Shown in pieces: positions 1-64,000 of a DNA stretch of 64,000 nucleotides. Source of the DNA: Astropecten irregularis (lineage: Eukaryota > Echinodermata > Asteroidea > Paxillosida > Astropectinidae); assembly GCA_963971285.1 (NCBI GenBank), contig OZ020244.1:19468001-19532000 (forward strand), written 5' to 3'. The notes below the pieces were generated by a model. The model saw nothing but the letters and a program-made list of their open reading frames with translations. It made no database searches and was not told where the DNA came from. The translations under genes and the position numbers were made by a program. Positions within the stretch are counted from its first letter, which is position 1. Each line of letters begins with the position of its first letter.

Positions 1-130
1 ATGGAGATCAAACGGTTTGGCACTGGACTGATTAGTATCTTTCCATTGAACACCATATCAACTCAAAACAAGGCAAGGAGGCAAATTTCAAGTGATTCAA
101 ATCCATCACATCAATCAATAAACAAATAGA

Positions 131-818
131 CAGACAGAGAGATAAAATAACAGACTGCCAGTCTCAGAAACAGTTCTACGAAAACCAAAAAGGTCTACCC
201 TTTGCGGTCACAGAGGTAAACATTTCATCCCAAACCCCTCGCGTTCATACAACAAGGGGTTAAACTGTAAACGGTCTATCTCGTGTCACTAACTAGCTAC
301 GAACCAAACTAAACCTTGAATTCACAAGAAGTGACATAAATCACCAGTGAGATATGCACCCAATCGCAAGTCAAGCTAAACCAGATGTGGTTGATACAGA
401 CCGTTCAGATATCTTAAGGCCCATTTGTAGACCGGTCTACGTGGTCTAGACCGTCCCTCCTCGGCGATTTAAGACAGACAGAGAGATAAAATAACAGACT
501 GCCAGTCTCAGAAACAGTACTCAGAAGACCAAAAAGGTCTACCCTTTGCGGTCACAGAGGTAAACATTTCATCCCAAACCCCTCGCGTTCATACAACAAG
601 GGGTTAAACTGTAAACGGTCTATCTCGTGTCACGTAACTAGCTCTGAACCAAACTTAACCTTTAATTTACAAGAAGTGACATAAATCACCAGTGAGATAT
701 GCACCCAATTGCAAGTCAAGCTAAACCTGATGTGGTTGATATAGACCGTTCAGATATCTTAAGGCCCATTTGTAGACCGGTCTTCATGGTCTAGACCGTC
801 TCTCCTCGGCGATTTAAG
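131..818. repeat. 344-bp tandem duplication in an ALDH1L2 intron
   Basis: Two adjacent copies of a 344-base unit, about 131-474 and 475-818, beginning near GAGAGATAAAATAACAGACT (137 and 481). They differ by a small number of substitutions and short indels. Both contain several AGACC/GGTCT words in both orientations, such as AGACCGGTCT followed by GGTCTAGACCGT. The run continues degenerately to about 900. No coding potential seen. Confidence 0.85.
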
Positions 819-995
819 TTTTTGAAGACTGTTTTTAGCACCCAAAACAGTCTATCGAAGACCGTTCAAACACAAGTAGGTAGACCCTTTTCGGTTTAAC
901 AAAGATAGACCACTTTTAGTATCGAGTCTGAACGCCCTCCAAGATCCTTAACTCAAATGCCCTCTAGATCGCCCAGCCAAGGCAGCCACTCATAC

Positions 996-1178
996 CTTGG
1001 CAGCAGCTACAGCGGTATCAACATCGGCTGCCGTACCCTTGGCAACTTTGCAGATGACGCTCTCGTCGCTGGGGTTGATGGTGTTAAACGTATTGCCGTC
1101 CGCTGAGTCCATGAAATCATTGTTGATGAAGAGCTGGTTGGGAAACTCCAGGTCCATGTCATTCACATGCAACTTGAC
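996..1178 (-). CDS. ALDH1L2: ALDH1L2 exon 12: start of aldehyde dehydrogenase domain
   Basis: A 61-codon phase-0 exon, acceptor cacag|GTCAAG at 1178 and donor AAG|gtatga after 996. It encodes the ALDH N-terminal strands ([20 protein letters not shown]..., then [15 protein letters not shown]) and ends DTAVAAAK. In the family the next residues are usually the DAFENG helix, which would be encoded beyond the left part of the window. Positions 1-995 contain no further recognisable exon, only intron sequence with a tandem duplication. Confidence 0.9.
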
Positions 1179-4100
1179 CTGTGAGGTGGGTGATGTGGAA
1201 GGAAGGCAAGAGTCCATCAAACCAAGGACATGGTTTTAATCCAAAGTATGACTGCCAGAAATTATCCTAGCTGGTAAGTCACACATTAGGTTTAATACCA
1301 GAGATAAAAACTTATCCAGCTTAAAAAAATGCAACCTTCAGGTTTGCACACTGAAATTTACCATTATTAAACCATTGAAAAGTGTGAACAAAGAAAAATT
1401 GACTAAAGCAGGATTCAAAACCAGCGACCTCAGCTGGTTCAAATCCCACTCTTATCAGTTTTTCTTTGCTAACTTTTCAATGACTTAGATTTGATCCAAT
1501 CAGTTTCCTGTGTGGTTTTTTGATGATTATCTTAAATAGTAAAAAGAACAGAATTTACTTGTGCCTTCAACATTATCAGAAATATCAACTTTAATCAAAA
1601 TGAGCAGTAATACAAAATCTAATGAAATCAAATTTTTAAATACATGTGCTCTGTGTTACTTTTAAAAACTATGAAAGAGATTTGGTACTCACAGCATCGT
1701 ACTCGAAGACGAAATCGTCCAAGCCACGTCCCTTCTTGACAACCTTTGTTACAAAAGCCTCATAAGTAGTGGCCATGTACACATCCTCATTGGAGAGTGC
1801 AATACCATTACACTTCTGCTTAACCTCCTCAACCAATCTGCATGCAGAAATAGAGAGAGGCAGCCCATGAAATGAAATGTGAAGGTCTAAATTCTGAACG
1901 GCCAATGGTCGACTGCACAGTTGTATCACAGAGAGCTGCTACATTTGCATACATTATGTACTATAACCATCACAGGTTTAGAGGTTACCAACCAAAATCC
2001 AATGCCATACATATTGCTTGTGACCGGTTCTCCCCAAATTTCTACTGACTAGAGACATGCTGACATTATTTCTTGCTAATGATGCAAGTTTTCTGGAAGA
2101 GACCCTGGCCTTACAAATAACAGGGATGAGATTGACCAATGATAAAAATGTCTAATAAAACCGCTGACAGGGAGCATAAAAAGTCAGAAATCTGAAAATC
2201 TCCAATACTTTTGTACACAGCCTGTGAGGAAAAAAATCTGAAATCCAAAAAAAAAAAAAAATCTCAACCCTGAAATAATAATTGCAGCATATAGCTTTTG
2301 TGACAGTGCAGTTGTGCTGGGTGAACCAGAGAATGGGTGTTTTTCCTGATGCTATTTTACAGGATTTTATAGAAACCACAATTTTTACACAAGTCACAAA
2401 TCTTGTATGAAATAACTCTCGCACGAGGGACCGTACATACCTGGCTACATCCATGGAGCCACCTCCCATCTTGAAGAAGTCTGATTCAGCGCTGATGTCG
2501 GTTGTGGAGAGGATGCCTGCCCAAATATCCTTCAAAGTGAATATCCAAATAAAGATCAAGGATTACTCCATCAGCTTATGTGTGTGTACCAGACCACCAA
2601 ACATTCATCAAGGACCACTTGATATAATGTCCAAGCATTATTATTATTATTCAATTCACATTTATTTCCATTTAGTACAGGGAAATTGAAATACAAGAAA
2701 CAACAATAAATAAATGAAGATATACAAAGAATCAATGCCGGCACATAAATGGAGGCATGTTCAAGAAGATGAAGCTTGTGTAGAGATGCCTTAAGATAAC
2801 TAGCTAATATGAGGTACTAAGTGAAGTGGTAGGAACAATACAAATCAGACGAACCCAACAAACAAACATACGGACAGAAGCATTCAAGGTTTCTTTCAAA
2901 ACAACGATAGATGGAATAAAATTGACTTCGTGTAGAAATTTCTCCAGGATACATTACATGAAAACTCCAATTAAAAACAATGCAAGAATACAGATATGCA
3001 CAAGTTGAAATCAAACAAGACATTCATTGCAATTACATCGGCTAATTATAGTAGAAAGAAAAAGAAAAAGAAAGATACACACTAGTTAACAAAAAGCTAT
3101 GGGAGTATGCAATAGTTAATGAGATATACACTGTATATGGTGATTAGTATAATACAGTAGGAAATGGAAACCAGTAAAACCATGAAAATAATAAATAGAA
3201 AATTGTTGTAAAATTGTCGCTCCAGAAATAGGTCTAAAACAAAATGTTCCAACTGTGTCATTTTCATTTTCCCCTCCTGATGAACTGCAATATTGAATAG
3301 TCAGTACTGTTTAACAAAATAAAATCACATGTGGCATGGACAGGATCTTACAGACTTCTGGTTTCTAATGCAACAATCTCAACCAGCTTGACAATGTTTG
3401 TGCTATAAAGCAGGACTTCCCCTACCGTCACCAGTCCTTTTGAACGCTTAGCAGCCATATAAACCTGGCCCTAGCTTCATGGAATTCCCAGGACTACCAA
3501 ACTGTAGTTCAAGGGTTCTACCAAGGCGGTTGGGGTTCATACCTTGATGGTTTGTCCCATAGCGACCTCCTCTGGAGTCAGCTCCAGCTTCTCTTCAGCA
3601 TCATCCCCTAGCCCGTACTTCTGGGCCTGGATCATGCGCCCGTCCTCAAACTGCAATGTCTTCACTTTCAGCTGGCGAGGGATTAGGAGAAATTACAAGA
3701 AAATTTGCTCAAATTCCAACTGGTTCATGTGAAATTCCTTGATGATTTTTATTTGGCGGCAGATTTTCTACTTATGTAGTAGAAGTCGTTAGCTTGGATG
3801 ATCTTCCATGTGAGAGAGAAGAATGGCAATGAAGAGACAAAAGTAGTCATTGTCAGAATAACAAAAGGACAAACAATTTACAAGGGATTTGACTCATTTC
3901 AAATGATGAAATGCTGTAAACGTTGTCCACTAACCCGACAATAATCTGAAATAAATTATAACCATGCTTAGAGCAAGTCAAGTCCTGATGTGACAATCCT
4001 TGCAGGATCTTTCTCAGAGGCTAAATGGTAGTTGTACAAGAACATGCATTTATATCCTCCTACAGTTATCAACATATGTTTAATCTTGCAATTTCAGCAT

Positions 4101-7100
4101 TTGAAAAAAAAGTTAACATTGAAATTTCAGGGGTCCTACTCACTCTATAAACTTTGAGTGAAAAAATGGCATCAGATTTTTCAAAACCTCAAACTTCGTT
4201 ACTCACTTCCTCAATTCCCTTTGAAATGAATTACTTTACTTAAAAAAAAAGAACCAAAAAAAGAAGTTGGACTCACCATTTGCCCGTCATTTCCAGTGAA
4301 CACCATGCCGTCTTTGGTGACGACGGCCGGAGTGGCACACCCAGGAACTTCCACCTCCCTACCCTTGGGCCTCGCCCCTTTCAACAACCTTGATCCAAAC
4401 ATGGAGACTTTCTGCAATGGAGGAAAAAAAAGGAGAGTGATGAAATTCAGGCAATTGAAGAATGGACCCTTCCGTCCTGTCAATCAAACTGTGCGCATAG
4501 ACTAAAATTGGAGTCGTTGTCATCCTTTACCTCGGTCAAACTCGGTCACATGCTGTATGCAGAGTTGCTGACTCCAGTCGTGTGACTTGGACTCGAGTCA
4601 CTATTTTCGTGACTTGCGACTTGACTTGGAAATACCAGCTTTGACTTGACTTGGATTTGCAAACAATGACTTGCTGCCACCTCTGGTTGTATGTAAAACA
4701 TGTGACGTTGCTCAGGTGGCCGGGGCTTAAGAGCAAAGCCGGAACGGTCCATTGGATCAAAAACCTGAAGCTCACGCAGGGCTTAGAGCTATGGTAATAT
4801 AGCAAGGTTGCAGGGTGCACAGGTCTTCTCGGAAGACAAAGGTTCCAAGTTAGTTACACGTACGCCTGTAGCTGTTCACAGGAACTAGCATTACCTGTCC
4901 ATCAATGGTGGCCCATGCACCGGGTATCATGTCATTACCACGGATGAAGTTATGTAACATCTCCCCGGTCTGATCCCACTTGATCTGAACGTACAAAGAG
5001 AAGAAGAAATCAATATTCATCAGAGATGACTACACCAGAATACACATAATAACCAAAGTTGGTAAAGACAAGTAGAACAAAGTTTGCTTAAGCCCTGTCC
5101 GCACTGGACTTTTTTTCCGGGGATTTAACCGAGCCGATGGGTAAATGAAAAATGGGCAAATATTACCGGTGTCCGCACTTGGACTTTTGACTCGGGTAAC
5201 TTAACCGTGCACGCACGGAAGAATTACCGAGCTGACAATACAAGCCCTATGCGGATACCCGACTCAAACTGTCCGCACTGGACTTTTCGTCTCGGGCAAA
5301 GTGTCTCGGGTATTCTACCCGGGCAGAGGTTGGCCGGTAGAAATACCCGCGCGGCTCGGGCAAAGTAACTGAGAGGTAGACTTACTGAGACGTCCGCACT
5401 GGACTTAAAATGGGTAAAGTACCCAGCGTCTCGGTTACTTTGCCCAAAAAAAGTCCAGTGCGGACAGGGCTTTAGAATAACACAGTGCCTTGCTTGAAAA
5501 ATAGATTGCCTATCCAAAATTCACATGATGGGCACTGCACAAGACTAGCATTGACATGTTCTCGATCCACTTAACTTTGAAAATCGCATAAATTTGGCCT
5601 TACAGGTACAGTACAGGATTGGTAACATACCCAAACAGAATTCACAGATTTATGTTTAACTTTCAGGGTAGGAAGATGGTGATGGTAGAAACATACCGTT
5701 AAAATATTTCGGCCTAAAATTGTGTATATATCCAGAAATTAGTCAAACAAAGACCAGAAAAGCTTAGATCAAAACCATCCTTTATATGTTTCATAAGAAA
5801 CATTTAGTCGGGTTTTCGTTACTTTCTTGTGACTCAGATGTCCGATTGAGCTTAATTTTTCACAGGTTTATTATTTCATGTACATGCTGGATCAGTGTGA
5901 ATGCGGATGTGACCTTTACCAATCATGTATTATAATTTAAAGCCCTTTAGACATGTTAATGCTAAGCACAATATGGGCCCAGTTAATTGAGAGACCCTTT
6001 TTGTGATTATCAGTTCTTAAGTCTGATCTGATTATTACCTCAGCCACTGCTTTCTTCTTCCATATGGGGTCATAGGTCGCGCCTTCCTCGGGTTGGGTGA
6101 TTTTAGGTGCTTTCCCATCAGCGATCATCTGCACTGCTTCTCCCTGAAAGAGATATTCAGGTTTTATTATGTATTAAATAGGTTTTCAAAGATACCAAGT
6201 TAAAATTCAGGGGGAATTTAAGGTTAATGCTGAACTGTACAGAGTGAAGGCTAGCTTTGATGTGACCAATTCTGATTTCAAGATAAGAACAACGTCAACA
6301 TTTCACTTAAGATCTTGTCAAGCTTGCAGTTGAACAGTTGAGGTGCAAGAGGTTTTCGACTTTTAGGTTTCAGGCTGGCTTCCTTTTTTTTAGTTTAATA
6401 ATGTTATGTTTAGCCATTTTCGGAATCATACTTCCATAAACCAACCCCACAATGACTCAAAATGATGATACATTGCGCCACTATAACGAACATTGATATT
6501 GTCCATTATAGTGGTCGTTCGTTATTTAAAAACCTATATAGGTATGTATTGTGCACAAAAATTGGGAGCCAAGGATGATGTTCAGTATAGCCAAATGTTT
6601 GGCGTTTGTTATAGTGGCGTTCCACTGTAGTTTATAGTATGAAATAATAAGTGTGTGGGACTAATGTTAATTTGAGGGTTTATTATGGCCAATCAGATCT
6701 TACCATTGCTCTGATACCCTCAGGATACAGGAATCTGTTGTACAATGTATCTACTGTATCATTGATGTCAACGTAGACCTCTCTCTGCAGAAGAAGTGGG
6801 CCGGTGTCGAGGCCGTCATCAGCATAGAAGATAGAGAACCCACCGTACTTATCACCGCACATCAAGGTCCTATACAAGCAGAGAAGTACAGTATTAAAAT
6901 CCCTTACTAATGAGTCCCAATCCAGGTACAAAATTGTGAGAAAGACGTGGACAAAGCATGACCCAATATCACATTACACTTGGTTTGCAGGTATACTTCT
7001 TGAGACAAAAACTAGTTTTTGATGTTTGAATGATGTTTTGAAGTTATTGTCAGCACTTGAAAACATTTAAGCACAAGGGGAAGCCACAGAAGGTCTTTGC

Positions 7101-10100
7101 AATGCATGGGACTCTGTAGACAACCGTACCAGTTGATGGCCGATGCTCCTCGATGTCTTGGTAAGATGGACGGATGGTAGACAATGGAGCCATGCTTGGG
7201 GAAGTCAGTGACTTCTGATGGGATGAACTGGGAGCAGAAAGGCATGACGTTCAGGTCCGGTTTGGTCTGCTGATACGCCTAAGCATGAAACATCAAACCA
7301 CCAGAAGATTAGAATATAGGCACAGGCAAGAAACGCAACAGGCAATGATAACAAAACCTTGCATATGAGCTATTGAGAATCTCACGCCAAACAAAGAACC
7401 AGCCTTACCTCCAGCACTTCTGGGATGGCTTGCCCCTTGACCCGCCATCTTGGAAATTTGAAAACTTTGACTCCATCTTTCTCGGCTGCAGCAGCTATGT
7501 TAGGAAATACCAACAAGAATCGGTACAATTTAGCATCAATTGAGCAGAAGCGTTAAGGAAGAAAAGAAAAAAACGTCTGACATTTGAAATTGTCCTTAAC
7601 TTGGGAAGGGGGTTGGGGATAAAGGATACACAATGGCTATCAGCATGCTACATAATGGATACTACTGATGCGATTTAACAGTGTGCATGATACTCAGCTG
7701 GAGATAAACCCACATGCATGGTGAGCTATAATACCATCTCTAAAAATATACTGGTACCAGCTTTTTTTCTAAATGCTGTCTTTTTCCAGTGCTGTTCTCA
7801 AATGTATCCAGTAATTTATCAACTTGAGATTGACTCTCCTCGATTTCTGTCTAATCCTACGATTCTCCATGTAGTACATTTATGCACATTATCATTATAA
7901 CCTAAAGAATCCTCCTCCATAGTCCACACTATGTTTACATTTATCTATCTATCTATCATTTCAAAAGGCAAAATGATAAACAAATAACCTGGCAATCACC
8001 CAACGAACATGATTCAGCAAAAAAATATATGGTTGAACAAATGAACCACATACTGTACATAACCCAAGCTTTAAAAGAAATACCGAAATCAAGAGTGAAG
8101 CCACTATACATCCTACATTTACAAAGAAAATAGGCCTTGTAAAACTAGCTGAGCTTTATCAGTAGACAATGTGCTATACACTATACCAGCAACTTTGGTG
8201 CCAACCGGATATAGTCAAAGCACATCCTATCAGATTTTCACTACTTCCGACAGAACAAATACATCTCTTGGAAAGACAGGCTGGTGTGCCGCCATTTTAA
8301 CTGCCGATTTGGCAGAGAAAGTCTAGTCCAGAGCCTTTGATGCTTTTACGAGATGCTTACCGAGCTGATCTGGCTTGCCGTTGACGTCAGGTATCGTGAA
8401 GACACCGACGACCTCATGACCATCCTTCTGGATCAACTTGTACACTTCCTCGCCAAACTGGCTCTGACCAATCACGGCAATCTTCATTCTGTCCCAAATA
8501 CTCTGGAGAAAAAAAACAACAGGAAAAACGAGAGAGCACGTAATTATACTGAATTTCTGTTTACCAGTACTTCCTGATGACACAATGATGTAATTGTTTG
8601 TTTTTAAATAATGATTGTTTTAAACTGCAATAATATTTCCAACTTCCTTATTAATCTCTTATTGTTTTAAACTTTTGGGAAACATTTTTGAGTCATAACA
8701 GAAAAACAAAGTGCGAGTGATCAAAGCAGTTTTGTGTGTCGTGTTCATCATTTGAAGGACTAAGGCAGTTGAGTATCTTTCGCCTGAATAGAAAGCAGGA
8801 AATAAAGAATGCATTTGATCGATTCACACATTCAATTTCTAATGAAAAACTGTCCATTGTTATTGGGGGGTTGAGGATGGTTTTGCAAAATTGTCTTTGT
8901 TAGCAAAATCATTTTATAGATCCTGCTCTTGGAATCCCAGGTTCCTCCTTTGATTCTAGTCAACAGACCAGCACAATAGACAGTATTCACCATCTCCTCC
9001 AATCCTCCTATTCAATAGGAGGTACAAAGCGGTACAATTACTCTGTACACTGGTAATGTGCATACTGACACCACACAGGCAGGGGATTTTAGTTTGGTAG
9101 TCATTTCAACTGTTCAACTGTTCACAATGAGGCCCAGTACAGTGTGTGTGTCGGAATAGATTATCTTTAATACAATACCAGACTTTCTCATCAACAATTT
9201 TGTAATTCAGTGACACAAATGGCTAGTACAAATGGCTAGCTGTGCATGTAGACTAACAGTGGAATAACGAATTGTCATCAGACTCTTCTAGTGACAATTT
9301 GACCTGCTAAATCTGTGCAGATTTCATAATGAATGCTACAAGGGGCGTGGTTCACCCTATGCTGAGGCTACTACTGCCTAGAGATGCTATGGGTACAAAA
9401 ACCAGATTGACTAATGGAATTACATTAAGTACACGTACACTGGGAAAAAATTGAACAGCACCAAACCAGTACTGTACTGTACATCCTGGTTGGTAATCTA
9501 CAAGACAAACAATACTAATACTTCAGCTAGCCAAAACCTGCCACAATCTGGACTAAATATAAATCCACAACAAATATCCCAGATGGACTTTGAATGCCTC
9601 GAATGCTTAGTTAATAGTAGACAACACTGCACAATATGATAGCATTGATGCACTGATAGCATTGATGCTGAACAAAAAAATGTATTTTGGAAACAGAACA
9701 CAATCCTCACGTTTCAGTCGGACAATGTTCATCTTTACACGTTGCCTGTCCTATCAATGATCAGATAGTTACGTTACATAACAAGAACCAGGCATGCCAG
9801 TATGAGAGCGAGTAGATTAGTCAGCATTATTAATACTGGCTTTAACTGTGGATGTATATCAGTTAGTATAAACCTTCAATCTCTGCACATAGACTGCTTA
9901 AAAAAATGAAAAACTAATGGATAAAATAGACTGGGTTTTAATTTTATTTTTTACAAATATATAATTACCCGTACCAAAAACAAATTGGATAATGAATTTC
10001 GTAATGTCAATTTACACTCTCATACCAGGCCTTGAATTTGGTTCTGAAAGGGGCAAGGCCACTTTTTCCATTGCATGGGGCACTTCCATTGGAATATCAG

Positions 10101-13100
10101 GGCAATGAAGGCCATGGCCTCCGTCAAATTTAAGGCTTGTCATCAAGACAAATCCACAAATATTATATATTTTTTAGACTACCACAGTACCACACTCACT
10201 ACCTGAACCGTTTAAGTGAATAGCCTTTCTGTGGCGACCCACATGATGAATTTATTTTATCAAGAATAGTGCGCATTTATCTGCAGTGATTAGTAACCAG
10301 GTATATGGACCAATGCCCTATTTCTGAACACGTGTAGGCATGTACAGCATTTGTGAGGACCCAACTGGACAAGACCAGTTTTAGCCAATGATGCATTATG
10401 CAATAGTTACATAATGGTGACCTGAGTACAGTACTTGCGTAGTACAAGTGAGGTTTTTTTTTACAGTACATGCAAATAACCTTTTAAGGAAAAAGAGGTG
10501 GATCAAGTAGAATCTGGAGGTGCAAAGTTTTGATCCTGAAATGTCTCAATGTAACACAACTTGAATGCAATGCAAAAAGTTTTGAAACTAAAACTAAGGG
10601 CGACCTGTACAAAGGGATACTCTCCCGGGAATTCAGAGTATAAATATTAATATTACTACCATTGCAAGGTGGCACTGTATACTGCAGAGCCTGAAATTAG
10701 ACCAAACAAGTGCTCGGACAAAATGTAATAACACAATCAATTTTGTTCTGCCATTACCAGCACAGTACATGTACATGGGGAGGAAACAAAATAACATGAA
10801 TCAGCAAATTGGCTGCATGATGAATGCATCACGCCACATATACCATGACCCCTAACACAAACAAGGTTAACACACAACTGCTGCCTATTGTCAATTTCAA
10901 TGTCAGGTAGCCTACATCATAATTACAACCACCAACCCACAAGTCAGAGTCTTCCTATAAAAAGACTTACTTTTTCAGTTCACATGCACATGAAGCACCT
11001 TGACTCAAAATCAGGAAGGAGTGGAATTAGTCAGCATGTGTTGCTATCCCTAGGCCCAGCATATAACTGTTCTGTATGTAGGCTTATATGATGTAATCAT
11101 CCCCACAGTACCAATTTAAATCCCAACTGCACACATGCTATGCTGCACCTTACCATGTACATTGTACACGTACATGCAGTTTGTGCATGACAGAAAAACC
11201 CTATTCATTTCTGCATACCAGATAACCAGGTTCATGCATAATGCAAGCCATCTGCAAGCCTTCACCTTCAGTGTGCAAGCAGGCTGCCAGCCAATCACGC
11301 GCAGGAAAATAGGCCAAAATGACACACCTCCCACAGGCCCTCTCTCCAGTGGCCAATCGAAATGGCTGTTACATGCATGCTAATCACCATATGACCCACC
11401 TATTGAATTGTGCACAACAAAAGGCCCATGGCCAGCCTATTGTAATGATGGGTAGTTGTTTACAATGTTGTATTGAACATCTAGACAGTGGCACCTTGTT
11501 ATTTTGGAGTATTGCTAAAAAGAACATCCACTGTTAAACATCTAACTGAAAGTTATCTGAAAAGGATAATTTATACAAGTGTACAGTGTACATAAATCAA
11601 CAGTACATTGGGAAATAGGGGGCCTACACACTGCATGCCTGTCATACACTGTACATCATCTGCATAGTGTATACATGTACACGTGTACATTGTATACACA
11701 GCACAAGACTTAACCCTGTATACCCTGCCTGTAATTGTATACCATGTAAATCTCAATTACGCTTTTGTTAATCACACTCCCACTGGCATGATTACGGATT
11801 ATGACAATTTCAAGGCTGTAAGCTAACAATGGGATACTTGTTATCTTTTATCTGTGGCAATTAATTTCATATTCATGAAAAAAAATTAGGTGATTTCATA
11901 AAATAATAAGCATTGGTTAGAAAAAAAAAAATTGTTACATGTAAGACTTAAGTTTACTACACGTATTTATCATGAAGGTCATATCAAAACATGTATATCT
12001 ATGAAATATTTGCCTGAAGCATAGTCAGAATTGAAAAAAAAAAACGAAACAAAAATAGCGTTTTGTTCCATTTGTAATATCAAAAATTTAACGCAACAGA
12101 AGCGTGCTCAAATTAAAAAAACCATAAGTTATTCATCATCTTCTAAAAAATGGTCCTTTTGTATACATGTGCAGTATGTTGAAATTTCCAGTTTAATTAC
12201 ATGTAGTTTCATTATGATGATATGTATTTTGAAAACTACACATAGAAGCTCTCCCCTTTTACAATATGACAAATTTTATGTGCCATCTTTAAAACATCAA
12301 ACAAAAATCGTTCGATAGGATGTTAAAAAACAACTGAAATTTTACGGATTTCTATTACATCACAGCAACTTTTTGTCACTCAGAAAACTACAGAATAATT
12401 TAAATCCACAATTACTAAAATTCAAACAAATCCAACTTGTTCTTTTCTTAAATACAGAAGGGAAATTGATATGTAAATATTTCATTAAGCAGTCTTGTTT
12501 CTTGTCGACACATGAACAAATCGCCATATTGCAACTTGTTTTAGAAGCAAAGTTTTGACGTTGACAAAATTACAGCCTGTGCCTAGTGTTTTATGAGGGA
12601 AGGACATGTACAGAGCTGTTATAATTAGAGTCACCATCTGGCTTTTGTGTATGAACTATGAATAATGAGGGGTGCCAACCTATGTGTAAAAAAAGCACAT
12701 GTTGCAAGGTCTGGGGCCGATTTCATAAAACTTACAACGAGTCTGAGAGTTAAGACGCATCCTTTCTCTAGGCACTCACCGCATAGATGCGACGCTCACA
12801 GAGCTTTATGAAATCGACTCCTGGGGCCGATTTCACTAACGCTTTGCGATCATCGTAAAGCCCAAATTCATCGCTAAACGGAAAATTGCTATGCAAAGCA
12901 GCGATCGATTTTCTGTTTAGCGATGGATTTGGGCTTTGATGATCCCAAAGCGTTAGTGAAATCGGCCCCAGGTTCCCTATGTTGTTATATTTGGATAATT
13001 TTTACTGCAGGAAAATTATGTATACAATACAATGTACAGTATTAAAGGGATCGCAGGCTACATGTTATTCTAAATTTTGTTTTTTGACTTTTCATCACTG

Positions 13101-16100
13101 CACAAAGAAGTCTTTGAAATTATAAAAATGTCCATACTTTTATGACAGCAAACTTTAGAAGTGAACTCCATACTCTTTACAGTCAGACCTATGATACAAA
13201 TGATTTTGAAATTGTTAATTAAATCAAGACAAGGAGGCACTGATTTTAACAATCAAATCTATAGTGATTTTCGTTGAGTCTCATTCCGCATAATTTATAC
13301 TGTAGATTTATTGGCACAATCACTATGGAAATTTCATGTACATAATTATGTATTCAAAAAAATTAAAGACTTTGACAAGCATGGCCATGAATATATCTTA
13401 ATAAATTATGTGTACAGCAAAATCCCTGGTCCCATCATCACAATTTTTATGCCAATTTATGCAGATGTCTAAGTCCTTGACAAGTCGCACATATGGTAGT
13501 CTTAGTGGGGCTGTTGTACATGTACATGCATAATGTATATAATATACATTTGTTTAGTGATAGAAACTGGTAAATATTTTGCAGTTTCATCAATTGTGTC
13601 ACAGAGCATGTTTCAAAATGTAACCAAAATTGAAGGGCTTTGTGAAGTCATCACGGATTGTCAAGTTGTACCTTCAGATCTTCAAGTGGTGTTTTTATTT
13701 GTATGTACACCTAGGCCCTAAGTGTTGTGCACATGTTGTGGAACATTGCAACGATTGTGGCAGATGAAGTCACAATAAAGTGTCGCTAACATTTAACACA
13801 ATGAATACCAACAGATGTCACAGTGGTTCCCAATTTCGCCCTGTGTCAAATCCTAAGCTGTATCTCTTCAGTATCTCACTACCACTTTGATGCTGGCCTC
13901 ACAAATTGTATTGTCATACAATCAGGACAGAATTTTGTGTTTAACAGGACAAAGCATGATGCACTTCATATATTTTTAGCTGTTTCGCATGCAGCGGAAC
14001 AGCTTTTGTTTTTCTTATTTTGTTTTTCTTATTTTTTTTTTTTTTTATTCCACTTTTTCCCCATAGACATAACACAGGGATTTTCTACAAGTCACTTCTA
14101 CCATTATGCAAATTCCGATCAACTTCATACTTGGCACATAGTTAGACCACCACCCCGAATAGTGTCCCGCGTAAGTACGTCATCGTGACGTCATCACGTG
14201 CACAATTACATCATCATAAAAGTGCAAATTTTAAGGCTCTTTATCTCCTGAACGGCAAGTCCGATGCAACTCAAACTTGGTATGTAAGTATATGGGGACG
14301 TGTTATAGACAAAAATTGCAGTCACGTGTTGATGACGTCATCATGTGATTTTATACGAATTATTCAATTTTTGGACCTTTTCTTTATATCTCATGAACGA
14401 CAAATCGTATTTTCAAAATTCTTTCGGTATTAATGTTTGTTAGTTATAGGCATATGCCACAATTTACCCAAAAGGTGTGACGTCATGATGACGTCATCAA
14501 AAAGCCGATTTTCAGATTCACATATAAGGGAATATCCGATGGTGTTGAAACTTGGTGGGTAGGTAGGGAATGGTACTAGTATCCGAAATGTGAATTGACG
14601 TCACGATGACGTCATCGGCTGATTTTTTATCGATTTTTTAAATATTTAATTTTGCCATTTTTTCCCAGAAACACATATAAGCAAATTTCCGATCGTAATG
14701 AAACTTGGTGGGTAGGTAGGAAATGGTAATTAGTATTCCTAATGTGAAGTGACGTCACGATGACGTCATCAACTGATTTTTGAGTGATTTTTTTAATAAT
14801 TAATTTAGCCATTTAGAGTCAAACATACATAACACAAAACACGGCTTTGGAACTTTTTGGACCGCTGATATGGCTATCCATAGTAATGGGCCAATTGTGT
14901 ACACGTAAACGTAGCAAGACAACCTAGAAAATCAGTCATTTTGCTGTTTTCGCCGCCCATAAGCACGACCATACATACTATGCGCGCTGGCCTATAGTAG
15001 ACTCGGCCATTTCTGTGTTTCTCATGGCCGGCCGTGTGTATTCATCTATCTGTATATTGATGGATGAGTGACGACGCTCCTGGTAGTTGTTTAGGACAAT
15101 TAAGACACCGCTGATAAACTATTTCTCTGTCCTGGGGCAATTTTATATATATTATATGTATTTTCTAAAACATACGCGAAACAGCTCAGTGTTTGTTAGC
15201 TACAAACACAGGTCTAGTTATGTACAATTTATGTTCCAATGTAGGCATGTACATGTACAATTATACACTACATGATAAACTCAGCACCATAATTTTTTAC
15301 GGATACATGTAGTTCACCCAGGCTGTGGGTCTGTGGGATTTTGTGAACAATATAAAGTGCAGACTATCTAGCAGCATGCTTAGGCCCTATGATGATAAAT
15401 CCCTGGTTACCAGTACTTTTTTAATCACGGTATGCATTAAATTTACGCTTTTATGTGAAGATGCCAATTAAATTGGATTGTTTGTGATTTATTAGTCTCA
15501 TATGCCAAGTATTACTGGGAATACCGATCCTATGCACAAAAACTAAATCATCCCCCCCTAAAAAAAAAACAAATACAAGTATAAAAAACAAAAGCTGTTC
15601 CGCTGCATGCGAAACAGCTAACCAGGAATTTATCATGTAAAACATCCTGCAAGACAGTCTGTACTTTATTTTGTTCACAAAATCCCACAGCCTGGGTGAA
15701 CTATCCGTAAAAAATTATGGTGTGAGTTAATGTACTGCATATTGTACATTTGCCATTGCCTACATCATTGCATCATAATTCAATTGTATTTGGTGGTTAG
15801 GTTGTGTACAGTCATTGAGCTACATGTATATCAAAATTACTAGAGCGCTAGCTCAGTGTTCTCTGTGCGTAAACACTTTGAAGCTGTCCTCGGCACAGTC
15901 ATTTAAAATTTATATAATGTGCGTGTCTGTGGAACAATAAAACTTTGCCTTTCAAAGCTCTAAATGCAACGAGCATGTGCGTCAGATTTTGGGCGTATTG
16001 GGTTTCGATAATGCACCTGTATAGAACACAAATGCAGATGCAAATAGACGTACAAAAGATGTTTTGTGACCCTTGCCTTAAGCTTGGTCTGACATGGGGA

Positions 16101-18011
16101 TTAGGCCCCCTAAGTCCCTGTCCCAATGTCAGACCAAGGGTTACGATCATCGCAACTAAATGTTTAGAAAATTTGCAGTGATTTGAGTTTTAAGGGAAAC
16201 TGTGGAGAGCTACACAAAGAATACTCTTCCACACACGAAATGGAAACTTAAAGGTGCATAGGCACATTGCCAACTTGCGGATGCAAAAGAATAAGAATAA
16301 GATATCACAGCGTAAAATTCCCCATATTTACTGTAACACGGATGGAAACAGTGCCGTGTGTAAAAAGCGCCGTGCTGATTGGTCAACACGCGAGGCCGTG
16401 CTCGTGACGTCACGGAAACCATGTGCTGGCCCAACTCGTTACGCACGCACGCAGGGCCGTTGCAGACACGTACGGGGCACGCATTACGCGATGTGCCTAT
16501 TCAAACACACGCGGTGTACGACTACGCAACGATCAACAGTCGGCCGTACGACATCTCCGGATGACCATGCAATTCTATGCATATTCATGTGGCGCTCTCA
16601 GCATACACAACCAATAGACCCAACACACGTTATATGAATATTCAACGACCCAACAATCACACCCAGACGGTGGCGCGGTTTCGCGGTAAAATGACAACAA
16701 AAATACAGCTCACCAAAGTTCAAATACGATCGCGGTGTCCGTGAGTTCTCGAACGTCGGGTGACACCACCAAAAATGGTCAAAAGGTCGAAGAAATGTAC
16801 AAATTTGTATGTTTTTGGTACCATTCGAAAGATCGTGGCGAGGTCTGTCGAAGTAACTATGGTTAGAGTGGGCATCGCTGAGTATGTGCCCATGCGCGTC
16901 AGTTTCATTCATAAAAACTTCCATTTTTGGTCAGTGCAATGACGTCACATAATGAGATGATCGTGACGCCCTCTTGCGACCGTTTCGTGCCAATTCGTGT
17001 AAGGGATTTTTCGCTGTGGATATGACACTTTTTCTTAGTAGTTTAGTGTAAACAGAAACTAGCATATTCTCATAGACAACGCTTTGCTCAGTTGTAGAAA
17101 TTATGTGAAGTCTAATAAGTTAGGAATGATGCTTGGAGTAAGGAATGATAATAAAACATTTTTTTTAGAATGGATTATGGATCTAAGGTCCATGATCCAT
17201 GAAAGGAAGTCCCTATCCCTATGGCTATAGTACTGTATAGGCCTTGCGCTAACTTTTTTATCCTGGCTAGCGCATAGCCCACCAGACCAGCTTACTTCAA
17301 AGTTCAGATTACTAATCCGTTTAAATCTTTACTAGCCTGTACATGTATGTTGATACTTTGCATGCAGGTTCTTTTTTTTTTTCTTTCAAGCCCACTGGGC
17401 ACTGGGCAATAAGCGAGTCTAGCAAGCCCGGAGTGTTTTTTGCTAGACATTGTACGCCGGGCTAGTTTCGGACCCTATGTCAGACCTTGGCAAGGGTTAC
17501 GATCATCGTTTTCTACTGTTTTCGGTGATAACATATGGCCTAACAACATGAGCTGAAAATGTCACAATCTCAGCTTTGTTTTTATTTTCACGACAAATCA
17601 AATTAGGCCTATGACTGAGCAGCCTGCAGCTGCCCAGTCACTCATGTTTTACATGGCCTTAACTTTTTAAGCTAAATGCTCTAGGCCTAGGGCCTATGTA
17701 CATTGAAGAATTTGCACCCTTCTTGTAAGTTGTAGCCTAGTTGTAGTTTTAAACGTACGGTCCTCCATATGCATGGGATCGAGTTTGAGCTGGATCAATC
17801 AAGTTCCACACTGCACTGGCGACAACAGTCGTGACCTCGCTAGGTCAACACAACAGTCAACAGTTAGGCCTACTTTAAATATGGTTGAGCAACGTAACTA
17901 CTAACTAGGCTAACCCGCCGGCCCAAGGCCAATCGAAAAGAAGAGTCATTTAAGCAGATTTCGTACCTGTGACGTGGAGAAACGCCTGATGAATCTTGAA
18001 GCTGCGAGCAT
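996..18011 (-). CDS. ALDH1L2: Mitochondrial 10-formyltetrahydrofolate dehydrogenase, 5' part (12 coding exons, runs off left edge)
   Basis: Oxidises 10-formyl-THF to THF and CO2 with NADP+, in one-carbon metabolism. Coding exons in transcript order, all with minus-strand AG/GT borders and continuous phase: 18011-17967, 8502-8361, 7494-7409, 7278-7130, 6869-6704, 6143-6039, 4984-4895, 4411-4277, 3671-3543, 2529-2441, 1837-1693, 1178-996. They give 488 residues: leader, formyl-THF hydrolase (formyltransferase fold), acyl-carrier-like domain and the start of the aldehyde dehydrogenase domain. Counting from the Met of MKIAVIGQ, known catalytic positions of the family fall at exactly H106 ([10 protein letters not shown]), D142 (DDGLDTG) and the phosphopantetheine serine S354. 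The rest, about 430 residues with the ALDH catalytic Cys, lies outside the window. Leader and wording such as [10 protein letters not shown] and MDVARLVEE favour ALDH1L2 over cytosolic ALDH1L1; many invertebrates may have one gene for both. Confidence 0.93.
1375..1500 (-). repeat. tRNA-derived SINE fragment
   Basis: Shares the stretch around AAGAAAAATTGACT...GGATTCAAAACCAGCGACCT, and the TTTTTCTTTGCTAACTTTTCAATGACTTA end, with the better copies at 42627-42740, 60590-60750 and 62720-62890. Only the box-B part and tail survive and the copy is rearranged. Confidence 0.55.
1693..2529 (-). CDS. ALDH1L2: ALDH1L2 exons 10-11: 4'-phosphopantetheine carrier domain
   Basis: Exons 2441-2529 and 1693-1837 are joined through a split Arg codon (AG|A). 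The first reads [10 protein letters not shown]...[12 protein letters not shown]; the serine of GGGS is residue 354 in the MKIAV numbering, the site that carries the phosphopantetheine arm shuttling the formyl group from hydrolase to dehydrogenase. The second reads [11 protein letters not shown]...[13 protein letters not shown], the usual helical end of the carrier. The ordinary FFKSGAxS has become FFKMGGGS, but the modified serine is kept. Confidence 0.92.
3543..4984 (-). CDS. ALDH1L2: ALDH1L2 exons 7-9: C-terminal subdomain of hydrolase
   Basis: Exons 4895-4984 ([18 protein letters not shown]...), 4277-4411 (...[16 protein letters not shown]) and 3543-3671 ([19 protein letters not shown]...). 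Lengths of 90, 135 and 129 bases, all phase 0. This is the formyltransferase C-terminal domain that closes the folate site and leads to the carrier domain. The order and spacing match the family over the whole length; no breaks are seen. The introns between hold a small hAT-type insertion (4560-4685) and a Harbinger-type MITE (5091-5471). Confidence 0.92.
4560..4685. mobile_element. 126-bp hAT-type MITE (GACTTG-rich)
   Basis: Termini CAGAGTTGCTG and, inverted, CAGAGGTGGCAG. Flanked by near-identical 8-bp direct repeats, GCTGTATG (4552-4559) and GTTGTATG (4686-4693). The interior is built of GACTTG/GACTCG words. A related sequence near 41445-41560 matches the flanks (TTACCTC.GTCAAACTCGGT on the left, GGGCTTAAGAGCAA on the right) but lacks the insertion. 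Eight-base target duplications with CAG...CTG termini are typical of the hAT superfamily. Too small to code for anything. Confidence 0.78.
5091..5471. mobile_element. 381-bp PIF/Harbinger-type MITE
   Basis: Inverted termini AGCCCTGTCCGCACTGGACT (left) and its complement at 5452-5471, flanked on both sides by TTA (5088-5090 and 5472-5474). A TTA target duplication is typical of the PIF/Harbinger superfamily. The interior repeats the words GTCCGCACTGGACTT, ACCCG and GGGTA in both orientations. It lies in the intron between ALDH1L2 exons 7 and 6. Confidence 0.75.
5585..5935. repeat. Dispersed TTAA-type MITE, second subfamily, old copy
   Basis: Shares with the copy at about 58865-59195 the order TTGGTAA...GATGGTGATGGTAGAAACAT...ACCGTTAAAAT...GATCAAAACCAT...CTTTACCAATCATGTATTATA. 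Much diverged, so the ends are approximate. Confidence 0.55.
6039..8502 (-). CDS. ALDH1L2: ALDH1L2 exons 2-6: formyl-THF hydrolase catalytic module
   Basis: Exons 8361-8502, 7409-7494, 7130-7278, 6704-6869 and 6039-6143. They encode the Rossmann-like N-terminal formyltransferase domain, beginning [16 protein letters not shown]. Exon 7130-7278 carries the loop with catalytic H106 and the [14 protein letters not shown] signature; the next exon carries [15 protein letters not shown] with D142. The [12 protein letters not shown] stretch in 6039-6143 is the usual end of the catalytic module. All borders keep phase, with no stop or frameshift, so the module looks functional. The second Met (8487) could serve as an internal start for a cytosolic form if transcription began inside intron 1. 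Confidence 0.93.
12711..12971. repeat. Two adjoining foldback hairpins
   Basis: 12711-12821 begins CTGGGGCCGATTTCATAAA and ends in the complementary TTTATGAAATCGACTCC. 12821-12971 begins CTGGGGCCGATTTCACTAAC and ends GTTAGTGAAATCGGCCCCAG, an almost perfect 150-base palindrome with internal arms AAAGCCCAAATxCATCGCTA. They share the GGGGCCGATTTCA terminus but differ inside, so they are two related families side by side. Confidence 0.8.
13978..14830. repeat. Degenerate repeat cluster carrying TGACGTCA words
   Basis: Starts with the palindromic AGCTGTTTCGCATGCAGCGG, also seen inverted at 15594-15620. It then contains about five degenerate units of 110-165 bases, each with a phrase like CCGATxxxxxTGAAACTTGG, GGTAGGTAGG and a GACGTCAxGATGACGTCATC cluster (near 14180, 14332, 14480, 14597, 14749). 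Old tandem or mosaic repeat of unknown class. No ORF with protein character. Confidence 0.65.
15285..15724. mobile_element. 440-bp element with about 70-bp terminal inverted repeats
   Basis: Left arm CACCATAATTTTTTACGGAT through TTCACCCAGGCTGTG...GATTTTGTGAACAA to about 15365; right arm is its complement, about 15655-15724. The middle includes GCTGTTCCGCTGCATGCGAAA, also at 13978. Class not clear; no target duplication could be settled. Confidence 0.7.
16060..16159. repeat. Partial copy of the TAGTTGCGATGATCGTAACC hairpin
   Basis: Contains GGTCTGACATGGGGATTAGG, its complementary arm CCTGTCCCAATGTCAGACC, then GGGTTACGATCATCGCAACTA, the right terminus of the 70-bp element at 38164-38233 and of the satellite-bearing element at 19385-20094. 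The left terminus is lost. A shorter scrap lies at 17475-17515. Confidence 0.75.
16330..16990. promoter_or_regulatory. CpG-rich stretch with CRE-like site inside intron 1
   Basis: Local CpG density is clearly higher than in the surrounding AT-rich intron, with GTGACGTCACGG near 16404, ATTGG/CCAAT words (16378, 16612) and ATGACGTCACATAATG near 16940. An ORF of 127 codons crosses it but has no recognisable domain. It could be an alternative promoter, for example for a cytosolic form starting at the internal Met, or an old GC-rich insertion. Low confidence. Confidence 0.3.
17967..18011 (-). CDS. ALDH1L2: ALDH1L2 coding exon 1: mitochondrial targeting leader
   Basis: On the minus strand an ATG at 18011-18009 opens 15 codons reading [15 protein letters not shown], followed by the donor CAG|gtacga. 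The peptide is basic (three Arg), has no acidic residue and ends RRFSTS, as expected of a matrix-targeting presequence. It joins in phase 0 to exon 2 at 8502, giving ...[18 protein letters not shown]. An in-frame TAG at 18050-18048 lies 13 codons upstream with no other ATG between, so this is the first usable start in this frame. Human ALDH1L2 also carries a short leader containing RRFST. Exon use is inferred from splice phase and composition; transcript data are not visible here. Confidence 0.82.
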
Positions 18012-18420
18012 GATGTGCGGGAGAAAAAAATCCCCAAAAGGCCGAATCTAGCTCTTCGGTTTCAGAGCAGCAGTGCAAAAAGAGGACCCAAGTTGCACAC
18101 CGTTCTGACCGGTTCGTTTCGGTACGCGTAGCAGATAAACGAACTTTGGATCAATGCATGCAGAACTTGGGGTCACGTCACGTATACGTACGTACGTACG
18201 TACATCAATACGTACGTCAACAAACACGAGTAACTTTGAAACGCCAATTCTGATTGGTCAAATTCTACTTACTTGTCCCTTATTAATTTACATAATAAAC
18301 TGGTGTTTCAGTCTTTTTAAGTTTAGAGTATGCTATTGCAGAGGAAGGTCCGTTATCCACTGTATATTCTGCTGGTACAGTACACTGGATCGACTGTAAC
18401 TAGTTTAGCCGAACCGCGGA
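18012..18420 (-). promoter_or_regulatory. ALDH1L2 5' UTR and presumed promoter
   Basis: The leader ATG is at 18011; upstream (higher coordinates) lies pyrimidine-rich 5' UTR with an in-frame TAG at 18050-18048. About 18180-18220 is an alternating GTAC/ACGT tract (CGTACGTACGTACGTAC). No convincing TATA box. The transcription start cannot be fixed from sequence. Confidence 0.4.
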
Positions 18421-18787
18421 CTATTAATTAACATTTTGTTGGGTCATCATTATTTTTCGGGGACCTCCGATCACGATCCGCGAGGTCATATTGTATCCAC
18501 CACAGTACACACTCCACAGTGCCCGTGAGTTGGCCCATGGAGGAAGAAACAGACTTCCTCCATGGTTGGCCCTTGGCCTTGCTAATGTCTGTAAACTAAT
18601 GATTTGTCATTTTCGTCAAAAGCAGTGTAGGGGCCTAATGTAGTAATGATATTGTTGGGAAATGCTGTTGGATTTTTCACAGCTGCAAGCATGACGCTAA
18701 CGTTACGTGCTACAACATCGCGAAAATTACGAAAAGGATGCAGTTGATAGGGTTGGCAGGAAGGGGGCGTGGCCGTGGCTGATCTGT

Positions 18788-18947
18788 AATGGGAGACTTT
18801 TGAGAACCGCCACCGGTCTTCAACTTCAAGTCAACAGCGCACGCGCACGCAATTTTGAGCATGCATGCATTGTTTTGCGCCTGCGCTGTTGTGCGTGCGT
18901 GTGCGCTGTTGACTTGAAGATCGACCGGTTCTCAAAAGTCTCCCATT
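18788..18947. repeat. 160-bp foldback hairpin in the divergent intergenic region
   Basis: Outer arms AATGGGAGACTTTTGAGAAC and its complement ending at 18947; inner arms CTTCAAGTCAACAGCGCAC and complement, separated by an alternating purine-pyrimidine loop rich in GCGCAC and GCATGCATGC. A smaller hairpin (CCATGGAGGAAG/CTTCCTCCATGG) sits at about 18536-18566. Nothing coding is visible in 18420-19380. Confidence 0.75.
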
Positions 18948-19384
18948 CTATTTTAATTTTGAGACTCGTCTCGGGGGCGGTAGTACACTACAGCTACAAA
19001 GGCAGGGTCCCAGAAAATTGTCAAATTGTATTTAAACATTTGAGATTTTATGCACAGAAAAATCACTAATGAATGTCCCCAGACAGGGGCGGATCCAAGG
19101 GGGGCGGTGGTACATGGTGCGTGCAGTCTGGTCGTACGCCCTGTTTTACTAGCTTTTCTTACAGCAAAAAAGGGGGGAAGGAAAAAGAAAGAAGAACCAA
19201 CAGAGAGAGACAGACTCAAAAAGAGGGGGGGGGGGTGACAAAATTATTGGGAAAATTAATTCACGTCAAGCCCTCCGTTACTTGCGTAGCTAGTGCTACC
19301 ATGTGATCACCTCCAAATGCATCTGTCACCATTGAATTGGTGCATTTTATTTCCACGCCCCATGAATTGGCTTGAATATTGCCC

Positions 19385-20094
19385 TAGTTGCGATGATCGT
19401 AACCCTAGGTCTGACATGGGGACTGGGACCTTAGGTCCCAGTCCCCATGTCAGACCTAGGGTTACGATCATCTAGGTCCCACTCCTCATGTCAGACCTAG
19501 GGTTACGATCATCTAGGTCCCAGTCCCCATGTCAGACCTAGGGTTACGATCATCTAGGTCCCAGTCCTCATGTCAGACCTAGGGTTACGATCATCTAGGT
19601 CCCAGTCCCCATGTCAGACCTAGGGTTACGATCATCTAGGTCCCAGTCCCCATGTCAGACCTAGGGTTACGATCATCTAGGTCCCAGTCCTCATGTCAGA
19701 CCTAGGGTTACGATCATCTAGGTCCCAGTCCTCATGTCAGACCTAGGGTTACGATCATCTAGGTCCCAGTCCCCATGTCAGACCTAGGGTTACGATCATC
19801 TAGGTCCCAGTCCCCATGTCAGACCTAGGGTTACGATCATCTAGGTCCCAGTCCCCATGTCAGACCTAGGGTTACGATCATCTAGGTCCCAGTCCTCATG
19901 TCAGACCTAGGGTTACGATCATCTAGGTCCCAGTCCTCATGTCAGACCTAGGGTTACGATCATCTAGGTCCCAGTCCTCATGTCAGACCTAGGGTTACGA
20001 TCATCTAGGTCCCAGTCCCCATGTCAGACCTAGGGTTATGATCATCTAGGTCCCAGTCCTCATGTCAGACCTAGGGTTACGATCATTGCAACTA
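19385..20094. mobile_element. 710-bp TIR element with 9-bp target duplication, filled by a satellite
   Basis: Begins TAGTTGCGATGATCGTAACC and ends in the near-complement GGTTACGATCATTGCAACTA. Flanked by a perfect 9-base direct repeat ATATTGCCC (19376-19384 and 20095-20103), a direct sign of transposition. The left arm (19385 to about 19433) is a single copy; the right arm is repeated 16 times. The basic form is the 70-bp hairpin at 38164-38233. A 9-bp duplication would suit a Mutator-like element, but class assignment is inference. Confidence 0.85.
19434..20089 (+). repeat. 41-bp satellite, 16 units
   Basis: Unit contains GGTCCCAGTCCCCATGTCAG then ACCTAGGGTTACGATCATCTA. Unit starts step by exactly 41 from 19434 to 20049 with no indel. 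Variation is limited: most visible is CCCCATG versus CTCATG, and unit 15 has GTTATG. The unit equals the right arm of the enclosing element. This lies about 330 bases upstream of the PM20D1 start codon. It is not a CRISPR array: there are no variable spacers. Confidence 0.95.
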
Positions 20095-20420
20095 ATATTG
20101 CCCCTCCTCTCAAAATGTCAGACAAACGATTTTCTGGGGTGCTGGTATGACCATCCATTCCCAGACATTATAAAAGGACGCACAGCGCTCCAGTCACTGG
20201 GTCTAAATTGGTTCAATAGTGCAGTTACAACCTCACAAATTTTTTACCTCACTTTTTACAAGGGAATGCTTGGTACTATTCTTGCTCCCAGCTGCCCAGA
20301 AATAGTTGGAAATGACCCCAAAATTAATTTCCAATTCACAAGGATCAAGATACTGACAACAGTTTTTTTGTCTTCCCCCGGCTTCAGCTTTTGTGACCGC
20401 TGTGTGCAATCTTGGCCACG

Positions 20421-23400
20421 ATGCTTCTGACCATCCTTTCTGCGGCCACTGCTGGACTGAGTGGCCTGGCGGCCATTCTGTTCCTACGGGCCATCACAGC
20501 CAAGTCTAGGCAACCAAAGCCCTCTGGCCTGTCATTAGACACGGACCATTTTGATGGAAATCAGAAGATTAAGACCAACTTGCAAGAAGCTATCACGTAT
20601 GAGACAATCTCTCGCATGCCAGGCGACATCAACTATGATGAAATTTTGAAGTTTCATGCGTTTTTACAAAGAGGTAAGTAATATACAATTCAGTGCAAGT
20701 AACAAACTGCTGCAAACTGCTCATCAACCAAAGTACTAATGACGTGAACTAAAATATCAAAATACTTGGAGTAAGAAGGGCCTGACATTTCCATCCTAGC
20801 AGGGTCTTTCTCAAAAGCTAAATTTTCAGAGTTAGAGAAGGGCCGTGCAATTTGATCCTAGCAGGATCATTCTCAAAGGTTAAATGGTGAGAGTTAGGAG
20901 GGCCAGATGTTTCAATCCCAGCAGGATCTTTTTCGAGGACCTTTGAGAAAGATCCTGCTCGGATCAAAATATCAGGCCCTCCTCATATAAGTCTAGTACA
21001 ATCGTAGCACAACTTTTGTTGAATGACCCATATGATGAAAGAATATGAATGTGCCCTCATTCAAGTATGGCAGGATTTTAGAGCTCTCATCAGACTACAG
21101 TTTCTTAATCAGTCTGTTACGTACAATGACTACTTGATGAATTTCTGGATACTTCCCACAGCTTTCCCGAAGGTTCACAGTTCCCCGCTGGTGAAGAAGG
21201 AGATCATAAATACCTACAGCCTACTCTACACCATCGAAGGGACCAACCCCTCTTTGAAACCATACATTCTAGCGGCCCACATGGACGTTGTGCCAGTGGA
21301 TGGTCAAAATTGGGACGTGCCACCGTTCGAAGGGAGAGAGCAGGACGGATGCATCTATGGAAGGGGAACGATAGATGACAAGCATTCGTTGATGGTAAGA
21401 TGATCGCTGGACAAACACAAATTCCCTCCATTCACTGCTAATTTGTATCAGACACGAATGAGCTACCAATTATATGTCCAAAACTTGGGTTTTTTTTTAT
21501 TGTGTCGATACCAAATTGCTAATTGTCCTCAGAATTGTCATGATTGCATTGGTAATTGAAAATAAGGTTTTTGGCCTTTCAGTATCTACTATGCACCCAG
21601 AAGTTCCTAATGTTAGTAATGTGCTTGTGAGCAAAATTCAAAATCCTCTATCAATGCAGGATTTGAACCTTGGACTCCTGCTTTTCTGGTGTGGATGTCT
21701 CATCTGGGCCCAATTTCATGGAATCTGTGACCATTACCAAAAAGTTCTTTGCTTACGGTGTTATACTTTTTTCGGTTACGGTTAGCTTATTTCACGGTTT
21801 AAAAGCAAGGAATTGCTGCCGAATGCAATAGAAAATTCTTCGATATTCGAAAGTTCACGCATAGCAGTGCCCTTTATCACAAAAATAGGTCATAACGGAT
21901 TCCATGAAATTGGGCCCAGTTGGACCGCCTGATTTTAGCAAGGTTTTTATGGGTCGATCTGGAAATTTCTAGTGGTTGGGTGTGGCAGTTAATCAGATGT
22001 CATGTTCTGTTGCAAACATAAGCAATTTATACTTGTGTTAAGTAATGGTATGCCCATACAGGCACCTTGTCAAAACCTTGAATCTCAGAATGAAGCCGCA
22101 ACAATTCTGTCATATGCAAGGGGCTACTATGATACAGAGACCGATGGCTTTGAATGATTTTGAATTTGAGCTCATAACTAAAGACAATGGATGGCACATC
22201 TATAATTTCATTGCAGGGGATCGAGGCAAATGTTACACATTTTGCAGCAACCTGGTGAAATGACAAAATTCTTCTGTAAGTTCCACTTATCACTATTTTA
22301 TATCTATCTTGAATAGGGCATTCTTGAGGCGCTAGAGTACCGGCTGGAGAAGCAGGAGAAACCTACCAGGACCTTGTATCTATGCTTCGGCCATGATGAG
22401 GAGGTGAGGCTTGGCTGAAGATCTGGGGCCAATTTCACGGCGCTGCTTAGCACAAACATTTGCTAAGGATGACATTTCAGTCTTAGTAAAAACAGGGTCA
22501 ACAACCAAATATCCATGTGTTGTGTAACCTTGTATTGTGATTGTTTTTTGGCTGTTGTTGACTGACCATGAACATCAAATGGAATTTTTAACTGTGTTTG
22601 TTTTATTGGGCAAGACATTTTTGTGCTAAGCAAACTTCCGTGCTTAGCAGCGCAGTGAAATTGGCCCCTGGAGCCAATTTCATAGAGGTGCTTAAGCACA
22701 ACAAATTTGCTTTTAAAGCATGAAAAGTCTTCCTTAATCAAACAGGATTGCCAACCAAATTTTCATGTGATGTTTACTGCTTTTGACTTCTATTCGGCCA
22801 TTGTTTGCTGAGCATAACATTCACAAGGAGTTTTGACTGGCATACTGATTTTATTTACCAATGTTTTTTATGTGTAAGCAAATTTTGGTGCTAAAACAGC
22901 TCTATGAAATTGGCCCCAGCAAACCGCCTGGTCCAAAGCGTAGTAAAATTCCATTCAGCTTGTAAGGTTACCAACTGATATCATTTGCTTACAGCTAATT
23001 GTTCTCAGCTGAATTTTGCTGTATAGCAGAAATCTTTGCTAAGCTTCATTTTCCACTAAGCTCTATGTAGTTAATTGCAGGTGTTGGCTTTTACTTTATA
23101 GTGATATATATTTTTTTGGTTGGGGTTGGGGGGGAGGGGGTAAGCAGCATCAAGATTACACAAGGACCAGGCTGTTAAGCATGTAGATATTTATTATAAA
23201 TTTTGAACTGTATTCTGCTTGTAGGTTACAGGAGTTGACGGTGCGGCCAACATCGGCAAGACCCTTTTTGAGCGGGGCATACAGGCAGAGTTTCTGTTGG
23301 ACGAGGGCTACAGCATCCTGCAGGGTGTAATGAGCAACGTCAGCCAGCCGGTCGGTCTAATCGGCGTGTCGGAAAAGGGTTACCTGACTGTGAAGTTGAG

Positions 23401-26400
23401 CGTGAACTGCGCCAAGACTGGACACTCCTCCATGCCACCGGCAGAAACCAACATTGGAATATTGGCCAAGGCCGTTTCAAAGTAAGCACTTTGATAAAAA
23501 CTCAGATTTGCAGCATTTCCAATTTTGCCAGTATTTTAGTGGTTTCTTCAGAAAGGGCTCAGAAAGTGCGTGGCTTCATAGCTTCTGACCAAAGAAAGGG
23601 TGTCAAAAGTTTGGGACAGGGCCAATATGAGGCAGCTCAGTTGGTAGAGTGTGGGAGATTGCAGGTTCAAATCGTCCTTCAGTCAGTTTTCTTTCTTCTT
23701 CTCTAAAATAACCGCTGTTCCTCTATTTTGTTCTCATTTGAAACAGACTTGAGCAGAACCCCTTCCCCAGCATGTTTGGTACAGGTGTGGAGTACGACAG
23801 TTTTGTCCATATAGCACCAGAGGTAAATGAACTCACTAACCCCTTCGGCCAACATCGGCAAGGCTTGAGGACATACCTAAAAAGCTATTAATTCATTGCT
23901 GTGCAACAATTCACCTGGGGTGCGTTCCGCTTGCGCGAAAATACGCAAACATGTTCACGCCGTTTGCGTTACGCTTGGATTTTGTAGTGGAACGCACACG
24001 CAACAAACTGCGAACATATGTTGCGTACTGCGTCCATCTTTCATTCGATGTTGTTAGCCAACTTCAGCAAACACCTCCTCTAAACCGTTTGCTATGTTAG
24101 GCGAACGTTGTGTGCGTGTTTGGCGAACAACGCGTTCCGGATTGAAAACGGTGGCGCACATTGTGCGCCGTGCGAGTAGTTAGCTGGAGTGGAACGCACC
24201 CCAGGTATGAAGCCATAGAGATGCTGCATTTTGCTGAAGATGACTAGAGAATAGATAGACTCTTTGACACTTTGACACACTTCGACAGCCCGAATATGGG
24301 TATCTATATTCCACAAGGCCACCCGTGGTCCCTGTCTATCTTGTGAGCATGTTTTTAACATGTTTGTATGATGATCATGATGATGTTCTTTTGCTTGTAT
24401 TTCAGTTGAATTACCCAGTCAAGTTGGTAATGTCTAACTTGTGGCTCTTCAAAAAACTTGTTGAAAGGTAATTGTGAAGTTTGTTCTTGTAGTAGTACGT
24501 GTTGTGGGTTTTTTCTTTTCTTTGGAAGGGTGGAGGGGGGGGGGGGGGCGGGGATGGAGAGGCGAAAACATAACAAGATAATAAGCAATTGAATTGAACT
24601 TTTGAGAATTTGGTAATTGTTCTTTGGCTGATTTGTGTGGTGTTAGCTTTGCGTGTTTCAATTTTGACCTCAGCATCTGTGAGTTTTACTATTGGCGTTT
24701 CAAATGCCCAAGAGTCGGCCCAGGCAGGTTATAACTAAGTCATGGAACAATGAAAGATTTGACTTGTGATGACCACTGTGACTACTGACTAGTCACACAA
24801 CAGCTCCGAGCTGAACTTAGCCCCATTAATAAATTTGGCCTTGAAATTGTAATGAATCTGCCAAAGTCAAATATTTTTGCAGTGCATGTGACCAACTTGA
24901 CCAAATTGTGCCATCAAGTACCAATTTATAACCAGTTGTCTTCGCTGTAAAATCTTGTACTGAAAAACAAGATAATCAGGTTTAACTATGATTTTGCATT
25001 AACAAACTCTCTCTCTTTATTGTTTATGACTCTTCAGAATTATGAAGCGAAAGGAAAGCACCAAAGCGTTGCTGCACACAACGACAGCCGTCACCATATT
25101 CAAAGGAGGCATGAAGGTCTGTGGCTTGTGTACTATTTTTTACAACCCTTTTCTCCTAGAAGGCTTAAAATATAGGCATTTCTAGTCTGGCCAGTTAATT
25201 TTTAATATGTTCAAAGATATTATCTTGTTGACTTACTCCATTAAAATCCCAGGGTTTAAAAATAATGGAAAGATTTATACCACAAGTGCAGCATAAACCC
25301 TTGGAAAGTTCTTTTCCAATTCTGTGCAGTGATATTGTGGTAATAACATCTCAAGTCTGAATTTGGGTCAGGATTTATTAGAACTGGGTTTCGGTTCCAC
25401 CAAGGCAATGGAGGTTTGTTCTTGGCCTTCCCCTTGGCGTCCTTCCAAATGTTTCTAGTCAACATTTCCGTTTCTATCACAGACGTTTCCTTTGAATGGC
25501 AGAAAATCATTGCCTGATTGGGAATAAAGTTCACTTACCGTTCATTTTAGTTAATTTGCTTGAGTAGTTTGTGATTGACACAACTTCATGTCCACAATCA
25601 CTCTTTGTACCCCACCTACATGATTTGACAGGTTTTTGATGAGGCTTTGCTTCTTCCCCTATAAGGTGAACGTGCTGCCTCCTGACGCAACTGCAATTGT
25701 CAATCATCGCATCCATCCCAGTCAAACTGTACAGGAGGTAAGATAGTGATGAACTCGCGATTATTTATCAGAATTGCTTCATGATAAGTCACAGTTAGTG
25801 TGCATTTTGGGTCCATTTGTGACGGCTGCAATCAACAAAACACATGGCGTGGCTGTAAAACAGTTCTTTTTCAGCAATGGTCTTAATTAAGGTGACATTC
25901 TTTCGCAAGAGCATCCAGTTGCACGGGTCAGGATTTTGCTGAAATTGCATCACATACATTCACACCAAAGATAGTAGCAGCGCAAGATAGCCTACTCAGC
26001 CCAAAAAGTGAAGTATCATTGGGCCGCCATTTTAGTAAGCAACAGATAGAGCTATTTCATTATCATTATTAAGGCCTATTATTATTATTATTCACTCGGC
26101 CAGAATTACACACCAAATGAAAACATTAAATTTGGCTTACTAAAATGGCCGTCTGTGCGTACTTCATCAGGTTGCGCATGATTTTGAAAGAGTAGGCTAT
26201 CTTGTGCAGCTATATGAGCTTTTACTCACACTGCAATCAGTGTCTAATTTCCAAAAAAAAAGTTTTCAAACAGACAAATTAACTGACCTTAACAGATGTG
26301 GGATTGTGTGTTTGTGATGAGGTTCAATATGCTGCTTAAAATATTAAGAGCAGATGTATATCAGGTCTTTGATGCTTCCCTGGCTTTGACTCCTAGGTCC

Positions 26401-28185
26401 TAGAACGTGACAGGCATCTCATCAATGATGACCGGGTCAAGATGGAGGTGCTACAGACTAAAGAATCATTTGTCCCTTCCCCGTATGATGAGAAGTGCTT
26501 TGCCTACCAGTCCATCGGCCAGAGCATCCAGCAGGTCTTTCCTGAAGCCATCATTGCCCCAGGTAGGTCCCTCATCCTGTTCCTCAGTCCATGCTCCGAC
26601 CCTAACCTCCTGAAGCATCCAGCAGGTCTTTTCTGATGCCATCATTGCCCCAGGTAGGTCCCGCATTCTGTTCCTCAGTCCATGCTCCGACCCCAACCTC
26701 CTGAAGCATCCAGCAGGTCTTTCCTGAAGCCATCATTGCCCCTGGTAGGTCCCTCATCCTGTTCCTCAGTCCATGCTCCGACCCTAACCTCCTCAAGCAT
26801 CCAGCAGGTCTTTCCTGAAGCCATCATTGCCCCAGGTAGGTCCCGCATCCTGTTCCTCAGTCCATGCTCCGATCCCAACCTCCTCATCAAGCATCAAGCA
26901 GGTCTTTCCTGAAGCCATCATTGCCCCAGGTAGGTCCCTCATCCTGTTCCTCAGTCCATGCTCCGACCCTAACCTCCTGAAGCATCCAGCAGGTCTTTCC
27001 TGAAGCCATCATTGCCCCAGGTAGGTCCCGCATCCTGTTCCTCAGTCCATGCTCTGACCCCAACCTCGGCCTGAAGCTAGTTATTCACATGATACCTCAT
27101 CAAACAGACACAGAGCCATCTCTGCCCTCACTGGTACCCACCCACCCTATGGTGGCCACTCCAAGTGCTTGGTGACAACATGTCTTGCTCAGAGTTGCTA
27201 TCTGCGGAATTATCTTTGTGATCTTGATGCAACAGACCACACAGTGGCAGCACCCAAGTTCCCCACTGTGTACCACCGTTTCTCTTTTGTTTTCCTTTTT
27301 TGTCCCAAATTTATTACTCTTCCTTGAAGGTTTTGTTCAGTTGGCAAAATACCATTAGTCGTTACCATCCTAGTTTTAGCTCAGTTGAGCTGTCAAGGGC
27401 TCTGCAGTGGCCATTCATGTAATATGCCCTGCATCAGTGTGATGGAGCAACTAAGGATTGTAACAATCCTTTGTTTCTTTATCACGATCACCTGCAGGAT
27501 TATTAGGCCTATGAACTCTGATGATTGACACAGGGCCTTTACGAAACTATGCTTGAGGCTAGGCTTGGGTCTCATTTCGCTACCACCATTTGAGGCCCAC
27601 AAAACGAAACAAAGGGATTGGGCCACGTGATGTAGCCAAAGAATGGCTCCAGCTTTGCAGTGTATATCAAGCCCTTCATTTCATTTAGGACAAAAAAGGG
27701 TGGCGGCAACATAAATCCCTCAAGTCTCATTTAATAAAGGCCCACAGTGTCGGAATTTTTGTGGCTATATGGCTTGAACTCACACAGGAGTCTATGGAAA
27801 GCGGTTGCAGCCGCTATCTCGCCACTACCATAGACTCATGTGTAATGTCAAGCCATAGCTATGTACGGTACCTAGTGATGTTATGACTTCACTGCAATGG
27901 CATATTCTCCAAATGCCATAGAATGTGCTAATTCTCATTCCTAAAAAAATACCTTCAGTTGTCATTTTTTTGTTAATCCAACCAGCAATTCTCCTGGCCA
28001 ACACTGACACGGTCCACTACACCAAAGTGACCGAGAAGCTCTACCGATTTTTCCCGACATACACGCAGCCAGAGGACATCCTACGATTCCACGGCGTGAA
28101 CGAGAGGATCAGAATCAAGAACTACGAACAAGTGGTCAAGTTCTACTACATCCTCATGCACCATGCCGACAGGGAGCACTTGTAA
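20421..28185 (+). CDS. PM20D1: PM20D1-like M20 peptidase (N-fatty-acyl amino acid synthase/hydrolase)
   Basis: PM20D1 is a secreted zinc enzyme that reversibly joins fatty acids to amino acids. Coding exons: 20421-20673, 21162-21394, 22317-22403, 23225-23481, 23747-23822, 24406-24467, 25038-25116, 25666-25737, 26397-26562, 27986-28185; together 494 residues and TAA (human about 502). The start is the first Met in frame; a TGA stands at 20394-20396. Residues 1-24 are hydrophobic (signal peptide or anchor), followed by KSRQPK. M20 ligand and catalytic positions are present: H124 and D126 (AAHMDVVP), D156 (GRGTIDDK), E190/E191 (GHDEE), D217 (LDEGYS) and H464 (FHGVNE). An acceptor-like site at 20387 suggests a further non-coding 5' exon. 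All phases agree and there are no breaks. Multiple PM20D1 paralogues are common in invertebrates, so strict orthology is not claimed. Confidence 0.93.
20690..20990. repeat. Dispersed repeat, AACTGCTGCAAACTGCTCAT family
   Basis: Begins GTGCAAGTAACAAACTGCTG and contains three degenerate phrases like GGGCCTGAxxTTTxxATCCTAGCAGG-ATCTTTCTCAAAGG. Related copies: 42765-42895 (plus), 55110-55240 (minus) and a piece at 47880-47980. Lies in PM20D1 intron 1. Confidence 0.65.
21705..21918. repeat. Foldback hairpin, GGGCCCAATTTCATGGAATC family
   Basis: Left TGGGCCCAATTTCATGGAAT, right ATTCCATGAAATTGGGCCCA, with inner GTAACGGTTA-like arms. Other members are at 46993-47226 and 50263-50523. Confidence 0.75.
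22424..22919. repeat. Two back-to-back foldback hairpins, GGGGCCAATTTCA..GCTGCTTAGCAC family
   Basis: 22424-22671 and 22670-22919, each beginning TGG(G/A)GCCAATTTCA with GCTTAGCACAAA and ending in the complement TTTGCTAA/GCTTAGC...TGAAATTGGCCCC. The central part (TGTTTTATTGGG, GACCATGAACATCAAATGGA) is shared with 47983-48225 and 48661-48901. Located in PM20D1 intron 3. Confidence 0.75.
23637..23705 (+). repeat. tRNA-like SINE fragment
   Basis: CAGCTCAGTTGGTAGAGTG (box A) and AGGTTCAAATCG (box B) followed by TCAGTCAGTTTTCTTTCTTC, the junction seen in the better copies at 42627 and 60600. The anticodon arm is not tRNA-like and there is no matching acceptor stem, so this is a SINE piece. Confidence 0.5.
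23914..24205. mobile_element. 292-bp inverted-repeat MITE
   Basis: Termini CCTGGGGTGCGTTCCGCT and complement AGTGGAACGCACCCCAGG. The interior is built of TGCGTTACGC, GTGGAACGCAC and similar words in both orientations. Target duplication is ambiguous. Lies in PM20D1 intron 5. Confidence 0.7.
26523..27066 (+). repeat. Six tandem copies of the 3' end of PM20D1 exon 9 plus its donor
   Basis: Units of 91 bases (one of 94) start at 26523, 26614, 26705, 26796, 26890 and 26981. Each contains AGCATCCAGCAGGTCTTTCC, CCATCATTGCCCCAG, the donor GTAGGTCC and the following intron bases to CTAACCTCC. Only the first is joined to the full exon 9 (26397-26562). The coding part of the extra copies, 28 bases after a CAG, is not a multiple of three, so including one would shift the frame. 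Confidence 0.9.
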
Positions 28186-28432
28186 AATGGACAACTGTGA
28201 CAGAGGGGAACATTAAGAAGGACTGTTTTTCAAAATCAGATTGAAATCCAAGGCATCTTGAATGATCGAGAGCCCATGGGGACAGTTGTATTCAGCCGGT
28301 GAACACAAAGAATTGCCAAGCCCTAATTGTCTGTTGAATGATTAAAAAAGGAAAACGCGTTAAATTTTCAGCCTAAATATGAACTGAACATTCCAATTGT
28401 ACCATCCAGTTTTCATAAATCAACACAATCCA

Positions 28433-28753
28433 AATAAATACCTGTCAAATAATTCTCTTTCAAAAGGTAAGATGGATTTTTGAGCTGGCGGCCTGGTGGC
28501 TGTTTGTAACATGTTTTTGTCTTTTGCTTAGGTCTTGAATAATGTTTACCGGTATTTTCTGGACAATTGACTTCATCATCATCCCCAGCTCCTTGAATCT
28601 ACAGTACTACCTACATATAAAACCCACCCCAAATCCTTGGCTATGTGGTACAGGGTAATTGGTTAAAATGAGCAACCTGTGAACCATGATTAAGAAATTT
28701 AATAGAATTGTAAAATTTTAAACCATATTTTATCCAATTACACTGTCAATAAA
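28433..28753 (+). promoter_or_regulatory. Candidate PM20D1 polyadenylation signals
   Basis: AATAAA at 28433-28438 and again at 28748-28753, 248 and 563 bases after the stop codon. The second is followed by TTGATGTGCACTTTTCT. Which is used cannot be told from sequence. Confidence 0.5.
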
Positions 28754-29369
28754 AATATATACCTCATCATATATTTTTGATGTGCACTTTTCTGGACCCT
28801 TACTTTGTATGACGATGGTAGTGCAACACAGTGGAAGACTTATCTATGTGATTTATGATAAACAGAATTAACAATATTAGTGAAAAAATCGGTCCAACAC
28901 CCACAAGTACACTTTTATATAATGAAATAAATATAATATATTTCAATTGATAGTGACCATTCATTATTGGTACAAATTATATACAGAAATATTTTTTTTA
29001 ATTGTCTTCATGGTTTATGTTGAGTTCTACGACTGTCATTTCCATGAATCTGTGATTATATAACCATTTGCAAATGGATGTATGTTTTTCTATCAACAAA
29101 GATAATGGTTGTAATCATCATTATTGTCAAAAAATTATTTATTTTTTTAATTAAAAATAAAGGAATTATATTGTGGTTAACTTCGTTTTAAATTTGCCAC
29201 TAATTTTGTTTAATTATAGTCAGCCCTACGGACAATATACAAACTAGGTACCCCCGGTAGGCCTATGCTTCCTAAGTGTGATACTATACATTTAGTGTTC
29301 AGATAACTTGGCAGACGACTGATTGAACTATTGAAATTGAAATTTTTCTGTTGTCACTGCTGCACTAGT

Positions 29370-30548
29370 GCCTTGATACCTCTAGCCTGCTTCGATGCCT
29401 CTAGTGCCTTGATGCCTCTGGTGCCTTGATGCCTCTATGGTGCCTCTGGTTCCTTGATGCCTCAATAGTGCCTCTGGTGCTTTGATGCCTCTATAGTGCC
29501 TCTGGTGCCTTGATGCCTCTATAGTGCCTCTGGTGCATTGATGCCTCAATAGTGCCTCTTTTGCTTTGATGCCTCTATAGTGCCTATGGTGCTTTGATGC
29601 CTCTATAGTGCCTCTGGTGCCTTGATGCCTCTATGGTGCATCTGGTGCATTGATGCCTCTATAGTGCCTCTGGTGCATTGATGCCTCTATAGTGCCTCTG
29701 GTGCCTTGATGCCTCTATGGTGCCTCTGGTTCCTTGATGCCTCAATAGTGCCTCTTTTGCTTTGATGCCTCTATAGTGCCTATGGTGCTTTGATGCCTCT
29801 ATAGTGCCTCGGGTGCCTTGATGCCTCTATGGTGCATCTGGTGCATTGATGCCTCTATAGTGCCTCTGGTGCCTTGATGCCTCTGGTGCATTGATGCCTC
29901 TATAGTGCCTCTGGTGCCTTGATGCCTCTGGTGCATTGATGCCTCTATGGTGCCTCTGGTGCCTTGATGCCTCTAGTGGTGCCTCTGGTGCCTTGATGCC
30001 TCTATAGTGCCTCTGGTGCCTTGATGCCTCTGGTGCATTGATGCCTCTATGGTGCCTCTGGTGCCTTGATGCCTCTATTGTGCCTCTGGTGCCTTGATGC
30101 CTCTATGGTGCCTTGATGCCTCTATGGTGCCTTGATGCCTCTATGGTGCCTCTGGTGCCTTGATGCCTCTAGTGCCTCAGGTGTCTTGATGCCTCTAGTG
30201 CGTCAGGTGTCTTGATGCCTCTACAGTGCCTCTGGTGCCTTGATGCCTCTATGGTGCCTCTGGTGTCTTGATGCCTCTACAGTGCCTCTGGTGCCTTGAT
30301 GCCTCTATGGTGCCTCTGGTGCCTTGATGCCTCTAGTGCCTCAGGTGTCTTGATGCCTCTACAGTGCCTCTGGTGCATTGATGCCTCTATGGTGCCTCTG
30401 GTGCCTTGATGCCTCTATAGTGCCTCTGGTGCCTTGATGCCTCTGGTGCATTGATGTCTCTATAGTGCCTCTGGTGCCTTGATGCATCTAGTGCCTCAGG
30501 TGTCTTGATGCCTCTACAGTGCCTCTGGTGCCTTGATACCTCTAACCT
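29370..30548 (+). repeat. 28-bp minisatellite, segment A
   Basis: Tandem TGCCTCTGGTGCCTTGATGC plus CTCTATAG units with many half-unit variants (GTGCCTCTG and GTGCCTTGATGCCTCTATA alternating); roughly forty unit lengths. TGA and TAG occur regularly, so it cannot be read as one protein. Confidence 0.92.
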
Positions 30549-31867
30549 GCTTTATGAAGCCTCAAGTCACCATATCACAACAAGCTGAAGCACTGACCCC
30601 CAGGTTGTCATAACCCTGTCATAGTCACACAATGACCCCCCCCCCCCCCCCTTCAAAAAAACTTGTTAAGGGTATACAAATTATGATAATCAGCTCGGCG
30701 CATTGATTTTGGGGCTACTATATAGTGTGGTGCATGCACCCCACAGACATTGAAAAAAGGAGAGAGTAAAAATCATCAACATCTAACTTCATGGGGACGG
30801 AGTACTCTTTAGGGCCTATCTACGTTTTGTCACACGCCGCCTTTGTTTCCTCCAAGAGGGCATCTGTATATATGACAATTTACCTATGTTTGGAGGAAAG
30901 TAAAGGTAGAAAAATGTGAAGATTACCTACTGTAATCGTGCTCTTGAGAGTATCGGCATCAGAATTCCCGAAATAATAATCGCAACAAGTTTGATGGCAT
31001 CTACAGAGCTCCGTATAATCGAAATCATCCATGCTATTAATTTTATTATTATTATTCATGATCAAGTTCGGATGTCATACAATGTCGCATGAATGATCCG
31101 TCATTTGGCATTGGAGTAGGCCCTATATATCAAAACATAATGCTTGAAAGACACAGACAAAGGTCTATTAGTATAATTAATGATTAGCCTGTGTATGCTT
31201 TTTGGTGAAAAACTGGGTTGACAAAGATTCAATGCAAATAAATCGTCCAAAGATCTTAATTTCTACTATTGATTGAACACGTCACTGTGAGTGCGTTCAA
31301 CAACGAAATGGCAACATATAAAATGCACGTTGACTACAATTTACATTGGCCGATCCGGAAGGTGTGTGTTCAATAAAATCAATCTAACAGCCACAAATCA
31401 ACAGCTTTGTGTTGTCGAGTAGAAGCCTAGAATCTATAGGGTTCAAAGCAAATACTCCCCACCAAAAAAGCAAAACTTCGCACACCTACCTTTCGATCGG
31501 TCTTTTTATTTGCGGTTTTAAGAACTTTAATCAGCTATTAATATAATATCATTAAAGGTAATATATACTTCGGTAAGAAACCAAAACAGATTTATAATAC
31601 ACAGAATTAACAATATTAGTGAAAAAATCGGTCCATCTGGGTGATGTACACTTTTATATAATGAAATGAATATTATATATTTCAATTGATAGTGACCATT
31701 CATTATTGGTACAAATTATATACAGATATATATTTTTTTATTGTCTTCATGGTTTATGTTGAGTTCTATGACTGTCATTTCCATGAATCTGTGATTATAT
31801 AATATTTAGATAACTTAGCAGATGACTGATTGAACTATTTAAATTGACATTTTTCTGCTGTCACTGC

Positions 31868-32590
31868 TGCACTGGTGTCTTGATACCTCTATAGTGCCTC
31901 CAGTGCATTTGATGCCCCTGGTGCATTGATGCCTCTATAGTGCCTTTGGTGCCTTGATGCCTCTATGGTGCCTATGGTGCCTCTGGTGCCTTGATGCCTC
32001 TAGGGTGCCTCTGGTTCCTTGATGCCTCAATAGTGCCTCTTTTGCTTTGATGCCTCTATAGTGCCTATGGTGCTTTGATGCCTCTATAGTGCCTCTGGTG
32101 CCTTGATGCCTCTATACTGCCTCTAGTGCCTTGGTGTCTTGATGCCTCTATGGTGCCTCTGGTGTCTTGATGCCTCTATAGTGCCTCTGGTGCCTTGATG
32201 CCTCTGGTGCCCTGATGCCTCTATAATGCCTCTAGTGCCTTGGTGTCTTGATGCCTCTATACTGCCTCTAGTGCCTTGGTGTCTTGATGCCTCTATGGTG
32301 CCTCTGGTGTCTTGATGCCTCTATAGTGCCTCTGGTGCCTTGATGCCTCTGGTGCATTGATGTCTCTATAGTGCCTCTGGTGCCTTGATGCCTCTGGTGC
32401 CTTGATGCCTCTGGTGCATTGATGCCTATCTATAGTGCCTCTGGTGTCTTGATGCCTCTAGTGGTGCCTCTGGTGCCTTGATGCCTCTATGGTGCCTCTG
32501 GTGCCTTGATGCCTCTGGTGCATTGATGTCTCTATAGTGCCTCTGGTGCCTTGATGCCTCTAGTGCCTCAGATGTCTTGATGCCTCTAAC
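31868..32590 (+). repeat. 28-bp minisatellite, segment B
   Basis: Same unit family as 29370-30548, bounded by the same sequences (CTGCTGCACTxGTG before, CTAACCTGCTTTATGAAGCC after). It is about 450 bases shorter, with more GTGCCTTGGTGTCTTGATGC variants. Segment C lacks the array. Confidence 0.92.
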
Positions 32591-35500
32591 CTGCTTTATG
32601 AAGCCTCAAGTCACCATATCACAACAAACTGAAGCACTGAACCCCAGGTTGTCATACCCTGTCATAGTAACACAATGACCCCCCCCCCCCCTTCAAAAAA
32701 ACTTGTTAAGGGTATACAAATTATGATAATCAGCTCGGCGCATTGATTTGGGGGCTACTATAATAGTGTGGTGCATGCACCCCATCACAGACATTGAAAA
32801 AAAATCTAACATCTAACTTCATGGGGACGGAGTACTCTTTATCTACGTTTTGTCACACTACGCCTTTTTTTCCTCTAAGAGGGCATATGACAATTTACCT
32901 ATGTTTGGAGGAAAGTAAAGGTGGAGAGTATCGGCGTCAGAATTCCCGAAATAATAATCGCAACAAGTTTGATGGCATCTACAGAGCTCCGTATAATCGA
33001 AATCATCCATGCTATTAATTTTATTATTATTATTCATGATCAAGTTCGGATGTCATACAATGTCACATGAATGATCCGTCATTTGGCATTGGAGTATTAT
33101 ATCAAAACACAATGCTTGAAAGACACAGACAAAGGTCACAGTATAATTAATGATTACCCTGTGTATGCTTTTATGTAAAAACTGGGTTGGCGAAGATTCA
33201 CTGCAAATAAATCGTCCAAAGTCCTTAATTTTTACAATTGATTGAACACGTCACTGTGAGTGCGTTCAACAACAAAAATGGCATCATATAAAATGCACGT
33301 TGACTACAATATACATCGGCCGATCCGGAGGGTGCGTGTTCACTGTTTAATGCCTCCAACACTAAGCTTGGATGGGCGAGTTAAAACTTAGAGGGTGCGT
33401 GTTCACCGTTGTTTATTGGTAGGTAAGATTGCCTCCAACTATTAAAGCTTGGATAGCTTAAAATCCCATAGGGCACCGGCGTGCTCTATGGTTATTGAAT
33501 TGTATTCTGCATATGCTGTACTCATGGAAGTACTCACCAGCGGCCGGCGCCGGCGGGGGGTTGGTATTCGCACACCTACCTTTCGATCGGTTTTTGTTAG
33601 CGGTTAAAGTTAAGAACTTTAATCAGTGCTGTGTCCCGGGTCCGGTCAATCCGAGTCCGAGGCATGCATAATATACATAATAATTCAAAATCACACAATT
33701 TGGTTATTTTTATATCAAAATGATAAATTACAGCAAGACAGTTTAATATTACTGGTTCAAATAAAAACAGCCTAATCAAAACAGAGAGATCTGAAACGTA
33801 TGTACTGGGAAGTGGAATAACTGCCCTCTTTTGGAACACATCATAGTTTATTTGAAGTAAATACCAAGGATTTCAGAAATTGTTGGATACTTCACTTTGA
33901 CAACGTTGGGTAAAGTCAGTTTGGTTTATAGTATTTTCACCAACGTTGGGTAAAAACGGTCAATGTTTATGGCTGTTGCTGTAACTAAATAATTGAATGC
34001 AGGCTTTACCAGAGTTGAGATTCTCATGGAGAAAATGGAAAATATGAAATTTGTGGGTGTTTTATAAAAGTCTCACTGAAAACTTAACCTTGTTATTTTG
34101 TTCTCATTTTATGAAGACCCGTGTCGATCAAGAGTTGTTTATCAGTTATGGTTTGTCATGTGTTGTTAAAAGTAGTTTTTGCAGTAAGAACTCTTCTTTT
34201 GACATTGGAAAAGCTAGAGTTTTTACAGTTGAAATTAAATTCACGGCACACTCTATAAACTGGTCAAATTTACCGGTCTTGAACCGGACTTGGCCAGGGG
34301 CGTAGCCACGGGGGGCCTGGGGGCACGTTCCCCCCCCCCCCCCCCCCCACAAATTTGGCATGCCCCCCCCCCCCCCCCAGGTGCCCCCCAGAAAAAATCG
34401 TGGGTATAGAAAAAAAAAATCTGTAGGGTATGATAGCTATAAAGGAAATAAAAACAACTTAACAGCTTATACTGTTCAAAAATGATATTTTTTACTTTCA
34501 GCAAATGTTCTTGAGTCCTTAAAACCTTACAGTGAAGAAATCTGTGCAACATTTCAGTGTAAAACTGCAATTTTCTTACGCGCTTACGGTTGCGAACTTC
34601 AAAACAGCCCATCTGCCATTTTGTCTGGTTTGGCTAGTTAGTCTGGTCCCAAGATTGAATTTCTCCCGCTCAAGAGTGTTGGATTAAAAACAAAAAATAA
34701 TGAAGTAATAATATAAATAAACGAAAAAAATTTTCGGAACAATTGCTTCCAAAATAAGGCTCATATTGCACCAAAGAAATACAGATTCATGGGCAAAAAT
34801 ATCAAGACAGATACGGTAACAGTCATTGTGGAAATTTCAGTCCCATACGGTGCCCACTTTTTGAGAAAACAGTGAAAAACGGCCACAGTATTATTTTTGA
34901 TCTTTTAAAAGATGAGATGTCTCATGGTACGATACTGCAAAAGGCGGTTTGACCAACCCTCATCTAACTAATTATTTTACATCAATTATCATTGTGGTTT
35001 GTTCTTTAGCCGATAAGATTTGTTTGCCAATGGCCCAAAGAAAATAAAAACACCTCCCAAAATAATATTCCTTTTCCCGCTATCCGACTGGCACTGCAGG
35101 TCTTGCTACAGTTTTCAAGTTATCCTCCATTTCAAAACAATGTAGGGCCAAATCTTAAGCCAACATTTCTCAAGTCACCACAACAGACTGATGCACTGAA
35201 CCCCCAGATTGCCATAACGTGTCATAGTCACACAATATATTATTAATATTTAACATTGAAGGTTATAATACGATAATCAGCTCGGTGCATTGATTTGGGG
35301 GCTACTATAGTATAGTGCATGCACCCGGCACAGACATCAAATCATGCGAACGGAGTATTACGTTTTTGTTTCCTTCGAGAGGGCATCTGTATATTTATGA
35401 CAATTACCTGTGTGTGGAGGAAAGTAAAGGTGGGAAAATAATGTGAAGATCACCTACTGTAATCGTGCTCTCGAAACTTAATCGCAGCAAGTTTGATGGC

Positions 35501-36121
35501 ATTTACAGAGCACCGTAGAATTGAAATCATCTATGCTATTAATTATATTATTATCATTGATTTCCATTAATGAGTATTGTTATTATTCATGATCAATTTC
35601 AGATGTCATACATTGTCTGTCGCGAGCATGGCATTTGGAGTATATATCAAAACGAAATAACGCTTAAAAAGACACTGACAATTGTCTATCAGTATAATTA
35701 ATGATTAACCTGTGTTAACTTTTAAGTGAAAACTGGGTTGACAAAGATTCAATGCAAAGAAATCGTCGAAAAATCTTAATTTGTACAATGATTGAACACG
35801 TCACTGTGAGTGCGTTCAACAACAAAATGGCAACATATAAAATGCACGCTGACTATTATATACATCGGCCGATCCGGAGGGTGTGTGTTCACTTGTGTTT
35901 GTTTATTAATGCTTCCAACAGAGCTAGGAAGAGCTCCAACTAACTTTGGATGGGCGAGTTGAAACCTCCCATAGGGCACATTGACTCTATGGTATATTAT
36001 TATGTACTATATGCAAATACGCCCCAGGCCAAGCGGCCGGCGCACGTATTTCTATATTTCGCACACCTACCTTTCGATCGGTTTTTGTTAGCGGTTAAAG
36101 TTAAGAACTTTAATCAGCTAT

Positions 36122-37763
36122 CCGTGTCCCGGGTCCGGTCAATCCGAGTCCGAGGCATGCATAATATACATAATAATTCAAAATCACACAATTTGGTTTT
36201 TTTTTTTTTCAAGATGATAAATTACAGCAAGACAGTTTTATACTACTGGTTCAAATCAAAACAGCTTAATCAAAACAGAGAGATCTGAAACGTATGTACT
36301 GGAAAGTGGAATAACTGCCCTCTTTTGGAATACATCGTATAGTTTATTTGAAGTAAATACCAAGGATTTATGAAATTGTTGGATACTTCACTTTGAAAAC
36401 GTTGGGTAAAGTCAGTTTTGTTTATAGTATTTTCACCAACGTTCATGGGTAAAAATGGTCAAATGTTTATGGCTGTTGCTGTAACTAAATAATTGAATGC
36501 AGGCTTTACCAGAGTTGAGATTCTCATGAAGAAAAAGGAAAATATGAAATTTGTGAGTGTTTTGTAAACGTCTCACTGAAAACTTAACCTTGTTATTTGT
36601 TCTCATTTTATGAAGGCCCATGTCGATCAAGAGTTGTTTATCAGTTATGGTTTGTCATGTGTTTTTAAAAGTAGTTTTTGCAGTAAGAACTCTTCTTTTG
36701 ACATTGGAAAAAGGTAGAGTTTTTACAGTTGAAATTAAATTCACGGCACACTCTACAAACTGGTCAAATTTACCGGTCTTGAACCGGACTTGGCCAGGGG
36801 CGTAGCTACGGGGGGGCCTGAGGGGGCACGTGCCCCCCCCCCCCCACAAATTTGGCGTGCCCCCCCCCCCCCCCCCAGGTGCCCCCCAGAAAAAATCGTG
36901 GGTAAAGAAAAAAAATAATCTGTAGGGTATGATAGCTATAAAGGAAATAAAAACAACTTTACAGCTTTTACTGTTCCAAAATGATATTTTTTACTTTCAG
37001 CAAATGTTCTTGAGTCCTTAAAACCTTACAGTGAAGAAATCTGTGCAACATTTCAGTGTAAAACTGCAATTTTCTTACGCGCTTACGGTTGCGAACTTCA
37101 AAACAGCCCATCTGCCATTTTGTCTGGTTTGGCTAGTTAGTCTGGTCCCAAGATTGAATTTCTCCCGCTCAAGAGTGTTGGATTAAAAAGAAATAATAAA
37201 GTAATAATTATAAATAAATGAAAAAATTTATCGGAACAATTGCTTCCAAAATAAGGCACATATTGCACCAAAGAATATCTAGAACCCCAGAGCTTCCAGG
37301 GCCCTTAAGCAGGCCCTGGACCCCGGCCGCAAGGCCTTCGCGCTTATCCATGATTTTCCAGGGAGCGTGGAAATAAAATACGCCAATTCAATAGCGACGG
37401 ATGCGTTTCGGGGCGATCAAAGCTAGCTAATTTTGTCTTCCCCCTCTTCCAGCTCTTATGTAGTCTTTCTGTTTCCCTTTTATTTTATTTTTATTTGTAT
37501 TATTATTATTTTTTTTGCTTGAAGAAAAGGTTGCCCCACGCCCGCTGGATCCGCCCCCCCCCCCCCCGCATTTCTCATATTTTGCAAATCTCAAGTTTTG
37601 AAAAAAATCCGGGTGCCCCCCCCCCCCCACACACAAAATTCCAAGGCCCCCCAGTGCCCCCCTGCTGAAAAAAATCCTAGCTACGCCGCTGGACTTGGCC
37701 CGAGTCATCGAGTCAAAGAGCTCGAGTCCGAGGGGGAGACCGGCCTCGAGTCTCACAGCACTG
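36122..37763. mobile_element. Outer hAT-type insertion in segment C (nested)
   Basis: Flanked by the 8-bp direct repeat TCAGCTAT (36114-36121 and 37764-37771). Right terminus CTCACAGCACTG; the matching left terminus CAGTGCTGTG is intact in segment B (about 33625) and eroded in C. Segment A has the unfilled site (TTAATCAGCTATTAATATAA, near 31530). Contains the 36795-37691 element. No transposase ORF. Confidence 0.75.
36795..37691. mobile_element. Inner 897-bp hAT-type element
   Basis: Termini CAGGGGCGTAGCTACGG and complement of CAGCGGCGTAGCTAGG; perfect 8-bp target duplication GACTTGGC at 36787-36794 and 37692-37699. Long poly-C/poly-G tracts follow the left end. Segment B carries the same left end and flank at 34294 but loses the right end, so insertion came before the B/C duplication. 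No transposase. Confidence 0.85.
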
Positions 37764-37809
37764 TCAGCTATTAATATAAAATCAAATTAAGGATTGCAAA
37801 AACGGTTAA

Positions 37810-38354
37810 AGGTAGTATCATATACATTGGGTTTTGTCAAAGAATTAATACAGATTCATGGGCAAAATTAAAATTTCAGTCCCATAATATGGGACTGAAA
37901 TTTTCACAGATGACTATTACTGTATCGTCCTTGATATTTTTGCCCATGAATCTGTATTTCGTCGACGTTTTCACGAAGGGGCGAATTTGGCAAAAATAAA
38001 GATTTTTTTATGGTGCCCACTTTTTGAGAAAACAGTGAAAAACGGCCATAGTATTTCTAATTTTAATTAAGAGTATTTCTCTTTTATTTTTGATCTTTTA
38101 AAAGATCAAAAAGATTTTCGGTCGTTGTTTTATTAATTTCTGAAAGAAATACACCATTTCAGGTAGTTGCGATGATCGTAACCCTAAGGTCCCTGTCCCC
38201 ATGTCAGACCTAGGGTTACGATCATCGCAACTACATTTCAGGCGGAAACATTTTAACTGTATGTTTCTACCACCACCATCTTCATACCCTGTAAGTTATA
38301 CGTAAATCTGTGAACATTTCCGTTTTGGTGTCTTACCAAAGTATGATACTACCT
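37810..38354. mobile_element. TTAA-flanked MITE, interrupted by a 70-bp hairpin
   Basis: Termini AGGTAGTATCATA and its complement TATGATACTACCT, between TTAA at 37806-37809 and 38355-38358. Shared interior words: CAGATTCATGGGCAAAA, GTGCCCACTTTTTGAGAAAA, TTTTGATCTTTTAAAAGATC and GTATGTTTCTACCACCACCA. TTAA duplication fits piggyBac or Kolobok. Confidence 0.8.
38164..38233. mobile_element. 70-bp perfect-ended hairpin with 9-bp target duplication
   Basis: Starts TAGTTGCGATGATCGTAACC, ends with its exact complement, and is palindromic almost throughout. Flanked by CATTTCAGG at 38155-38163 and 38234-38242; this word is present once in sister MITEs. Single-copy form of the element that carries the satellite at 19385-20094. 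Confidence 0.88.
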
Positions 38355-38846
38355 TTAACACGATCAGCTGGAATCCATGCTATGACACACAAGGATATAA
38401 TTCCTTAAGACAAACCAGCGAGTCGGATTATTCCTTGACATCCACTGTTCCGTTTTCCATGCAGAGAGACACGGTCTGGTGTAAAACTTGGAAGGTAACA
38501 AAATCATTTATAAAGATTAAAAAGTAGTTATTTTATACGAAGAGAAAATTTACTGTTGTTGCATTTTTAATTTGGTAATTGGAAAATACGATTTCCATCA
38601 CAAAATAATCTGAAATTTAGACAATCTCAAAGTAAGTACAGGTTAAGGGATTTTACATACAGTGTTTGGTATCGTTTTATTACTTTATTAGCAAGCACAA
38701 TAATTACAATAATAGGGAAAGACAATTATTTTCTGCACCAAGCTTGAGGCCATAGGCCTGGGTGTACATCCGGTCGCTCTTTGAATCTGTCGGAATTCCG
38801 ATTGTCATTAGTATTCGAACTTAGGGTTGCAATAAGTTCGAATACT

Positions 38847-39170
38847 TAGGTAATATCATACTTTGGTTTTTGTCAAAGAAATGCAGATTCATGGGCACAA
38901 ATATCAAGACAGATACAGTGACAGCTAGTCATCTGTGAAAACTGCAGTGCCATACGGTGCCCACTTTTTGAGAAAACAGTGAAAAACGGCCACAGCATTT
39001 CTTAAGTATTTTCTCTTTTATTTTTTATCTTTTAAAAGATAAAAATACAGCATTCCATGCGAGAAATGTTAACAGTATGTTTCTATCATCATCATCTTCA
39101 TACCCTGTATGTTATAGGTAAATCTGTGAACATTTCTGTTTTGGCTTCTGGCCAAAGTATGATACTACCT
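38847..39170. mobile_element. TTAA-type MITE copy
   Basis: Same family as 37810-38354 (TAATATCATACTTTGGTTTT at left; CAAAGTATGATACTACCT then TTAA at right). Left flank eroded. Ends about 290 bases before the start codon of the UBA/UBX/LRR gene. Confidence 0.7.
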
Positions 39171-39457
39171 TTAATAACGTATTAGTAGCGTCGTCAGGGT
39201 AGGCTACCTTTATTGACTAACTAGAGTTTGAAAATGTGCATTAATATTTGTGCTTTCGTAGCAACAACTACTTCATCAGATGTAATAGAAGATGTAGATT
39301 CCCGATCAGATCAGACGAACTCCACATAACGAGCGCCCTCTTGCGACAAGTGTACGTAATAAAAGGTGAAGCACAGTAAATAAACACCACGAATTTCATT
39401 TAGCTGAACTGAGTTGGACGAGGAACAAAACAACACTCACACAGGCTCAAAATAATC

Positions 39458-42432
39458 ATGTCGGACTCCGCACAGGTAAATAAATCTTTTGCTCATCTTT
39501 TGTTTGTCTGTTTTGTTTTGAATAAATTCATGAAAACGGGTTCTTTCGTGAAGTTTGAAGATAGAATTGGAATCAAGCAAAGTTGTACCGACGGAAAATG
39601 GCAGTAACGTTAGGGCTTTAGCAGACGACAAAATGGCCGAAATGTTTTCGATTAACATTTTGTCATGTAGGCCGACACACTTTAAAAGATTTTACGGGAA
39701 CTCACGAACAATATGGAAAAAGCGTTACCAGTTGCTTACTGGATGTAAGTTAATGGGTTACATTATCAACTTCAATCTGAGAGGGTGTTTAATATTAAAA
39801 GGCTAGGCCTACATGAAATTGATATGGCAAAGGTCACAGCGGAACACTGCATTCACACTTTGTCCGAACAATATGTACTGTGTAGGCATATAGATCAGGG
39901 CGGACATCTGGGTACTTTCATTCTCATAACTTGACAACCGATGAAAACTAACATGTAGATGGCGCAAGCTACGGACAAATCACGCACAAACCGCCCGTCG
40001 TCGAGAATTGTTTTCCGAATATTTTTGTCAAGAAGCAGAAATTGTGTTCTACACGACTTTCATTGTCTAGTCAAAGTTTTTCCTCAGACAATAATCCTTC
40101 TTTGATGTACCGTATACTAAGATTAAACAATTCTTGCAGCTTTTTGTCTTAAAAACCATACAACTTAAGTAAATGCTTTGTTTTCATCGGCTCCAAGGTT
40201 GGCGAGTTGGAATAAGGTCACTCTCAGCGCTGATCTAATAGGGCCTAGGCCTAATCCTGTGACAATTTGCGAAAACCCGACGCAATTTTTCTTATAAAAC
40301 ATAAAGAATGGTTTTGATCTTACCCCGAGATCATGTTTTCGGTCTTTGTTTGACTAATTTCTGGAAATACTCCATTTCAGGTGGGAATATTTTAACAGCA
40401 TGTTTCTACCAGCACTGTCTTCATATCCTGAAAGTTATGATATGTAAATCTGTGAACATTCATGTTTGGGTATGTTACCAATACTGTAGACCTGTACTGT
40501 ACCTTTAACAGTTAAAGGAGTAGTATCATACTTTGGTAGCATACCAAAACTGAAATCTTCACAGTTTTACCTATAACTTACAGGGTATAGGCCTAAAGAT
40601 GGTGATGGTAGAAACAAACCGTTAAAATGGTTCTATCTGAAATCCTTCATTTATCCAGAAAAGAGTCAAACCAGTGACCAAAATTATTTTTGATCTTTTA
40701 AAGATCAAAAATAAAAGAGAAAATACTTACGAAATGCTGTGACCATTGTCCAAAAATTTCTCAAAAGGTGGGCACCGTATGGGACTGAAATTTTCACAGA
40801 TGACTGTTACTGTATCTTCCTTGATATTTCTGCCCATGAATCTGTATTTCTTTGACAAAAACCAAAGTATGATATAACCTTTAAATTGTGTCTGTGACTG
40901 TACTGGTAATAGTGGTAAGGACTTAGTAAGGACTAAAGGTGTTTTTGACAATACAATGATGAATGATTGTTATTAGTTGATACGCCTCAAATGCAGCACC
41001 AGCCATTTGTGTTCTTTATCTCAAAACGCCCTCAGTCGGGCACCATTTTAGTCCCATGGGGTTTGTGCACAGGGTGTCAAAGTGATTGATGTCTGTCAGT
41101 GGAACTCTTTCTGGGTATATTTTGCTGGCACCGGCATTCTTCCTTCTTTTGCCATGCCCTTACTCTGATTGGTCAATTTGTAGTACTATGTCATGTTGTC
41201 AGAAACGTACCTCCGGCAAAATAACATTTAGAAAAAGAAAGCCGGCATAAATAAGTTATTTAAATATCATTTTGTTTTTTTTATTCAGACTGTCGACTCA
41301 TTATTAGCCTCGTTAGTAGGCATGGGATTTCAGCTGGACCGGTGCCAAGCAGCAGTGCATTGTGGGAAGCTCACCGTTCAGGAGGCAGTAGAGTGGTAAG
41401 TTGAAGCAGAATGGATTTTCCAGTGGTCAAAGTTCAGACATGACAATGGATTGGAGTCTGTCATTGTCTTCTTTTACCTCAGTCAAACTCGGTTACATGC
41501 GGCATGGAAAACAAATGACATTGCTAAGGTGGGCGGGGCTTAAGAGCAACGGTCTATGTTGTTGGGTCACAACAAGATGTGACAGCTTACTGTGGCTCGT
41601 TCATTTGAGGCCGTTAAATTTAATGGTTGAGTGTAGTCAAAGCTACCTACCCGACTCCTGTATTATTCACGTTCATTTATATGGCCTCCAACTGACTTAA
41701 ACTCAACAACCAAATTTGCTAAATTGCTAATCTGATTAATAATTTGCCATTTTATTGCTGATAAGTAGTTCTGTAAAATAGACACATACCGGTAACTGTT
41801 TAGTGTGAAGGCAAGGTCTTGTACTGTGTGTTTTTCCGGGACCAGAATTGACTGAATTTTCCCATCTTGAAATCAAATTTACCCATGGGATTTAAGGGAT
41901 AAGCTACCAATTGTGCTTCATTTGGAAACTGATGACAAGGGCAATTTAAAGACCATTTTTACTTTATCTTTGGCTTAGCAGGGATGTGAGACTTACAGAT
42001 TTTAATCTGATTTGAGATTTTTTGGTTTGGATTTTTAACTCTGAATTTCAGCTTTTTTGTACACCTGCTATGTACAAAAAAATATAGGAACTTTGAAATT
42101 TCAGCTGTTTGGTTGGTGTTTTCAAATTGTTTGGTGTGGCCACTCACTTCCCTGGTTTGGGGCCAATTTCACGAAGCACTAATATTGATCTTAAGTGTGA
42201 ATTAATCTTTAATAATTGCTAAGCAAAGTGTGATGTCACAGTACAAATCACTATGGTGATACTTACAACGCATCTTAAGATTAATCTTAGTGCCTTGTGA
42301 AATCCAGCTCAGGTCATAATGCATCCACTTTGCAAACTTTCTCTGTGTAGGCTCCTGCAGGGCCATGGTGCAGAAGAAGGCAGCATCCCTACGCGCTCTG
42401 CTCCGACATTGAGTCTCAACCAACAGCAAGAG
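39458..42432 (+). CDS. Exons 1-3: start and UBA domain
   Basis: Exon 1 (39458-39475) encodes only MSDSAQ before donor CAG|gtaaat. Exon 2 (41289-41395) gives a typical three-helix ubiquitin-associated domain: LLASLVGMGFQLDRCQAAV with the MGF loop at 18-20, then TVQEAVEW. The closing Trp codon is split and completed by exon 3 (42351-42432), LLQGHGAEEG, then a linker. UBA domains bind ubiquitin. A Met-start exon of six codons followed by the UBA is the layout also seen in UBXN1-like genes. Confidence 0.85.
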
Positions 42433-45400
42433 GTCAGTCTTGTAATCTACTCCAAGACGATTTTTCTACAGGTCTCCTAATGGCATCTTTAGCAACCATT
42501 GCTAGGGAGTATTATTATTTGGGTCATTCTACCAAGTTGGGGCACAATTTGTGATGGTTTCCCTGTTCATTAGTGAACTTGTAATTCTCTTACTTGATGG
42601 CTCACATTCCCTGTTCATCAAAGAGGGCTGGGTAGCTCAGTGGGGAAGAGCGCTGGTAAGGTATATTGGAGGTCGCTGGTTAGAATCCCACTCCAGTCAA
42701 TTTTTCTTCCTTCACTTTTCAATGACTTTAGGATTTGATAATAATTTGATAATGGTAATTTATCAAATGATGCAAGTAATAAACTGCTGCAAACTGCTCA
42801 TCGGCCAAAATAATGACCTGAAATCTATAAAATGCTTGGAGTTAGGAGGGCCTGATGCATTTCAATCCTAACAGGATCTTTATTGAAGGCTGAGTTAGTT
42901 ACAGATTTTTTTTTTTTCTCCCAGACAAGACCTACAACAGAAGTGCCTGACACCAACTATCTCCCGTTCAGCCTACCGCCTGTTGCTGCCCCCGGCCCCA
43001 CCAGCCTCCCTAGGGACTCCCAGACCCCTACCTCCCCTGGTAACACAGGGGATGACAGCAGCAAGTTCCAACAGCAGGACGTGGTGAGCAGGTTCTCCCT
43101 CTCCGAGAGGAAGCGACAGGAGAAAGACCGATGGGAGAAGGAGCAGAGAGAGAAGGCAGCATTGGAGGCACGTCAGGCCAGACAACAGGCGAAACAGGTG
43201 CGTGGTCAGCTTCATTTGATTTGAACCTTGCCTGATGAGCTTCTAGAGCACAGTATGAATAATTTGCTTTAATGGTACAACACAAGTTGTTGACTCAGGC
43301 GATACATGTATTACTATTCTGTAGGCATTCCCGAAATGGGTAGAGACTTGGAGATGAGCTTGTGGAGGTCTTTGATTGGTTGATAAGGATGCGGCGTTGA
43401 AGGTTACTTGGTGAGATGCAGTGATATTTAGCAGAACATTTGAGACGAAGGCACTGTGGTCTCCGCTGCTGCCTTTGATTTCCCTGGTCCTGAAATGATC
43501 AGTCTGTGCAAAATAAGCAGAATTGCTATCACGGTGTCTGATTTAGTACTAGTCTGATTATCATTAAATTACAAACCATTTATATGACATTTTGAAAACT
43601 CTTTGCTGTACGTTTAGGAAAGGAGTTACATCCTGAAGAATATCGAGGCGGACAAGGAAGCCAGGCATCAGCTAGGCAAGCTACCCACCAGCCCCAAGAG
43701 TACCAATCAACAGGAGGGCCCAATGGAGGTGTCTTCCTCTGCCCAGCTACCCACCAACCCCCAAGCACCTGCTACTGCTCCAAAACACCCCGATGAGAGC
43801 AGCACCTCAGCGTCTCCAGATACACAGAAGGCTAAGAGCACCCCGGCAATGTGCATGTTGCAGGTGTGTAAAAAAACTGAATATTGGTATGTTTTTCTGA
43901 GCATTTAACCTTGACCCCCCTAGACATTTATATTAAGGTCCTTCCTCAACCTGCCACACTGCTTAGGGGTACACAATCTGTTTAATTTCAAGAGCAACTT
44001 CATGAGAATGGTACACAACCCGTCAAATTTCAACAGGCTTTTGTTGTTGGGTTTGGGCTTAATATGTGACCCAGACTCAGTCAGAATGTTCACTTTCTTT
44101 CATGATGGGGGAGAAGCAAGTACCTAAAGGAAGGCATAGCTGTTTGCGGTGAAGGCATACCCCCTTGCGCTGTGATAATCAATTGCAGACATGAGGTCAC
44201 TGCTTGTCTGTATATCTTAGAGAGTTTTTATAGCTTTCAGGAATTTTGTCAGACCATGAAGGAATGAAATGGGTAATACTGATCTCTGTGATCTGTGGAA
44301 GTGCTATACAGTAATTTGAGCACACGGTTTTGAATGGATCCCTCTTTTGATTAAAACAAGAAACTGCGGTGGTGTCAGTATATTATTTGGTAATTTGTAC
44401 ACCGCCAATCATCTTTTATTGAAATCTGGGAAGCTGGAAAGCTAATCATGAGCAAAAGACCTGTTGGGAAATCCGGGACATGTTGTCCATGCCGAATATT
44501 CTTCTAAGTTCATGTTCCTTTCAGGAATATCACCCACCAAGCCGGAGTTGTAGTGCATTTAGATGGATAAACACCACCGCAGTTTCTTGTTTTAATCAAA
44601 AGAGGGCTCCATTCAAAACCGTGTGCTCAGATTACTGTATACGATGGACTAGTATCATTGGTAGCCTCTCTAAGGCTCTTGTGGATTGTGTCTTGCTTTT
44701 CATTAGATAAGATTACCATTGGGGCAGAGCGTACGTGAGAAGTTCCCTCCCTCAGCGACTCTCCAGTCGGTCGTGGATCACATTAAGAGCCAGCACAGTG
44801 ACCTAACGTGCTTCGACCTCATCCAGGTAAACATGTAGCTCTTTGAAACCATACAAGTTGAATCAGCAGTGGACTTTGGTAAAGACAAATGGACAACAAG
44901 CATGCTTTGGAAGTGAAGTTTGCCTTCATTCTGATAAGAATCTGTTTGACAATGAGAAGCTTATTGCTTCTTGCTAGAATGAGATTCTAGTGACCAATGA
45001 AATTACAGCGTGCGGCCAAATCACACACCTCAAATTTTTCTTTTTTTTGCAACAAGATGATACAAAACAGCATTCATTAACAAGTTTTTGGAAGTAGCTC
45101 CATGTGAAATTAACCACTTCTTTGAGTAATTGTTGGGCTGTGAAGAATCCAGAAGTGAAGTTCCAGAAAGAACTAGAGAGAAATGACCACCAAAATCTAG
45201 GCATCAATTTGGCATCGATTTGATTGATTCGCATCAGACGCAGTTTCTGACTATTGGACCAATTTGATTTTTTTTTTTAAAGAGAAGATTTCTTTGTGAC
45301 AACTTCCCTTTGATCTGTTTTCAACCTTTTACAGCCTTTTCCTCATCGTCTGTTCACGTCGACTGATCTGGGATCATCCCTAGAACAGCTCAAGTTAACC

Positions 45401-48400
45401 CCCAACGGCAACCTGGTTGCAAAGCTGGCCACTCAGGAACCTGCTGCCACACGTGAGATGTCATTGCAGTTGTCTTTACATACCGAAATAGAACTCTGAA
45501 CAGATTTACCTATAATTTACAGGGTATAAAGATGGTGATGGTAGAAACATACCCTTCAAATTGTTCTGCCTGAAATTCTTTATTTTTCGGAAAAGAGTAA
45601 AAGCAATTGAACAAAAACAATTTTGATCTTCGAAAGATCAAAAGGCCTGCGAAAAGATTTTAAAATAGCATTTTTCACTGTTTTCTGAAAAAGTGGGCAT
45701 TGTATGGGACTGGGAATTTCACAGATTGTACTGTATGTTTCTTGATATTTTTGCTCATGAATCTGTATTTCATCTGCAACCAGAGTATGAAATTACCTTT
45801 AAATTCAACTGAGGTTTTCTTTCATCTTTGCACTGACTTAATTTCGAGAAAAAATGATTGAAACTGCATATATTATGAAAGCCTCTGTTAGCCATTGATA
45901 ATCAGAAAATGCTTTATTTGAATGATTTATTATTTGACAGGCGGGATCAATTCACTGAAATATGCACTATTTTGCTTCTTCTTAATCAGCACAGCGACAA
46001 CCCAACATCAGTGACCAGGACCACACCAGGCCATCAGTGAGTATGGGAAGCCATGACCAACCCCGCCATGATGACCAGGAGAACCAGCCAGGACTCCCCG
46101 AGCAGCCATTGCCGCCATCCCTGGAGGACATCCTTCGTCAGCGGCCGGCTCCTCCCCATCCCTCCTCAAGCCGCCACACGTGGGGCCGGGGCAACGTCCT
46201 GAGCTCCGAAGAGCCCTCCAGCGGAGAAACAGGAGACGAAGAGCCCATGGAGGTGGGCGGGGAAGCGAGGATTCACGCCGACGGAGGGGGAGCATTGGAG
46301 GAGATGATCGGTGCATTAGATGAGATGGAAGAGGATGATGAGGCTGGATTGGGTGGTGCTGAGCAGGACATGCTCTGGGGAGCACCTGCACCTGAACGGC
46401 ACTTTATAGCAGGTCAGCTAACTATCATACCCTCATAGGAATGTTGTATGGCAGTCACTATTGCTAAGAGTTTGCACTGGGATGAGAGTAATATCAGTGA
46501 TAGCTTGGTGATCTCTTTGATGGGACATTTAGTCTTAGGAGGTTGTTTAGATATCACTCTCACTTCAACAAGAAGAATCATTACATTGAAGCCTTGACAA
46601 AGGGGCATTTATTGAATGAGTAGGCTACACTGAGTGAGCAAGGTTTAAAGGGAGCATATAGGATTTTTAAAAAACAATCTTTTTAAAAGACACTAAATCT
46701 TGATTTGATTGAAAAACCCAGCATCTGATGAACCAAGATTTCCCATGGTGACTGTTTGCACTGTTTACGAATTGTTGAGTCCATTTTCTGTCTCAAACTC
46801 AATTAATATTTTTTGGAGGCCTTGCAAATCCTATATGCTCTCTTTAAGTGATTGAAGCTTTACAGGTCATGTAAGACAATGTGTTGTTGTTTTTTTAAGC
46901 AAAGTGTCTTGCTCAAGAATGCAAGTACTCATAGCTGAACTTGAACTCGCCATCGGTAAGAATCAACCACATGACCTTGCGCTTTGATACACCTGGAATC
47001 TATTTCATGGAATCCGTAAGCAAGACCTTTCGGTTAGCGAAGAATTTCTAGGGTAACCGTGATCATTTTCTGCTAACGCGTTTCGTATGCATTCTGCAAA
47101 AATTCCTTCCTTACCGTTACCAAAAAGGAAACTCTTCCGTGAAATACGCTGACCGTAACCAAAAAATTCTGCTACCGTAAGCAAAGAATTTTTGCTAACG
47201 GTAACGGATTCCATGAAATTGGGCCCTGGCCAACCCAGCCACCGCACTCCAGCTTTATAATATGAAGTCAGAGGTCGATTTCACCAAACTTATCGTAACT
47301 TTTAGGACTAATGATGCATTGCAGTCCTACTGGGTTATCCTTTGTAACTCGAGTTATGATCGATCGCAGGGTTTTGTGAAATTGACCCCAGGGGCCGATT
47401 TCACAAACGCTTTGCTATCATCGCTAAAGCCCAAATCCATCGCTTAACGGAAAATCGATCGCTACTTTGCGTAGCAATCTTTAGTGAAAACGACTCCGGG
47501 ACTGTTTTGACCTCTGCAACCTGGAAGAATCTTCAATCCTACAAAACTGATTGAAAACATGAGTGGATTGAATTGAGCTGAATCATCCTAATAGGTGAAA
47601 AGCAACATGAAATGTTGTCATACTTTGAGGCTTGGAGTTTTCTTAAACACATAAAAATGTCCACTTGCAGGCAGGCGACAGCACGCCTGGGGAGATGGCA
47701 ACCGTCTCATGGACGGCAGGCGACCTCTCAATTTTGACTACGGATTTGCCCAGGGGAATGAGAGGCAGGATGGGGTGGAGGTACCCAGCCCACAGAGGGC
47801 CGGTAAGCATAAACAGACTCATCTATAATGCTGCTCTGCTGCCTAGATGAGTAAGCTATCTTCACTTGTCAGTTTGTCTCATTTTAGCCCTTTGAGAAAG
47901 ATCCCTGTAGGATTCGAAATGGTCAGGCTCTCTTCACTGTGATCATTTGATATATTTCAGGTCATCATTCTGGCTGATGAGCAGGGGCCAATTTCATGGA
48001 GCTGCTAAGCACAAAAATTTACTTAGCACAAAAATGTCTTGCCAAATAAAACCAACCACTGTTAAAAATTTAATTTGATGTTCATGGTCAACGAACAACG
48101 GCCAAAGAACAATTACAAGTGACACACAACACATGAACATTTGGTTGTCAACCCTGTTTTTATTAAGACGGAAATGTCATGCTTAACCAATTTTTGTGCT
48201 AAGGAGCGCCGTGAAATTGGCCCCAGTTTGCAGCAGTGTAATACTTGTATTCACCTTCATTTGTCAGTATTATGTTTTGGTTGGTGGTTTGTTCCACACA
48301 GCTGCAGCAGCGCTGTCTCGACTTGCCGCTGCTCCCGTGTCTCGAGTGCAGGCTCCGGTCTTCACCAGCGACAAGCCCATCACGGCCCTGCAGGACCTGT

Positions 48401-51400
48401 GCCTTCGCTGCGTCAGCAAGCGTATCGAGGGACGCAGCCCCCAGCCCATCACAACCCTGGATGCCCTGCCTCCTCAAGTAGCCAACCGGTTGGTGGAAGA
48501 ACTGAAGAAGTCGGGGACTCTGCGACCCAAGACGTTGAATCTGTTCTTGCCCTGGTGAGTGTATGAAAAAATAAAAAGAGAAGAATCATTTCAAAACCAT
48601 CAAGAATTCTATACCAGTGGCAGTTTTTCCCAAGAAGCTCTGCAGGTGCCGTCCAGTACCAGGGGCCAATTTCATAGAGCTGCTTAGCACAAAAAATTGC
48701 TTAGCGCAAGACTAGCTTGCCCAATAAAACAAACCACCATTGAAAATTCCATTGATATTCATGGTCAGCGAACAACAGCCAAAGACCAATTGCAAGTGAT
48801 ACACAACACATGGAAGTTTGTTTGTTAATCCACTTTTTACTAAAGACACAAATGTCATGCTTAGCGAATTTTGTGTAAGCAGCTCTATGAAATTTGCCCC
48901 TGATGTTGTCATCATAAGATATACATGTACTATCTTAGGAAGTTGGCATCCTACTCTCAAGATGTCACTACCTGAGATAAACTGTCATATGATGACAACA
49001 TCGTAGTTTTTGGATACCGTAATCCTAGATCATTATCACAGATTGTCGACAACTTACATTTAGATTGCCATTACCCTGACCTCAGTAACCTTTGTGTCTT
49101 TGGGTTTATAGTCAGATTGTGGCAGGCTCAAAACATGAGACATTTGCAATCAGTCTGTGCCTATCCGATGTGCCTCTCACGTATTGGAGAGTCTGACCTT
49201 AACTCGCTAGAAATCATTCATCTGAGGAGTTGGTTCTTGTCTGTTACCACAGCCATCTGCAACACCTAAGCCTGGACTGTTACAAGTACACCACCAATGA
49301 GCTGCTGCAGACAGCAAGACTTCACGTGCACATCACAAGGCTGAGTCTGAGTGCTTGCCCCTTGCTGACTGATCAGGCATTCGTCTCTATCAGTAGTAAG
49401 TACACCCCACGGCAGTGATGCATGTCGTCCATGAACGTCACAGGAAAATCCTTCATAGTGATATGTGCCGTCTTGGTCATGGGAACCAAACTTGTTTATT
49501 TTCAACAATTGCTCAGAGTTAATGGGGCCTGGGGTCGATTTCACAAAGCCTTTCGATCAATCGTAATTCGAGTTATGAAGGATAACTCATTGTATCCCAT
49601 GTAGGACTGCAATGCATCAGAAGTCCCATTGATATTAAGCCACGATGAGTTTGGTGAAATCGACCCCAGGATCTTTTTCAAATGCTTGAACAAAATAAAA
49701 AATGAAATCATCAATTGTTCACTTGTGCGACTGAGCGTGTTCCTCAAAATGTGGGCTGTATATTGCAAAGGGTGTATCTTTGGCACCGTGAGTAAAATGG
49801 AGGCTTTATGGAAATACTGTATTAGGATTTGAAGTTTTGCATGGTGGAGGGACTAGAACTAGGTAAGGCTTGCGGAGACACCATGTTTACTCTTTTCAGA
49901 AGGTGTGTGGTTCTGAGAAGGGCCAGTGGGAGAAATATCTCAACGTTTCGGTCAGTGTGCTCTGGCTCCGCAAGCCTTACCTAGTCATGGAAATATTAAT
50001 GACCTAAATGTCCCTAGTTATTGCCTTGGTTCCCCTTCAAGTATTCCAGTTGTCATTTAGCTTCCATGGAAATCCCCTTTAATAACAAGGTGTAAAACTG
50101 CCCCACCTGATTACCAACAAAGTTCAAGACCCATGCATGATGCTTCCTATAGGATAAAGAGGCGACAACAGTAGGATATCTGTACCCCAATACCAAGATA
50201 TTATTTGACTACACAAAGTGTACCCGATGTCCAGCCAAGCAGTGAAGTAACCCTGGAATTCCCAGGGCCCGATTTCATGTTACAGCCTATTTTTGTGCTA
50301 ACGGGCACTGCTACGCGTGAAATCTATTTCATGGAATCCGTAAGCAATTAATCCGTGATTATTTTCTGCTAATGCGCTGTCGTATGCATTCTGCTGAAAT
50401 TCCTTGCTTACCGTTACCAAAAAGAAAACTCTTCCGTGAAATACTTATCGTAACCCAAACAATTCTGCTACCGTAAGCATAGAATTTTTGGTAACGGTAA
50501 CGGATTCCATGAAATTGGGCCCAGATTACAGCTGCAGCCAGCAACTGTATATTCAATCACCATACATAGAGTACAAAGACATTTTCACTTTTGTGATGTC
50601 ATACGATTTTTGGTTTTGTAACAGGTTTGAAGAAGCTGCAGTATCTGAACGTGAGCAATAATAAACAGCTGACCGATGGAATCCTACACTCAATCAAAGG
50701 TGAAGTATTTCCCTGGACTCATTAGATATACAGTCATAGAAACTAATTCTTGTTTTGGGCATTTCCAAGGTTTGGGGACATTTTGTAACGTAAGTGACCT
50801 CTTTTTCGCATATTCGCATCCATTTTTAAGGAACCACAAGTGGTATATACTTGCTGATTCCAATATTCAGACATTTTTAGATTGGAGTCTTTCAAGAATG
50901 ATTGATCAAGGAGTAGGTCATAACCGTCAAAGTCACTTAACAGTCTTAAGTCTTGGCCTCAGTAAATCTCCACGCTGACTGTCCTTGTCAACTAGAGGCC
51001 TTTTCACACTATCTCCTTTTGATCCGTGTTGAAACCAACCTGGATCAACCCCGGTTCAGCCCGGCAAGTTTTTGAACCGGATCAAAGAGACGCAACATTC
51101 ACACTACGTTTATGGTGAACTGGCTCATACAACCCAGATCACGCCGCAAAGTGCAGTTTGGAACCGGGTTGAGATTTTCATCCCTGCTCCCTACCAGGGT
51201 TGATTTCGATCCGGCTAGGCCGTCCTACCAGGTGTGAAAAGAGTTGAAAAAATCTTGGGGTTCGATCCAGTTCCAACCTCAAGATTTTGGATAGTGTCAA
51301 AACCCCTTAGGGCTTAGCTATCAGTCACCAGTACTAAATACATCTGTATTCCTTTACCTTTTGTCATCAGACTTGTCCAACTTGGTGACCCTGGTCTTGG

Positions 51401-54400
51401 AAGACACGTCTGTGAGTGACACCGGGGTCCATGTCCTGTCCTCATCAACCATGGGGCAGCTCTCACATCTGAGTCTCAACAGGACCAACGTATCGGATAA
51501 GATGCTTCCGTACCTTGCAGGTATTAAGCTGTCTGTGTTACTGCATATGATAGATTGTTATTCGAGTCCTCAGTCATGTATGAGTGACAAGACTGAGTTG
51601 CAATCGTGGCCGCATTCAGTCTAGGTTCAGACTTTTGCATAACCTTTCTAGATTAAGATTAATTTTAGAAAACTTCTGAGGTGAATAAATCTTTTTTCTG
51701 GAATTGCTAAAAACAAAACATTTTTGGACTTCTGACTTAAAAAAAAAATTCATCCTGACCATTTTGAAAGAAATGTCATTGACGTATATGATAAAAAGAA
51801 TCTTTCTTTTAATGTCAATCACAGAGTCTTTCTGAATGGAAAATTATTTGGGATAATTAATACACCATTCTTATGTATCTTCAGAGGTTAAAAAGAATTA
51901 TCAGTTATGCTGAGATTTAAGGTTATTTCATACTTAAGTTTTTGTCAAAGAAATGCAGATTCATGAGCAAAACTATCAGGGAAGATACATTAACAGTGAA
52001 ACAGTCATCTGTGAAATTTCAAATCCCACACGGTGCCTACCAGTACTTTTTGAGAAAACAGTGAAAAATGCTCACGGTATTTTCAAATCTATTCACAGGA
52101 GTTGTTATCGCCCTGATATCAAAACTGTTTTTGGTCATTGGTTTTTCTCTTTTCTGGATAAATACAGCATTTCAGGCAGAACAATTTTAACAGTATGTTT
52201 CTACCATCACCATCTTAATACCCTGTAAGTCATAGGTTAATCTGTGAAGATTTCTATTTTGGTATGCAACCAAAGTATGATAGTACCTTTAATGGAAACA
52301 TGCTGAAATCCTAGCCCAAATCAGATTTGTGTCTTGTTATTCAAGAATTTCTTTCCTCGAAAATGCCTGAGTTATCCATGTACAGCTAGAAACTGTTTTT
52401 TTTTTGTGGTTTTATTTCAGTGTTTTATAATTTGAAGAGCCTTGGAGTGGAACAGACCAAGGTGAGACATGAAAGTAGAATGGATTGTACAAAGTAAACA
52501 ACAAGCTAAACTTACTACAGTCGACTCCCGTTACTACGAGCTCGGAAATAACGACAACCCGGATTTAGCGAGCATATTTCCCCAGTCCCGATCAATTTGT
52601 GCACATTACTATGGGGAAATATTTGGTTATTAAGAGCATGGGCATTACGAGATTCCGGGTATAACAACGAATTTGGCTGACCAAATGCGAGCAAAAACAT
52701 TGTTCTCAATCCATTTACAACGACATCTTTTCAAACCTTTTGTCGGCGATCTTTCAAGTTCCAATTCTGGCGACAGCTTCATCACGAGTGTGCCGATCTT
52801 AAATCTATTCAATGGGATGGCGTGAATTAGCGAACACAGAGCCATGCGTGTCAAGTCTCTAATCCCCCCGCTGCGGTTTCCTTAGCCTGACTAGGTTCAT
52901 GACTGCGGCACCATGCTGCTGAGTAGGCATTGTAAACGGACAATAGGGGCGCCCAGGAGATAATCAGTGTAACTTAGCTTTGTAAGAAGAGATTTAAAAA
53001 GTATTGCCGCTGGAACATCAGCAGCAGTGGGGTGTAATTGCTCCAAATTGTCGTCCGTTGTGGTAATTAAAAATATATTTAAAAATCGCACCCTGTCTTT
53101 TGAAAAAGGGTGATCGATAAAATGTTCAGCAGACGTCGCACGGTAGGCCTAATTAAGGGTCATCTGCGGTTGGCTGGGGGATCGCGGACATCTTTAACGC
53201 CGATGAAACTGATCTGTTTTATCGCCTGACCCCCGATAAAACCATGGCTTGTAAGGGAGAGCAGTGCCATGCTGGTAAAAAAAAAACCGGTTTAATAAAT
53301 AATTGAACTATCCCACAGAAATCATGTGACGCCAAAAATAATAATAAATAGTCAGAAGCGTAAAAAATAATATTCCCCTTTTTAATGTAATATTATAGCG
53401 CCCTCTCTTGACTTATATTATAACAAATTAAAAAACGGAAGCGAAGTCACCCGGCACGATTTGTGCGAGTATTAAAAGACTTTAGAGGATGTGTGGTCCT
53501 GAGAAGGACCGATGGGAGTAAGTTCTTGACGTTTCGACCAGTGTGCTCTGGTTGTCCTCAGGAGAGAGAGAGTTCGACAGAGCACACTGGTCGAAACGTA
53601 GAGTTTTTTCTTACTCTCATCGGTCCTTCTCAGGACCACACACCTTCCAAGAAGAGTGTCATACATGGTGTCTCCGCAAGTCTTACCCAATTCTAGTCTC
53701 TCCACCATGCAAAACTTCAAATCCTTCTTAATTTCTACTTCGTTTTCCCAAGGTGTCGAGACTGGAAGGTATTGAGAACCTAGTGAGTCTGCACTCTCTA
53801 AACATTGCCAGGAACGGTATCGCTGGTCCTGCACTGGAACGGCTTGGTCGTCTGCCTGAACTGACAGCTCTCAATGTGATGATGTTACAAGGCCTGTCTG
53901 GGGATGAGGTGCTACACCGCCTGCAAGGTTGGTGTCTAATAAGTCTCATCCCTCCTTGGGGAGTCAGGTTGGCGTAGCTGTTCTTTCCTCGCCTTTCCCT
54001 CTGGCGGACCAGGTTCAAGTCCGGCTCGGTCCACAAGTGGATTGGGTTTTCAGTCCCTACCTGATTCTGTGGGTTTTACCCAGAATATTACTCTGGGGTT
54101 TTCCTCCCACCTCTAAAACTGTATCTTGTTCTCATCATCTTTACATAAAAGGTTTCATCAGGCTTTTGAGTTACAGTGCCTAGGGTGCTTTTGAGGAATC
54201 CTTGGTTTCATTACCAGAAATAAATAAATAAGATGTGGACACAATTTTGTTGGATGACACAGTATGAGGTTGGTGGGGTAATGTGTCACAAGGTGACAAA
54301 CACGTACCCACTGAAGTGTGCAGGGTCATTCCACTCGGTTGGAACACATTGACAATCACTCTTCAAATTGATATTGTTTCTCTCTATGCACCTTAATCCT

Positions 54401-57400
54401 TCCGCCCGGGAAGCTGCTACAGCAGTTCACCTCACGGCCTCAGAATATTCATGATTGCTTTGTTTTTTTCCATTGAAATGCATTGAATGGGGGAACTGTC
54501 TGGAACAAGAGGTTCTGTGAACATTGATTGTCCCAAAAAACTCTCATTGTGGTATATTTTCGAGCAAGATCAACATTTTTCGAGCAGACCGCAATCTCTG
54601 CGAGCTCTGAACACAGATGCATGACATTGATTACGTCCACCTGGAATTCAGGCTATTCTTCTGCGGTATTCAACCACTGTGTGTACGCATTGTTTACACT
54701 GAGCTCCCTGCACATATACCGGGGGGTAGCCTGGCCAGATGACCACTATTTGACCTGTGGCTGATGGTGAGGCTACTAAAAACAGAGCCCCAAAAAAGCC
54801 CCGGGCTGAAGGGGTTGAACAGTCTTAATTAAGAATTATTATAAAGCAACATACAATAAAACATCTTTACAACTATTTCTAATTTGCACATTGATGAATT
54901 ACTTTGGCATGATGATTCTTATTCAAATTCCTGCAGTGTTTCTATACAGCAATGAACTTCTTGCAATGATTTTTGTTGTTCTTTTGTGTACACATACCTT
55001 CTCAGTCACAGATTTATGTCCCCTATTTCCCTGGTCACTCTGTCCCCCTTTGTTCTGATTCTCTCATCCATTTCATGTATCTTCACCTGCATGTTCTTGT
55101 ACTCTTGTAGCCTTTGACAAAGATCCTGCTAGCCTCGTAACGCTTCAGACAATCCTAACTCTAAGCATTTTGTATATTTCAGGTCATTATTTTGGTTGAT
55201 GAGCAGTTTGCAGCAGTTTATTACTTGCACAGTTGTTTTCACTGTTTCTTGGATAATTTTATGTTCTGAAAGCTGTGTGTTTGTTGTTCGTATCCAGGCT
55301 TGGAACTGAAGCAGCTGCAGTTGCCAGACAGACATACAACGACAGATAGTGGATTGTGCTGCATTGCAGGTAATATGGCATTTATATAGCAATCTTACAC
55401 ACAAGATGGGTATGACAATGCTGTACACTTTTTACATTCCTGAAACAATCTCAGCTCCCTGGGGAGTATACCCAGTACAGCCTTGTGCTACCATAAGGTG
55501 CACAGAGGCTAATCAAACCACAAAGCCATCTCTACCCTCGCAGGTACCCATTTACACCTGGGTGAAGAGGAGCAATATGTTATAAAGCGTCTTGCCCAAG
55601 GACGCAAGCACCATTAGCCCATGGCTGGATTCGAACCCACAATCTGTAGATTGACCACAAGATCTTGAGTACGACACGCCAGACCACTCGGCCACGGCAC
55701 CCCACATAAACATCACTCATCTCTTGAGGGTCCGTGGCTAATGGATAATCGCTGTATTGTTTGCGTTGGGCAGGTTTTTAGTCATGCTCAAGATCTTATG
55801 TACAATTCCAGGCAGATCGTGAGTCCAAGCCTGGCGGTAGGGACAGCAATGCCTGCATCCATAATGAAATAGGCATGCTGTCATTTGCATTTTTAATTCG
55901 CTAAAATCACTGTTTTATCCCTATCGGTTTTAACCATTTGTGTCTGGACGCTCTAAAATGGTTTTATATTTAAAACTGTTTTATCTGCCGCTAAAACTGG
56001 AAGTTAAAACTGCCTGGGAGGAGGGTTTAGCGCTTAAAACCGATCAAGTTTACTGCTTAAACGCTGTTGGGACAGAATAACTTTCCAACATCCTGTTTCA
56101 GCGCAGCAAATCCTGGCAGCTGGTTACGTAACACCTGTTGTGGCGCGCTTGTTTATATCCAGCACACAGATCAATCCGCGCGCTTTATTTTATAACTGGA
56201 AGCAAATAAAACCGTTTTAACTGCTTTAATTAAAGCAAATTAAAATGGTTTTAACTGCAAACAGTAAAACGCTGTATGGACGCAACGACTTACCCCCTGC
56301 GGTTGCCGGGCGGTTTAACTCAATTGGTTTTAAATAAAAGGCTGTCTGAACGTACCCATGGGCAGTTCTATGAAAGCCAGTCCAAATGTTTGATCGCGGT
56401 GCTCATACCCCTAGCCTTGGTCAAGGCATTCGTCATTAGTCATACTGCGTGCATTGGTCTCCAGCTCCAGCTCCAGCTGTCCTAGTTCTTGACTCTGATC
56501 TTGTCTCTATTTAACTATTGTCTTGGCTTCCTTTTGTTTTCAGGAATGCCACTAGTCGCGTTAGATCTGTCCGATTACATCCACATCACCGATCAAGGCA
56601 TCCATCACATTGCCGATATGACAAGGTAACGTACTACCCCTTCTTTCCTTTATTTGTTTATACGTCTTTAATAATGGCCTTCATGTAGTCTTGCAGCTTT
56701 CCTGCAAGTACCAGCTGACCAGGGTTCGATTTCACAAAGCCCTATGATCGATCGAAATTCAAGTTACAAAGGATAACCCATTGCATCCTATGTAGGCCGG
56801 CTGCAATGCATCATAAGTCCTACGATTGATAGTAAGTTTGGTGAAATCGACCCCAGGCCTGTTTAGGCAAACAGAGTACCGGTAGTAATGTGGGGGGTTG
56901 GTTTTTCAGAGAGAAGGGGTGGCATTGAGTGACTCGTCCGCAGCCCACTGATTACGGCATTGTGAACGCGAATCCCGACCTATATGATATAACGGACATC
57001 ACAGCATCCAGTTCTTCAGCGGCCTGAAGAAGGCTAGCAGTACCAGCACCCGAAACATCGTTACCAGCAACACAACATCGCGTGACTTTGATCACCTTTC
57101 TGCTTATCTGTATCTACCGCGATGAACAACCATTTCCTTTCTGTTGATTGCTTATCTTGTTATTATCTTATTTTCTTCTAGTCTCACCAAGTTGTCGCTC
57201 AACAATACCAAGATAACGGACCTTGCCCTGACGTACATCCAAGGTAGGATTTGGAACAGATCTTAGAGGGCCCTCTCTGAATCTGAGAAAGATTGTTATG
57301 CATGGAATCTTGGAAGATGTTGATAAAAGAGGAAAGCAATCCTCAGAACTATTTTATCTTTGATGAAAGACATTTCAGAAATACGACTTCAAACTGCAGA

Positions 57401-59762
57401 ATTTAGAGCATTTTTTATTGTTATCCTTTGATGACAGGATTGAGTGAGCTAAAGGAGCTTCATTTAGATCGTACATCCATCACTGATGCTGGGGCTATGG
57501 CTATTGGATGTCTCAGTAAACTACAGGTGCTCAGCATGGCTGCCACACAGTAAGACAAAAACCTCTAATCCCTTGTCATTTGTCACTAGCAGACTTCCCC
57601 AGTCCAACACTGTATGGTATGACTCTATGGATTTTCTCAGTGGTGGGCCAAGTTAGTCCAGCAGTAAATCTCATCAGGAGTCATAGAACCAGCACCAATT
57701 TCATGGAGCTATTAAGCAGAGTTGTTGGTTCGAGTCGGTGACTTGGACTCAAGTCTGACTCGAGTCACCAATCTTTGTGACTTGAGACTTGACTTGACTT
57801 GGAACAAAATGACTCGAGACTTGACTTGACTTGAGAAAATTTGACTTGCGACTTTACTTGACTTGACTTGTGAAAATTTGACTTGGTTACAACTCTGCTA
57901 TTAAGCACCAAACAAATGCTTAGCACAAAATGTCTTGCTCAATATTAACACAAACCACCTTTAGAAATTCCATTTGATATTCATGGTCACCGAACAAAAG
58001 CCAAAAAACAATCACAAAAGATATACAACACGTAAATTTCATGGTTAGCAAATTTATGTGCTAAGCAGGGCCATAAGATTGGCTCCTGATCTCACCAGTA
58101 TGGAACAGTTGAAAATTCAACGATCCTAGAAAATGGATGTTGGTAGATTTGGAATGGTAATGGTTGATAATTCGATATCATTTTTGATGTTAGAATAAAG
58201 GTTGTTCATCATGGAATATGGTAAGAGCAAAGCGTTGGATGGCTCACGATGTTGGCTGAAAGGTAGGGACGTTTTCGGCTGCAGACTGTAAGCCTTTATC
58301 AAGCTGATGAAGACATTTGGTTTCTTGCTAAGTTTTGGCTGTGCTTGGTATTGATCCTTGATTGGTGTATGCTCCGTCCAATCCGGAGACAGCATGCTTC
58401 TGATTGGTGGCTTGGGCATTATATATTATTAATGTTGTTTACTATCTTTACTCAAAAGGCCAGTCAGATGCCATACTTCCATTACCTGACACTATCCAAT
58501 ATATCTCGCCTCCATACAAATGATAATGCTCAACAAGTTGTAACATGCTCAACCCATTGTGTTTATATCCCCTAGCATCAGAAATCGGTTTCTGTGCTCC
58601 CAGACGCTGAACAAATGCCAACATCTGACCAGGCTGAATCTGAGCAGAACAGACGTGTCTAACAAAGGTAAGAGCTAAACCTCTCATTCTGTACACTTCC
58701 TGAAGAGTCCTCTAAATTGTTGACCCTTCGTTGACATTCTTCCAAAGATTTGAAGAAGATACCTTAATTTCTTTCATTATTTCTTGTGTAGTGCATCAAG
58801 ACTTTTGTGTGATGCACTATATAAAATTGTGTTGTTGTTGTTATTATTATTAGATAAAGGTATAATACATGATTGGTAAAGGCACTCACAGATTGTCTGA
58901 TCAAACATGTACATGAAATAATATATAGACATTTTGAGCTCAATCAGACATCCGAGTCACGAGAAAATAGCGAAAACCGACTAAATTTTTCTTATAAAAC
59001 ATAAAGAATGGTTTTGATCTTACCACAAGATCAAAGCTGTTTTCGGTCTTTGTTTTACACCTTTCTTTACACCTTTTCAGGCGGTAATATTTTAACGGTA
59101 TGTTTCTACCATCACCATCTTTATATCCTGAAAGTAGTAGTTAAATCTGTGAACATTTCTGTTTGGATATTTTACCAATCCTGTACTGTACCTTTATTAA
59201 GGCAAAATAATTGTCATATTACACAGCTCTCCGACACTAGACACACACCGTATGTGGTCATTTGGAAACTAAATTTCAAGCTATTTTGTTCAAGCTGACA
59301 TGGCCAGCTTAATAGTAAGGTGTGGTTTTGTATGTTCAAAGTACTGGACTTTTTCTGATGGAGGTTGTAGTGTTTGTTTTTTGTATAGATTCATTTACCA
59401 GTGGTTCTGCAATGGATTTTCAGACCATAAATATCCGGATTTGTCTTACTGTAAAGTTCCATGTATACGGCGCACCCCAAACTTTTGACATCAACCGGCA
59501 GAAAAACAAAAGTTCAGCCATGGATGACCAGAAAAATATGGAACACTGCAGCGCTCATTTTTCTCAGCTCATTTGCGATTTGTATTTTATTTTTTTTCTT
59601 TGTCAAGGTATGGAGGCCCTGCGCTTGCCACACCTGTCCCTCCTCAATCTGGACTCTACCTGTGTCACAATGGATTGTGCCAGTCGTATGCATTGTTGTC
59701 CTGAGTTGAAGTTGGTCCGTACCAATAACCTCAGAGTCTACAGGGGTGAAGATGATGATTAA
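39458..59762 (+). CDS. UBA-UBX-LRR protein, 976 residues, 21 exons
   Basis: Not recognised as a named gene. Exons: 39458-39475, 41289-41395, 42351-42432, 42925-43197, 43618-43863, 44707-44826, 45335-45452, 45990-46412, 47671-47802, 48302-48554, 49253-49395, 50625-50699, 51371-51520, 52421-52461, 53753-53927, 55298-55369, 56544-56625, 57182-57243, 57438-57549, 58576-58667, 59608-59762. They sum to 2931 bases in one unbroken frame. Order: UBA (7-46), charged coiled coil (about 122-180), UBX (about 236-318), acidic Pro-rich linker (322-506), BC-box-like helix (535-544), leucine-rich repeats (about 580-976), acidic tail GEDDD. The N-terminal part resembles UBXN1-type p97/VCP adaptors; the C-terminal part resembles ribonuclease-inhibitor-like LRR ubiquitin-ligase receptors. 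Role in p97-linked protein turnover is inference. Confidence 0.88.
40516..40880. mobile_element. TTAA-type MITE, complete 365-bp copy
   Basis: TTAA at 40512-40515 and 40881-40884 flank AGGAGTAGTATCATACTTTG and its complement CAAAGTATGATATAACCT. Palindromic core TTTTTGATCTTTTAAAGATC. A truncated relative (about 40290-40504) abuts it on the left. Confidence 0.8.
42627..42740 (+). repeat. tRNA-derived SINE
   Basis: GGCTGGGTAGCTCAGTGGGG (box A) and GGTTAGAATCCCACTCCAG (box B), then the non-tRNA part TCAATTTTTCTTCCTTCACT and TTTCAATGACTTTAGGATTTG. Same family as 60590-60750 and 62720-62890. Lies in the intron before exon 4. Confidence 0.7.
42925..43863 (+). CDS. Exons 4-5: Pro-rich linker and charged coiled coil
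   Basis: Exon 4 (42925-43197) is Pro/Ser/Thr-rich, then turns strongly helical and charged (SERKRQEKDRWEKEQREKAA, then LEARQARQQAKQ). Exon 5 (43618-43863) continues ERSYILKNIEADKEARHQLG, then a Pro/Ser/Thr stretch, and ends AMCMLQ, which opens the UBX fold. The pattern ERxxIxxxIEADxxxR is typical of the segment just before the UBX domain in UBXN1-like proteins. Confidence 0.85.
44707..45452 (+). CDS. Exons 6-7: UBX domain
   Basis: With the end of exon 5 these exons form the ubiquitin-like UBX fold: CMLQ-IRLPLGQSVREKFPPSATL, SVVDHIKSQHSD, FDLIQ-PFPHRLFTSTDLGSS, LEQLKLTPNGNLVAKL. R244 in strand 1 and the S3-S4 loop are the p97-contact positions; here the usual FPR loop reads F284-P285-H286 followed by Arg. 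Length (about 80 residues) is normal for the domain. Confidence 0.85.
45450..45798. mobile_element. TTAA-type MITE copy starting at the exon 7 donor
   Basis: Contains GATGGTGATGGTAGAAACAT, TTTTGATCTTCGAAAGATC, AAAGTGGGCATTGTATGGGA and ends GTATGAAATTACC then TTAA (45799-45802). The left end is eroded close to the exon 7 donor. Confidence 0.65.
45990..47802 (+). CDS. Exons 8-9: acidic, disordered linker
   Basis: Exon 8 (45990-46412) is rich in Pro, Ser, Glu and Gly and contains the acidic run ALEEMIGALDEMEEDDEAG and the nearby DNA-like short motif SLEDILRQRP. Exon 9 (47671-47802) is basic at the start (RRQHAWGDGNRLMDGRRP) and has no recognised domain. Acceptors were chosen to keep phase; a shifted acceptor in exon 8 meets stops. 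Confidence 0.75.
48302..48554 (+). CDS. Exon 10: BC-box-like helix and LRR cap
   Basis: Encodes residues 508-590 plus split codons. A535-L-Q-D-L-C-L-R-C-V544 fits the elongin-C-binding BC-box pattern (small residue, Leu, three any, Cys, three any, hydrophobic). LPPQV at 562-566, followed by ANRLVEEL, fits the hydrophobic-Pro-any-any-hydrophobic core of a Cul2 box. The same exon then enters the LRR cap (TLNLFLP). Such motifs are short, so function is uncertain; they may simply cap the LRR solenoid. Confidence 0.8.
49253..59762 (+). CDS. Exons 11-21: leucine-rich repeat domain and C terminus
   Basis: Eleven short exons (41-175 bases), many with phase-1 borders, encode about a dozen repeats of the ribonuclease-inhibitor/F-box-LRR type: HLQHLSLDCYKYTTNELLQT, ITRLSLSACPLLTDQAFVSI, LQYLNVSNNKQLTDGIL, LVTLVLEDTSVSDTG, LTKLSLNNTKITDLAL, LKELHLDRTSITDAGAM. 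The last exon gives LPHLSLLNLDSTCVTMD and ends RVYRGEDDD before TAA at 59760-59762. I saw no AATAAA between 59763 and about 60500. Confidence 0.85.
49850..49990. repeat. Inverted-repeat element, AGGTAAGGCTTGCGGA ends
   Basis: Left AGGTAAGGCTTGCGGA near 49862 and complement TCCGCAAGCCTTACCT at 49967-49982. It shares GGTGTGTGGTTCTGAGAAGG and GTCAGTGTGCTCTGG with the larger hairpin at 53488-53642. Confidence 0.65.
50996..51308. mobile_element. About 313-bp inverted-repeat MITE
   Basis: Left AGGCCTTTTCACACTATC, right complement of AGGGGTTTTGACACTATC. The interior repeats GGTTGA, AACCGG and CCGGATC words in both orientations. It ends about 60 bases before exon 13. Confidence 0.65.
51921..52288. 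mobile_element. TTAA-type MITE copy in intron 13
   Basis: TTAA at 51917-51920 and 52289-52292; interior words CAGATTCATGAGCAAAA, TTTTGAGAAAACAGTGAAAA, ATTTCAGGCAGAACAATTTT and GTATGTTTCTACCATCACCA. Confidence 0.78.
53488..53642. repeat. 155-bp hairpin next to exon 15
   Basis: Left GTGTGGTCCTGAGAAGGACC, right GGTCCTTCTCAGGACCACAC, with inner arms ACGTTTCGACCAGTGTGCTC. Followed by TGGTGTCTCCGCAAGTCTTA, related to 49862. The repeat-derived sequence runs to within a few tens of bases of the exon 15 acceptor at 53752. Confidence 0.8.
53960..54240 (+). repeat. SINE-like element just inside intron 15
   Basis: GGTTGGCGTAGCTGTTCTTT, then a box-B-like GGTTCAAGTCCGG, a body with GGGTTTTACCCAGAATATTA and CTCTGGGGTTTTCCTCCCAC, and a 3' tail AAATAAATAAATAAG. 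Starts about 30 bases after the exon 15 donor. Confidence 0.6.
55430..55703 (-). repeat. tRNA(Ser/Leu)-like SINE
   Basis: Minus strand reads GGGGTGCCGTGGCCGAGTGG (box A) and GTGGGTTCGAATCCAGCC (box B), with an extended variable arm, then a tail part shared with 61030-61303 (AGGTACC, GATGGCTTTGTGGTTTGATT). No complementary acceptor stem, so not a functional tRNA. A degraded tail piece lies near 27090-27170. Confidence 0.72.
56721..56857. repeat. Foldback hairpin, GGGTTCGATTTCACAAAG family
   Basis: Left AGGGTTCGATTTCACAAAGC, right TTTGGTGAAATCGACCCCAGG, with AAGTTACAAAGGATAACCCA in the left arm. Relative of 49530-49669. Confidence 0.7.
57690..58085. repeat. Foldback hairpin split by a hAT MITE
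   Basis: Left CCAATTTCATGGAGCTATTAAG to 57716 and the continuation from 57906 (CACCAAACAAATGCTTAGCA ... GTGCTAAGCAGGGCC) belong to the GGGGCCAATTTCA..TTAGCAC family; between them sits the 181-bp insertion. Confidence 0.75.
57717..57897. mobile_element. 181-bp hAT-type MITE (GACTTG-rich)
   Basis: Termini CAGAGTTG and CAACTCTG; perfect 8-bp target duplication CTATTAAG at 57709-57716 and 57898-57905. The interior is almost entirely GACTTG/GACTCGAGTC words. Same family as 4560-4685. Located in intron 19. Confidence 0.88.
58865..59195. mobile_element. TTAA-type MITE, second subfamily
   Basis: Starts AAAGGTATAATACATGATTG, with TTTTGATCTTACCACAAGAT, AGGCGGTAATATTTTAACGG and GTATGTTTCTACCATCACCA, and ends TACTGTACCTTTATTAA. 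Related: 5585-5935 and about 40290-40504. Confidence 0.65.
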
Positions 59763-62700
59763 GCAGGGTTTGCTTCTATCTTCTTCTTCTTTTTTTCTGA
59801 GACTTCTCAGGTCGGAAGTGGTGTGGAAGTATTGTACAATGTATGGATGGTTTCCAAGATGGAAACAAATTGATGTGTAGCTTCCAATCTGCCAGAACCT
59901 CATTTCACACATGACCCCTCTCGTCCGTTTATCTGGGGTCAATACTTTTTAGTTATAAGCACAAAAAATGTGCTTAGAACATTATGAAAAAATGGGTATC
60001 ACTCGTAATGCCATATAATGTGCATTACTTGTTGATGAATACCAATAGGCACTTTTATTTAGCATAGAAATCACATGGATTTTTAAGGTGTCAACTTTTG
60101 GGGGCCTGACAAAAATGTTGTGCTCAACAGCTCTGCGAATGAAGGCATTGAACAAACTTCCATTTGGCTCCCTGTTTTGACCTCGGCTCTATTTGATGCA
60201 TCCAGTTTGATATGTTACATCAAACCTCTAAAGATAAGGCCCTACTTCATTAAATGCTACTTTACTATTAAAACTGTGAACTCTGTCCCCATCAACATCA
60301 GGAATGCTCCTTCTATCATTATTATCACGAAACCTCTTAAAACAATGCTCTTCTCATAAAACCTGTCTTTGTCTTTTGGTTTCTTCATTTTTTTTTTCTT
60401 TTTTAATTTGTACGGTGCATTGATCTTGTAAGGTGCTTTATGAATACCTATTGTTATGATTATTCAATTCAATATCAACATTTATTTCCATACTTTCAGT
60501 AACAGCAATACAAGTCAGGTTTGATTAAGTAAGACAAATGTAAGTACCGGTAATAATAATATAATCATCAAATAACCACAAGGGAAACTGACTGAATTTG
60601 AGTCATTGAAAAGTGAACAAAGAAAAATTGACTGGAGCGGGATTCGAACTGGCGACCTCCTGAATACCGTACAGGCGCTCTACCAACTGAGCCATCCAGC
60701 CCTACTTTGGTGGTGACCCCAATAGTCAATTAATTTTGTTCGTTTTTGCAGTCAGTTTTGGCAGTAATAATAACAATAAGCATGAGGACACAAACTGAAT
60801 ATATATATATACACTGTATAAAGAACTTTAAGAAATTTTAAAAGAAGGTGAAAAGGAAGAATTATTAGAATAGTTTCAATTGTTAATCTTTTTATCTTCT
60901 TCCCCTCAGTCTTAATACTGGAAACTATAAACAAACAAATAATAATAATAAAAATGGACATCTATAATGCGCCGGTGTCCGCCAAGCATGACGCTCACGG
61001 CGCAAATAAATTATTATTCCTGGTCACCGGGCCATAATTTACATTCCTGAAACCATCTCAACTCCCTGGGAAGTATACAGCCCTGACTACCGTATTTAGT
61101 GCACAGAGGCTAATCAAACCACAAAGCCATCTCTAACCTCGCAGGTACCAATTTTCACCTGGTTGAAGAGGAGCAATATGTGACAAAGCATCTTGCCCAA
61201 GGATGCAAGCACCACAAGCCCATGGCTGGATTCAAACCCACAGTCTGTAGATTGACCACAAGACTTTGAGTTCAACACGCCAGACCACTAGGCCACAGCA
61301 CCCCACAAACAAACAAACAAACAAACAGAAACAAGCCACAGATACTTACAAAAGCCATGTCTACTATTTGCCGAAATTGCAATGGTCTCTTAACCCCTAC
61401 CCCTTCCTACCCCCAAACAGCATTGGTGATCAGCACTCTTATGTCTGGGTCTTGGTCTATCAAAATGCTCACATGATCCTCAAAATGAAGAAGCAATCTT
61501 GGCAATAAGTGACATGCCCAAGTACCTCATACCCTCACCCCAGGCAGGAACCAATAAAAGACCCTTCAAAGTGCTTCAGAGAGGTGATGAGTTGGACACT
61601 TTAACAACTGAGACACTCTTCTTTTGGTTGTTAATGAAAGTCAGTGGCCAGAAAAGCGGCCAAGTCTCTCACAAGCGAATAAGACTTAACTGTCTCAGCA
61701 CAGTACAAATGGGATGGGAATATGATTAGGGGCCAATTTCATAGAGCTTCTTAAGCACTGAAATTTGCTTAAGCACCGAATACTTTGATAAAAATCAGTA
61801 TTCCAGCCAAAACTCTTTGTGAATGTTATGCTCAGCAAACAATGACCGAAAAAGCAGTAAACATCACTGGAAAATTTGGTCGGCAATTCTGTTTGATCAA
61901 GGAAGACTTTTCATGCGTAAGCAAATTGTTTGCTGAATTGTTTGTCGTACTTTTTCCTGAGGAGATGGCATCCTGTCCACGTCTCAACAAAAATATGAAA
62001 TATGCATGGCAAAGAAAAGAGAAAAAGGCTTTGCAATCAGACGACATCAATCCACATATTTATTCTGCTGATTCAGCGAATTGATCACCGTAATCTGTTT
62101 ACGGGTTGAATTTCAAATTGTCAAAAAAGCAACATACCGTAGTATGGGCTTACTGTCATCAGATCTGTATTAAGCTCTATAAACGGAAACAAAAATTAAT
62201 TTTAGAGTTTGTAAAATGCTTATTCTGAAAATTAAAAACAAATTATATTAATAAACAAGATTTGATGTGGCTTCTAAAATTATTTGTTTCTCCAAATGGC
62301 GGGTTTATCCGATCAAAGTTACATTAAATGCATTTATATAATGTAAAACCCACGTACAATCCACGTCCGGTACGGCTCCCATGAGCACAGAGACATTCAA
62401 CATTCGGCGTAGACTTGCTCAAATATTTGTCTAGCCATACAATATTGGCCTACATGGTCTATTTCCTATGTTTATATAATAATGCTTTTAGTCAATGTTC
62501 GTTAATTGATGATTTTTGTTTTCATAATGGGAAACAAACCAAATGGCTTTGAGGTGCACATCAGATGTATGGTACATCGTTGGTCATGGGTTTTTGTTTT
62601 TGTTTTTGTCTTGTTTGTTTGTTTCTGTTTATTGCTTTGTTTGTTTGAAGAGAGCATTTATTTTCAATCAATTGAAATGTATAAAATAAAACTATGAGTA

Positions 62701-64000
62701 AAAATGTCAATCAAATAATCACAAGGGAAACTTGTCATTGAAGAGTGAACAAAGAAAAATGTACTGGAGCAGGATTCTAACCAGCGACCTTTGGAATACT
62801 GTACTGGTGCTCCTACCAGCTGAGCCATCCAGCCCTATATTGGCGATGCCCTTAATAGTTAATTGTCTTTGTTCGTTTGGTAGTCAGAAGCCATGAAACC
62901 ACTCGCACTGGTTTTCAAGTATAAAAGGAACAACAGATTCTGACTTGTAGATATATACATTTGTCAGTCAAATCGTATTTTAATTTTGATTGCTGAAATA
63001 ATCCAAATTAAATGATGCGTTTTATGAAATACAGTACGTAATTTTTTTTTAAATAGTTCAATATTTCTCAAGAAGATCATTACATTTATAAACAGTAAGC
63101 ATTCACACAGAAATTAATCAGTGTTGTTGTTTGTTTATTTTTATATTTACTTTTTGTCCTCATTTGCCATTGCCAATTAGACGTTTTTATGTGGCAACCT
63201 TGTGATTTCCCTGGTAGGCAATAAAAAAATCTTGTTTAATTGTTTACAAGAAGTCATAATGAGAGGTTAAACGATTACCTGAAGGCCATACTTGCTATGA
63301 GTTGCAGTTAAAAGCAAAAGCCGTCGACCAAAAATGACTGTGAAACTGATTAAAAGGTACTAGCATACTTTGGTAGCATACTTAAACAGAAATTGTCACA
63401 GCCTTGCTCTAACTTACAGGGTATAAAGTTTATGATGGTAGAAACATACCGCTACTAGACCCAGGCCTGAAATGCTGTATTATAAAAATAAATTTTGATG
63501 TTCGGGAAATCCAAAATCCTGTGAAAAGATTTTAAAATTCCCTTGGTGTTTTCACTGTTTTCTCAAAATGTGGGCACCGAATGGGACTGGGAATTTCACA
63601 GATGACTGTTACTGTATCTTGTACTATCTTCCTTGATATTTATTCCACGAATCTGCATTTCTTTGATAAAAAAAGTGTGATACTACCTTCAAGTTGGAAT
63701 ATTTTCAATGGTTGGTGGGCATTCACTATGAATATCCATATTTGACACAACGCTTTGCTTCGTATTGAAGGTTGCAGAACACATTACACCCAGCTTATGA
63801 TACTTGTTTGAATATTTCTGACGTGATCTGTATTAACCAATTTCAACTTAAATTCATTATAAATGAATGATATGAACATCCTTACATTTGTGCCAATTAT
63901 AAACAAATGTATCACAATGATGCTTGTTTTCTAAAGGTAAAAAGTACACATTTTTAATTTTTTTCAAATGTTTGTCACTATGATAGTTAGACATGGAGTT
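59763..64000. other. Downstream region: 3' flank, SINEs, MITE; no gene seen
   Basis: After the stop, about 600 bases may be 3' UTR. Then SINE copies on the minus strand: 60590-60750 (GGATGGCTCAGTTGGTAGAG / AGTTCGAATCCCGCTCCAG), 61030-61303 (Ser/Leu-like, followed by a CAAA run at about 61305-61328) and 62720-62890. A piece of the GGGGCCAATTTCA foldback lies at 61730-61930, and a TTAA-type MITE at 63354-63688 (TTAA on its left, eroded TTCAA on its right). ORFs here are short and lack codon character. Confidence 0.65.

What the first reader, a model, noticed from the sequence alone, without database searches (positions are those of the whole stretch)
39458..59762. One protein joins p97-adaptor modules (UBA, UBX) to a BC-box-like LRR receptor half
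The 21-exon reading gives UBA, coiled coil, UBX, acidic linker, BC-box-like helix and LRR in 976 residues without a frame break. In established biology, CRL2 with an LRR receptor (LRR1) and the UBA/UBX adaptor UBXN7 act together with p97 in replisome unloading, but as separate proteins. A single chain with both halves would be a substrate receptor that delivers directly to p97. I do not know this architecture from a named vertebrate gene. The functional link is inference.
Basis: partly seen in the sequence, partly recalled or inferred. Interest (0 to 1): 0.8.

Follow-up and report, generated by a model that had tools for sequence, protein, structure and literature searches.

The report
Unnamed p97 adaptor with LRR receptor half
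A sea-star gene really does encode one protein that joins p97-docking parts to a repeat domain resembling ubiquitin-ligase receptors; the same unstudied protein occurs from fungi to fish and lizards, so it looks like an old but overlooked link between tagging proteins and pulling them apart.

Summary
Twenty-one exons with GT-AG introns give one 976-residue frame. Relatives in sea stars, an urchin, a sea cucumber and a crinoid align over 99-100% of it. UBX and LRR also share one chain in hemichordates, molluscs, a brachiopod, sharks, fish (zebrafish si:ch73-173p19.1), amphibians and lizards, and in a sponge and several fungi. The tree separates these groups cleanly: one old family, not a local fusion or a misread gene. 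My searches found no paper on it.

New: the linker carries two motifs, HTWGRGNVL and HAWGDGNRL, that match the p97-binding SHP motif of Derlin-1 (RHNWGQGFRLGDQ) in its W, GxG and L and their spacing.

The BC-box claim is supported, not proven. Box plus first LRR match yeast Rad7 (E 3.7e-5); the box alone does not (E 0.17). The order is that of ZYG11B, not of LRR1. The box Cys is kept in 15 of 17 invertebrates and 13 of 14 fungi but in 0 of 12 vertebrates.

Most likely a p97 adaptor (UBA, UBX, twin SHP) whose LRR half selects clients; cullin recruitment is plausible outside vertebrates.

The parts
39458..39475 (+). exon 1 (aa 1-6, start codon)
   Evidence: N-termini of relatives agree
41289..41395 (+). 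exon 2 (aa 7-41), most of the UBA
42351..42432 (+). exon 3 (aa 42-69)
42925..43197 (+). exon 4 (aa 70-160), charged helix/coiled coil begins
43618..43863 (+). exon 5 (aa 161-242), rest of the helix, start of UBX
44707..44826 (+). exon 6 (aa 243-282), UBX
45335..45452 (+). exon 7 (aa 283-321), end of UBX with FPH loop
45990..46412 (+). exon 8 (aa 322-462), acidic linker with SHP-like motif 1
46175..46201 (+). SHP-like motif 1, HTWGRGNVL (aa 384-392)
   Evidence: compared with Derlin-1
47671..47802 (+). exon 9 (aa 463-506)
47682..47708 (+). SHP-like motif 2, HAWGDGNRL (aa 467-475)
   Evidence: its second Gly is invariant in 25 of 25 rows of alignment A5
48302..48554 (+). exon 10 (aa 507-590), BC-box-like and cullin-box-like helices
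48385..48414 (+). BC-box-like helix ALQDLCLRCV (aa 535-544)
48466..48492 (+). Cul2-box-like LPPQVANRL (aa 562-570)
   Evidence: consensus in PMC4878042
49253..49395 (+). exon 11 (aa 591-638), first LRRs
50625..50699 (+). exon 12, LRR
51371..51520 (+). exon 13, LRR
52421..52461 (+). exon 14, LRR
   Evidence: alignment
53753..53927 (+). exon 15, LRR
55298..55369 (+). exon 16, LRR
   Evidence: alignment
56544..56625 (+). exon 17, LRR
57182..57243 (+). exon 18, LRR
57438..57549 (+). exon 19, LRR
58576..58667 (+). exon 20, LRR
59608..59762 (+). exon 21, last LRR, acidic tail, stop

Best explanation
The gene encodes the sea-star member of an ancient, unnamed family of p97/Cdc48 adaptors. The UBA binds ubiquitin; the UBX and two SHP-like motifs dock on p97 N-domains, a multi-point grip like that of Shp1/p47; the C-terminal LRR solenoid selects the client. 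The helical cap before the LRR looks descended from an Elongin-C-binding box of the Rad7/ZYG11B kind, so in fungi and invertebrates the protein can perhaps also sit in an Elongin C-cullin ligase: it would bind a client, have it ubiquitylated and pass it to p97 without changing hands. Shown: the gene, its single chain in relatives, its conservation, its motifs. Inferred: every binding event, the cullin link, the clients. Likelihoods: p97 adaptor about 0.85; of that, cullin receptor in sea stars about 0.45.
For: UBX 2.9e-17, and UBX in 30 of 30 members scanned. Profile of helix + UBX from 10 members against PDB: best FAF1 9.2e-16, then UBX domains named UBX domain-containing protein 4 and 2, UBXD7 and p47. 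SHP: HTWGRGNVL and HAWGDGNRL against the Derlin-1 C-terminal peptide RHNWGQGFRLGDQ (PMC2374959, passage); W242 and L248 of Derlin-1 address the SHP pockets of p97 (PMC9814400, passages), and both window motifs keep W-G-x-G-x-x-L with that spacing. At least one aromatic-(x)-GxGxx[LM] motif in 32 of 44 family proteins, two in 17, against 3.5% of shuffles with one; canonical FxGxGxxh in 10 of 44. In a linker with mean majority 0.25, the Gly of site 2 is kept in 25 of 25 and its Leu in 24 of 25 rows, 12 fungi included at the Gly. Box: BC consensus with Ala allowed first in 14 of 17 invertebrates, 13 of 14 fungi, 7 of 13 vertebrates, against 4.6% of random slots (6.7% in the LRR half); Rad7 match of box plus first LRR 3.7e-5. 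Descent: each group with more than one row is one side of a branch at 99-100% support, in an unrooted tree of 38 rows.
Against: No binding data. The window's UBX loop reads FPH, where 24 of 30 aligned members have FPR or FPK (my count). Its UBA is below Pfam's cut-off; UBA_7 was found in only 18 of 30 members, and 5 of 30 rows lack that part in the alignment. Neither window SHP motif fits the textbook F-x-G-x-G-x-x-h; 12 of 44 proteins, 11 of them fungi, have no motif by the looser pattern; a PDB search with 35 residues around motif 2 found nothing up to E 10. The window's BC box begins with Ala, outside the published S/T/P. The box alone gives Rad7 first but only at E 0.17, next to an unrelated chain at 0.21; the top hit of the longer profile is FBXL2, through LRRs, and no stretch of ZYG11B passes on its own. 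The Cul2-box Pro stands in 13 of 17 invertebrates but only 2 of 14 fungi and 0 of 13 vertebrates.
Confidence: 0.6

Rival explanations
1. Plain p97 adaptor with an LRR client- or partner-binding domain; the BC-box-like helix is only the N-cap of the LRR solenoid and recruits no cullin. (This and the next share the 0.85 for a p97 adaptor.)
For: Vertebrate rows lost the box Cys (0 of 12) and the Cul2-box Pro (0 of 13) while keeping UBX and LRR; box alone scores E 0.17.
Against: Cys and Leu of the box are kept in nearly all invertebrate and fungal rows, more than a cap should need; the published BC consensus allows C, S or A (PMC4878042, passage) and LRR1 itself has Ala there (PMC8682755, passage).
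Confidence: 0.4
2. Full single-chain ligase receptor: an Elongin C-cullin substrate receptor that recruits p97 itself and hands over what it ubiquitylates.
For: BC-like and Cul2 boxes in the window, before the LRR as in ZYG11B and with the same residue spacings inside each box; Rad7 profile match; UBX and SHP-like motifs in the same chain.
Against: As listed under the best explanation; nothing shows ligase activity; vertebrate members depart from both boxes.
Confidence: 0.45
3. Two neighbouring genes wrongly joined.
For: No RNA from this species was available here.
Against: Single-chain relatives across animals and fungi, including short contigs that hold the whole frame.
Confidence: 0.02
4. 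F-box/LRR protein (SCF receptor), as some automatic names in fungi say.
For: The LRRs match FBXL2 among many other LRR proteins; names such as F-box/LRR-repeat protein 16.
Against: No F-box family in any of 30 members at E up to 0.01.
Confidence: 0.03

Closest known systems
zebrafish si:ch73-173p19.1 and unnamed orthologues (hypothetical proteins)
   Same: Whole architecture, UBX + LRR in one chain; same tree
   Different: Nothing known of function; 0 papers hold the name in my search
yeast Shp1 and p47/p37
   Same: UBA, UBX and two SHP boxes in one adaptor for Shp1 (PMC10641518, passages)
   Different: SEP domain (none found here); no LRR or BC box (recalled)
Derlin-1 SHP motif
   Same: W-G-x-G-x-x-L with the same spacing; motif 1 also shares R-H-x before the W
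   Different: Derlin-1 is a membrane protein; only the motif is shared
FAF1/FAF2 helix-UBX
   Same: Charged helix before the UBX; best PDB match
   Different: No UAS domain found here; the helix part of the match is loose
ZYG11B / ZER1 (CRL2 receptors)
   Same: VHL box then LRR (PMC13201589, passages); LRR_Zer-1 model hits 6 of 30 members
   Different: ZYG11B ends in ARM repeats and has no UBX or SHP (recalled)
yeast Rad7 (Rad7-Elc1-Cul3)
   Same: Box and first LRRs align, E 3.7e-5
   Different: No UBA, UBX or SHP (recalled); its partner Rad16 was not looked for
LRR1 and UBXN7
   Same: Ligase receptor with LRR and VHL box; UBA/UBX adaptor
   Different: LRR1 is PH-LRR-VHL box-zinc finger; UBXN7 has a UAS domain (PMC9377798, passage)

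Membership tests
UBX-domain p97 adaptors | UBX domain above curated cut-off | tested here: met
   63.1 bits against 21; UBX in 30 of 30 members at E up to 0.01
UBX-domain p97 adaptors | F-P-R loop at the p97 cleft (recalled) | tested here: inconclusive
   Window FPH; FPR or FPK in 24 of 30
UBX-domain p97 adaptors | binding to p97 N-domain | not testable with these tools
   needs protein
SHP-motif cofactors | F-x-G-x-G-x-x-h (PMC8181520) | tested here: not met
   0 in the window; met in 10 of 44 family proteins
SHP-motif cofactors | Derlin-1 form W-G-x-G-x-x-L | tested here: met
   aa 386-392 and 469-475 (Derlin-1 letters)
CRL2 VHL-box receptors | BC box (S,T,P)LXXX(C,S,A)XXXphi (PMC4878042) | tested here: not met
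   Window ALQDLCLRCV: Ala first, rest fits; strict consensus in 11 of 17 invertebrates, 11 of 14 fungi, 6 of 13 vertebrates
CRL2 VHL-box receptors | Cul2 box phiPXXphiXXXphi | tested here: met
   LPPQVANRL in the window; pattern somewhere in the aligned slot in 13 of 17 invertebrates, 2 of 14 fungi, 5 of 13 vertebrates
CRL2 VHL-box receptors | Elongin C and Cul2 binding | not testable with these tools
   needs protein
LRR1 | order PH-LRR-VHL box-zinc finger | tested here: not met
   Box lies before the LRR
UBXN7/FAF | UAS domain | tested here: not met
   None in Pfam results up to E 1
p47/Shp1 (SEP adaptors) | SEP domain | tested here: not met
   None in Pfam results
F-box/LRR (FBXL) | F-box | tested here: not met
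   0 of 30 members at E up to 0.01
si:ch73-173p19.1 family | collinear homology and place in one tree | tested here: met
   alignment of 30 and tree of 38 rows

The most novel reading that the evidence does not exclude
A cullin substrate receptor with its own p97 docking arm (UBX plus twin SHP), older than the split of animals and fungi: one chain that picks a client, has it ubiquitylated and feeds it to the unfoldase, kept in fungi and many animals, changed in vertebrates to a p97-only adaptor, and missing from the human set of UBX proteins (recalled), which may be why nobody has studied it.
Probability: 0.4. Interest if true: 0.82.

Novelty: new variant of a known kind. Interest (0 to 1): 0.6.

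Why it matters
p97 adaptors and cullin substrate receptors are usually separate proteins that must meet on the client. A family that holds both kinds of part in one chain, found in animals and fungi and sitting unnamed in the zebrafish genome, gives a direct test of whether tagging and extraction can be coupled in cis. It also suggests that lists of p97 adaptors drawn up from human and yeast miss an old class.

Tried and rejected
The two-gene reading was rejected on relatives. LRR1-like and F-box readings were rejected on domain order and on absent Pfam hits. ZYG11B as a significant match was downgraded: no stretch of it passes on its own. The strict SHP scan gave 0 in the window and in 22 of 30 members; I then compared with the Derlin-1 form, which I first recalled and then checked in a paper. 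A PDB search with 35 residues around motif 2 found nothing. Amphioxus, cnidarians and insects do not appear among the named rows I saw; this is not proof of absence.

Literature: (UBX domain + LRR + echinoderm) gave 6 papers, by titles and abstracts unrelated; two searches gave 0; one search listed 9, none whose title or abstract start describes this family. Of all papers cited I saw only passages or listings, never a whole text.

Full report
What is in the window. On the + strand from 39458 to 59762 I rebuilt 21 exons by hand. Exon ends were picked to keep the frame (drafts were wrong at some ends), so the real test is agreement with relatives found later. Pfam gives UBX (2.9e-17, 237-311), several LRR models to 2e-13, and a UBA that scores 2.3e-5 but below its cut-off. 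The window lies in an unnamed 475.7 Mb genome; 11 of 13 matches of the LRR half there are in the window and two are weak, so no second copy was seen.

Is the fusion real. The first database search returned 11 proteins. Six are echinoderm proteins that cover 99-100% of the query in one chain: Patiria 68%, Acanthaster 66%, Asterias 60%, Lytechinus 44%, Holothuria 42%, Antedon 39%. The other five are LRR proteins covering at most 33%. A second search, with the LRR half of a consensus, returned 194 proteins, 120 listed. By my count 115 of these 120 carry UBX and LRR together; named ones come from echinoderms, hemichordates, molluscs, Lingula, sharks and rays, ray-finned fish, amphibians, two lizards and Mucor. 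Seventeen of the 120 lie on contigs of 2.7-4.6 kb, which must be transcripts if their genes have about as many introns as this one (inference). A third search, from Mucor, returned 204 proteins, 120 listed: many mould relatives of Mucor, Jimgerdemannia, two mortierellas, the chytrid Rhizophlyctis, the sponge Corticium, the coelacanth and a flatfish (places in the fungal tree recalled); the rest of the list is LRR proteins without UBX, several with bacterial names. In an unrooted tree of 38 rows, fungi, vertebrates, echinoderms, hemichordates and molluscs with the brachiopod are each one side of a branch at 99-100% support; the sea star sits with Patiria and Acanthaster. Descent from before the animal-fungus split is the simplest reading; the searches cannot show where the family was lost.

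Two p97-docking motifs in the linker. Over P0001 residues 300-500 the mean majority fraction is 0.25 in 25 rows. Past the end of the UBX, Gly456 is the one fully invariant column there (25 of 25), and Leu459 is kept in 24 of 25; Ala493 and Arg497, nearer the box, are kept in 24 and 23. Gly456 and Leu459 belong to H-x-W-G-x-G-x-x-L, present twice in the window at aa 384-392 and 467-475. The textbook SHP pattern is F-x-G-x-G-x-x-h (PMC8181520, passages). The window does not meet it, but 10 of 44 family proteins do, among them five molluscs at site 2 and both mortierellas. The window form equals that of Derlin-1, whose C-terminal peptide is given as RHNWGQGFRLGDQ (PMC2374959, passage). There W242 and L248 address pockets of the p97 N-domain (PMC9814400, passages), and both window motifs have the same W-to-L spacing. 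Of 44 proteins 32 have at least one aromatic-(x)-GxGxx[LM] motif and 17 have two, against 3.5% of shuffles with one; the 12 without are one lizard and 11 fungi, in most of which the aligned Gly and Leu remain. UBA, UBX and two SHP boxes is the set of Shp1 (PMC10641518, passages). The helix-UBX part matches FAF1 best (9.2e-16); in FAF1 that helix braces Ufd1 (PMC13356908, passages), but the helix part of my alignment is too loose to claim the same here.

The box before the LRR. One sequence of aa 505-640 finds yeast Rad7 first in the PDB (E 0.0022). A profile of that region from 14 members finds FBXL2 first, through LRRs (1e-9), then Rad7 through box and first LRR (3.7e-5); ZYG11B reaches 9.4e-4 over its whole sequence, with no single stretch passing. 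The box alone reaches only 0.17 for Rad7, next to an unrelated chain at 0.21, so the box by itself is not significant. By position, the BC-box Leu is kept in 17 of 17 invertebrates, 13 of 14 fungi and 12 of 12 vertebrates with a letter there. The Cys four residues on is kept in 15 of 17 and 13 of 14, but is Ala (9), Ser (2) or Thr (1) in the 12 vertebrates. The fungal exception is P0159, whose gene model looks disturbed there. The published consensus allows C, S or A (PMC4878042, passage) and LRR1 has Ala there (PMC8682755, passage), so vertebrates are not excluded; but the Cul2-box Pro stands in 13 of 17 invertebrates, 2 of 14 fungi and 0 of 13 vertebrates. In ZYG11B the contacts include L18, C22, L26 and F50, P51, V54, L58 (PMC13201589, passages); the window has L536, C540, V544 and L562, P563, V566, L570: the same spacings within each box.

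How it probably works. Shown: the chain, its conservation and its motifs. Inferred from known families: UBA to ubiquitin, UBX and SHP to p97, LRR to client. Open: Elongin C and cullin recruitment. The likely cycle is client binding by the LRR, ubiquitylation by a recruited or separate ligase, and loading into p97 held by UBX and SHP on neighbouring N-domains, as seen for p37 (PMC10641518, passages).

Membership. It meets the UBX-adaptor feature and the Derlin form of the SHP motif. It does not meet the strict BC-box consensus in the window (Ala first), so I do not file it as a CRL2 receptor, though it may work like one. It is not LRR1, UBXN7, p47 or an F-box protein by domain content or order.

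Novelty and score. The parts are known; the combination, its spread and its absence from the papers I could search are new. The proteins sit in databases as hypothetical or under placeholder names, so this is a new variant of a known kind. Interest 0.6: surprising to specialists and directly testable, but all binding is inferred.

Noticed in passing
window 21023-21400 +: Open frame with an M20 peptidase start (PF01546, 2.3e-11), probably an exon of a neighbouring peptidase gene.
   Followed up: partly
window 2155-2562 -: Open frame with a weak phosphopantetheine-binding match (PF00550, 2.4e-4).
   Followed up: no
window 53617-53662 +: Histone 3' UTR stem-loop match just over its cut-off (34.4 against 34) inside intron 14, in what looks by eye like an inverted repeat with a relative near 49850-49980; possibly a mobile element with a histone-type hairpin.
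   Followed up: no
window 60629-60701 -; 42626-42699 +: tRNA-Thr (ggt) call and a weak tRNA match in intron 3; the second, and a stretch near 55615-55700 on the - strand, look by eye like tRNA-derived SINEs.
   Followed up: no
window 19432-20086; 26523-27067; 29413-30544; 31913-32588: Minisatellites, among them a 41-base unit in 16 copies at 97% and long arrays of a 28-base unit.
   Followed up: no
rows P0083, P0120: Two relatives, in Leucoraja erinacea (no UBX listed) and Labeo rohita (UBX listed), are named dynein regulatory complex subunit 6 in databases, apparently an LRR-based misnaming.
   Followed up: no
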